Shown here piece by piece: positions 1 through 64,000 of a stretch of DNA of 64,000 nt. Origin of the DNA: Odiellus spinosus (lineage: Eukaryota > Arthropoda > Arachnida > Opiliones > Phalangiidae); the NCBI GenBank assembly GCA_963920705.1, contig CAWUCO010000197.1, positions 1 through 64,000 on the forward strand. Reading direction: 5' to 3'. Made by a program: the position numbers and the translations under genes. Positions within the stretch are counted from its first letter, which is position 1; every line of letters starts with the position of its first letter. Under the pieces are notes generated by a model. That model was not told the origin of the DNA and did no database searches. It saw nothing but the letters and a program-made list of their open reading frames with translations.

Positions 1-3000
1 ATTGGCCATATTTTTCTTGTTTTTCAACGGATTTTTGAAAACTCTTATTATTTAGACTGTCCATTAATTGCTCTTTCGAATGACTTTGGTTTTGTCTAAA
101 TTGCAAAATTGTGAAAAATATAAAATTGGTTAAAATTAAGCAAAAACGCTTAAAATTCCAAGATTATTGGATTCAAATGGACACAAAACTTTTGAATTTT
201 AAGCGATTTAGACAAAATTAAGACCACTCGAAAGACCAAATTTTGGTCTATCTAAAAAACAATAGTTTTGGAAAATCCGTTGAAAAACAAGAAAAATATG
301 GCCAATTCTAGAAATCATACAATATCAAAATAGTCAAATTTCAGATTTTAAAAATTCGCTTTTTGATATTAGATGTTTTTTGAATTGTCCATATTTTCCA
401 TGTTTTTCAACGGATTTTCCAAAACTCTTGTTTTTTAGATAGACCAATATTTGCTCTTTCGAGTGGTCTTAATTTTGTCTAAATCGCTTAAAAATCAAAA
501 GTTTTGTGTCCATTTGAATCCAATAATCTTGGATTTTTAAGCGTTTTTGCTTAATTTTAACCAATTTTATATTTGTCACAATTTTGCAATTTAGACAAAA
601 CTAAAGTCATTCGAAAGAGCAATTAATGGACAGTCTAAATAATAAGAGTTTTCAAAAATCCGTTGAAAAACAAGAAAAATATGGCCAATTCAAGAAATCA
701 TAGAATATCAAAATAGTCAAATTTCAGATTTTCAAAATTCGCTTTTTGATATTTGATGTTTTTTGAATTGTCCATATTTTCCATGTTTTTCAACGGATTT
801 TTGAAAACTCTTATTATTTAAACTGTTCATTAATTGCTCTTTCGAATGACTTTGGTTTTGTCTAAATTGCAAAATTGTGACAAATATAAAATTGGTTAAA
901 ATTAAGCAAAAACGCTTAAAAATCCAAGATTATTGGATTCAAATGGACACAAAACTTTTGAATTTTAAGCGATTTAGACAAAATTAAGACCACTCGAAAG
1001 AGCAAATATTGGTTTATCTAAAAAACAAGAGTTTTGGAAAATACGTTGAAAAACATGGAAAATATGGACAATTCAAAAAACATCTAATATCAAAAAGCGA
1101 ATTTTGAAAATCTGAAATTTGACTATTTTGATATTGAATGATTTCTTGAATTGGCCATATTTTTCTTGTTTTTCAACGGATTTTTGAAAACTATTGTTTT
1201 TTAGATAGACCAATATTTGCTCTTTCGAGTGGTCTTAATTTTGTCTAAATCGCTTAAAAATCAAAGGTTTTGTGTCCATTTGAATCCAATAATCTTGGAT
1301 TTTTAAGCGTTTTTGCTTAATTTTAACCAATTTTATATTTGTCACAATTTTGCAATTTAGACAAAACCAAAGTCATTCGAAAGAGCAATTAATGGATAGT
1401 CTAAATAATAAGAGTTTTCAAAAATCCGTTGAAAAACAAGAAAAATATGGCCAATTCAAGAAATCATAGAGTATCAAAATAGTCAAATTTCAGATTTTCA
1501 AAATTCGCTTTTTGATATTAGATGTTTTTTGAATTGTCCATATTTTCCATGTTTTTCAACGGATTTTTGAAAACTCTTATTATTTAAACTGTCCATTAAT
1601 TGCTCTTTCGAATGACTTTGGTTTTGTCTAAATTGCAAAATTGTGACAAATATAAAATTGGTTAAAATTAAGCAAAAACGCTTAAAAATCCAAGATTATT
1701 GGATTCAAATGGACACAAAACTTTTGAATTTTAAGCGATTTAGACAAAATTAAGACCACTCGAAAGAGCAAATATTGGTCTATCTAAAAAACAAGAGTTT
1801 TGGAAAATCCGTTGAAAAACATGGAAAATATGGACAATTCAAAAAACATCTAATATCAAAAAGCGAATTTTGAAAATCTGAAATTTGACTATTTTGATAT
1901 TGTATGATTTCTTGAATTGGCCATATTTTTCTTGTTTTTCAACGGATTTTTGAAGACTATTGTTTTTTAGATAGACCAAAATTTTATCTTTCGAGTGGTC
2001 TTAATTTTGTCTAAATCGCTTAAAATTCAAAAGTTTTGTGTCCATTTGAATCCAATATTCTTGGATTTTTAAGCGTTTTTGCTTAATTTTAACCAATTTT
2101 ATATTTGTCACAATTTTGCAATTTAGACAAAACGAAAGTCATTCGAAAGAGCAATTAATGGACAGTCTAAATAATAAGAGTTTTCAAAAATCCGTTGAAA
2201 AACAAGAAAAATATGGCCAATTCAAGAAATCATAGAATATCAAAATAGTCAAATTTCAGATTTTCAAAATTCGCTTTTTGATATTAGATGTTTTTTGAAT
2301 TGTCCATATTTTCCATGTTTTTCAACGGATTTTTGAAAACTCTTATTATTTAAACTGTCCATTAATTGCTCTTTCGAATGACTTTGGTTTTGTCTAAATT
2401 GCAAAATTGTGACAAATATAAAATTGGTTAAAATTAAGCAAAAACGCTTAAAAATCCAAAATTATTGGATTCAAATGGACACAAAACTTTTGAATTTTAA
2501 GCGATTTAGACAAAATTAAGACCACTCGAAAGAGCAAATATTGGTCTATCTAAAAAACAAGAGTTTTGGAAAATCCGTTGAAAAACATGGAAAATATGGA
2601 CAATTCAAAAAACATCTAATATCAAAAAGCGAATTTTGAAAATCTGAATTTTGACTATTTTGATATTGTATGATTTCTTGAATTGGCCATATTTTTCTTG
2701 TTTTTCAACGGATTTTTGAAAACTATTGTTTTTTAGATAGACCAAAATTTGGTCTTTCGAGTGGTCTTAATTTTGTCTAAATCGCTTAAAATTCAAAAGT
2801 TTTGTGACCATTTGAATCCAATAATCTTGGATTTTTAAGCGTTTTTGCTTAATTTTAACCAATTTTATATTTGTCACAATTTTGCAATTTAGACAAAACC
2901 AAAGTCATTCGAAAGAGCAATTAATGGACAGTCTAAATAATAAGAGTTTTCAAAAATCCGTTGAAAAACAAGAAAAATATGGCCAATTCAAGAAATCATA

Positions 3001-3062
3001 CAATATCAAAATAGTCAAATTTCAGATTTTAAAAATTCGCTTTTTGATATTAGATGTTTTTT
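1..3062. repeat. Alternating-orientation satellite block
   Basis: L linkers lie near 160(+), 515(-), 925(+), 1285(-), 1695(+), 2055(-), 2460(+) and 2820(-), so neighbouring monomers are strictly inverted and form 766-bp inverted dimers. The first 400 bases match 3831 onward at a distance of 3830 bp (ten monomers), including the unusual caattctagaaatcatac in M at about 303 and 4133. Further in, the copies differ at several sites (for example actaaagtc at about 600 against acgaaagtc at about 4430). Confidence 0.9.
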
Positions 3063-3168
3063 GAATTGGCCATATTTTCCATGTTTTTCAACGGATTTTC
3101 CAAAACTATTGTTTTTTAGATAGACCAATATTTGCTCTTTCGAATGACTTTGGTTTTGTCTAAATTGC
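3063..3168 (-). repeat. Chimeric arm with X2 middle and X1 outer end
   Basis: This arm is exactly 106 bp. Its M-proximal two thirds read as inverted X2 (gattttccaaaactattg, then tagatagaccaatatttg), while its L-proximal end is inverted X1 (cgaatgactttggttttg). The switch lies in the shared stretch around tgctctttcga. Most chimeric arms in the window switch at the 18-bp core instead, so this is a rarer exchange point. Confidence 0.85.
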
Positions 3169-3447
3169 AAAATTGTGACAAATATAAAATTGGTTAAAAT
3201 TAAGCAAAAACGCTTAAAAATCCAAGATTATTGGATTAAAATGGACACAAAACTTTTGATTTTTAAGCGATTTAGACAAAATTAAGACCACTCGAAAGAC
3301 CAAATTTTGGTCTATCTAAAAAACAAGAGTTTTGGAAAATCCGTTGAAAAACATGGAAAATATGGACAATTCAAAAAACATCTAATATCAAAAAGCGAAT
3401 TTTAAAAATCTGAAATTTGACTATTTTGATATTCTATGATTTCTTGA

Positions 3448-4213
3448 ATTGGCCATATTTTTCTTGTTTTTCAACGGATTTTTGAAAACTCTTATTATTT
3501 AGACTGTCCATTAATTGCTCTTTCGAATGACTTTGGTTTTGTCTAAATTGCAAAATTGTGAAAAATATAAAATTGGTTAAAATTAAGCAAAAACGCTTAA
3601 AATTCCAAGATTATTGGATTCAAATGGACACAAAACTTTTGAATTTTAAGCGATTTAGACAAAATTAAGACCACTCGAAAGACCAAATTTTGGTCTATCT
3701 AAAAAACAAGAGTTTTGGAAAATCCGTTGAAAAACATGGAAAATATGGACAATTCAAAAAACATCTAATATCAAAAAGCGAATTTTAAAAATCTGAAATT
3801 TGACTATTTTGATATTCTATGATTTCTTGAATTGGCCATATTTTTCTTGTTTTTCAACGGATTTTTGAAAACTCTTATTATTTAGACTGTCCATTAATTG
3901 CTCTTTCGAATGACTTTGGTTTTGTCTAAATTGCAAAATTGTGAAAAATATAAAATTGGTTAAAATTAAGCAAAAACGCTTAAAATTCCAAGATTATTGG
4001 ATTCAAATGGACACAAAACTTTTGAATTTTAAGCGATTTAGACAAAATTAAGACCACTCGAAAGACCAAATTTTGGTCTATCTAAAAAACAATAGTTTTG
4101 GAAAATCCGTTGAAAAACAAGAAAAATATGGCCAATTCTAGAAATCATACAATATCAAAATAGTCAAATTTCAGATTTTAAAAATTCGCTTTTTGATATT
4201 AGATGTTTTTTGA
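3448..4213 (+). repeat. Two direct 383-bp monomers
   Basis: The motif gaattggccat and its following arm recur at 3447 and 3830, exactly 383 bp apart. L linkers near 3225, 3610 and 3990 are all plus. The two monomers share private variants: gtgaaaaatataaaattgg instead of gtgacaaatat, and cttaaaattccaag instead of cttaaaaatccaag. This is a recent unequal duplication of one monomer. The segment from about 3.2 kb resembles 11.65-12.2 kb, sharing ttggattaaaatggac at 3231 and 11656. Confidence 0.88.
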
Positions 4214-6126
4214 ATTGTCCATATTTTCCATGTTTTTCAACGGATTTTCCAAAACTCTTGTTTTTTAGATAGACCAATATTTGCTCTTTCGAGTGGTCTT
4301 AATTTTGTCTAAATCGCTTAAAAATCAAAAGTTTTGTGTCCATTTGAATCCAATAATCTTGGATTTTTAAGCGTTTTTGCTTAGTTTTAACCAATTTTAT
4401 ATTTGTCACAATTTTGCAATTTAGACAAAACGAAAGTCATTCGAAAGAGCAATTAATGGACAGTCTAAATAATAAGAGTTTTCAAAAATCCGTTGAAAAA
4501 CAAGAAAAATATGGCCAATTCAAGAAATCATAGAATATCAAAATAGTCAAATTTCAGATTTTCAAAATTCGCTTTTTGATATTAGATGTTTTTTGAATTG
4601 TCCATATTTTCCATGTTTTTCAACGGATTTTTGAAAACTCTTATTATTTAAACTGTCCATTAATTGCTCTTTCGAATGACTTTGGTTTTGTCTAAATTGC
4701 AAAATTGTGACAAATATAAAATTGGTTAAAATTAAGCAAAAACGCTTAAAAATCCAAGATTATTGGATTCAAATGGACACAAAACTTTTGAATTTTAAGC
4801 GATTTAGACAAAATTAAGACCACTCGAAAGAGCAAGTATTGGTCTATCTAAAAAACAAGAGTTTTGGAAAATCCGTTGAAAAACATGGAAAATATGGACA
4901 ATTCAAAAAACATCTAATATCAAAAAGCGAATTTTGAAAATCTGAAATTTGACTATTTTGATATTGTATGATTTTTGAATTGGCCATATTTTTCTTGTTT
5001 TTCAACGGATTTTTGAAAACTATTGTTTTTTAGATAGACGAAAATTTGGTCTTTCGAGTGGTCTTAATTTTGTCTAAATCGCTTAAAATTCAAAAGTTTT
5101 GTGTCCATTTGAATCCAATAATCTTGGATTTTTAAGCGTTTTTGCTTAATTTTAACCAATTTTATATTTGTCACAATTTTGCAATTTAGACAAAACGAAA
5201 GTCATTCGAAAGAGCAATTAATGGACAGTCTAAATAATAAGAGTTTTCAAAAATCCGTTGAAAAACAAGAAAAATATGGCCAATTCAAGAAATCATAGAA
5301 TATCAAAATAGTCAAATTTCAGATTTTCAAAATTCGCTTTTTGATATTAGATGTTTTTTGAATTGTCCATATTTTCCATGTTTTTCAACGGATTTTTGAA
5401 AACTCTTATTATTTAAACTGTCCATTAATTGCTCTTTCGAATGACTTTGGTTTTGTCTAAATTGCAAAATTGTGACAAATATAAAATTGGTTAAAATTAA
5501 GCAAAAACGCTTAAAAATCCAAGATTATTGGATTCAAATGGACACAAAACTTTTGAATTTTAAGCGATTTAGACAAAATTAAGACCACTCGAAAGAGCAA
5601 ATATTGGTCTATCTAAAAAACAAGAGTTTTGGAAAATCCGTTGAAAAACATGGAAAATATGGACAATTCAAAAAACATCTAATATCAAAAAGCGAATTTT
5701 GAAAATCTGAAATTTGACTATTTTGATATTGTATGATTTTTGAATTGGCCATATTTTTCTTGTTTTTCAACGGATTTTTGAAAACTATTGTTTTTTAGAT
5801 AGACCAAAATTTGGTCTTTCGAGTGGTCTTAATTTTGTCTAAATCGCTTAAAATTCAAAAGTTTTGTGTCCATTTGAATCCAATAATCTTGGATTTTTAA
5901 GCGTTTTTGCTTAATTTTAACCAATTTTATATTTGTCACAATTTTGCAATTTAGACAAAACGAAAGTCATTCGAAAGAGCAATTAATGGACAGTCTATAT
6001 AATAAGAGTTTTCAAAAATCCGTTGAAAAACAAGAAAAATATGGCCAATTCAAGAAATCATAGAATATCAAAATAGTCAAATTTCAGATTTTCAAAATTC
6101 GCTTTTTGATATTAGATGTTTTTTGA
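3831..6126. repeat. Higher-order repeat A, copy 1 (2296 bp, six monomers)
   Basis: L linkers near 3990(+), 4347(-), 4757(+), 5113(-), 5525(+) and 5878(-) make three inverted dimers. Private markers recur 2296 bp later: caattctagaaatc, gcttagttttaacc at about 4380, agcaagtattgg at 4831, tagacgaaaatttgg at 5035 and cagtctatataataag at about 5990. Two sites read gatttttgaattgg where gatttcttgaattgg is usual. Each loses one base, which explains 2296 rather than 6 x 383 = 2298. Confidence 0.93.
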
Positions 6127-8422
6127 ATTGGCCATATTTTTCTTGTTTTTCAACGGATTTTTGAAAACTCTTATTATTTAGACTGTCCATTAATTGCTCT
6201 TTCGAATGACTTTGGTTTTGTCTAAATTGCAAAATTGTGAAAAATATAAAATTGGTTAAAATTAAGCAAAAACGCTTAAAATTCCAAGATTATTGGATTC
6301 AAATGGACACAAAACTTTTGAATTTTAAGCGATTTAGACAAAATTAAGACCACTCGAAAGACCAAATTTTGGTCTATCTAAAAAACAATAGTTTTGGAAA
6401 ATCCGTTGAAAAACAAGAAAAATATGGCCAATTCTAGAAATCATACAATATCAAAATAGTCAAATTTCAGATTTTAAAAATTCGCTTTTTGATATTAGAT
6501 GTTTTTTGAATTGTCCATATTTTCCATGTTTTTCAACGGATTTTCCAAAACTCTTGTTTTTTAGATAGACCAATATTTGCTCTTTCGAGTGGTCTTAATT
6601 TTGTCTAAATCGCTTAAAAATCAAAAGTTTTGTGTCCATTTGAATCCAATAATCTTGGATTTTTAAGCGTTTTTGCTTAGTTTTAACCAATTTTATATTT
6701 GTCACAATTTTGCAATTTAGACAAAACGAAAGTCATTCGAAAGAGCAATTAATGGACAGTCTAAATAATAAGAGTTTTCAAAAATCCGTTGAAAAACAAG
6801 AAAAATATGGCCAATTCAAGAAATCATAGAATATCAAAATAGTCAAATTTCAGATTTTCAAAATTCGCTTTTTGATATTAGATGTTTTTTGAATTGTCCA
6901 TATTTTCCATGTTTTTCAACGGATTTTTGAAAACTCTTATTATTTAAACTGTCCATTAATTGCTCTTTCGAATGACTTTGGTTTTGTCTAAATTGCAAAA
7001 TTGTGACAAATATAAAATTGGTTAAAATTAAGCAAAAACGCTTAAAAATCCAAGATTATTGGATTCAAATGGACACAAAACTTTTGAATTTTAAGCGATT
7101 TAGACAAAATTAAGACCACTCGAAAGAGCAAGTATTGGTCTATCTAAAAAACAAGAGTTTTGGAAAATCCGTTGAAAAACATGGAAAATATGGACAATTC
7201 AAAAAACATCTAATATCAAAAAGCGAATTTTGAAAATCTGAAATTTGACTATTTTGATATTGTATGATTTTTGAATTGGCCATATTTTTCTTGTTTTTCA
7301 ACGGATTTTTGAAAACTATTGTTTTTTAGATAGACGAAAATTTGGTCTTTCGAGTGGTCTTAATTTTGTCTAAATCGCTTAAAATTCAAAAGTTTTGTGT
7401 CCATTTGAATCCAATAATCTTGGATTTTTAAGCGTTTTTGCTTAATTTTAACCAATTTTATATTTGTCACAATTTTGCAATTTAGACAAAACGAAAGTCA
7501 TTCGAAAGAGCAATTAATGGACAGTCTAAATAATAAGAGTTTTCAAAAATCCGTTGAAAAACAAGAAAAATATGGCCAATTCAAGAAATCATAGAATATC
7601 AAAATAGTCAAATTTCAGATTTTCAAAATTCGCTTTTTGATATTAGATGTTTTTTGAATTGTCCATATTTTCCATGTTTTTCAACGGATTTTTGAAAACT
7701 CTTATTATTTAAACTGTCCATTAATTGCTCTTTCGAATGACTTTGGTTTTGTCTAAATTGCAAAATTGTGACAAATATAAAATTGGTTAAAATTAAGCAA
7801 AAACGCTTAAAAATCCAAGATTATTGGATTCAAATGGACACAAAACTTTTGAATTTTAAGCGATTTAGACAAAATTAAGACCACTCGAAAGAGCAAATAT
7901 TGGTCTATCTAAAAAACAAGAGTTTTGGAAAATCCGTTGAAAAACATGGAAAATATGGACAATTCAAAAAACATCTAATATCAAAAAGCGAATTTTGAAA
8001 ATCTGAAATTTGACTATTTTGATATTGTATGATTTTTGAATTGGCCATATTTTTCTTGTTTTTCAACGGATTTTTGAAAACTATTGTTTTTTAGATAGAC
8101 CAAAATTTGGTCTTTCGAGTGGTCTTAATTTTGTCTAAATCGCTTAAAATTCAAAAGTTTTGTGTCCATTTGAATCCAATAATCTTGGATTTTTAAGCGT
8201 TTTTGCTTAATTTTAACCAATTTTATATTTGTCACAATTTTGCAATTTAGACAAAACGAAAGTCATTCGAAAGAGCAATTAATGGACAGTCTATATAATA
8301 AGAGTTTTCAAAAATCCGTTGAAAAACAAGAAAAATATGGCCAATTCAAGAAATCATAGAATATCAAAATAGTCAAATTTCAGATTTTCAAAATTCGCTT
8401 TTTGATATTAGATGTTTTTTGA
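6127..8422. repeat. Higher-order repeat A, copy 2 (2296 bp)
   Basis: This copy repeats 3831-6126 with the same six monomers in the same alternating order. Shared markers include agcaagtattgg at 7127, tagacgaaaatttgg at 7331, gcttagttttaacc at about 6676 and cagtctatataataag at about 8287. The two copies look nearly identical, so this amplification is young compared with the divergence between unrelated monomers in the window. Confidence 0.93.
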
Positions 8423-10715
8423 ATTGGCCATATTTTTCTTGTTTTTCAACGGATTTTTGAAAACTCTTATTATTTAGACTGTCCATTAATTGCTCTTTCG
8501 AATGACTTTGGTTTTGTCTAAATTGCAAAATTGTGAAAAATATAAAATTGGTTAAAATTAAGCAAAAACGCTTAAAAATCCAAGATTATTGGATTCAAAT
8601 GGACACAAAACTTTTGAATTTTAAGCGATTTAGACAAAATTAAGACCACTCGAAAGACCAAATTTTGGTCTATCTAAAAAACAATAGTTTTGGAAAATCC
8701 GTTGAAAAACAAGAAAAATATGGCCAATTCTAGAAATCATACAATATCAAAATAGTCAAATTTCAGATTTTAAAAATTCGCTTTTTGATATTAGATGTTT
8801 TTTGAATTGTCCATATTTTCCATGTTTTTCAACGGATTTTCCAAAACTCTTGTTTTTTAGATAGACCAATATTTGCTCTTTCGAGTGGTCTTAATTTTGT
8901 CTAAATCGCTTAAAAATCAAAAGTTTTGTGTCCATTTGAATCCAATAATCTTGGATTTTTAAGCGTTTTTGCTTAATTTTAACCAATTTTATATTTGTCA
9001 CAATTTTGCAATTTAGACAAAACCAAAGTCATTCGAAAGAGCAATTAATGGATAGTCTAAATAATAAGAGTTTTCAAAAATCCGTTGAAAAACAAGAAAA
9101 ATATGGCCAATTCAAGAAATCATAGAATATCAAAATAGTCAAATTTCAGATTTTCAAAATTCGCTTTTTGATATTAGATGTTTTTTGAATTGTCCATATT
9201 TTCCATGTTTTTCAACGGATTTTTGAAAACTCTTATTATTTAAACTGTCCATTAATTGCTCTTTCGAATGACTTTGGTTTTGTCTAAATTGCAAAATTGT
9301 GACAAATATAAAATTGGTTAAAATTAAGCAAAAACGCTTAAAAATCCAAGATTATTGGATTCAAATGGACACAAAACTTTTGAATTTTAAGCGATTTAGA
9401 CAAAATTAAGACCACTCGAAAGAGCAAATATTGGTCTATCTAAAAAACAAGAGTTTTGGAAAATCCGTTGAAAAACATGGAAAATATGGACAATTCAAAA
9501 AACATCTAATATCAAAAAGCGAATTTTGAAAATCTGAAATTTGACTATTTTGATATTGTATGATTTCTTGAATTGGCCATATTTTTCTTGTTTTTCAACG
9601 GATTTTTGAAAACTATTGTTTTTTAGATAGACGAAAATTTGGTCTTTCGAGTGGTCTTAATTTTGTCTAAATCGCTTAAAATTCAAAAGTTTTGTGTCCA
9701 TTTGAATCCAATAATCTTGGATTTTTAAGCGTTTTTGCTTAATTTTAACCAATTTTATATTTGTCACAATTTTGCAATTTAGACAAAACGAAAGTCATTC
9801 GAAAGAGCAATTAATGGACAGTCTAAATAATAAGAGTTTTCAAAAATCCGTTGAAAAACAAGAAAAATATGGCCAATTCAAGAAATCATAGAATATCAAA
9901 ATAGTCAAATTTCAGATTTTCAAAATTCGCTTTTTGATATTAGATGTTTTTTGAATTGTCCATATTTTCCATGTTTTTCAACGGATTTTTGAAAACTCTT
10001 ATTATTTAAACTGTCCATTAATTGCTCTTTCGAATGACTTTGGTTTTGTCTAAATTGCAAAATTGTGACAAATATAAAATTGGTTAAAATTAAGCAAAAA
10101 CGCTTAAAAATCCAAGATTATTGGATTCAAATGGACACAAAACTTTTGAATTTTAAGCGATTTAGACAAAATTAAGACCACTCGAAAGAGCAAATATTGG
10201 TCTATCTAAAAAACAAGAGTTTTGGAAAATCCGTTGAAAAACATGGAAAATATGGACAATTCAAAAAACATCTAATATCAAAAAGCGAATTTTGAAAATC
10301 TGAAATTTGACTATTTTGATATTGTATGATTTTTGAATTGGCCATATTTTTCTTGTTTTTCAACGGATTTTTGAAAACTATTGTTTTTTAGATAGACCAA
10401 AATTTGGTCTTTCGAGTGGCCTTAATTTTGTCTAAATCGCTTAAAATTCAAAAGTTTTGTGTCCATTTGAATCCAATAATCTTGGATTTTTAAGCGTTTT
10501 TGCTTAATTTTAACCAATTTTATATTTTCACAATTTTGCAATTTAGACAAAACGAAAGTCATTCGAAAGAGCAATTAATGGACAGTCTAAATAATAAGAG
10601 TTTTCAAAAATCCGTTGAAAAACAAGAAAAATATGGCCAATTCAAGAAATCATAGAATATCAAAATAGTCAAATTTCAGATTTTCAAAATTCGCTTTTTG
10701 ATATTAGATGTTTTT
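8423..10715. repeat. Higher-order repeat A, diverged third copy
   Basis: It keeps the order and several markers of the hexamer (caattctagaaatc near 8729, tagacgaaaatttgg at 9628, gatttttgaattgg at about 10328). Other markers are lost: 9050 reads ggatagtctaaat, 8972 reads gcttaatttt and about 10587 reads cagtctaaat. Restored cttgaattgg near 9568 puts later markers at 2297 instead of 2296. Homology to the hexamer fades near 10,715. The end coordinate is approximate. Confidence 0.8.
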
Positions 10716-13700
10716 TGAATTGTCCATATTTTCCATGTTTTTCAACGGATTTTTGAAAACTCTTATTATTTAAACTGTCCATTAATTGCATTTTCGAATG
10801 ACTTTGGTTTTGTCTAAATTGCAAAATTGTGACAAATATAAAATTGGTTAAAATTAAGCAAAAACGCTTAAAAATCCAAGATTATTGGATTCAAATGGAC
10901 ACAAAACTTTTGAATTTTAAGCGATTTAGACAAAATTAAGACCACTCGAAAGAGCAAATATTGGTCTATCTAAAAAACAAGAGTTTTGGAAAATCCGTTG
11001 AAAAACATGGAAAATATGGACAATTCAAAAAACATCTAATATCAAAAAGCGAATTTTGAAAATCTGAAATTTGACTATTTTGATATTGTATGATTTCTTG
11101 AATTGGCCATATTTTTCTTGTTTTTCAACGGATTTTTGAAAACTATTGTTTTTTAGATAGACCAAAATTTGGTCTTTCGAGTGGTCTTAATTTTGTCTAA
11201 ATCGCTTAAAATTCAAAAGTTTTGTGTCCATTTGAATCCAATAATGTTGGATTTTTAAGCGTTTTTGCTTAATTTTAACCAATTTTATATTTGTCACAAT
11301 TTTGCAATTTAGACAAAACGAAAGTCATTCGAAAGAGCAATTAATGGACAGTCTAAATAATAAGAGTTTTCAAAAATCCGTTGAAAAACAAGAAAAATAT
11401 GGCCAATTCAAGAAATCATAGAATATCAAAATAGTTAAATTTCAGATTTTCAAAATTCGCTTTTTGATATTAGATGTTTTTTGAATTGTCCATATTTTCC
11501 ATGTTTTTAAACGGATTTTTGAAAATACTTATTATTTAAACTGTCCATTAATTGCTCTTTCGAATGACTTTGGTTATGTCTAAATTGCAAAATTGTGACA
11601 AATATAAAATTGGTTAAAATTAAGCAAAAACGCTTAAAAATCCAAGATTATTGGATTAAAATGGACACAAAACTTTTGATTTTTAAGCGATTTAGACAAA
11701 ATTAAGACCACTCGAAAGACCAAATTTTGGTCTATCTAAAAAACAAGAGTTTTGGAAAATCCGTTGAAAAACATGGAAAATATGGACTTATCAAAAAACA
11801 TCTAATATCAAAAAGCGAATTTTGAAAATCTGAAATTTGACTATTTTGATATTCTATGATTTCTTGAATTGGCCATATTTTTCTTGTTTTTCAACGGATT
11901 TTTGAAAACTCTTATTATTTAGACTGTCCATTAATTGCTCTTTCGAATGACTTTGGTTTTGTCTAAATTGCCAAAACTTGACAAATATAAAATTGGTTAA
12001 AATTAAGCAAAAACGCTTAAAAATCCAAGATTATTGGATTCAAATGGACACAAAACTTTTGAATTTTAAGCGATTTAGACAAAATTAAGACCACTCGAAA
12101 GACCAAATTTTGGTCTATCTAAAAAACAATAGTTTTGGAAAATCCGTTGAAAAACAAGAAAAATATGGCCAATTCTAGAAATCATACAATATCAAAATAG
12201 TCAAATTTCAGATTTTAAAAATTCGCTTTTTGATATTAGATGTTTTTTGAATTGTCCATATTTTCCATGTTTTTCAACGGATTTTCCAAAACTCTTGTTT
12301 TTTAGATAGACCAATATTTGCTCTTTCGAGTGGTCTTAATTTTGTCTAAATCGCTTAAAAATCAAAAGTTTTGTGTCCATTTGAATCCAATAATCTTGGA
12401 TTTTTAAGCGTTTTTGCTTTATTTTAACCAATTTTATATTTGTCACAATTTTGCAATTTAGAGAAAACCAAAGTCATTCGAAAGAGCAATTAATGGACAG
12501 TTTAAATAATAAGAGTTTTCAAAAATCCGTTGAAAAACATGGAAAATATGAACAATTCAAAAAACATCTAATATCAAAAAGCGAATTTTGAAAATCTGAA
12601 ATTTGACTATTTTGATATTGTATGATTTCTTGAATTGGCCATATTTTTCTTGTTTTTCAACGGATTTTTGAAAACTCTTATTATTTAGACTGTCCATTAA
12701 TTGCTCTTTCGAATGACTTTGGTTTTGTCTAAATTGCAAAATTGTGACAAATATAAAATTGGTTAAAATTAAGCAAAAACGCTTAAAAATCCAAGATTAT
12801 TGGATTCAAATGGACACAAAACTTTTGAATTTTAAGCGATTTAGACAAAATTAAGACCACTCGAAAGACCAAATTTTGGTCTATCTAAAAAACAATAGTT
12901 TTGGAAAATCCGTTGAAAAACATGGAAAATATGGACAATTCAAAAAACATCTAATATCAAAAAGCGAATTTTTAAAATCTGGAATTTGACTATTTTGATA
13001 TTGTATGATTTCTTGAATTGGCCATATTTTTCTTGTTTTTCAACGGTTTTTCCAAAACTATTGTTTTTTAGATAGACCAAAATTTGGTCTTTCGAGTGGT
13101 CTTAATTTTGTCTAAATCGCTTAAAATTCAAAAGTTTTGTGTCCATTTGAATCCAATAATCTTGGATTTTTAAGCGTTTTTGCTTAATTTTAACCAATTT
13201 TATATTTGTCACAATTTTGCAATTTAGACAAAACCAAAGTCATTCGAAAGAGCAATTAATGGACAGTCTAAATAATAAGATTTTCAAAAATCCGTTGAAA
13301 AACAAGAAAAATATGGCCAATTCAAGAAATCATTGAATATCAAAATAGTCAAATTTCAGATTTTCAAAATTCGCTTTTTGATATTAGATGTTTTTTGAAT
13401 TGTCCATATTTTCCATGTTTTTCAACGGATTTTTGAAAACTCTTATTATTTAAACTGTCCATTAATTGATCTTTCGAATGACTTTGGTTTTGTCTAAATT
13501 GCAAAATTGTGACAAATATAAAATTGGTTAAAATTAAGCAAAAACGCTTAAAAATCCAAGATTATTGGATTCAAATGGACACAAAACTTTTGAATTTTAA
13601 GCGATTTAGACAAAATTAAGACCACTCGAAAGACCAAATTTTGGTCTATCTAAAAAACAATAGTTTTGGAAAATCCGTTGAAAAACAAGAAAAATATGGC

Positions 13701-16250
13701 CAATTCAAGAAATCATACAATATCAAAATGGTCAAATTTCAGATTTTCAAAATTCGCTTTTTGATATTAGATGTTTTTTGAATTGGCCATATTTTTCTTG
13801 TTTTTCAACGGATTTTTGAAAACTCTTATTATTTAGACTGTCCATTAATTGCTCTTTCGAATGACTTTGGTTTTGTCTAAATTGCAAAATTGTGACAAAT
13901 ATAAAATTGGTTAAAATTAAGCAAAAACGCCTAAAAATCCAAGATTATTGGATTCAAATGGACGCAAAACTTTTGAATTTTAAGCGATTTAGACAAAATT
14001 AAGACCACTCGAAAGACCAAATTTTGGTCTATCTAAAAAACAATAGTTTTGGAAAATCCGTTGAAAAACAAGAAAAAAATGGCCAATTCAAGAAATCATA
14101 CAATATCAACATAGTCAAATTTCAGATTTTAAAAATTCGCTTTTTGATATTAGATGTTTTTTGAATTGTCCATATTTTCCATGTTTTTCAACGGATTTTC
14201 CAAAACTCTTGTTTTTTAGATAGACCAATATTTGCTCTTTCGAGTGGTCTTAATTTTGTCTAAATCGCTTAAAAATCAAAAGTTTTGTGTCCATTTGAAT
14301 CCAATAATCTTGGATTTTTAAGCGTTTTTGCTTAATTTTAACCAATTTTATATTTGTCACAATTTTGCAATTTAGACAAAACCAAAGTCATTCGAAAGAG
14401 CAATTAATGGACAGTCTAAATAATAAGAGTTTTCAAAAATCCGTTGAAAAACAAGAAAAATATGGCCAATTCAAGAAATCATAGAATATCAAAATAGTCA
14501 AATTTCAGATTTTCAATATTCGCTTTTTGATATTAGATGTTTTTTGAATTGTCCATATTTTCCATGTTTTTCAACGGATTTTTGAAAACTCTTATTATTT
14601 AAACTGTCCATTAATTGTTCTTTCGAATGACTTTGGTTTTGTCTAAATTGCAAAATTGTGACAAATATAAAATTGGTTAAAATTAAGCAAAAACGCTTAA
14701 AAATCCAAGATTATTGGATTCAAATGGACACAAAACTTTTGAATTTTAAGCGATTTAGACAAAATTAAGACCACTCGAAAGACCAAATTTTGGTCTATCT
14801 AAAAAACAATAGTTTTCAAAAATCCGTTGAAAAACATGGAAAATATGGACAATTCAAAAAACATCGAATATCAAAAAGCGAATTTTTAAAATCTGAAATT
14901 TGACTATTTTGTTATTGTATGATTTCTTGAATTGGCCATATTTTTCTTGTTTTTCAACGGATTTTCCAAAGCTATTGTTTTTAGATAGACCAAAATTTGG
15001 TCTTTCGAGTGGTCTTAATTTTGTCTAAATCGCTTAAAATTCAAAAGTTTTGTGTCCATTTGAATCCAATAATCTTGGATTTTTAAGCGTTTTTGCTTAG
15101 TTTTAACCAATTTAATATTTGTCACAATTTTGCAATTTAGACAAAACCAAAGTCATTCGAAAGAGCAATTAATGGACAGTCTAAATAATAAGAGTTTTCA
15201 AAAATCCGTTGAAAAACAAGAAAAATATGGCCAATTCAAGAAATCATGGAATATCAAAATAGTCAAATTTCAGATTTTCAAAATTCGCTTTTTGATATTA
15301 GATGTTTTTTGAATTGTCCATATTTTCCATGTTTTTCAACGGATTTTCCAAAACTCTTGTTTTTTAGATAGACCAATATTTGCCCTTTCGAGTGGTCTTA
15401 ATTTTGTCTAAATCGCTTAAAAATCAAAAGTTTTGTGTCCATTTGAATCCAATAATCTTCGATTTTTAAGCGTTTTTGCTTAATTTTAACCAATTTTATA
15501 TTTGTCACAATTTTGCAATTTAGACAAAACCAAAGTCATTCGAAAGAGCAATTAATGGACAGTCTTAATAATAAGAGTTTTCAAAAATCCGTTGAAAACC
15601 AAGAAAAATATGGCCAATGCAAGAAATCATACAATATCAAAATAGTCAAATTTCAGATTTTCAAAATTCGCTTTTTGATATTAGATGTTTTTTGAATTGT
15701 CCATATTTTCCATGTTTTCAACGGATTTTTGAAAAATCTTATTATTTAGACTGTCCATTAATTGCTCTTTCGAATGACTTTGGTTTTGTCTAAATTGCAA
15801 AATTGTGACAAATATAAAATTGGTTAAAATTAAGCAAAAACGCTTAAAAATCCAAGATTATTGTATTCAAAGGGACACAAAACTTTTGAATTTTAAGCGA
15901 TTTAGACAAAATTAAGACCACTCGAAAGAGCAAATATTGGTCTATCTAAAAAACAAGAGTTTTGGAAAATCCGTTGAAAAACATGGAAAATATGGACAAT
16001 TCAAAAAACATCTAATATCAAAAAGCGAATTTTGAAAATCTGAAATTTGACTATTTTGATATTGTATGATTTCTTGAATTGGCCATATTTTTCTTGTTTT
16101 TCAACGGATTTTCCAAAACTATTGTTTTTTAGATAGACCAAAATTTGGTCTTTCGAGTGGTCTTAATTTTGTCTAAATCGCTTAAAATTCAAAAGTTTTG
16201 TGTCTATTTGAATCCAATAATCTTGGATTTTTAAGCGTTTTTGCTTAATT
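10716..16250. repeat. Satellite block of mixed orientation
   Basis: L linkers: 10880(+), 11236(-), 11646(+), 12016(+), 12385(-), 12790(+), 13150(-), 13555(+), 13936(+), 14297(-), 14705(+), 15065(-), 15450(-), 15855(+), 16215(-). Alternation is interrupted by same-direction pairs near 11.6-12.0, 13.6-13.9 and 15.1-15.4 kb. An unusual L variant near 11,970 reads attgccaaaacttgac instead of attgcaaaattgtgac. Variants are mostly single bases scattered without a clear long period. No non-satellite sequence was seen. Confidence 0.85.
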
Positions 16251-16256
16251 GAATTG
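16245..16256. other. Deletion junction inside the satellite (208 bp lost)
   Basis: Inverted L normally continues gcttaattttaaccaa, but here it reads gcttaatt and jumps straight to gaattggccat, the start of an inverted X1 arm. The missing part is the last 29 bp of L, a 106-bp arm and the 73-bp M, a total of 208 bp. The same junction recurs 1707 bp downstream. 1707 equals five monomers (1915) minus 208. Only about two bases of microhomology (tt) are visible at the joint. Confidence 0.9.
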
Positions 16257-17957
16257 GCCATATTTTTCTTGTTTTTCAACGGATTTTTGAAAACTCTTAT
16301 TATTTAGACTGTCCTTTAATTGCTCTTTCGAATGACTTTGGTTTTGTCTAAATTGCAAAATTGTGACAAACATAAAATTGGTGAAAATGAAGCAAAAACG
16401 CTTAAAAATCCAAGATTATTGGATTCAAATGGACACAAAACTTTTGATTTTTAAGCGATTTAGACAAAATTAAGACCACTCGAAAGAGCAAATATTGGTC
16501 TATCTAAAAAACAAGAGTTTTGGAAATTCCGTTGAAAAACATGGAAAATATGGACAATTCAAAAAACATCTAATATCAAAAAGCGAATTTTGAAAATCTG
16601 AAATTTGACTATTTTGATATTGTATGATTTCTTGAATTGGCCATATTTTTCTTGTTTTTCAACAGATTTTTGAAAACTATTGTTTTTTAGATAGACCAAA
16701 ATTTGGTCTTTCGAGTGGTCTTAATTTTGTCTAAATCGCTTAAAATTCAAAAGTTTTGTGTCCATTTGAATCCAATAATCTTGGATTTTTAAGCGTTTTT
16801 GCTTAATTTTAACCAATTTTATATTTGTCACAATTTTGCAATTTAGACAAAACCAAAGTCATTCGAAAGAGCAATTAATGAACAGTTTAAATAATAAGAG
16901 TTTTCAAAAATCCGTTGAAAAACATGGAAAATATGGACAATTCAAAAAACATCTAATATCAAAAAGCGAATTTTGAAAATCTGAAATTTGACTATTTTGA
17001 TATTCTATGATTTCTTGAATTGGCCATATTTTTCTTGTTTTTCAACGGATTTTTGAAAACTCTTATTATTTAGACTGTCCATTAATTGCTCTTTCGAATG
17101 ACTTTGGTTTTGTCTAAATTGCAAAATTTTGACAAATCTAAAATTGGTTAAAATTAAGCAAAAACGCTTAAAAATCCAAGATTATTGGATTCAAATGGAC
17201 ACAAAACTTTTGAATTTTAAGCGATTTAGACAAAATTAAGACCACTCGAAAGAGCAAATATTGGTCTATCTAAAAAACAAGAGTTTTGGAAAATCCGTTG
17301 AAAAACATGGAAAATATGGACAATTCAAAAAACATCTAATATCAAAAAGCGAATTTTGAAAATCTGAAATTTGACTATTTTGATATTGTATGATTTCTTG
17401 AATTGGCCATATTTTTCTTGTTTTTCAACGGATTTTTGAAAACTCTTATTATTTAGACTGTCCATTAATTGCTCTTTCGAATGACTTTGGGTTTGTCTAA
17501 ATTGCAAAATTGTGACAAATATAAAATTGGTTAAAATTAAGCAAAAACGCTTAAAAATCCAAGATTATTGGATTCAAATGGACACAAAACTTTTGATTTT
17601 TAAGCGATTTAGACAAAATTAAGACCACTCGAAAGAGCAAATATTGGTCTATCTAAAAAACAAGAGTTTTGGAAAATCCGTTGAAAAACATGGAAAATAT
17701 GGACAATTCAAAAAACATCTAATATCAAAAAGCGAATTTTGAAAATCTGAAATTTGACTATTTTGATATTGTATGATTTCTTGAATTGGCCATATTTTTC
17801 TTGTTTTTCAACGGATTTTCCAAAACTATTGTTTTTTAGATAGACCAAAATTTGGTCTTTCGAGTGGTCTTAATTTTGTCTAAATCGCTTAAAATTCAAA
17901 AGTTTTGTGTCTATTTGAATCCAATAATCTTGGATTTTTAAGCGTTTTTGCTTAATT
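16251..17957. repeat. Higher-order repeat B, copy 1 (1707 bp, five monomers with a deletion)
   Basis: L linkers near 16410(+), 16770(-), 17175(+), 17560(+) and 17920(-). Markers recurring at +1707 are actgtcctttaattgc just after the junction, tgtctatttgaatcc (16201 and 17908) and gacaaatctaaaattgg (17131 and 18838). Similarity also extends upstream of the junction to about 15.7 kb, so the unit boundary chosen here is the deletion joint for convenience. Confidence 0.88.
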
Positions 17958-17963
17958 GAATTG
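17952..17963. other. Second copy of the 208-bp deletion junction
   Basis: gcttaatt is again joined directly to gaattggccat. Identity of the joint with that at 16,250 shows that the deletion came first and was then copied as part of the 1707-bp unit. Confidence 0.9.
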
Positions 17964-19490
17964 GCCATATTTTTCTTGTTTTTCAACGGATTTTTGAAAA
18001 CTCTTATTATTTAGACTGTCCTTTAATTGCTCTTTTTAATGACTTTGGTTTTGTCTAAATTGCAAAATTGTGACAAATATAAAATTGGTTAAAATAAAGC
18101 AAAAACGCTTAAAAATCCAAGATTATTGGATTCAAATGGACACAAAACTTTTGATTTTTAAGCGATTTAGACAAAATTAAGACCACTCGAAAGAGCAAAT
18201 ATTGGTCTATCTAAAAAACAAGAGTTTTGGAAAATCCGTTGAAAAACATGGAAAATATGGACAATTCAAAAAACATCTAATATCAAAAAGCGAATTTTGA
18301 AAATCTGAAATTTGACTATTTTGATATTGTATGATTTCTTGAATTGGCCATATTTTTCTTGTTTTTCAACGGATTTTTGAAAACTATTGTTTTTTAGATA
18401 GACCAAAATTTGGTCTTTCGAGTGGTCTTAATTTTGTCTAAATCGCTTAAAATTCAAAAGTTTTGTGTCCATTTGAATCCAATAATCTTGGATTTTTAAG
18501 CGTTTTTGCTTAATTTTAACCAATTTTATATTTGTCACAATTTTGCAATTTAGACAAAACCAAAGTCATTCGAAAGAGCAATTAATGGACAGTTTAAATA
18601 ATAAGAGTTTTCAAAAATCCGTTGAAAAACATGGAAAATATGGACAATTCAAAAAACATCTAATATCAAAAAGCGAATTTTGAAAATCTGAAATTTGACT
18701 ATTTTGTTATTCTATGATTTCTTGAATTGGCCATATTTTTCTTGTTTTTCAACGGATTTTTGAAAACTCTTATTATTTAGACTGTCCATTAATTGCTCTT
18801 TCGAATGACTTTGGTTTTGTCTAAATTGCAAATTTGTGACAAATCTAAAATTGGTTAAAATTAAGCAAAAACGCTTAAAAATCCAAGATTATTGGATTCA
18901 AATGGACACAAAACTTTTGAATTTTAAGCGATTTAGACAAAATTAAGACCACTCGAAAGAGCAAATATTGGTCTATCTAAAAAACAAGAGTTTTGGAAAA
19001 TCCGTTGAAAAACATGGAAAATATGGATAATTCAAAAAACATCTAATATCAAAAAGCGAATTTTGAAAATCTGAAATTTGACTATTTTGATATTGTATGA
19101 TTTCTTGAATTGGCCATATTTTTCTTGTTTTTCAACGGATTTTTGAAAACTCTTATTATTTAGACTGTCCATTAATTGCTCTTTCGAATGACTTTGGTTT
19201 TGTCTAAATTGCAAAATTGTGACAAATATAAAATTGGTTAAAAATAAGCAAAAACGCTTAAAAATCCAAGATTATTGGATTCAAATGGACACAAAACTTT
19301 TGAATTTTAAGTGATTTAGACAAAATTAAGACCACTCGAAAGAACAAATATTGGTCTATCTAAAAAACAAGAGTTTTGGAAAATCCGTTGAAAAACATGG
19401 AAAATATGGACAATTCAAAAAACATCTAATATCAAAAAGCGAATTTTGAAAATCTGAAATTTGACTATTTTGATATTGTATGATTTCTTG
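17958..19490. repeat. Higher-order repeat B, copy 2 (partial)
   Basis: It matches 16,251 onward for about 1.5 kb, with L linkers at 18120(+), 18475(-), 18890(+) and 19270(+). Private differences include gctctttttaatgac at about 18,027 and aaaataaagc at about 18,091. The aaaataaagc variant also appears at 28,251, after another deleted unit, which suggests a historical link between these loci. Similarity ends near 19,490, where copy 1 has an X2-type arm and this copy has X1. Confidence 0.82.
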
Positions 19491-19871
19491 AATTGGCCAT
19501 ATTTTTCTTGTTTTTCAACGGATTTTTGAAAACTCTTATTATTTAGACTGTCCATTAATTGCTCTTTCGAATGACTTTGGTTTTGTCTAAATAGCAAAAT
19601 TGTGACAAATATAAAATTGGTTAAAAATAAGCAAAAACGCTTAAAAATCCAAGATTATTGGATTCAAATGGACACAAAACTTTTGAATTTTAAGCGATTT
19701 AGACAAAATTAAGACCACTCGAAAGAGCAAATATTGGTCTATCTAAAAAACAAGAGTTTTGGAAAATCCGTTGAAAAACATGGAACATATGGACAATTCA
19801 AAAACATCTAATATCAAAAAGCGAATTTTTAAAATCTGAAATTTGACTATTTTGATATTGTATGATTTCTT
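19107..19871 (+). repeat. Direct tandem pair of monomers
   Basis: Inverted X1 arms begin at 19107 and 19490, 383 bp apart, and the next arm begins at 19872 (one base lost in M, aaaaacatc near 19,800). L linkers 18890, 19270 and 19655 are all plus. Both monomers share gttaaaaataagcaaaaac, which differs from the usual gttaaaattaagc and recurs at 20,771. Confidence 0.85.
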
Positions 19872-21020
19872 GAATTGGCCATATTTTTCTTGTTTTTCAA
19901 CGGATTTTCCAAAACTATTGTTTTTTAGATAGACCAAAATTTGCTCTTTCGAGTGGTCTTAATTTTGTCTAAATCGCTTAAAAATCAAATGTTTTGTGCC
20001 CATTTGAATCCAATAATCTTGGATTTTTAAGCGTTTTTGCTTTATTTTAACCAATTTTATATTTTTCACAATTTTGCAATTTAGACAAAACCAAAGTCAT
20101 TCGAAAGAGCAATTAATGGACAGTTTAAATAATAAGAGTTTTCAAAAATCCGTTGAAAAACATGGAAAGTATGGACAATTCAAAAAACATCTAATATCAA
20201 AAAGCGAATTTTGAAAATCTGAAATTTGACTATTTTGATATTCTATGATTTCTTGAATTGGCCATATTTTTCTTGTTTTTCAACGGATTTTTGAAAACTC
20301 TTATTATTTAGACTGTCCATTAATTGCTCTTTCGAATGACTTTGGTTTTGTCTAAATTGCAAAATTGTGACAAATATAAAATTGGTTAAAATTAAGCAAA
20401 AACGCTTAAAAATCCAAGATTATTATATTCAAATGGACACAAAACTTTTGATTTTTAAGCGATTTAGACAAAATTAAGACCACTCGAAAGAGCAAATATT
20501 GGTCTATCTAAAAAACAAGAGTTTTGGAAAATCCGTTGAAAAACATGGAAAATATGGCCAATTCAAAAAACATCTAATATCAAAAAGCGAATTTTTAAAA
20601 TCTGAAATTTGACTATTTTGATATTGTATGATTTCTTGAATTGGCCATATTTTTCTTGTTTTTCAACGGATTTTTGAAAACTCTTATTATTTAGACTGTC
20701 CATTAATTGCTCTTTCGAATGACTTTGGTTTTGTCTAAATTGCAAAATTGTGACAAATATAAAATTGGTTAAAAATAAGCAAAAACGCTTAAAAATCCAA
20801 GATTATTGGATTCAAATGGACACAAAACTTTTGAATTTTAAGCGATTTAGACAAAATTAAGACCACTCGAAAGAGCAAATATTGGTCTATCTAAAAAACA
20901 AGAGTTTTGGAAAATCCGTTGAAAAACATGGAAAATATGGACAATTCAAAAAACATCTAATATCAAAAAGCGAATTTTTAAAATCTGAAATTTGACTATT
21001 TTGATATTGTATGATTTCTT
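19872..21020. repeat. 1149-bp trimer repeated at 21,021
   Basis: The inverted X2 arm followed by the unusual L variant atcaaatgttttgtgccc occurs at 19,984 and 21,133, exactly 1149 bp (three monomers) apart. L linkers: 20010(-), 20420(+), 20800(+). The second copy is recognisable to about 21.7 kb. Minor differences include ttattatattcaaatgg near 20,420. Confidence 0.85.
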
Positions 21021-24000
21021 GAATTGGCCATATTTTTCATGTTTTTCAACGGATTTTCCAAAACTATTGTTTTTTAGATAGACCAAAATTTGCTCTTTCG
21101 AGTGGTCTTAATTTTGTCTAAATCGCTTAAAAATCAAATGTTTTGTGCCCATTTGAATCCAATAATCTTGGATTTTTAAGCGTTTTTGCTTTATTTTAAC
21201 CAATTTTATATTTGTCACAATTTTGCAATTTAGACAAAACCAAAGTCATTCGAAAGAGCAATTAATGGACAGTTTAAATAATAAGAGTTTTCAAAAATCC
21301 GTTGAAAAACATGGAAAATATGGTCAATTCAAAAAACATCTAATATCAAAAAGCGAATTTTGAAAATCTGAAATTTGACTATTTTGATATTCTATGATTT
21401 CTTGAATTGGCCATATTTTTCTTGTTTTTCAACGGATTTTTGAAAACTCTTATTATTTAGACTGTCCATTAATTGCTCTTTCGAAAGACTTTGGTTTTGT
21501 CTAAATTGCAAAATTGTGACAAATATAAAATTGGTTAAAATTAAGCAAAAACGCTTAAAAATCCAAGATTATTGGATTCAAATGGACACAAAACTTTGGA
21601 ATTTTAAGCGATTTAGACAAAATTAAGACCACTCGAAAGACCAAATTTTGGTCTATCTAAAAAACAAGAGTTTTGGAAAATCCGTTGAAAAACATGGAAA
21701 ATATGGCCAATTCAAAAAACATCTAATATCAAAAAGCGAATTTTTAAAATCTGAAATTTGACTATTTTGATATTGTATGCTTTCTTGAATTGGCCATATT
21801 TTTCTTGTTTTTCAACGGATTTTCCAAAATTATTGTTTTTTAGATAGACCAAAATTTGGTCTTTCGAGTGGTCTTAATTTTGTCTAAATCGCTTAAAATT
21901 CAAAAGTTTTGTGTCCCTTTGAATCCAATAATCTTGGATTTTTAAGCGTTTTTGCTTAATTTTAACCAATTTTATATTTGTCACAATTTTGCAATTTAGA
22001 CAAAACCAAAGTCATTCGAAAGAGCAATTAATGGACAGTCTAAATAATAAGATTTTTCAAAAATCCGTTGAAAACATGGAAAATATGGACAATTCAAAAA
22101 ACATCTAATATCAAAAAGCGAATTTTGAAAATCTGAAATTTGACTATTTTGATATTGTATGATTTCTTGAATTGGCCATATTTTTCTTGGTTTTCAACGG
22201 ATTTTTGAAAACTCTTATTATTAAGACTGTCCATTAATTGCTCTTTCGAATGACTTTGGTTTTGTCTAAATTGCAAAATTGTGACAAATATAAAATTGGT
22301 TAAAATTAAGCAAAAACGCTTAAAAATCGAAGATTATTGGATTCAAATGGACACAAAACTTTTGATTTTTAAGCGATTTAGACAAAATTAAGACCACTCG
22401 AAAGAGCAAATATTGGTCTATCTAAAAAACAAGAGTTTTGGAAAATCCGTTGAAAAACATGGAAAATATGGACAATTCAAAAAACATCTAATATCAAAAA
22501 GCGAATTTTGAAAATCTGAAATTTGACTATTTTGATATTCTATGATTTCTTGAATTGGCCATATTTTTCTTGTTTTTCAACGGATTTTTGAAAACTCTTA
22601 TTATTTAGACTGTCCATTAATTGCTCTTTCGAATGACTTTGGTTTTGTCTAAATTGCAAAATTGTGACAAATATTAAATTGGTTAAAATTAAGCAAAAAC
22701 GCTTAAAAATCCAAGATTATTGGATTCAAATGGACACAAAACTTTTGAATTTTAAGCGATTTAGACAAAATTAAGACCACTCGAAAGACCAAATTTTGGT
22801 CTATCTAAAAACAATAGCTTTGGAAAATCCGTTGAAAAACAAGAAAAATATGGCCAATTCAAGAAATCATACAATAACAAAATAGTCAAATTTCAGATTT
22901 TAAAAATTCGCTTTTTGATATTCGATGTTTTTTGAATTGTCCATATTTTCCATGTTTTTCAACGGATTTTTGAAAACTATTGTTTTTTAGATAGACCAAA
23001 ATTTGGTCTTTCGAGTGGTCTTAATTTTGTCTAAATCGCTTAAAATTCAAAAGTTTTGTGTCCATTTGAATCCAATAATCTTGGATTTTTAAGCGTTTTT
23101 GCTTAATTTTAACCAATTTTATATTTGTCACAATTTTGAAATTTAGACAAAACCAAAGTCATTCGAAAGAACAATTAATGGACAGTTTAAATAATAAGAG
23201 TTTTCAAAAATCCGTTGAAAAACATGGAAAATATGGACAATTCAAAAAACATCTAATATCAAAAAGCGAATATTGAAAATCTGAAATTTGACTATTTTGA
23301 TATTCTATGATTTCTTGAATTGGCCATATTTTTCTTGTTTTTCAACGGATTTTTGAAAACTCTTATTATTTAGACTGTCCATTAATTGCTCTTTCGAATG
23401 ACTTTGGTTTTGTCTAAATTGCAAAATTGTGACAAATATAAAATTGGTTAAAATTAAGCAAAAACGCTTAAAAATCCAAGATTATTGGATTCAAATGGAC
23501 ACAAAACTTTTGATTTTTAAGCGATTTAGACAAAATTAAGACCACTCGAAAGAGCAAATATTGGTCTATCTAAAAAACAAGAGTTTTGGAAAATCCGTTG
23601 AAAAACATGTAAAATATGGACAATTCAAAAAACATCTAATATCAAAAAGCGAATTTTTAAAATCTGAAATTTGACTATGTTGATATTGTATGATTTCTTG
23701 AATTGGCCATTTTTTTCTTGTTTTTCAACGGATTTTCCAAAACTATTGTTTTTTAGATAGACCAAAATTTGGTCTTTCGAGTGGTCTTAATTTTGTCTAA
23801 ATCGCTTAAAATTCAAAAGTTTTGCGTCCATTTGAATCCAATAATCTTGGATTTTTAGGCGTTTTTGCTTAATTTTAACCAATTTTATATTTGTCACAAT
23901 TTTGCAATTTAGACAAAACCAAAGTCATTCGAAAGAGCAATTAATGGACAGTCTAAATAATAAGAGTTTTCAAAAATCCGTTGAAAAACAAGAAAAATAT

Positions 24001-25051
24001 GGCCAATTCAAAAAACATCTAATATCAAAAAGCGAATTTTGAAAATCTGAAATTTGACTATTTTGATATTGTATGATTTCTTGAATTGGCCATATTTTTC
24101 TTGTTTTTCAACGGATTTTCCAAAACTATTGTTTTTTAGATAGACCAAAATTTGGTCTTTCGAGTGGTCTTAATTTTGTCTAAATCGCTTAAAATTCAAA
24201 AGTTTTGTGTCCATTTGAATCCAATAATCTTGGATTTTTAAGCGTTTTTGCTTAATTTTAACCAATTTTATATTTGTCACAATTTTGCAATTTAGACAAA
24301 ACCAAAGTCATTCGAAAGATCAATTAATGGACAGTTTAAATAATAAGAGTTTTCAAAAATCCGTTGAAAAACATGGAAAATATGGACAATTCAAAAAACA
24401 TCTAATATCAAAAAGCGAATTTTGAAAATCTGAAATTTGACTATTTTGATATTCAATGATTTCTTGAATTGGCCATATTTTTCTTGTTTTTCAACGGATT
24501 TTTGAAAATCTTATTATTTAGACTGTCCATTAATTGCTCTTTCGAATGACTTTGGTTTTGTCTAAATTGCAAAATTGTGACAAATATAAAATTGGTTAAA
24601 ATTAAGCAAAAACGCTTAAAAATCCAAGATTATTGGATTCAAATGGACACAAAACTTTTGAATTTTAAGCGATTTAGACAAAATTAAGACCACTCGAAAG
24701 ACCAAATTTTGGTCTATCTAAAAAACAATAGTTTTGGAAAATCCGTTGAAAAACAAGAAAAATATGGCCAATTCAAGAAATCATACAATATCAAAATAGT
24801 CAAATTCCAGATTTTAAAAATTCGCTTTTTGATATTAGATGTTTTTTGAATTGTCCATATTTTCCATGTTTTTCAACGGATTTTCCAAAACTATTGTTTT
24901 TTAGATAGACCAAAATTTGGTCTTTCGAGTGGTCTTAATTTTGTCTAAATCGCTTAAAATTCAAAAGTTTTGTGTCCATTGGAATCCAATAATCTTGGAT
25001 TTTTAAGCGTTTTTGCTTAATTTTAACCAATTTTATATTTGTCACAATTTT
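21021..25051. repeat. Satellite block of mixed orientation
   Basis: L linkers: 21160(-), 21570(+), 21925(-), 22330(+), 22710(+), 23070(-), 23480(+), 23840(-), 24220(-), 24635(+), 24980(-). No long period was evident by eye. Arms here include X1 heads with X2-type tails (for example about 23,190 and 24,340). At about 24,000 an X1 arm with its own tail is followed by M in the orientation normally next to X2. Nothing other than satellite was seen. Confidence 0.85.
24700..24714. other. 15-base palindrome in X2 allele (example)
   Basis: gaccaaattttggtc pairs 7 + 7 bases around one central base. It is one of two common X2 alleles. The other reads gagcaaatattggtc at the same place and breaks the outer part of the dyad. 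Both alleles are scattered through the whole window. Confidence 0.85.
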
Positions 25052-25157
25052 GCAATTTAGACAAAACCAAAGTCATTCGAAAGAGCAATTAATGGACAGT
25101 CTAAATAATAAGAGTTTTCAAAAATCCGTTGAAAAACAAGAAAAATATGGCCAATTC
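25052..25157 (+). repeat. Arm X1, representative copy
   Basis: This 106-bp arm runs from gcaatttagacaaaacc to tatggccaattc. It contains TTCGAA at 25076-25081, which X2 lacks (ctcgaa), and the shared 18-bp core at 25121-25138. Three A-tracts at arm positions 69-73, 81-85 and 90-94 are spaced about one helical turn apart. The arm can be read without stops from the TTG at 25050, but there is no evidence that it is a gene. Confidence 0.93.
25121..25138 (+). repeat. 18-bp core identical in both arm types
   Basis: aaaatccgttgaaaaaca occupies arm positions 70-87 and is the longest stretch without a difference between X1 and X2. The X2 copy in this monomer is at 25504-25521. Most chimeric arms switch from X1 type to X2 type, or the reverse, across it. 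It occurs in inverted orientation on the two sides of every M. It may be a preferred exchange site or a protein-binding site; neither is shown. Confidence 0.8.
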
Positions 25158-25230
25158 AAGAAATCATACAATATCAAAATAGTCAAATTTCAGATTTTAA
25201 AAATTCGCTTTTTGATATTAGATGTTTTTT
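25158..25230 (+). repeat. Linker M, representative copy
   Basis: This 73-bp linker lies between caattc and gaattg and is about 19% G+C. It is itself a degenerate palindrome: aatatcaaaa near its left end is answered by ttttgatatt near its right end. A frequent single-base difference, atacaat or atagaat, lies near its left end. M occurs in both orientations between arms of every type. Confidence 0.9.
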
Positions 25231-25367
25231 GAATTGGCCATATTTTTCTTGTTTTTCAACGGATTTTTGAAAACTCTTATTATTTAGACTGTCCATTAAT
25301 TGCTCTTTCGAATGACTTTGGTTTTGTCTAAATTGCAAAATTGTGACAAATATAAAATTGGTTAAAA

Positions 25368-25385
25368 TTAAGCAAAAACGCTTAA
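25368..25385. other. Small hairpin 1 in L
   Basis: ttaagc and gcttaa form a 6-bp stem around the loop aaaaac. It is conserved in nearly all L copies. A few copies change a stem base, such as aagctttttt near 32,104 and aaacgtttttgc near 61,584. Its copy number and orientation argue against a terminator role. Confidence 0.8.
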
Positions 25386-25386
25386 A

Positions 25387-25405
25387 AATCCAAGATTATT
25401 GGATT
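25387..25405. other. Small hairpin 2 in L
   Basis: aatccaa and ttggatt form a 7-bp stem around gatta, one base after hairpin 1. It is kept in most of the roughly 168 L copies. Confidence 0.8.
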
Positions 25406-25613
25406 CAAATGGACACAAAACTTTTAATTTTTAAGCGATTTAGACAAAATTAAGACCACTCGAAAGAGCAAATATTGGTCTATCTGAAAATCAAGAGTTT
25501 TGGAAAATCCGTTGAAAAACATGGAAAATATGGACAATTCAAAAAACATCTAATATCAAAAAGCGAATTTTGAAAATCTGAAATTTGACTATTTTGATAT
25601 TGTATGATTTCTT

Positions 25614-27996
25614 GAATTGGCCATATTTTTCTTGTTTTTCAACGGATTTTCCAAAACTATTGTTTTTTAGATAGACCAAAATTTGGTCTTTCGAGTGGTC
25701 TTAATTTTGTCTAAATCGCTTAAAAATCAAAAGTTTTGTGTCCATTTGAATCCAATAATCTTGGATTTTTAAGCGTTTTTGCTTAATTTTAACCAATTTT
25801 ATATTTGTCACAATTTTGCAATTTAGACAAAACCAAAGTCATTCGAAAGACAGTTTAAATAATAAGAGTTTTCAAAAATCCGTTGAAAAACATGGAAAAT
25901 ATGGACAATTCAAAAAACATCTAATATCAAAAAGCGAATTTTGAAAATCTGAAATTTGACTATTTTGATATTCTATGATTTCTTGAATTGGCCATATTTT
26001 TCTTGTTTTTCAACGGATTTTTGAAAACTCTTATTATTTAGACTGTCCATTAATTGCTCTTTCGAATGACTTTGGTTTTGTCATAATTGCAAAATTGTGA
26101 CAAATATAAAATTGGTTAAAATTAAGCAAAAACGCTTAAAAATCCAAGATTATTGAATTCAAATGGACACAAAACTTGTGATTTTTAAGCGATTTAGACA
26201 AAATTAAGACCACTCGAAAGAGCAAATATTGGTCTATCTAAAAAACAAGAGTTTTGGAAAATCCGTTGAAAAACATGGAAAATATGGACAATTCAAAAAA
26301 CATCTAATATCAAAAAGCGAATTTTGAAAATCTGAAATTTGACTATTTTGATATTCTATGATTTCTTGAATTGTCCATATTTTCCATGTTTTTCAACGGA
26401 TTTTTGAAAACTATTGTTTTTTAGATAGACCAAAATTTGGTCTTTAGAGTGGTCTTAATTTTGTCTAAATCACTTAAAATTCAAAAGTTTTGTGTCCATT
26501 TGAATCCAATAATCTTGGATTTTTAAGCGTTTTTGCTTAATTTTAACCAATTTTATATTTGTCACAATTTTGCAATTTAGACAAAACCAAAGTCATTCGA
26601 AAGAGCAATTAATGGACAGTTTAAATAATAAGAGTTTTCAAAAATCCGTTGAAAAACATGGAAAATATGGACAATTCAAAAAACATCTAATATCAAAAAG
26701 CGAATTTTGAAAATCTGAAATTTGACTATTTTGATATTGTATGATTTCTTGAATTGATCATATTTTTCTTGTTTTTCAACGGATTTTCCAAAACTATTGT
26801 TTTTTAGATAGACCAAAATTTGGTCTTTCGAGTGGTCTTAATTTTGTCTAAATCGCTTAAAAATCAAAAGTTTTGTGTCCATTTGAATCCAATAATCTTG
26901 GATTTTTAAGCGTTTTTGCTTAATTTTAACCAATTTTATATTTGTCACAATTTTGCAATTTAGACAAAACCAAAGTCATTCGAAAGAGCAATTAATGGAC
27001 AGTTTAAATAATAAGAGTTTTCAAAAATCCGTTGAAAAACATGGAAAATATGGACAATTCAAAAAACATCTAATATCAAAAAGCGAATTTTGAAAATCTG
27101 AAATTTGACTATTTTGATATTCTATGATTTCTTGAATTGGCCATATTTTTCTTGTTTTTCAACGGATTTTTGAAAACTCTTATTATTTAGACTGTCCATT
27201 AATTGCTCTTTCGAATGACTTTGGTTTTGTCATAATTGCAAAATTGTGACAAATATAAAATTGGTTAAAATTAAGCAAAAACGCTTAAAAATCCAAGATT
27301 ATTGGATTCAAATGGACACAAAACTTTTGATTTTTAAGCGATTTAGACAAAATTAAGACCACTCGAAAGAGCAAATATTGGTCTATCTAAAAAACAAGAG
27401 TTTTGGAAAATCCGTTGAAAAACATGGAAAATATGGACAATTCAAATAACATCTAATATCAAAAAGCGAATTTTGAAAATCTGAAATTTGACTATTTTGA
27501 TATTCTATGATTTCTTGAATTGTCCATATTTTCCATGTTTTTCAACGGATTTTTGAAAACTATTGTTTTTAGATAGACCAAAACTTGGTCTTTAGAGTGG
27601 TCTTAATTTTGTCTAAATCGCTTAAAATTCAAAAGTTTTGTGTCCATTTGAATCCAATAATCTTGGATTTTTAAGCGTTTTTGCTTAATTTTAACCAATT
27701 TTATATTTGTCACAATTTTGCAATTTAGACAAAACCAAAGTCATTCGAAAGAGCAATTAATGGACAGTTTAAATAATAAGAGTTTTCAAAAATCCGTTGA
27801 AAAACATGGAAAATATGGACAATTCAAAAAACATCTAATATCAAAAAGCGAATTTTGAAAATCTGAAATTTGACTATTTTGATATTGTATGATTTCTTGA
27901 ATTGGTCATATTTTTCTTGTTTTTCAACGGATTTTCCAAAACTATTGTTTTTTAGATAGACCAAAATTTGGTCTTTCGAGTGGTCTTAATTTTGTC
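25614..27996. repeat. Satellite block with a 1149-bp trimer duplication (family C)
   Basis: L linkers: 25750(-), 26145(+), 26500(-), 26890(-), 27295(+), 27650(-). The private variant tcataattgcaaaattg occurs at 26,081 and 27,230 (1149 apart), and ggtctttagagtgg at about 26,440 and 27,588. A matching segment lies 3663 bp downstream (gaattgatcat at 26,751 and 30,414). 3663 is ten monomers minus 167 bp, accounted for by the deletions near 28.0 kb. Confidence 0.85.
25845..25856. other. 12-bp deletion in an X1 arm
   Basis: The arm reads cgaaagacagtttaaat where others read cgaaagagcaattaatgg followed by acagtttaaat. Twelve bases are missing between two short ga repeats, as expected for slippage or microhomology-mediated loss. 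I saw this deletion only once. Confidence 0.85.
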
Positions 27997-28120
27997 ATTT
28001 AATGGACAGTCTAAATAATAAGAGTTTGCAAAAACCCGTTGAAAAACAAGAAAAATATGGCCAATTCAAGAAATCATACAATATCAAAATAGTCAAATTT
28101 CAAATTTTAAAAATTGAAAT
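27990..28120. other. Unit with two internal deletions
   Basis: At about 27,996 an inverted X2 arm ends at ttttgtc and jumps to atttaatggacag in an X1 arm, removing the arm end, the whole L and the first 35 bases of X1 (about 141 bp). About 110 bp later M stops at aaaaatt and continues gaaattggccat, losing about 25 bp. The next arm carries actgtcctttaattgc, the variant found after the 208-bp deletion joints at 16.25 and 17.96 kb. The truncation creates a 71-codon open frame (28002-28217) with no sign of being a gene. Confidence 0.85.
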
Positions 28121-29743
28121 TGGCCATATTTTTCTTGTTTTTCAACGGATTTTTGAAAACTCTTATTATTTAGACTGTCCTTTAATTGCTCTTTCGAATG
28201 ACTTTGGTTTTGTCTAAATTGCAAAATTGTGACAAATATAAAACTGGTTAAAATAAAGCAAAAACGCTTAAAAATCCAAGATTATTGGATTCAAATGGAC
28301 ACAAAACTTTTGATTTTTAAGCGATTTAGACAAAATTAAGACCACTCGAAAGAGCAAATATTGGTCTATCTAAAAAACAAGAGTTTTGGAAAATCCGTTG
28401 AAAAACATGGAAAATATGGACAATTCAAAAAATATCTAATATCAAAAAGCGAATTTTGAAAATCTGAAATTTGACTATTTTGATATTGTATGATTTCTTG
28501 AATTGGCCATATTTTTCTTGTTTTTCAACGGATTTTTGAAAACTATTGTTTTTTAGATAGACCAAAATTTGGTCTTTCGAGTGGTCTTAATTTTGTCTAA
28601 ATCGCTTAAAATTCAAAAGTTTTGTGTCCATTTGAATCCAATAATCTTGGATTTTTAAGCGTTTTTGCTTAATTTTAACCAATTTTATATTTGTCACAAT
28701 TTTGCAATTTAGACAAAACCAAAGTCATTCGAAAGAGCAATTAATGGACAGTTAAAATAATAAGAGTTTTCAAAAATCCGTTGAAAAACATGGAAAATAT
28801 GGACAATTCAAAAAACATCTAATATCAAAAAGCGAATTTTGAAAATCTGAAATTTGACTATTTTGATATTCTATGATTTCTTGAATTGGCCATATTTTTC
28901 TTGTTTTTCAACGGATTTTTGAAAACTCTTATTATTTAGACTGTCCATTAATTGCTCTTTCGAATGACTTTGGTTTTGTCTAAATTGCAAAATTGTGACA
29001 AATATAAAATTGGTTAAAATTAAGCAAAAACGCTTAAAAATCCAAGATTATTGGATTCAAATGGACACAAAACTTTTGAATTTTAAGCGATTTAGACAAA
29101 ATTAAGACCACTCGAAAGACCAAATTTTGGTCTATCTAAAAAACAATAGTTTTCAAAAATACGTCGAAAAACAAGAAAAATATGGCCAATTCAAGAAATC
29201 ATACAATATCAAAATAGTCAAATTTCAGATTTTCAAAATTCGCTTTTTGATATTAGATGTTTTTTGAATTGTCCATATTTTCCATGTTTTTCAACGGATT
29301 TTCCAAAACTCTTGTTTTTTAGATAGACCAATATTTGCTCTGTCGAGTGGTCTTAATTTTGTCTAAATCGCTTAAAATTCAAAAGTTTTGTGTCCATTTG
29401 AATCCAAAAATCTTGGATTTTTAAGCGTTTTTGCTTAATTTTAACCAATTTTATATTTGTCACAATTTTGCAATTTAGACAAAACCAAAGTCATTCGAAA
29501 GAGCAATTAATGGACAGTCTAAATAATAAGAGTTTTCAAAAATCCGTTGAAAAACAAGAAAAATATGGCCAATTCAAGAAATCATACAATATCAAAATAG
29601 TCAAATTTCAGATTTTAAAAATTCGCTTTTTAATATTAGATGTTTTTTGAATTGGCCATATTTTTCTTGTTTTTCAACGGATTTTTGAAAACTCTTATTA
29701 TTTAGACTGTCCATTAATTTCTCTTTTGAATGACTTTGGTTTT
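28121..29743. repeat. Alternating satellite block
   Basis: L linkers: 28280(+), 28635(-), 29045(+), 29405(-). The first part shares ggttaaaataaagcaaaaac and actgtcctttaattgc with 17.96-18.1 kb, about 10.2 kb upstream, so it was probably derived from the same deleted lineage. Unusual points: cagttaaaataataag near 28,750 and acgtcgaaaaac near 29,161, where the core is altered. Confidence 0.8.
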
Positions 29744-31260
29744 GTCTAAATTGCAAAATTGTGACAAATATAAAATTGGTTAAAATTAAGCAAAAACGCT
29801 TAAAAATCCAAGATTATTGGATTCAAATGGACACAAAACTTTTGATTTTTAAGCGATTTAGACAAAATTAAGACCACTCGAAAGAGCAAATATTGGTCTA
29901 TCTAAAAAACAAGAGTTTTGGAAAATCCGTTGAAAAACATGGAAAATATGGACAATTCAAAAAACATCTAATATCAAAAAGCGAATTTTGAAAATCTGAA
30001 ATTTGACTATTTTGATATTCTATGATTTCTTGAATTGTCCATATTTTCCATGTTTTTCAACGGATTTTTGAAAACTATTCTTTTTAGATAGACCAAAATT
30101 TGGTCTTTAGAGTGGTCTTAATTTTGTCTAAATCGCTTAAAATTCAAAAGTTTTGTGTCCATTTGAATCCAATAATCTTGGATTTTTAAGCGTTTTTGCT
30201 TAATTTTAACCAATTTTATATTTGTCACAATTTTGCAATTTAGACAAAACCAAAGTCATTCGAAAGAGCAATTAATGGACAGTTTAAATAATAAGAGTTT
30301 TCAAAAATCCGTTGAAAAACATGGAAAATATGGACAATTCAAAAAACATCTAATATCAAAAAGCGAATTTTGAAAATCTGAAATTTGACTATTTTGATAT
30401 TGTATGATTTCTTGAATTGATCATATTTTTCTTGTTTTTCAACGGATTTTCCAAAACTATTGTTTTTTAGATAGACCAAAATTTGGTCTTTCGAGTGGTC
30501 TTAATTTTGTCTAAATCGCTTAAAAATCAAAAGTTTTGTGTCCATTTGAATCCAATAATCTTGGATTTTTAAGCGTTTTTGCTTAATTTTAACCAATTTT
30601 ATATTTGTCACAATTTTGCAATTTAGACAAAACCAAAGTCATTCGAAAGAGCAATTAATGGACAGTTTAAATAATAAGAGTTTTCAAAAATCCGTTGAAA
30701 AACATGGAAAATATGGACAATTCAAAAAACATCTAATATCAAAAAGCGAATTTTGAAAATCTGAAATTTGACTATTTTGATATTCTATGATTTCTTGAAT
30801 TGGCCATATTTTTCTTGTTTTTCAACGGATTTTTGAAAACTCTTATTATTTAGACTGTCCATTAATTGCTCTTTCGAATGACTTTGGTTTTGTCATAATT
30901 GCAAAATTGTGACAAATATAAAATTGGTTAAAATTAAGCAAAAACGCTTAAAAATCCAAGATTATTGGATTCAAATGGACACAAAACTTTTGATTTTTAA
31001 GCGATTTAGACAAAATTAAGACCACTCGAAAGAGCAAATATTGGTCTATCTAAAAAACAAGAGTTTTGGAAAATCCGTTGAAAAACATGGAAAATATGGA
31101 CAATTCAAAAAACATCTAATATCAAAAAGCGAATTTTGAAAATCTGAAATTTGACTATTTTGATATTCTATGATTTCTTGAATTGTCCATATTTTCCATG
31201 TTTTTCAACGGATTTTTGAAAACTATTGTTTTTTAGATAGACCAAAATTTGGTCTTTCGA
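29744..31260. repeat. Distant copy of family C (offset 3663 bp)
   Basis: Matches about 26.1-27.6 kb: ggtctttagagtgg at about 30,103, gaattgatcat at 30,414 and tcataattgc at 30,893. L linkers 29810(+), 30165(-), 30550(-), 30960(+) repeat the order +, -, -, + seen at 26145-27295. Boundaries are approximate. Confidence 0.82.
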
Positions 31261-34260
31261 GTGGTCTTAATTTTGTCTAAATCGCTTAAAATTCAAAAGT
31301 TTTGTGTCCATTTGAATCCAATAATCTTGGATTTTTAAGCGTTTTTGCTTAATTTTAACCAATTTTATATTTGTCACAATTTTGCAATTTAGACAAAACC
31401 AAAGTCATTCGAAAGAGCAATTAATGGACAGTTTAAATAATAAGAGTTTTCAAAAATCCGTTGAAAAACATGGAAAATATGGACAATTCAAAAAACATCT
31501 AATATCAAAAAGCGAATTTTGAAAATCTGAAATTTGACTATTTTGATATTGTATGATTTCTTGAATTGGCCATATTTTTCTTGTTTTTCAACGGATTTTT
31601 GAAAACTCTTATTATTTAGACTGTCCATTAATTGCTCTTTCGAATGACTTTGGTTTTGTCTAAATTGCAAAATTGTGACAAATATAAAATTGGTTAAAAT
31701 TAAGCAAAATCGCTTAAAAATCCAAGATTATTGGATTCAAATGGACACAAAACTTTTGAATTTTAAGCGATTTAGACAAATTTAAGACCACTCGAAAGAC
31801 CAAATTTTGGTCTATCTAAAAAACAATAGTTTTCAAAAATCCGTTGAAAAACAAGAAAAATATGGCCAATTTAAGAAATCATACAATATCAAAATAGTCA
31901 AATTTCAGATTTTCAAAATTCGCTTTTCGATATTAGATGTTTTTTGAATTGTCCATATTTTCCATGTTTTTCAACGGATTTTCCAAAACTCATGTTTTTT
32001 AGATAGACCAATATTTGCTCTGTCGAGTGGTCTTAATTTTGTCTAAATCGCTTAAAATTCAAAAGTTTTGTGTCCATTTGAATCCAATAATCTTGGATTT
32101 TTAAGCTTTTTTGCTTAATTTTAACCAATTTTATATTTGTCACAATTTTGCAATTTAGACAAAACCAAAGTCATTCGAAAGAGCAATTAATGGACAGTCT
32201 AAATAATAAGAGTTTTCAAAAATCCGTTGAAAAACAAGAAAAATATGGCCAATTCAAGAAATCATAGAATATCAAAGTAGTCAAATTTCAGATTTTAAAA
32301 ATTCGCTTTTTGATATTAGATGTTTTTTGAATTGTCCATATTTTCCATGTTTTTCAACGGATTTTCCAAAACTCTTGTTTTTTAGATAGACCAATATTTG
32401 CTCTTTCGAGTGGTCTTAATTTTGTCTAAATCGCTTAAAAATCAAAAGTTTTTTGTCCATTTGAATCCAATAATCTTGGATTTTTAAGCGTTTTTGCTTA
32501 ATTTTAACCAATTTTATATTTGTCACAATTTTGCAATTTAGACAAAACCAAAGTCATTCGAAAGAGCAATTAATGGACAGTCTAAATAATAAGAGTTTTC
32601 AAAAATCCGTTGAAAAACAAGAAAAATATGGCCAATTCAAAAAACATCTAATATCAAAAAGCGAATTTTTAAAATCTGAAATTTGACTATTTTGATATTG
32701 TATGATTTCTTGAATTGGCCATATTTTTCTTGTTTTCAACGGATTTTTGAAAACTCTTATTATTTAGACTGTCCATTAATTGCTCTTTCGAATGACTTTG
32801 GTTTTGTCTAAATTGCAAAATTGTGACAAATATAAAATTGGTTAAAATTAAGCAAAAACGCTTAAAAATCCAAGATTATTGGATTCAAATGGACACAAAA
32901 CTTTTGAATTTTAAGCGATTTAGACAAAATTAAGACCACTCGAAAGACCAAATTTTGGTCTATCTAAAAAACAATAGTTTTGGAAAATCCGTTGAAAAAC
33001 AAGAAAAATATGGCCAATTCAAGAAATCATACAATATCAAAATAGTCAAATTTCAGATTTTCAAAATTCGCTTTTTGATATTAGATGTTTTTTGAATTGT
33101 CCATATTTTCCATGTTTTTCAACGCATTTTTGAAAACTCTTATTATTTAGACTGTCCATTAATTGCTCTTTCGAATGACTTTGGTTTTGTCTAAATTGCA
33201 AAATTGTGACAAATATAAAATTGGTTAAAATTAAGCAAAAACGCTTAAAAATCCAAGATTATTGGATTCAAATGGACACAAACTTTTGATTTTTAAGCGA
33301 TTTAGACAAAATTAAGACCACTCGAAAGAGCAAATATTGGTCTATCTAAAAAACAAGAGTTTTGGAAAATCCGTTGAAAAACATGGAAAATATGGACAAT
33401 TCAAAAAACATCTAATATCAAAAAGCGAATTTTGAAAATCTGAAATTTGACTATTTTGATATTCTATGATTTCTTGAATTGTCCATATTTTCCATGTTTT
33501 TCAACGGATTTTTGAAAACTATTGTTTTTTAGATAGACCAAAATTTGGTCTTACGAGTGGTCTTAATTTTGTCTAAATCGCTTAAAATTCAAAAGTTTTG
33601 TGTCCATTTGAATCCAATAATCTTGGATTTTTAAGCGTTTTTGCTTAATTTTAACCAATTTTATATTTGTCACAATTTTTCAATTTAGACAAAACCAAAG
33701 TCATTCGAAATGCAATTAATGGACAGTTTAAATAATAAGAGTTTTCAAAAATCCGTTGAAAAACAAGAAAAATATGGCCAATTCAAGAAATCATAGAATA
33801 TCAAAATAGTCAAATTTCAGATTTTAAAAATTCGCTTTTTGATATTAGATGTTTTTTGAATTGTCCATATTTTCCATGTTTTTCAACGGATTTTTGAAAA
33901 CTCTTATTATTTAAACTGTCCATTAATTGCTCTTTCGAATGACATTGGTTTTGTCTAAATTGCAAAATTGTGACAAATATAAAATTGGTTAAAATTAAGC
34001 AAAAACGCTTAAAAATCCAAGATTATTGGATTCAAATGGACACAAAACTTTTGAATTTTAAGCGATTTAGACAAAATTAAGACCACTCGAAAGAGCAAAT
34101 ATTGGTCTATCTAAAAAACAAGAGTTTTGGAAAATCCGTTGAAAAACATGGAAAATATGGACAATTCAAAAAACATCTAATATCAAAAAGCGAATTTTGA
34201 AAATCTGAAATTTGACTATTTTGATATTGTATGATTTCTTGAATTGGCCATATTTTTCTT
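31261..34260. repeat. Satellite block of mixed orientation
   Basis: L linkers: 31315(-), 31725(+), 32085(-), 32465(-), 32870(+), 33255(+), 33615(-), 34020(+). An X1 arm with its own tail is joined to M of the opposite orientation at about 32,630. An altered core (tcaacgcattttt) is at about 33,120, and an X1 arm at about 33,708 has lost two bases (cgaaatgcaatt). No longer period was evident. Confidence 0.85.
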
Positions 34261-34442
34261 GTTTTTCAACGGATTTTTCAAAACTATTGTTTTTTAGATA
34301 GACCAAAATTTGGTCTTTCGAGTGGTCTTAATTTTGTCTAAATCGCTTAAAATTCCAAAGTTTTGTGTCCATTTGAATCCAATAATCTTGGATTTTTAAG
34401 CGTTTTTGCTTAATTTTAACCAATTTTATATTTGTCACAATT

Positions 34443-35974
34443 TTGCAATTTAGACAAAACCAAAGTCATTCGAAAGAGCAATTAATGGACAGTCTAAATA
34501 ATAAGAGTTTTCAGAAATCCGTTGAAAAACAACAAAAATATGGCCAATTCAGGAAATCATACAATATCAAAATAGTCAAATTTCAGATTTTAAAAATTCG
34601 CTTTTTGATATTAGATGTTTTTTGAATTGGCCATATTTTTCTTGTTTTTCAACGGATTTTTGAAAACTCTTATTATTTAGACTGCCCATTAATTGCTCTT
34701 TCGAATGACTTTGGTTTTGTCTAAATTGCAAAATTGTGACAAATATAAAATTGGTTAAAATTAAGCAAAAACGCTTAAAAATCCAAGATTATTGGATTCA
34801 AATGGACACAAAACTTTTCAATTTTAAGCGATTTAGACAAAATTAAGACCACTCGAAAGAGCAAATATTGGTCTATCTAAAAAACAAGAGTTTTGGAAAA
34901 TCCGTTGAAAAACATGGAAAATATGGACAATTCAAAAAACATCTAATATCAAAAAGCGAATTTTGAAAATCTGAAATTTTATGATTTTGATATTGTATGA
35001 TTTCTTGAATTGGCCATATTTTTCTTGTTTTTCAACGGATTTTTCAAAACTATTGTTTTTTAGATAGACCAAAATTTGGTCTTTCGAGTGGTCTTAATTT
35101 TGTCTAAATCGCTTAAAATTCAAAAGTTTTGTGTCCATTTGAATCCAATATTCTTGGATTTTTAAGCGTTTTTGCTTAATTTTAACCAATTTTATATTTG
35201 TCACAATTTTGCAATTTAGACAAAACCAAAGTCATTCGAAAGAGCAATTAATGGACAGTCTAAATAATAAGAGTTTTCAAAAATCCGTTGAAAAACAACA
35301 AAAATATGGCCAATTCAAGAAATCATACAATATCAAAATAGTCAAATTTCAGATTTTAAAAATTCGCTTTTTGATATTAGATGTTTTTTGAATTGGCCAT
35401 ATTTTTCTTGTTTTTCAACGGATTTTTGAAAACTCTTATTATTTAGACTGTCCATTAATTGCTCTTTCGAATGACTTTGGTTTTGTCTAAATTGCAAAAT
35501 TGTGACAAATATAAAATTGGTTAAAATTAAGCAAAAACGCTTAAAAATCCAAGATTATTGGATTCAAATGGACACAAAACTTTTCAATTTTAAGCGATTT
35601 AGACAAAATTAAGACCACTCGAAAGAGCATATATTGGTCTATCTAAAAAACAAGAGTTTTGGAAAATCCGTTGAAAAACATGGAAAATATGGACAATTCA
35701 AAAAACATCTAATATCAAAAAGCGAATTTTGAAAATCTGAAATTTGACTATTTTGATATTGTATGATTTCTTGAATTGGCCATATTTTTCTTGTTTTTCA
35801 ACGGATTTTTCAAAACTATTGTTTTTTAGATAGACCAAAATTTGGTCTTTCGAGTGGTCTTAATTTTGTCTAAATCGCTTAAAATTCAAAAGTTTTGTGT
35901 CCATTTGAATCCAATAATCTTGGATTTTTAAGCGTTTTTGCTTAATTTTAACCAATTTTATATTTGTCACAATT
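34443..35974. repeat. Tetramer D, copy 1 (1532 bp, two inverted dimers)
   Basis: Part of the most regular block of the window (about 34,261-39,430), where the basic period is 766 bp: one minus and one plus monomer. Dimer markers at 766-bp steps are acaacaaaaatatggcc (34531, 35297, 36063, 36829, 37595, 38361), ggatttttcaaaactattg (34271 onward) and cttttcaattttaagcg (34815 to about 39,413). Alternate dimers differ, giving a 1532-bp unit. This copy has ttttcagaaatccg at 34,509 and gagcatatattgg at 35,625. Confidence 0.93.
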
Positions 35975-37506
35975 TTGCAATTTAGACAAAACCAAAGTCA
36001 TTCGAAAGAGCAATTAATGGACAGTCTAAATAATAAGAGTTTTCAGAAATCCGTTGAAAAACAACAAAAATATGGCCAATTCAAGAAATCATACAATATC
36101 AAAATAGTCAAATTTCAGATTTTAAAAATTCGCTTTTTGATATTAGATGTTTTTTGAATTGGCCATATTTTTCTTGTTTTTCAACGGATTTTTGAAAACT
36201 CTTATTATTTAGACTGTCCATTAATTGCTCTTTCGAATGACTTTGGTTTTGTCTAAATTGCAAAATTGTGACAAATATAAAATTGGTTCAAATTAAGCAA
36301 AAACGCTTAAAAATCCAAGATTATTGGATTCAAATGGACACAAAACTTTTCAATTTTAAGCGATTTAGACAAAATTAAGACCACTCGAAAGAGCAAATAT
36401 TGGTCTATCTAAAAAACAAGAGTTTTGGAAAATCCGTTGAAAAACATGGAAAATATGGACAATTCAAAAAACATCTAATATCAAAAAGCGAATTTTGAAA
36501 ATCTGAAATTTGACTATTTTGATATTGTATGATTTCTTGAATTGGCCATATTTTTCTTGTTTTTCAACGGATTTTTCAAAACTATTGTTTTTTAGATAGA
36601 CCAAAATTTGGTCTTTCGAGTGGTCTTAATTTTGTCTAAATCGCTTAAAATTCAAAAGTTTTGTGTCCATTTGGATCCAATAATCTTGGATTTTTAAGCG
36701 TTTTTGCTTAATTTTAACCAATTTTATATTTGTCACAATTTTGAAATTTAGACAAAACCAAAGTCATTCGAAAGAGCAATTAATGGACAGTCTAAATAAT
36801 AAGAGTTTTCAAAAATCCGTTGAAAAACAACAAAAATATGGCCAATTCAAGAAATCATTCAATATCAAAATAGTCAAATTTCAGATTTTAAAAATTCGCT
36901 TTTTGATATTAGATGTTTTTTGAATTGGCCATATTTTTCTTGTTTTTCAACGGATTTTTGAAAACTCTTATTATTTAGACTGTCCATTAATTGCTCTTTC
37001 GAATGACTTTGGTTTTGTCTAAATTGCAAAATTGTGACAAATATAAAATTGGTTAAAATTAAGCAAAAACGCTTAAAAATCCAAGATTATTGGATTCAAA
37101 TGGACACAAAACTTTTCAATTTTAAGCGATTTAGACAAAATTAAGACCACTCGAAAGAGCATATATTGGTCTATCTAAAAAACAAGAGTTTTGGAAAATC
37201 CGTTGAAAAACATGGAAAATATGGACAATTCAAAAAACATCTAATATCAAAAAGCGAATTTTGAAAATCTGAAATTTGACTATTTTGATATTGTATGATT
37301 TCTTGAATTGGCCATATTTTTCTTGTTTTTCAACGGATTTTTCAAAACTATTGTTTTTTAGATAGACCAAAATTTGGTCTTTCGAGTGGTCTTAATTTTG
37401 TCTAAATCGCTTAAAATTCAAAAGTTTTGTGTCCATTTGAATCCAATAATCTTGGATTTTTAAGCGTTTTTGCTTAATTTTAACCAATTTTATATTTGTC
37501 ACAATT
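35975..37506. repeat. Tetramer D, copy 2 (1532 bp)
   Basis: Markers follow copy 1 at +1532: ttttcagaaatccg at 36,041 and gagcatatattgg at 37,157. It also has ttggatccaat at 36,671, creating GGATCC at 36,673, a base change that recurs exactly 1532 bp later. Confidence 0.93.
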
Positions 37507-39038
37507 TTGCAATTTAGACAAAACCAAAGTCATTCGAAAGAGCAATTAATGGACAGTCTAAATAATAAGAGTTTTCAGAAATCCGTTGAAAAACAACAAA
37601 AATATGGCCAATTCAAGAAATCATACAATATCAAAATAGTCAAATTTCAGATTTTAAAAATTCGCTTTTTGATATTAGATGTTTTTTGAATTGGCCATAT
37701 TTCTCTTGTTTTTCAACGGATTTTTGAAAACTCTTATTATTTAGACTGTCCATTAATTGCTCTTTCGAATGACTTTGGTTTTGTCTAAATTGCAAAATTG
37801 TGACAAATATAAAATTGGTTAAAATTAAGCAAAAACGCTTAAAAATCCAAGATTATTGGATTCAAATGGACACAAAACTTTTCAATTTTAAGCGATTTAG
37901 ACAAAATTAAGACCACTCGAAAGAGCAAATATTGGTCTATCTAAAAAACAAGAGTTTTGGAAAATCCGTTGAAAAACATGGAAAATATGGACAATTCAAA
38001 AAACATCTAATATCAAAAAGCGAATTTTGAAAATCTGAAATTTGACTATTTTGATATTGTATGATTTCTTGAATTGGCCATATTTTTCTTGTTTTTCAAC
38101 GGATTTTTCAAAACTATTGTTTTTTAGATAGACCAAAATTTGGTCTTTCGAGTGGTCTTAATTTTGTCTAAATCGCTTAAAATTCAAAAGTTTTGTGTCC
38201 ATTTGGATCCAATAATCTTGGATTTTTAAGCGTTTTTGCTTAATTTTAACCAATTTTATATTTGTCACAATTTTGCAATTTAGACAAAACCAAAGTCATT
38301 CGAAAGAGCAATTAATGGACAGTCTAAATAATAAGAGTTTTCAAAAATCCGTTGAAAAACAACAAAAATATGGCCAATTCAAGAAATCATACAATATCAA
38401 AATAGTCAAATTTCAGATTTTAAAAATTCGCTTTTTGATATTAGATGTTTTTTGAATTGGCCATATTTTTCTTGTTTTTCAACGGATTTTTGAAAACTCT
38501 TATTATTTAGACTGTCCATTAATTGCTCTTTCGAATGACTTTGGTTTTGTCTAAATTGCAAAATTGTGACAAATATAAAATTGGTTAAAATTAAGCAAAA
38601 ACGCTTAAAAATCCAAGATTATTGGATTCAAATGGACACAAAACTTTTCAATTTTAAGCGATTTAGACAAAATTAAGACCACTCGAAAGAGCAAATATTG
38701 GTCTATCTAAAAAACAAGAGTTTTCAAAAATCCGTTGAAAAACATGGAAAATATGGACAATTCAAAAAACATCTAATATCAAAAAGCGAATTTTGAAAAT
38801 CTGAAATTTGACTATTTTGATATTGTATGATTTCTTGAATTGGCCATATTTTTCTTGTTTTTCAACGGATTTTCCAAAACTATTGTTTTTTAGATAGACC
38901 AAAATTTGGTCTTTCGAGTGGTCTTAATTTTGTCTAAATCGCTTAAAATTCAAAAGTTTTGTGTCCATTTGAATCCAATAATCTTGGATTTTTAAGCGTT
39001 TTTGCTTAATTTTAACCAATTTTATATTTGTCACAATT
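37507..39038. repeat. Tetramer D, copy 3 (1532 bp)
   Basis: Carries ttttcagaaatccg at 37,573 and GGATCC at 38,205. Near its end the dimer markers fade: at 38,723 the X2 arm reads gagttttcaaaaatccg (X1-like) and at about 38,868 the next arm reads ggattttccaaaactattg. This copy therefore marks the right edge of the homogeneous block. Confidence 0.88.
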
Positions 39039-40079
39039 TTCCAATTTAGACAAAACCAAAGTCATTCGAAAGAGCAATTAATGGACAGTCTAAATAAAAA
39101 GAGTTTTCAAAAATCCGTTGAAAAACAAGAAAAATATGGCCAATTCAAGAAATCATACAATATCAAAATAGTCAAATTTCAGATTTTAAAAATTCGCTTT
39201 TTGATATTAGATGTTTTTTGAATTGGCCATATTTTTCTTGTTTTTCAACGGATTTTTGAAAACTCTTATTATTTAGACTGTCCATTAATTGCTCTTTCGA
39301 ATGACTTTGGTTTTGTCTAAATTGGAAAATTGTGACAAATATAAAATTGGTTAAAATTAAGCAAAAACGCTTAAAAATCCAAGATTATTGGATTCAAATG
39401 GACACAAAACTTTTCAATTTTAAGCGATTTAGACAAAATTAAGACCACTCGAAAGAGCAAATATTGGTCTATCTAAAAAACAAGAGTTTTCAAAAATCCG
39501 TTGAAAAACATGGAAAATATGGACAATTCAAGAAATCATACAATATCAAAATAGTCAAATTTCAGATTTTCAAAATTCGCTTTTTGATATTAGATGTTTT
39601 TTGAATTGTCCATATTTTCCATGATTTTCAACGGATTTTCCAAAACTCTTGTTTTTTAGATAGACTAATATTTGCTCTTTCGAGTGGTCTTAATTTTGTC
39701 TAAATCGCTTAAAATTCAAAAGTTTTGTGTCCATTTGAATCCAATAATCTTGGATTTTTAAGCGCTTTTGCTTAATTTTAACCAATTTTATATTTGTCAC
39801 AATTTTGCAATTTAGACAAAACCAAAGTCATTCGAAAGAGCAATTAATGGACAGTCTAAATAATAAGAGTTTTCAAAAATCCGTTGAAAAACAAGAAAAA
39901 TATGGCCAATTCAAGAAATTATAGAATATCAATATAGTCAAATTTCAGATTTTCAAAATTCGCTTTTTGATATTAGATGTTTTTTGAATTGTCCATATTT
40001 TCCATGTTTTTCAACGGATTTTTGAAAACTCTTATTATTTAAACTGTCCATTAATTGCTCTTTCGAATGATTTTGGTTT
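39039..40079. repeat. Transition block after the dimer array
   Basis: L linkers at 39380(+) and 39740(-), still alternating. cttttcaattttaagcg persists to about 39,413, then the dimer markers are gone. At about 39,515 an arm with X2-type tail (acatggaaaatatggac) is followed by M in the orientation usual after X1, another exchange at the arm/M border. Confidence 0.8.
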
Positions 40080-41993
40080 TGTCTAAATTGCAAAATTGTG
40101 ACAAATATAAAATTGGTTAAAATTAAGCAAAAACGCTTAAAAATCCAAGATTATTGGATTCAAATGGACACAAAACTTTTGAATTTTACGCGATTTAGAC
40201 AAAATTAAGACCACTCGAAAGACCAAATTTTGGTCTATCTAAAAAACAATAGTTTTGGAAAATCCGTTGAAAAACAAGAAAAATGTGGCCAATTCAAGAA
40301 ATCATACAATATCAAAATAGTCAAATTTCAGATTTTCAAAATTCGCTTTTTGATGTTAGATGTTTTTTGAATTGTCCATATTTTCCATGTTTTTCAACGG
40401 ATTTTCCAAAACTCTTGTTTTTTAGATAGACCAATATTTGCTCTTTCGAGTGGTCTTAATTTTGTCTAAATCGCTTAAAATTCAAAAGTTTTGTGTCCAT
40501 TTGAATCCAATAATCTTGGATTTTTAAGCGTTTTTGCTTAATTTTAACCAATTTTATATTTGTCACAATTTTGCAATTTAGACAAAACCAAAGTCATTCG
40601 AAAGAGCAATTAATGGACAGTCTAAATAATAAGAGTTTTCAAAAATCCGTTGAAAAACAAGAAAAATATGGCCAATTCAAGAAATCATACAATATCAAAA
40701 GAGTCAAATTTCAGATTTTCAAAATTCGCTTTTTGATATTAGATGTTTTTTGAATTGTCCATATTTTCCATGCTTTTCAACGGATTTTCCAAAACTCTTG
40801 TTTTTTAGATAGACCAATATTTGCTCTTTCGAGTGGTCTTAATTTTGTCTAAATCGCTTAAAATTCAAAAGTTTTGTGTCCATTTGAATCCAATAATCTT
40901 GGATTTTAAGCGTTTTTGCTTAATTTTAACCAATTTTATATTTGTCACAATTTTGCAATTTAGACAAAACCAAAGTCATTCGAAAGAGCAATTAATGGAC
41001 AGTCTAAATAATAAGAGTTTTCAAAAATCCGTTGAAAAACAAGAAAAATATGGCCAATTCAAAAAACATCTAATATCAAAAAGCAAATTTTTAAAATCTG
41101 AAATTTGACTATTTTGATATTGTATGATTTCTTGAATTGGCCATATTTTTCTTGTTTTTCAACGGATTTTTGAAAACTCTTATTATTTAAACTGTCCATT
41201 AATTGCTCTTTCGAATGACTTTGGTTTTGTCTAAATTGCAAAATTGTGACAAATATAAAATTGGTTAAAATTAAGCAAAAACGCTTAAAAATCCAAGATT
41301 ATTGGATTCAAATGGACACAAAACTTTTGATTTTTTAGCGATTTAGACATAATTAAGACCACTCGAAAGAGCAAATATTGGTCTATATAAAAAACAAGAG
41401 TTTTGGAAAATCCGTTGAAAAACATGGAAAATATGGACAATTCAAAAAACATCTAATATCAAAAAGCGAATTTTGAAAATCTGAAATTTGACTATTTTGA
41501 TATTCTATGATTTCTTGAATTGGCCATATTTTTCTTGTTTTTCAACGGATTTTTGAAAACTCTTATTATTTAGACTGTCCATTAATTGCTCTTTCGAATG
41601 ACTTTGGTTTTGTCTAAATTGCAAAATTGTGACAAATATAAAATTGGTTAAAATAAAGCAAAAACGCTTAAAAATCCAAGATTATTGGATTCAAATGGAC
41701 ACAAAACTTTTGATTTTTTAGCGATTTAGACATAATTAAGACCACTCGAAAGAGCAAATATTGGTCTATATAAAAAACAAGAGTTTTGGAAAATCCGTTG
41801 AAAAACATGGAAAATATGGACAATTCAAAAAACATCTAATATCAAAAAGCGAATTTTTAAAATCTGAAATTTGACTATTTTGATATTGTATGATTTCTTG
41901 AATTGGCCATATTTTTCTTGTTTTTCAACGGATTTTTGAAAACTCTTATTATTTAGACTGTACATTAATTGCTCTTTCGAATGACTTTGGTTT
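40080..41993. repeat. Pentamer E, copy 1 (1914 bp)
   Basis: gaattttacgcgatttag occurs at about 40,181 and 42,095, and gaaaaatgtggccaattc and ttttgatgttagatg follow at the same offset of 1914 bp (five monomers). L linkers: 40150(+), 40510(-), 40890(-), 41300(+), 41685(+). Copy 2 follows at about 41,994-42,680. Differences include aaaagagtcaaattt at 40,697 against aaaatagtc in copy 2. Confidence 0.87.
41134..41899 (+). repeat. Direct tandem pair of monomers inside pentamer E
   Basis: Inverted X1 arms begin at 41134, 41517 and 41900, each 383 bp apart. The first two monomers share gattttttagcgatttag, gacataattaag and ggtctatataaaaaac, a combination I did not see elsewhere. This is a very recent single-monomer duplication. 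Confidence 0.9.
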
Positions 41994-44900
41994 TGTCTAA
42001 ATTGCAAAATTGTGACAAATATAAAATTGGTTAAAATTAAGCAAAAACGCTTAAAAATCCAAGATTATTGGATTCAAATGGACACAAAACTTTTGAATTT
42101 TACGCGATTTAGACAAAATTAAGACCACTCGAAAGACCAAATTTTGGTCTATCTAAAAAACAATAGTTTTGGAAAATCCGTTGAAAAACAAGAAAAATGT
42201 GGCCAATTCAAGAAATCATACAATATCAAAATAGTCAAATTTCAGATTTTCAAAATTCGCTTTTTGATGTTAGATGTTTTTTGAATTGTCCATATTTTCC
42301 ATGTTTTTCAACGGATTTTCCAAAACTCTTGTTTTTTAGATAGACCAATATTTGCTCTTTCGAGTGGTCTTAATTTTGTCTAAATCGCTTAAAATTCAAA
42401 AGTTTTGTGTCCATTTGAATCCAATAATCTTGGATTTTTAAGCGTTTTTGCTTAATTTTAACCAATTTTATATTTGTCACAATTTTGCAATTTAGACAAA
42501 ACCAAAGTCATTCGAAAGAGCAATTAATGGACAGTCTAAATAATAAGAGTTTTCAAAAATCCGTTGAAAAACAAGAAAAATATGGCCAATTCAAGAAATC
42601 ATACAATATCAAAATAGTCAAATTTCAGATTTTCAAAATTCGCTTTTTGATATTAGATGTTTTTTGAATTGTCCATATTTTCCATGTTTTTCCGACGGAT
42701 TTTCCAAAACTCTTGTTTTTTAGATAGACCAATATTTGCTCTTTCAAGTGGTCTTAATTTTGTCTAAATCGCTTAAAAATCAAAAGTTTTGTGTCCATTT
42801 GAATCCAATAATCTTGGATTTTTAAGCGTTTTTGCTTAATTTTAACCGATTTTATATTTGTCACAATTTTGCAATTTAGACAAAACCAAAGTCATTCGAA
42901 AGAGCAATTAATGGACAGTCTAAATAATAAGAGTTTTCAAAAATCCGTTGAAAAACAAGAAAAATATGGCCAATTCAAAAAACATCTAATATCAAAAAGC
43001 GAATTTTTAAAATCTGAAATTTGACTATTTTGATATTGTATGATTTCTTGAATTGGCCATATTTTTCTTGTTTTTCAACGGATTTTCCAAAACTATTGTT
43101 TTTTAGATAGACCAAAATTTGGTCTTTCGAGTGGTCTTAATTTTGTCTAAATCGCTTAAAATTCCAAAGTTTTGTGTCCATTTGAATCCAATAATCTTGG
43201 ATTTTTAAGCGTTTTTGCTTAATTTTAACCAATTTTATATTTGTCACAATTTTGCAATTTAGACAAAACCAAAGTCATTCGAAAGAGAAATTAATGGACA
43301 GTCTAAATAATAAGAGTTTTCAAAAATCCGTTGAAAAACAAGAAAAATATGGCCAATTCAAGAAATCATACAATATCAAAATAGTCAAATTTCAGATTTT
43401 CAAAATTCGCTTTTTGATATTAGATGTTTTTTGAATTGTCCATATTTTCCATGTTTTTCAACGGATTTTTGAAAACTCTTATTATTTAAACTGTCCATTA
43501 ATTGCCCTTTCGAATGACTTTGGTTTTGTCTAAATTGCAAATTGTGACAAATATAAAATTGGTTAAAATAAAGCAAAAACCCTTAAAAATCCAAGATTAT
43601 TGGATTCAAATGGACACAAAACTTTTGATTTTTAAGCGATTTAGACAAAATTAAGACCACTCGAAAGAGCAAATATTGGTCTATCTAAAAAACAAGAGTT
43701 TTGGAAAATCCGTTGAAAAACATGGAAAATATGGACAATTCAAAAAACATCTAATATCAAAAAGCGAATTTTTAAAATCTGAAATTTGACTATTTAATAT
43801 TGTATGATTTCTTGAATTTTCCATATTTTTCATGTTTTTCAACGGATTTTCCAAAACTATTGTTTTTTAGATAGACCAAAATTTGGTCTTTCGAGTGGTC
43901 TTAATTTTGTCTAAATCGCTTAAAATTCAAAAGTTTTGTGTCCATTTGAATCCAATAATCTTGGATTTTTAAGCGTTTTTGCTTTATTTTAACCAATTTT
44001 ATATTTGTCACAATTTTGCAATTTAGACAAAACCAAAGTCATTCGAAAGAGCAATTAATGGACAGTCTAAATAATAAGAGTTTTCAAAAATCCGTTGAAA
44101 AACAAGAAAAATATGGCCAATTCAAGAAATCATACAATATCAAAATAGTCAAATTTCAGATTTTAAAAATTCGCTTTTGATATTAAATGTTTTTTGAATT
44201 GGCCATATTTTTCTTGTTTTTCAACGGATTTTTGAAAACTCTTATTATTTAGACTGTCCATTAATTGCTCTTTCGAATGACTTTGGTTTTGTCTAAATTG
44301 CAAAATTGTGACAAATATAAAATTGGTTAAAATTAAGCAAAAACGCTTAAAAATCCAAGATTATTGGATTCAAATGGACACAAAACTTTTGATTTTTAAG
44401 CGATTTAGACAAAATTAAGACCATTCGAAAGAGCAAATATTGGTCTATCTAAAAAACAAGAGTTTTGGAAAATCCGTTGAAAAACATGGAAAATATGGAC
44501 AATTCAAAAAACATCTAATATCAAAAAGCGAATTTTGAAAATCTGAAATTTGACTATTTTGATATTGTATGATTTCTTGAATTGGCCATATTTTTCTTGT
44601 TTTTCAACGGATTTTTGAAAACTCTCGTTTTTTAGATAGACCAATATTTGGTCTTTCGAGTGGTCTTAATTTTGTCTAAATCGCTTAAAATTCAAAAGTT
44701 TTGTGTCCATTTGAATCCAATAATCTTGGATTTTTAAGCGTTTTTGCTTAATTTTAACCAATTTTATATTTGTCACAATTTTGTAATTTAGACAAAACCA
44801 AAGTCATTCGAAAGAGCAATTAATGGACAGTCTAAATAATAAGAGTTTTCAAAAATCCGTTGAAAAACAAGAAAAATATGGCCAATTCAAGAAACCATAC

Positions 44901-45929
44901 AATATCAAAATAGTCAAATTTCAGATTTTAAAAATTCGCTTTTTGATATTAGATGTTTTTTGAATTGGCCATATTTTTCTTGTTTTTCAACGGATTTTTG
45001 AAAACTCTTATTATTTAGACTGTCCATTAATTGCTCTTTCGAATGACTTTGGCTTTGTCTAAATTGCAAAATTGTGACAAATATAAAATTGGTTAAAATT
45101 AAGCAAAAACGCTTAAAAATCCAAGATTATTGGATTCAAATGGACACAAAACTTTTGAATTTTAAGCGATTTAGACAAAATTTAGACCACTCGAAAGAGC
45201 AAATATTGGTCTATCTGAAAATCAAGAGTTTTGGAAAATCCGTTGAAAAACAAGAAAAATATGGCCAATTCAAGAAATCATACAATATCAAAATAGTCAA
45301 ATTTCAGATTTTCAAAATTCGCTTTTTGATATTAGATGTTTTTTGAATTGTCCATATTTTCCATGTTTCTCAATGGATTTTCCAAAACTATTGTTTTTTA
45401 GATAGACCAAAATTTGGTCTTTCGAGTGGTCTTAATTTTGTCTAAATCGCTTAAAAATCAAAAGTTTTGTGTCCATTTGAATCTAATAATCTTGGATTTT
45501 TAAGCGTTTTTGCTTAATTTTAACCAATTTTATATTTGTCACAATTTTGCAATTTAGACAAAACCAAAGTCATTCGAAAGAGCAATTAATGGACAGTCTA
45601 AATAATAAGAGTTTTCAAAAATCCGTTGAAAAACAATAAAAATATGGCCAATTCAAAAAACATCTAATATCAAAAAGCCAATTTTTAAAATCTGAAATTT
45701 GACTATTTTGATATTGTATGATTTCTTGAATTGGCCATATTTTTCTTGTTTTTCAACGGATTTTTGAAAACTATTGTTTTTTAGATAGACCAAAATTTGG
45801 TCTTTCGAGTGGTCTTAATTTTGTCTAAATCGCTTAAAAATCAAAAGTTTTGTGTCCATTTGAATCGAATAATCTTGGATTTTTAAGCGTTTTTGCTTTA
45901 TTTTAACCAATTTTATATTTGTCACAATT
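41994..45929. repeat. Pentamer E copy 2 and mixed satellite block
   Basis: L linkers: 42065(+), 42425(-), 42810(-), 43190(-), 43590(+), 43950(-), 44360(+), 44720(-), 45120(+), 45485(-), 45865(-). The first 700 bases copy 40.08-40.76 kb. X1 arms with M of the opposite orientation lie near 42,965 and 45,650. Private changes include tttttccgacgg near 42,689, gactatttaatattg near 43,789 (two bases lost) and ctgaaaatcaagag at 45,217, shared with about 25,485. Confidence 0.83.
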
Positions 45930-47860
45930 TTGCAATTTAGACAAAACCAAAGTCATTCGAAAGAGCAATTAATGGACAGTCTAAATAATAAGAGTTTTCA
46001 AAAATCCGTTGAAAAACAAGAAAAATATGGCCAATTTAAGAAATCATACAATATCAAAATAGTCAAATTTCAGTTTTTAAAAATTCGCTTTTTGATATTA
46101 GATATTTTTTGAATTGGCCATATTTTCCATGTTTTTCATCGGATTTTCCAAAACTCTTGTTTTTGAGATAGACCAATATTTGCTCTTTCGAGTGGTCTTA
46201 ATTTTGTCTAAATCGCTTAAAAATCAAAAGTTTTGTGTCCATTTGAATCCAATAATCTTGGATTTTTAAGCGTTTTTGCTTAATTTTAACCAATTTTATA
46301 TTTGTCACAATTTTGCAATTTAGAAAAAACCAAAGTCATTCGAAAGAGCAATTAATGGACAGTTTAAATAATAAGAGTTTTCAAAAATCCGTTGAAAAAC
46401 ATGGAAAATATGGACAATTCAAAAAACATCTAATATCAAAAAGCGAATTTTGAAAATCTGAAATTTGACTATTTTGATATTGTATGATTACTTGAATTGG
46501 CCATATTTTTCTTGTTTTTCAATGGATTTTTGAAAACTATTGTTTTTTAGACTGTCCATTAATTGCTCTTTCGAATGACTTTGGTTTTGTCTAAATTGAA
46601 AAATTGTGACAAATATAAAATTGGTTAAAATTAAGCAAAAACGCTTAAAAATCCAAGATTATTGGATTCAAATGGACACAAAACTTTTGATTTTTAAGCG
46701 ATTTAGACAAAATTAAGACCACTCGAAAGAGCAAATATTGGTCTATCTAAAAAACAAGAGTTTTGGAAAATCCGTTGAAAAACATGGAAAATATGGACAA
46801 TTCAAAAAACATCCAATATCAAAAAGCGAATTTTTAAAATCTGAAATTTGACTATTTTGATATTGTATGATTTCTTGAATTGGCCATATTTTTCTTGTTT
46901 TTCAACGGATTTTCCAAAACTATTGTTTTTTAGATAGACCAAAATTTGGTCTTTCGAGTGGTCTTAATTTTGTCTAAATCGCTTAAAATTCAAAAGTTTT
47001 GTGTCCATTTGAATCCAATAATCTTGGATTTTTAGGCGTTTTTGCTTAATTTTAACCAATTTTATATTTGTCACAATATTGCAATTTAGACAAAACCAAA
47101 GTCATTCGAAAGAGCAATTAATGGACAGTCTAAATAATAAGAGTTTTCAAAAATCCGTTGAAAAACAAGAAAAATATGGCCAATTTAAGAAATCATACAA
47201 TATCAAAATAGTCAAATTTCAGTTTTTAAAAATTCGCTTTTTGATATTAGATGTTTTTTGAATTGGCCATATTTTCCATGTTTTTCATCGGATTTTCCAA
47301 AACTCTTGTTTTTGAGATAGACCAATATTTGCTCTTTCGAGTGGTCTTAATTTTGTCTAAATCGCTTAAAAATCAAAAGTTTTGTGTCCATTTGAATCCA
47401 ATAATCTTGGATTTTTAAGCGTTTTTGCTTAATTTTAACCAATTTTATATTTGTCACAATTTTGCAATTTAGAAAAAACCAAAGTCATTCGAAAGAGCAA
47501 TTAATGGACAGTTTAAATAATAAGAGTTTTCAAAAATCCGTTGAAAAACATGGAAAATATGGACAATTCAAAAAACATCTAATATCAAAAAGCGAATTTT
47601 GAAAATCTGAAATTTGACTATTTTGATATTGTATGATTTCTTGAATTGGCCATATTTTTCTTGTTTTTCAACGGATTTTTGAAAACTATTTTTTTTTAGA
47701 CTGTCCATTAATTGCTCTTTCGAATGACTTTGGTTTTGTCTAAATTGAAAAATTTTGACAAATATAAAATTGGTTAAAATTAAGCAAAAACGCTTAAAAA
47801 TCCAAGATTATTGGATTCAAATGGACACAAAACTTTTGAATTTTAAGCGATTTAGACAAA
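45930..47860. repeat. Trimer F, 1149 bp, about 1.7 copies
   Basis: Markers recur at 1149 bp: tcagtttttaaaaattcg (46,070 and 47,219), tttttcatcggattttcc, cttgtttttgagatagacc and tttagaaaaaaccaaag. L linkers: 46250(-), 46660(+), 47010(-), 47400(-), 47805(+). The tcatcgg and tcagttttt variants reappear at about 49.9, 51.4 and 54.1 kb in the heptamer block, so the families share ancestry. Confidence 0.87.
46494..46599 (-). repeat. Chimeric arm, X1 outer part with X2-like middle
   Basis: The 106-bp inverted arm reads gaaaactattgttttttag (X2 type) followed by actgtccattaattgc (X1 type), a switch outside the 18-bp core. The same hybrid lies at 47643-47748, exactly 1149 bp later, so it was copied with trimer F. 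Both end in attgaaaaatt rather than attgcaaaatt. Confidence 0.85.
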
Positions 47861-49940
47861 ATTAAGACCACTCGAAAGATCAAATATTAGTCTATCTAAA
47901 AAACAAGAGTTTTGGAAAATCCGTTGAAAAACATGGAAAATATGGACAATTCAAAAAACATCTAATATCAAAAAGCGAATTTTGAAAATCTGAAATTTGA
48001 CTATTTTGATATTGTATGATTTCTTGAATTGGCCATATTTTTCTTGTTTTTCAACGGGTTTTTGAAAACTATTGTTTTTTAGATAGACCAAAATTTGGTC
48101 TTTCGAGTGGTCTTAATTTTGTCTAAATCGCTTAAAAATAAAAAGTTTTGTGTCCATTTGAATCCAATAATCTTGGTTTTTTAAGCGTTTTTGCTTAATT
48201 TTAACCAATTTTATATTTGTCACAATTTTACAATTTAGACAAAACCAAAGTCATTCGAAAGAGCAATTAATGGACAGTTTAAATAATAAGAGTTTTCAAA
48301 AATCCGTTGAAAAACATGGAAAATATGGACAATTCAAAAAACATCTTATATCAAAAAGCGAATTTTGAAAATCTGAAATTTGACTATTTTGATATTGTAT
48401 GATTTCTTGAATTGGCCATATTTTTCTTGTTTTTCAACGGATTTTCCAAAACTATTGTTTTTTAGATAGACCAAAATTTGGTCTTTCGAGTGGTCTTAAT
48501 TTTGTCTAAATCGCTTAAAATTCAAAAGTTTTGTGTCCATTTGAATCCAATAATCTTGGATTTTTAAGCGTTTTTGCTTTATTTTAACCAATTTTATATT
48601 TGTCACAATTTTGCAATTTAGACAAAACCAAAGTCATTCGAAAGAGAAATTAATGGACAGTCTTAATAATAAGAGTTTTCAAAAATCCGTTGAAAAATAA
48701 GAAAAATATGGCCAATTCAAGAAATCATAGAACATCAAAATAGTCAAATTTCAGATTTTCAAAATTCGCTTTTTGATATTAGATGTTTTTTGAATTGTCC
48801 ATATTTTCCATGTTTTTCAACGGATTTTTGAAAACTCTTATTATTTAAACTGTCCATTAATTGCTCTTTCGAATGACTTTGGTTTTGTCTAAATTGCAAA
48901 ATTGTGACAAATATAAAATTGGTTAAAATAAAGCAAAAACGCTTAAAAATCCAAGATTATTGGATTCAAATGGACACAAAACTTTTGATTTTTAAGCGAT
49001 TTAGACAAAATTAAGACCACTCGAAAGAGCAAATATTGGTCTATCTAAAAAACAAGGGTTTTGGAAAATCCGTTGAAAAACATGGAAAATATGGACAATT
49101 CAAAAAACATCTAATATCAAAAAGCGAATTTTTAAAATCTGAAATTTGACTATTTTGATATTGTATGATTTCTTGAATTGGCCATATTTTTCTTGTTTTT
49201 CAACGGATTTTCAAAAACTATTGTTTTTTAGATAGACCAAAATTTGGTCTTTCGAGTGGTCTTAATTTTGTCTAAATCGCTTAAAATTCAAAAGTTTTGT
49301 GTCCAATTGAATCCAATAATCTTGGATTTTTAAGCGTTTTTGCTTTATTTTAACCAATTTTATATTTGTCACAATTTTGCAATTTAGACAAAACCAAAGT
49401 CATTCGAAAGAGCAATTAATGGACAGTCTAAATAATAAGAGTTTTCAAAAATCCGTTGAAAAACAAGAAAAATATGGCCAATTCAAGAAATCATAGAATA
49501 TCAAAATAGTCAAATTTCAGATTTTCAAAATTCGCTTTTTGATATTAGATGTTTTTTGAATTGTCCATATTTTCCATGTTTTTCAATGGATTTTCCAAAA
49601 CTCTTGTTTTTTAGATAGACCAATATTTGCTCTTTCGAGTGGTCTTAATTTTGTCTAAATCGCTTAAAAATCAAAAGTTTTGTGTCCATTTGAATCCAAT
49701 AATCTTGGATTTTTAAGCGTTTTTGCTTAATTTTAACCAATTTTATATTTGTCACAATTTTGCAATTTAGACAAAACCAAAGTCATTCGAAAGAGCAATT
49801 AATGGACAGTCTAAATAATAAGAGTTTTCAAAAATCCGTTGAAAAAAATAAAAATATGGCCAATTTAAGAAATCATACAATATCAAAATAGTCAAATTTC
49901 AGTTTTTAAAAATTCGCTTTTTGATATTAGATGTTTTTTG
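47861..49940. repeat. Satellite block leading into the one-directional array
   Basis: L linkers: 48160(-), 48545(-), 48955(+), 49310(-), 49695(-). The last plus linker before the long minus run is near 48,955. gctttattttaacc occurs near 48,576 and 49,341. An X1 arm at about 49,830 reads gaaaaaaataaaaatatgg, losing one base and altering the tail. This variant recurs 1531 bp later and again 2680 bp after that. Confidence 0.85.
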
Positions 49941-52620
49941 AATTGGCCATATTTTCCATGTTTTTCATCGGATTTTCCAAAACTCTTGTTTTTTAGATAG
50001 ACCAATATTTGCTCTTTCGAGTGGTCTTAATTTTGTCTAAATCGCTTAAAAATCAAAAGTTTTGTGTCCATTTGAATCCAATAATCTTGGATTTTTAAGC
50101 GTTTTTGCTTAATTTTAACCAATTTTATATTTGTCACAATTTTGCAATTTAGACAAAACCAAAGTCATTCGAAAGAGCAATTAATGGACAGTTTAAATAA
50201 TAAGAGTTTTCAAAAATCCGTTGAAAAACATGGAAAATATGGACAATTCAAAAAACATCTAATATCAAAAAGCGAATTTTGAAAATCTGAAATTTGACTA
50301 TTTTGATATTGTATGATTTCTTGAATTGGCCATATTTTTCTTGTTTTTCAACGGATTTTTGAAAACTATTGTTTTTTAGATAGACCAAAATTTGGTCTTT
50401 CGAGTGGTCTTAATTTTGTCTAAATCGCTTAAAATTCAAAAGTTTTGTGTCCATTTGAATCCAATAATCTTGGATTTTTAAGCGTTTTTGCTTAATTTTA
50501 ACCAATTTTATATTTGTCACAATTTTGCAATTTAGACAAAACCAAAGTCATTCGAAAGAGCAATTAATGGACAGTCTAAATAATAAGAGTTTTCAAAAAT
50601 CCGTTGAAAAACAAGAAAAATATGGCCAATTCAAGAAATCATACAATATCAAAATAGTCAAATTTCAGATTTTAAAAATTCGCTTTTTGATATTAGATGT
50701 TTTTTGAATTGTCCATATTTTCCATGTTTTTCAACGGATTTTCCAAAACTCTTGATTTTCAGATGGACCAATATTTGCTCTTTCGAGTGGTCTTAATTTT
50801 GTCTAAATCGCTTAAAATTCAAAAGTTTTGTGTCCATTTGAATCCAATAATCTTGGATTTTTAAGCGTTTTTGCTTAATTTTAACCAATTTTATATTTGT
50901 CACAATTTTGCAATTTAGACAAAACCAAAGTCATTCGAAAGAGCAATTAATGGACAGTCTAAATAATAAGAATTTTCAAAAATCCGTTGAAAAACAAGAA
51001 AAATATGGCCAATTCAAGAAATCATAGAATATCAAAATAGTCAAATTTCAGATTTTCAAAATTCGCTTTTTGATATTAGATGTTTTTTGAATTGTCCATA
51101 TTTTCCATGTTTTTCAATGGATTTTCCAAAACTCTTGTTTTTTAGATAGACCAATATTTGCTCTTTCGAGTGGTCTTAATTTTGTCTAAATCGCTTAAAA
51201 ATCAAAAGTTTTGTGTCCATTTGAATCCAATAATCTTGGATTTTTAAGCGTTTTTGCTTAATTTTAACCAATTTTATATTTGTCACAATTTTGCAATTTA
51301 GACAAAACCAAAGTCATTCGAAAGAGCAATTAATGGACAGTCTAAATAATAAGAGTTTTCAAAAATCCGTTGAAAAAAATAAAAATATGGCCAATTTAAG
51401 AAATCATACAATATCAAAATAGTCAAATTTCAGTTTTTAAAAATTCGCTTTTTGATATTAGATGTTTTTTGAATTGGCCATATTTTCCATGTTTTTCATC
51501 GGATTTTCCAAAACTCTTGTTTTTTAGATAGACCAATATTTGCTCTTTCGAGTGGTCTTAATTTTGTCTAAATCGCTTAAAAATCAAAAGTTTTGTGTCC
51601 ATTTGAATCCAATAATCTTGGATTTTTAAGCGTTTTTGCTTAATTTTAACCAATTTTATATTTGTCACAATTTTGCAATTTAGACAAAACCAAATTCATT
51701 CGAAAGAGCAATTAATGGACAGTTTAAATAATAAGAGTTTTCAAAAATCCGTTGAAAAACATGGAAAATATGGACAATTCAAAAAACATCTAATATCAAA
51801 AAGCGAATTTTGAAAATCTGAAATTTGACTATTTTGATATTGTATGATTTCTTGAATTGGCCATATTTTTCTTGTTTTTCAACGGATTTTTGAAAACTAT
51901 TGTTTTTTAGATAGACCAAAATTTGGTCTTTCGAGTGGTCTTAATTTTGTCTAAATCGCTTAAAATTCAAAAGTTTTGTGTCCATTTGAATCCAATAATC
52001 TTGGATTTTTAAGCGTTTTTGCTTAATTTTAACCAATTTTATATTTGTCACAATTTTGCAATTTAGACAAAACCAAAGTCATTCGAAAGAGCAATTAATG
52101 GACAGTCTAAATAATAAGAGTTTTCAAAAATCCGTTGAAAAACAAGAAAAATATGGCCAATTCAAGAAATCATACAATATCAAAATAGTCAAATTTCAGA
52201 TATTAAAAATTCGCTTTTTGATATTAGATGTTTTTTGAATTGTCCATATTTTCCATGTTTTTCAACGGATTTTCCAAAACTCTTGATTTTCAGATGGACC
52301 AATATTTGCTCTTTCGAGTGGTCTTAATTTTGTCTAAATCGCTTAAAATTCAAAAGTTTTGTGTCCATTTGAATCCAATAATCTTGGATTTTTAAGCGTT
52401 TTTGCTTAATTTTAACCAATTTTATATTTGTCACAATTTTGCAATTTAGACAAAACCAAAGTCATTCGAAAGAGCAATTAATGGACAGTCTAAATAATAA
52501 GAATTTTCAAAAATCCGTTGAAAAACAACAAAAATATGGCCAATTCAAGAAATCATCGAATATCAAAATAGTCAAATTTCAGATTTTCAAAATTCGCTTT
52601 TTGATATTAGATGTTTTTTG
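49941..52620 (-). repeat. Heptamer G, copy 1 (2680 bp, seven monomers, all minus)
   Basis: Seven head-to-tail monomers. Markers recurring at +2680 include agatggacc at 50,761, ttttcaatgg at 51,111, gaaaaaaataaaaatatgg at 51,372, aaccaaattcattcg near 51,690, cagatattaaaaattcg near 52,198 and aatcatcgaatatc near 52,551. Inside the unit, several markers also recur at 1531 bp, so the heptamer looks like a four-monomer unit fused to three monomers of the same lineage. Confidence 0.94.
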
Positions 52621-55300
52621 AATTGGCCATATTTTCCATGTTTTTCATCGGATTTTCCAAAACTCTTGTTTTTTAGATAGACCAATATTTGCTCTTTCGA
52701 GTGGTCTTAATTTTGTCTAAATCGCTTAAAAATCAAAAGTTTTGTGTCCATTTGAATCCAATAATCTTGGATTTTTAAGCGTTTTTGCTTAATTTTAACC
52801 AATTTTATATTTGTCACAATTTTGCAATTTAGACAAAACCAAAGTCATTCGAAAGAGCAATTAATGGACAGTTTAAATAATAAGAGTTTTCAAAAATCCG
52901 TTGAAAAACATGGAAAATATGGACAATTCAAAAAACATCTAATATCAAAAAGCGAATTTTGAAAATCTGAAATTTGACTATTTTGATATTGTATGATTTC
53001 TTGAATTGGCCATATTTTTCTTGTTTTTCAACGGATTTTTGAAAACTATTGTTTTTTAGATAGACCAAAATTTGGTCTTTCGAGTGGTCTTAATTTTGTC
53101 TAAATCGCTTAAAATTCAAAAGTTTTGTGTCCATTTGAATCCAATAATCTTGGATTTTTAAGCGTTTTTGCTTAATTTTAACCAATTTTATATTTGTCAC
53201 AATTTTGCAATTTAGACAAAACCAAAGTCATTCGAAAGAGCAATTAATGGACAGTCTAAATAATAAGAGTTTTCAAAAATCCGTTGAAAAACAAGAAAAA
53301 TATGGCCAATTCAAGAAATCATACAATATCAAAATAGTCAAATTTCAGATTTTAAAAATTCGCTTTTTGATATTAGATGTTTTTTGAATTGTCCATATTT
53401 TCCATGTTTTTCAACGGATTTTCCAAAACTCTTGATTTTCAGATGGACCAATATTTGCTCTTTCGAGTGGTCTTAATTTTGTCTAAATCGCTTAAAATTC
53501 AAAAGTTTTGTGTCCATTTGAATCCAATAATCTTGGATTTTTAAGCGTTTTTGCTTAATTTTAACCAATTTTATATTTGTCACAATTTTGCAATTTAGAC
53601 AAAACCAAAGTCATTCGAAAGAGCAATTAATGGACAGTCTAAATAATAAGAATTTTCAAAAATCCGTTGAAAAACAAGAAAAATATGGCCAATTCAAGAA
53701 ATCATAGAATATCAAAATAGTCAAATTTCAGATTTTCAAAATTCGCTTTTTGATATTAGATGTTTTTTGAATTGTCCATATTTTCCATGTTTTTCAATGG
53801 ATTTTCCAAAACTCTTGTTTTTTAGATAGACCAATATTTGCTCTTTCGAGTGGTCTTAATTTTGTCTAAATCGCTTAAAAATCAAAAGTTTTGTGTCCAT
53901 TTGAATCCAATAATCTTGGATTTTTAAGCGTTTTTGCTTAATTTTAACCAATTTTATATTTGTCACAATTTTGCAATTTAGACAAAACCAAAGTCATTCG
54001 AAAGAGCAATTAATGGACAGTCTAAATAATAAGAGTTTTCAAAAATCCGTTGAAAAAAATAAAAATATGGCCAATTTAAGAAATCATACAATATCAAAAT
54101 AGTCAAATTTCAGTTTTTAAAAATTCGCTTTTTGATATTAGATGTTTTTTGAATTGGCCATATTTTCCATGTTTTTCATCGGATTTTCCAAAACTCTTGT
54201 TTTTTAGATAGACCAATATTTGCTCTTTCGAGTGGTCTTAATTTTGTCTAAATCGCTTAAAAATCAAAAGTTTTGTGTCCATTTGAATCCAATAATCTTG
54301 GATTTTTAAGCGTTTTTGCTTAATTTTAACCAATTTTATATTTGTCACAATTTTGCAATTTAGACAAAACCAAATTCATTCGAAAGAGCAATTAATGGAC
54401 AGTTTAAATAATAAGAGTTTTCAAAAATCCGTTGAAAAACATGGAAAATATGGACAATTCAAAAAACATCTAATATCAAAAAGCGAATTTTGAAAATCTG
54501 AAATTTGACTATTTTGATATTGTATGATTTCTTGAATTGGCCATATTTTTCTTGTTTTTCAACGGATTTTTGAAAACTATTGTTTTTTAGATAGACCAAA
54601 ATTTGGTCTTTCGAGTGGTCTTAATTTTGTCTAAATCGCTTAAAATTCAAAAGTTTTGTGTCCATTTGAATCCAATAATCTTGGATTTTTAAGCGTTTTT
54701 GCTTAATTTTAACCAATTTTATATTTGTCACAATTTTGCAATTTAGACAAAACCAAAGTCATTCGAAAGAGCAATTAATGGACAGTCTAAATAATAAGAG
54801 TTTTCAAAAATCCGTTGAAAAACAAGAAAAATATGGCCAATTCAAGAAATCATACAATATCAAAATAGTCAAATTTCAGATATTAAAAATTCGCTTTTTG
54901 ATATTAGATGTTTTTTGAATTGTCCATATTTTCCATGTTTTTCAACGGATTTTCCAAAACTCTTGATTTTCAGATGGACCAATATTTGCTCTTTCGAGTG
55001 GTCTTAATTTTGTCTAAATCGCTTAAAATTCAAAAGTTTTGTGTCCATTTGAATCCAATAATCTTGGATTTTTAAGCGTTTTTGCTTAATTTTAACCAAT
55101 TTTATATTTGTCACAATTTTGCAATTTAGACAAAACCAAAGTCATTCGAAAGAGCAATTAATGGACAGTCTAAATAATAAGAATTTTCAAAAATCCGTTG
55201 AAAAACAAGAAAAATATGGCCAATTCAAGAAATCATCGAATATCAAAATAGTCAAATTTCAGATTTTCAAAATTCGCTTTTTGATATTAGATGTTTTTTG
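52621..55300 (-). repeat. Heptamer G, copy 2 (2680 bp)
   Basis: Repeats 49,941-52,620 almost base for base. The only difference I noticed is acaacaaaaatatgg near 52,526 against acaagaaaaatatgg near 55,206. Similarity stops abruptly at about 55,301, where aattggccat with tttttcatcgg would be expected but aattgtccat with tttttcaacgg is found. This is the most recent large duplication in the window. Confidence 0.94.
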
Positions 55301-56830
55301 AATTGTCCATATTTTCCATGTTTTTCAACGGATTTTCCAAAACTCTTGTTTTTTAGATAGACCAATATTTGCTCTTTCGAGTGGTCTTAATTTTGTCTAA
55401 ATCGCTTAAAAATCAAAAGTTTTGTGTCCATTTGAATCCAATAATCTTGGATTTTTAAGCGTTTTTGCTTAATTTTAACCAATTTTATATTTGTCACAAT
55501 TTTGCAATTTAGACAAAACCAAAGTCATTCGAAAGACCAATTAATGGACAGTCTAAATAATAAGAGTTTTCAAAAATCCGTTGAAAAACAAGAAAAATAT
55601 GGCCAATTCAAAAAACATCTAATATCAAAAAGCGAATTTTTAAAATCTGAAATTTGACTATTTTGATATTGTATGATTTCTTGAATTGGCCATATTTTTC
55701 TTGTTTTTCAACGGATTTTTGAAAACTCTTATTATTTAGACTGTCCATTAATTGCTCTTTCGAATGACTTTGGTTTTGTCTAAATTGCAAAATTGTGAAA
55801 AAAATAAAATTGGTTAAAATTAAGCAAAAACGCTTAAAAATCCAAGATTATTGGAATCAAATGGACACAAAACTTTTGAATTTTAAGCGATTTAGACAAA
55901 ATTAAGACCACTCGAAAGACCAAATTTTGGTCTATCTAAAAAACAATAGTTTTGGAAAATCCGTTGAAAAACAAGAAAAATATGGCCAATTCAAGAAATC
56001 ATAGAATATCAAAATAGTCAAATTTCAGATTTTCAAAATTCGCTTTTTGATATTAGATGTTTTTTGAATTGTCCATATTTTCCATGTTTTCAACGGATTT
56101 TCCAAAACTCTTGATTTTCAGATAGACCAATATTTGCTCTTTCGAGTGGTCTTAATTTTGTCTAAATCGCTTAAAAATCAAAAGTTTTGTGTCCATTTGA
56201 ATACAATAATCTTGGATTTTTAAGCGTTTTTGCTTAATTTTAACCAATTTTATATTTGTCACAATTTTGCAATTTAGACAAAACCAAAGTCATTCGAAAG
56301 AGCATTTAATGGACAGTCTAAATAATAAGAGTTTTCAAAAATCCGTTGAAAAACAAGAAAAATATGGCCAATTCAAAAAACATCTAATACCAAAAAGCGA
56401 ATTTTTAAAATCTGAAATTTGACTATTTTGATATTGTATGATTTCTTGAATTGGCCATATTTTTCTTGTTTTTCAACGGATTTTTGAAAACTCTTATTAT
56501 TTAGACTGTCCATTAAATGCTCTTTCGAATGACTTTGGTTTTGTCTAAATTGCAAATTTGTGACAAATATAAAATTGGTTAAAATTAAGGAAAAACGCTT
56601 AAAAATCCAAGATTATTGGATTCAAATGGACACAAAACTTTTGAATTTTAAGCGATTTAGACAAAATTAAGACCACTCGAAAGACCAAATTTTGGTCTAT
56701 CTAAAAAACAATAGTTTTCAAAAATCCGTTGAAAAACAAGAAAAATATGGCCAATTCAAGAAATCATACAATATCAAAATAGTCAAATTTCAGATTTTCA
56801 AAATTCGCTTTTTGATATTAGATGTTTTTT
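55301..56830. repeat. Return to alternating orientation
   Basis: L linkers: 55435(-, last of the minus run), 55845(+), 56205(-), 56610(+). X1 arms with their own tail but opposite M orientation are at about 55,600 and 56,370. Private changes: gtgaaaaaaataaaattgg near 55,793, agcatttaatggacag near 56,301, caaatttgtgac near 56,554. Confidence 0.83.
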
Positions 56831-59340
56831 GAATTGTCCATATTTTCCATGTTTTTCAACGGATTTTTCAAAACTCTTGTTTTTTAGATAGACCAAAGTT
56901 TGCTCTTTCGAGTGGTCTTAATTTTGTCTAAATCGCTTAAAATTCAAAAGTTTTGTGTCCATTTGAATCCAATAATCTTGGATTTTTAAGCGTTTTTGCT
57001 TAATTTTAACCAATTTTATATTTGTCACAATTTTGCAATTTAGACAAAACCAAAGTCATTCGAAAGAGCAATTAATGGACAGTCTAAATAATAAGAGTTT
57101 TCAAAAATCCGTTGAAAAACAAGAAAAATATGGCCAATTCAAGAAATCATAGAATATCAAAATAGTCAAATTTCAGATTTTCAAAATTCGCTTTTTGATA
57201 TTAGATGTTTTTTGAATTGTCCATATTTTCAATGTTTTTCAACGGATTTTTGAAAACTCTTATTATTTAGACTGTCCATTAATTGCTCTTTCGAATGACT
57301 TTGGTTTTGTCTAAATTGCAAAATTGTGACAAATATAAAATTGGTTAAAATTAAGCAAAAACGCTTAAAAATCCAAGATTATTGGATTCAAATGGACACA
57401 AAACTTTTGAATTTTAAGCGATTTAGACAAAATTAAGACCACTCGAAAGACCAAATTTTGGTCTATCTAAAAAACAATAGTTTTGGAAAATCCGTTGAAA
57501 AACAAGAAAAATATGGCCAATTCAAGAAATCATACAATATCAAAATAGTCAAATTTCAGATTTTAAAAATTCGCTTTTTGATATTAGATGTTTTTTGAAT
57601 TGGCCATATTTTTCTTGTTTTTCAACGGATTTTTTAAAACTCTTATTATTTAGACTGTCCATTAAATGCTCTTTCGAATGACTTTGGTTTTGTCTAAATT
57701 GCAAAATTGTGACCAATATAAAATTGGTTAAAATTAAGCAAAAACGCTTAAAAATCCAAGATTATTGGATTCAAATGGACACAAAACTTTTGATTTTTAA
57801 GCGATTTAGACAAAATTAAGACCACTCGAAAGAGCAAATATTGGTCTATTTAAAAAACAAGAGTTTTGGAAAATCCGTTGAAAAACATGGAAAATATGGA
57901 CAATTCAAAAACATCTAATATCAAAAGGCGAATTTTTAAAATCTGAAATTTGACTATTTTGATATTGTATGATTTCTTGTATTGGCCATATTTTTCTTGT
58001 TTTTCAACGGATTTTCCAAAACTATTGTTTTTTAGATAGACCAAAATTTGGTCTTTCGAGTGGTCTTAATTTTGTCTAAATCGCTTAAAATTCAAAAGTT
58101 TTGTGTCCATTTGAATCCAATAATCTTGGATTTTTAAGCGTTTTAGCTTAATTTTAACCAATTTTATATTTGTCACAATTTTGCAATTTAGACAAAACCA
58201 AAGTCATTCGAAAGAGCAATTAATGGACAGTCTAAATAATAAGAGTTTTCAAAAATCCGTTAAAAAACAAGAAAAATATGGCGAATTCAAGAAATCATAC
58301 AATATCAAAATAGTCAAATTTCAGATTTTCAAAATTCGCTTTTTGATATTAGATGTTTTTTGAATTGTCCATATTTTCCATGTTTTTCAACGGATTTTTC
58401 AAAACTCTTGTTTTTTAGATAGACCAAAGTTTGCTCTTTCGAGTGGTCTTAATTTTGTCTAAATCGCTTAAAATTCAAAAGTTTTGTGTCCATTTGAATC
58501 CAATAATCTTGGATTTTTAAGCGTTTTTGCTTAATTTTAACCAATTTTATATTTGTCACAATTTTGCAATTTAGACAAAACCAAAGTCATTCGAAAGAGC
58601 AATTAATGGACAGTCTAAATAATAAGAGTTTTCAAAAATCCGTTGAAAAACAAGAAAAATATGGCCAATTCAAGAAATCATAGAATATCAAAATAGTCAA
58701 ATTTCAGATTTTCAAAATTCGCTTTTTGATATTAGATGTTTTTTGAATTGTCCATATTTTCAATGTTTTTCAACGGATTTTTGAAAACTCTTATTATTTA
58801 GACTGTCCATTAATTGCTCTTTCGAATGATATTTGGTTTTGTCTAAATTGCAAAATTGTGACAAATATAAAATTGGTTAAAATTAAGCAAAAACGCTTAA
58901 AAATCCAAGATTATTGGATTCAAATGGACACAAAACTTTTGAATTTTAAGCGATTTAGACAAAATTAAGACCACTCGAAAGACCAAATTTTGGTCTATCT
59001 AAAAAACAATAGTTTTGGAAAATCCGTTGAAAAACAAGAAAAATATGGCCAATTCAAGAAATCATACAATATCAAAATAGTCAAATTTCAGATTTTAAAA
59101 ATTCGCTTTTTGATATTAGATGTTTTTTGAATTGGCCATATTTTTCTTGTTTTTCAACGGATTTTTTAAAACTCTTATTATTTAGACTGTCCATTAATTG
59201 CTCTTTCGAATGACTTTGGTTTTGTCTAAATTGCAAAATTGTGACAAATATAAAATTGGTTAAAATTAAGCAAAAACGCTTAAAAATCCAAGATTATTGG
59301 ATTCAAATGGACACAAAACTTTTGAATTTTAAGCGATTTA
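56831..59340. repeat. Tetramer H, 1531-bp duplication
   Basis: gaccaaagtttgctc (56,891 and 58,422), tattttcaatgttttt (57,226 and 58,757) and ggattttttaaaactc (57,629 and 59,160) repeat at 1531 bp. L linkers: 56965(-), 57370(+), 57755(+), 58115(-), 58500(-), 58905(+), 59290(+). The copies diverge after about 57.66/59.19 kb. The second copy has one extra base in gaatgatatttgg near 58,825. Confidence 0.85.
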
Positions 59341-60872
59341 GACCAAATTAAGATCACTCGAAAGACCAAATTTTGGTCTATCTAAAAAACAATAGTTTTG
59401 GAAAATCCGTTGAAAAACAAGAAAAATATGGCCAATTCAAGAAATCATACAATATCAAAATAGTCAAATTTCAGATTTTAAAAATTCGCTTTTTGATATT
59501 AGATGTTTTTTGAATTGTCCATATTTTCCATGTTTTTCAACGGATTTTCCAAAACTCTTGTTTTTTAGATAGACCAATATTTGCTCTTTCGAGTGGTCTT
59601 AATTTTGTCTAAATCGCTTAAAAATCAAAAGTTTTGTGTCCATTTGAATCCAATAATCTTGGATTTTTAAGCGTTTTTGCTTAATTTTAACCAATTTTAT
59701 ATTTGTCACAATTTTGCAATTTAGACAAAACCAAAGTCATTCGAAAGAGCAATTAATGGACAGTCTAAATAATAAGAGTTTTCAAAAATCCGTTGAAAAA
59801 CAAGAAAAATATGGCCAATTCAAGAAATCATAGAATATCAAAATAGACAAATTTCAGATTTTCAAAATTCGCTTTTTGATATTAGATGTTTTTTGAATTG
59901 TCCATATTTTCCATGTTTTTCAACGGATTTTCCAACACTCTTGATTTTCAGATAGACCAATATTTGCTCTTTCGAGTGGTCTTAATTTTGTCTAAATCGC
60001 TTAAAAATCAAAAGTTTTGTGTCCATTTGAATCCAATAATCTTGGATTTTTATGCGTTTTTGCTTAATTTTAACCAATTTTATATTTGTCACAATTTTGC
60101 AATTTAGACAAAACCAAAGTCATTCGAAAGAGCAATTAATGGACAGTTTAAATAATAAGAGTTTTCAAAAATGCGTTGAAAAACAAGAAAAATATGGCCA
60201 ATTCAAAAAACATCTAATATCAAAAAGCGAATTTTGAAAATCTGAAATTTGACTATTTTGATATTGTATGATTTCTTGAATTGGCCATATTTTTCTTGTT
60301 TTTCAACGGATTTTTGAAAACTATAGCTTTTTAGATAGACCAAAATTTGGTCTTTCGAGTGGTCTTAATTTTGTCTAAATCGCTTAAAATTCAAAAGTTT
60401 TGTGTCCATTTGAATCCAATAATCTTGGATTTTTAAGCGTTTTTGCTTAATTTTAACCAATTTTATATTTGTCACAATTTTGCAATTTAGACAAAACCAA
60501 AGTCATTCGAAAGAGCAATTAATGGACAGTTTAAATAATAAGAGTTTTGGAAAATCCGTTGAAAAACATGGAAAATATGGACAATTCAAAAAACATCTAA
60601 TATCAAAAAGCGAATTTTGAAAATCTGAAATTTGACTATTTTGATATTCTATGATTTCTTGAATTGGCCATATTTTTCTTGTTTTTCAACGGATTTTTGA
60701 AAACTCTTATTATTTAGACTGTCCATTAATTGCTCTTTCGAATGACTTTGGTTTTGTCTAAATTGCAAAATTGTGACAAATATAAAATTGGTTAAAATTA
60801 AGCAAAAACGCTTAAAAATCCAAGATTATTGGATTCAAATGGACACAAAACTTTTGAATTTTAAGCGATTTA
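59341..60872. repeat. Tetramer I, copy 1 (1532 bp)
   Basis: The variant gatttagaccaaattaag recurs with its gacc at 59,341, 60,873 and 62,405. Other markers at 1532 bp are cttgattttcagatag (59,939 and 61,471), aaaatgcgttgaaaaac (60,168 and 61,700, an altered core) and an X1 arm with X2-like gagttttggaaaatccg (about 60,541 and 62,073). L linkers: 59650(-), 60030(-), 60410(-), 60820(+). A private tatgcgttttt at 60,051 breaks small hairpin 1. Confidence 0.88.
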
Positions 60873-62404
60873 GACCAAATTAAGACCACTCGAAAGACCA
60901 AATTTTGGTCTATCTAAAAATCAATAGTTTTGGAAAATCCGTTGAAAAACAAGAAAAATATGGCCAATTCAAGAAATCATACAATATCAAAATAGTCAAA
61001 TTTCAGATTTTAAAAATTCGCTTTTTGATATTAGATTTTTTTTGAATTGTCCATATTTTCCATGTTTTTCAACGGATTTTCCAAAACTCTTGTTTTTTAG
61101 ATAGACCAATATTTGCTCTTTCGAGTGGTCTTAATTTTGTCTAAATCGCTTAAAAATCAAAAGTTTTGTGTCCATTTGAATCCAATAATCTTGGATTTTT
61201 AAGCGTTTTTGCTTAATTTTAACCAATTTTATATTTGTCACAATTTTGCAATTTAGACAAAACCAAAGTCATTCGAAAGAGCAATTAATGGACAGTCTAA
61301 ATAATAAGAGTTTTCAAAAATCCGTTGAAAAACAAGAAAAATATGGCCAATTCAAGAAATCATAGAATATCAAAATAGTCAAATTTCAGATTTTCAAAAT
61401 TCGCTTTTTGATATTAGATGTTTTTTGAATTGTCCATATTTTCCATGTTTTTCAACGGATTTTCCAAAACTCTTGATTTTCAGATAGACCAATATTTGCT
61501 CTTTCGAGTGGTCTGAATTTTGTCTAAATCGCTTAAAATTCAAAAGTTTTGTGTCCATTTGAATCCAATAATCTTGGATTTTTAAACGTTTTTGCTTAAT
61601 TTTAACCAATTTTATATTTGTCACAATTTTGCAATTTAGACAAAACCAAAGTCATTCGAAAGAGCAATTAATGGACAGTTTAAATAATAAGAGTTTTCAA
61701 AAATGCGTTGAAAAACAAGAAAAATATGGCCAATTCAAAAAACATCTAATATCAAAAAGCGAATTTTGAAAATCTGAAATTTGACTATTTTGATATTGTA
61801 TGATTTCTTGAATTGGCCATATTTTTCTTGTTTTTCAACGGATTTTTGAAAACTATTGCTTTTTAGATAGACCAAAATTTGGTCTTTCGAGTGGTCTTAA
61901 TTTTGTCTAAATCGCTTAAAATTCAAAAGTTTTGTGTCCATTTGAATCCAATAATCTTGGATTTTTAAGCGTTTTTGCTTAATTTTAACCAATTTTATAT
62001 TTGTCACAATTTTGCAATTTAGACAAAACCAAAGTCATTCGAAAGAGCAATTAATGGACAGTTTAAATAATAAGAGTTTTGGAAAATCCGTTGAAAAACA
62101 TGGAAAATATGGACAATTCAAAAAACATCTAATATCAAAAAGCGAATTTTGAAAATCTGAAATTTGACTATTTTGATATTCTATGATTTCTTGAATTGGC
62201 CATATTTTTCTTGTTTTTCAACGGATTTTTGAAAACTCTTATTATTTAGACTGTCCATTAATTGCTCTTTCGAATGACTTTGGTTTTGTCTAAATTGCAA
62301 AATTGTGACAAATATAAAATTGGTTAAAATTAAGCAAAAACGCTTAAAAATCCAAGATTATTGGATTCAAATGGACACAAAACTTTTGATTTTTAAGCGA
62401 TTTA
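60873..62404. repeat. Tetramer I, copy 2 (1532 bp)
   Basis: Same order of linkers as copy 1: 61175(-), 61560(-), 61945(-), 62360(+). It adds gatattagattttttttg at about 61,029, which recurs 1532 bp later (62,561) and again 1149 bp after that (63,710). Private changes are ggtctgaattttg near 61,510 and taaacgtttttgc near 61,583. Confidence 0.88.
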
Positions 62405-64000
62405 GACCAAATTAAGACCACTCGAAAGACCAAATTTTGGTCTATCTAAAAATCAATAGTTTTGGAAAATCCGTTGAAAAACAAGAAAAATATGGCCAAT
62501 TCAAGAAATCATACAATATCAAAATAGTCAAATTTCAGATTTTAAAAATTCGCTTTTTGATATTAGATTTTTTTTGAATTGTCCATATTTTCCATGTTTT
62601 TCAACGGATTTTCCAAAACTCTTGTTTTTAAGATAGACCAATATTTGCTCTTTCGAGTGGTCTTAATTTTGTCTAAATCGCTTAAAAATCAAAAGTTTTG
62701 TGTCCATTTGAATCCAATAATCTTGGATTTTTAAGCGTTTTTGCTTAATTTTAACCAATTTTATATTTGTCACAATTTTGCAATTTAGACAAAACCAAAG
62801 TCATTCGAAAGAGCAATTAATGGACAGTCTAAATAATAAGAGTTTTCAAAAATCCGTTGAAAAACAAGAAAAATATGGCCAATTCAAGAAATCATAGAAT
62901 ATCAAAATAGTCAAATTTCAGATTTTCAAAATTCGCTTTTTGATATTAGATGTTTTTTGAATTGTCCATATTTTCAATGTTTTTCAACGGATTTTTGAAA
63001 ACTCTTATTATTTAGACTGTCCATTAATTGCTCTTTCGAATGACTTTGGTTTTGTCTAAATTGCAAAATTGTGACAAATATAAAATTGGTTAAAATTAAG
63101 CAAAAACGCTTAAAAATCCAAGATTATTGGATTCAAATGGACACAAAACTTTTGAATTTTAAGCGATTTAGACAAAATTAAGACCACTCGAAAGACCAAA
63201 TTTTGGTCTATCTAAAAAACAATAGTTTTGGAAAATCCGTTGAAAAACAAGAAAAATATGGCCAATTCAAGAAATCATACAATATCAAAATAGTCAAATT
63301 TCAGATTTTAAAAATTCGCTTTTTGATATTAGATGTTTTTTGAATTGTCCATATTTTCCATGTTTTTCAACGGATTTTTGAAAACTCTTATTATTTAAAC
63401 TGTCCATTAATTGCTCTTTCGAATGACTTTGGTTTTGTCTAAATTGCAAAATTGTGACAAATATAAAATTGGTTAAAATTAAGCAAAAACGCTTAAAAAT
63501 CCAAGATTATTGGATTCAAATGGACACAAAACTTTTGAATTTTAAGCGATTTAGACCAAATTAAGACCACTCGAAAGACCAAATTCTGGTCTGTCTAAAA
63601 ATCGATAGTTTTGGAAAATCCGTTGAAAAACAAGAAAAATATGGCCAATTCAAGAAATCATACAATATCAAAATAGTCAAATTTCAGATTTTAAAAATTC
63701 GCTTTTTGATATTAGATTTTTTTTGAATTGTCCATATTTTCCATGTTTTTCAACGGATTTTCCAAAACTCTTGTTTTTTAGATAGACCAATATTTGCTCT
63801 TTCGAGTGGTCTTAATTTTGTCTAAATCGCTTAAAAATCAAAAGTTTTGTGTCCATTTGAATCCAATAATCTTGGATTTTTAAGCGTTTTTGCTTAATTT
63901 TAACCAATTTTATATTTGTCACAATTTTGCAATTTAGACAAAACCAAAGTCATTCGAAAGAGCAATTAATGGACAGTCTAAATAATAAGAGTTTTCAAAA
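62405..64000. repeat. Tetramer I lineage continued to the window edge
   Basis: L linkers: 62715(-), 63110(+), 63500(+), 63855(-). The spacing of gatttagaccaaatt drops from 1532 to 1148 bp (62,405 to 63,553), meaning one monomer fewer. gtttttaagatagacc near 62,624 and gtctgtctaaaaatcgatag near 63,588 are private. The window stops inside an X1 arm. Confidence 0.83.

Follow-up and report, generated by a model that had tools for sequence, protein, structure and literature searches.

Three insect satellites offer the closest described parallels to a monomer built from inverted segments. Tribolium brevicornis carries inverted segments of ~470 bp in a 1061-bp satellite (Mravinac et al. 2005, cited in PMC13081366) and Trichogramma brassicae has 80-bp inverted repeats in a 385-bp satellite (cited in PMC13081366), both being cited there as rare cases, while TmSat2 of Tribolium madens consists of a 704-bp monomer with inverted segments of ~300 bp (Veseljak et al. 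2026, PMC13081366). According to the available part of the latter report, TmSat1 and TmSat2 change orientation within their arrays, predominantly as two opposed subarrays, and occupy megabase regions; their inversion sites are uniform within types, which was read as possibly functional, and macro-dyad symmetries formed by satellite arrays are, per its authors, documented only in Tribolium. The argument that inverted symmetry in centromeric satellites is functional rests partly on these uniform inversion sites (PMC13081366). A different kind of parallel is the Tetris foldback transposon, with TIR-220, of Drosophila virilis, in which tandem repeats lie in inverted arms, occur dispersed and also form satellite-like arrays (PMC4079207, as far as the available part describes them).

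The satellite analyzed here, from Odiellus spinosus, shares with the published account of T. madens its long inverted subunits, in-array orientation changes and uniform inversion sites, but is set apart, by description, from the kilobase-long subarrays of that species in that single units and linkers face either way. Compared on the same descriptive footing, it resembles T. brevicornis in having a monomer of two long inverted segments, albeit of another unit length, and Trichogramma brassicae in its near-equal unit length (383 vs 385 bp) and inverted repeats within the monomer; its possible likeness to Tetris/TIR-220, one of arrangement, would lie in tandem repeats in inverted arrangement that are both dispersed and arrayed. 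A literature search covering titles and the starts of abstracts, with subscription papers mostly outside it, found no satellite with random orientation of single units, the available part of PMC12692304 held nothing on such an orientation, and six words of 14-20 bases taken from the unit had no hit in a search of literature text. By description, the satellite is of the same kind as those of Tribolium but differs in scale, with near-random scrambling of single units and linkers, which we did not find described. A single genome with directional, partly inverted and scrambled arrays provides a neutral baseline for testing claims that dyad symmetry is functional, and here a short identity tract can be named where switching concentrates.

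The 383-bp unit and its facing arms

The window, by which we mean the whole stretch of 64,000 nucleotides analyzed, opens contig C197, whose 223,316 bp consist entirely of satellite, and covers its first 64 kb. TRF reported one array with a period of 383 bp at 206..64000 of the window (no strand assigned), and parsing the whole contig with four window-derived queries (arm A, arm B, the L loop and the M module) showed that the rest of C197 is the same 383-bp array, yielding 2,335 pieces (585 L, 581 M, 580 A and 589 B) with no gap of more than 60 bases. L modules of the commonest length (500/570) were 98.3% identical to their consensus and M modules of the commonest length (508/567) 98.5%. Throughout the assembly searched (443,074,358 bp in 286 contigs) the L loop gave 71,657 matches at up to 2 mismatches, compared with 0 for a reversed-pattern control; at 383 bp per match this would amount to ~27.4 Mb, 6.2% of the assembly. 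The array is satellite DNA, being long, homogeneous, tandem and of high copy number. Contig C6 likewise starts inside a satellite array.

The arrangement of the unit can be followed in the stretch 25052..25613. Arm A (X1) with its tip lies at 25055..25167 (plus strand) and is followed by the centre of an M module (25168..25221, no strand assigned) and by a second arm A, opposite the first across M (25222..25333, minus strand); the L loop, running from its A side to its B side, occupies 25334..25437 (plus strand), arm B (X2) with its tip 25438..25549 (plus strand), and the start of the next M module with the following arm 25550..25613 (no strand assigned). Each arm contains an 18-bp core, AAAATCCGTTGAAAAACA, which is the commonest site of module-identity switch and is found at 25121..25138 (plus strand) in the first arm A, at 25250..25267 (minus strand) in the second and at 25504..25521 (plus strand) in arm B.

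A preliminary description of this DNA had proposed that homologous arms face each other across both L and M, and the coordinates and strands between 25055 and 25549, together with the arm alignment, agree with it; the homology of X1 and X2 was confirmed as well, while their match, given as 87/106, measured 85/106 over the first 106 positions for X1 at 25055 and 86/106 for the A copy left of L. The two clades that it predicted for X1 and X2 were recovered when 80 arms (40 A and 40 B) out of the 1,159 extracted were placed in a tree, one branch of which split A from B (100/100). Self-complementarity, which it had ascribed to both M and L, was found for the M module (score 155 against its own reverse complement, shuffle maximum 50) and for the M centre alone (61, shuffle maximum 48), but not for the L loop alone, whose score of 26 fell within its shuffles (mean 19.2, maximum 40); the entire L module scored 142 (200 shuffles: mean 25.5, maximum 49). 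L is thus a palindrome through its arms and M an imperfect palindrome end to end.

Predicted single-stranded folds reached -132.1 kcal/mol (z -29.6) for arm-M-arm at 25055-25345 and -81.7 kcal/mol (z -15.3) for arm-L-arm at 25228-25555, with no shuffle as low in either case, and these folds, joined to the gap-free parse of C197, uphold the unbroken chain of potential hairpins described earlier. The near-perfect arm-M-arm hairpin at 25055-25333 owes its quality to two adjacent units standing head to head. The array could in principle form long hairpins, for which no function need be assumed.

Across C197, A and B kept their fixed places beside L in all but 8 of the 585 L modules, 252 reading <A L+ B> and 325 <B L- A> (577 together). 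The 383-bp unit is therefore directional, with built-in inverted arms, and what had been called a palindromic monomer has the inverted homologous arms of one without being a true palindrome. Long inverted homologous subunits within the monomer, a feature of the Tribolium type, are present. The unit may be pictured as an imperfect palindrome with two axes, one through the L module (<A-L-B>) and one through the M module (tip a - tip b).

Truncated units were noted in the window at about 16.1-16.3, 17.8-18.0 and 27.9-28.1 kb, where neighbouring cores lie 175 (two cases) or 218 apart vs the usual 129/254; in the parse an arm and M were missing at two places and one unit had no L piece.

Junction classes, the core and orientation in C197

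We aligned 1,159 arms from the L edge to the M centre and gave each a two-letter label, the capital for its arm (A or B) and the small letter for the tip of the M module joined to it (a or b). This gave 314 Aa, 324 Bb, 256 Ab and 265 Ba junctions, the last two classes, taken as non-canonical, making up 521/1159. Diagnostic sites passed from L-linked to M-linked within arm columns 68-115: fixed A/B differences in columns 8-67 tracked the arm (Cramer's V 0.96-1.00), the arm association was lower in columns 77-78 (0.84 and 0.82), columns 79-96, which constitute the core, had zero fixed A/B differences, and columns 97, 99 and 109 tracked the tip at 0.80-0.82, as did the columns from 116 on at 0.99-1.00. 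The switch zone lies in or beside the 18-bp core. A switch at the core without other change was seen in 294 of the 521 non-canonical junctions (Ab 154/256, Ba 140/265), and a switch beside it in 135 (67 Ba between columns 67 and 77, and 68 Ab in columns 110-115), the other 92 being spread over small classes.

The core is also the longest run identical between the Aa and Bb consensus sequences, the next runs measuring 12, 12 and 10, and homology alone can therefore explain the position of the switch; the length of identity is the simplest reason for this site, with no protein site required. An enzyme inverting modules at the core by site-specific recombination would account for the fact that L and M modules both change partner there, yet we consider it very improbable, given that the core coincides with this longest identity run, that about a quarter of the non-canonical junctions (135/521) switch beside it, that no M flip between near-identical flanks was found in 196 comparisons (see below) and that the likeness of the unit to a CENP-B box is not above chance.

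The CENP-B box motif is NTTCGNNNNANNCGGGN. As a candidate feature of the unit it was rejected, the best match having 7/9 essential bases and at least 7 being reached by 42/300 shuffles.

Four variable sites between the L edge and the core (43, 49, 59 and 70) were linked to the tip. CTT at sites 43/49/70 was carried by 223/265 Ba arms vs 15/324 Bb arms, a tie between haplotype and Ba which argues against free and continuing switching at the core, and the 2 Ba junctions seen on contig C261 without this three-site haplotype point to at least two origins. C197 is thus built of modules joined through a few junction lineages, and array-level inversions with sites uniform within types, the second feature of the Tribolium type, are present. 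A few founders multiplied by ordinary exchange can explain such uniform inversion junctions.

Both L and M modules occurred in either orientation in C197. With the eight classes of M junctions summed, 161 M modules had both junctions canonical, 102 had both non-canonical, 155 were A-M-A and 163 B-M-B. In the window, L orientation formed 120 runs vs 84.0 expected (sd 6.4), and this excess of alternation accounts for the X1-M-X1-L-X2-M-X2 order of the preliminary description, which holds as a local state but not as an array-wide rule: beyond the window L orientation is random, with 105 runs vs 104.2 (sd 7.0) at 64-144 kb and 103 vs 102.9 (sd 7.0) at 144-223 kb. M orientation formed 91, 120 and 114 runs in the window, at 64-144 kb and at 144-223 kb, respectively, vs 84.3, 105.7 and 103.5 expected, a slight excess of alternation. 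Orientation in C197 is therefore near-random, and the whole-contig statistics depart from perfect randomness: L formed 326 runs vs 289.8 (z 3.0) and M 323 vs 291.8 (z 2.6), the L strands were unequal (328 to 257), and the doubly non-canonical class was deficient among both L (97/569, p 0.004) and M (102/578, p 0.019). Orientation words of 24 modules recurred in 31/1,142 cases vs 0 in one shuffle, and segments are therefore being duplicated.

These counts take the order and orientation of units in the assembled C197 on trust. Satellite contigs are error-prone, and three contigs sized in round thousands hint at cutting during scaffolding, so that orientation changes could have been made by the assembler; we find this hardly credible, for the changes follow one another at intervals of a few hundred bases, short enough for single reads to bridge if these were long, the same four junction types appear in the samples from C197, C100, C6 and C112, and the 562-bp stretch 25052..25613 has an exact copy at C157:117425-117986. 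The round sizes, suggestive of scaffolding cuts, are those of C100 (678,000), C112 (2,288,000) and C261 (6,235,000).

Turnover in C197 and directional relatives elsewhere

C197 matched itself over 1 kb or more at 99% in 21 direct pairs (median gap 1.6 kb) and 5 inverted ones. One inverted pair, C197:209314-213936 and 214005-218635, has 4.6-kb arms that are 99.2% alike and lie 68 bases apart around one M, and so forms a near-palindrome of 9.3 kb; its centre carries an old junction haplotype and it is therefore not a fresh fold-back, a reading of this palindrome that we set aside. Direct L pairs at short distance were often near-identical (41/334 at four units, for example), inverted ones seldom (4/242). 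Present turnover looks like local direct duplication accompanied by rarer inverted block duplication.

Flips of single modules were sought between near-identical flanks. None of 196 comparisons revealed an M flip between near-identical flanking L modules (56 of them were inverted copies of whole segments), and flips of a near-identical L between near-identical flanking M modules numbered 30/349, inside the range that 20 shuffles gave (11-32, mean 21.8); the latter is a weak test, as 18% of all pairs of M modules qualify as near-identical. These counts lend no support to recent flipping of single modules, and none of the comparisons in C197 captured an individual inversion. Near-identical L pairs across M were found in 0/313 inverted neighbours vs 7/259 direct ones, which indicates that scrambling is not recent at the scale of single units, and inverted L neighbours across M differed at 7.85 sites on average vs 7.38 overall, giving no indication that one arm of a hairpin is converted by the other.

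Elsewhere in the assembly the unit was found in arrays of another state. In the first 8 kb of C261 all 21 L units pointed the same way and M kept a single phase, and in the last 8 kb 17 L units pointed one way and 4 the other; of six 800-base samples from the interior of this contig, four were directional (three of these on the strand opposite to that of the C261 start), one had a single switch and one, at 5.4 Mb, had no satellite. Junctions were canonical in 91/96 cases in the C261 samples (5/96 non-canonical) and in 118/194 in the samples from C100, C6 and C112 (76/194 non-canonical). At C5:1.80-1.88 Mb, among the matches listed, 66/66 exact B-b words were on the plus strand and 7/7 exact A-a words on the minus strand, a strand pattern such as a directional array requires; the matches listed are incomplete as a source, a minus-strand copy at C6:357 being in the sequence and not among them.

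Exact 35-base words numbered, genome-wide, 42,834 for B-b, 49,923 for the A-a type (a word shared by Ab junctions with the switch downstream of the core and by Ba junctions with the switch upstream of it), 8,938 for Ba and 7,216 for Ab. Ba and Ab words together made up 14.8% of the sum genome-wide, 286/898 (31.8%) in C197 and 2/49 (4.1%) in the two ends of C261, and by these word and junction fractions the arrays of the genome form a range, with the scrambled window at one end. Directional and scrambled arrays of one unit coexist in the assembly.

The existence of directional arrays bears on the proposal that selection keeps the inverted arms, with hairpins or cruciforms marking or shaping (peri)centromeric chromatin. 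The authors of the T. madens report propose such a role for their own arrays (PMC13081366, available part), and the strong predicted hairpins and the high abundance of the present satellite (71,657 L-loop matches) are in keeping with it. We nevertheless judge it unlikely: facing arms in the directional arrays (the C261 samples and C5) are almost always A vs B, only ~81-82% alike, so that these arrays, made of the same unit within one genome, mostly lack near-perfect A-M-A hairpins; moreover, the 7.85 vs 7.38 differing sites speak against homogenization within hairpins, and a few founding junctions can yield uniform inversion sites.

In the seven other C261 samples satellite was present; the one at C261:5400001-5400800 (L061) is non-satellite and resembles, by eye, retrotransposon coding DNA.

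A proposed history of the satellite

We favour, as the probable course of events, an originally directional satellite with inverted arms in which rare inversions in or near the core occurred and exchange then spread a few junction lineages. As a first step, an ancestral element of ~170-190 bp would have come to lie in inverted pairs, the halves of which diverged to A/a and B/b. Head-to-tail arrays with only A-a and B-b junctions would have followed, a step supported by the arrays of this form that persist on C261 and C5. The third step would be the creation of the non-canonical A-b and B-a junctions, presumably through infrequent inversion or template switching between arms that face each other. 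Finally, unequal exchange may have multiplied a few junction lineages and, once both orientations were present, exchange between full-length inverted units could have inverted larger blocks; the few junction haplotypes, the local direct duplications and the rarer inverted duplications all suggest this last step. Its end state would be the near-random mix of L and M orientations seen in C197.

That the directional form came first we infer from one divergent array edge and from the canonical junctions. The mean pairwise difference between L modules was highest at the start of C261, at 8.6% vs 2.1-2.8% in five other samples; the end of C261, 2.4% divergent, is also mostly directional. The polarity is thus read from a single genome, in which one directional array end is only 2.4% divergent.

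A satellite derived from, or dispersed by, a foldback-type transposon that carried copies of the unit in tandem in its inverted ends, in the manner of Tetris/TIR-220, is possible though doubtful; it concerns origin and is compatible with the history we favour. Such an element would explain both the inverted arms and seven small loci on C1-C5 at which exact 35-base B-b words occur first on the minus strand and then on the plus strand (C1:33.02, C2:2.55, C2:8.47, C3:23.31, C4:19.30, C5:7.09 and C5:18.27 Mb), loci known from word positions, and Tetris of D. virilis is a published precedent (PMC4079207, available part). Some of these loci share their spacings: copies at C1:33,020,928 and C5:18,269,151 are both followed by others at +1275, +1776 and +2159 (spacings 1275/501/383), and those at C3:23,306,516 and C5:7,089,654 both by copies at +2664 and +3428. 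Segmental duplication or inserted pieces of satellite would, however, look alike, and we take the dispersed foldback-like copies as a hint of a transposon link. A fuller version, in which the satellite began as the arm repeats of a foldback element, both modules invert at the core and directional arrays decay to near-random binary strings, is more speculative still; were it true, the directional, partly inverted and scrambled arrays that stand side by side in this genome would make the path from an ordinary satellite to a dyad-symmetric array directly readable outside Tribolium.

A few observations were made on other parts of the assembly. Contig C286 (16,074 bp; L012 and L013) is the mitochondrial genome; its cox1 and cox2 genes adjoin, leaving no room for a tRNA, and the Rfam tRNA model gives only one tRNA at gathering score. 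On C17, at about 1.1-4.4 Mb, lie nine cox1-like matches, and four of these each contain two TAG codons; since TAG is a stop in the invertebrate mitochondrial code as well, these are probably nuclear copies of mitochondrial DNA. (TTAGG)n was seen, on the complement of the strand given, at two of twenty contig starts sampled; like the adjoining cox1 and cox2, it points to an arthropod and away from Tribolium. A minisatellite of ~22-23 bp, by eye AAGTATAGATTCACAAATTTCCC-like, was found at the starts of C8, C12, C15 and C16 (L039, L043, L046 and L047), four of the 20 contigs sampled.
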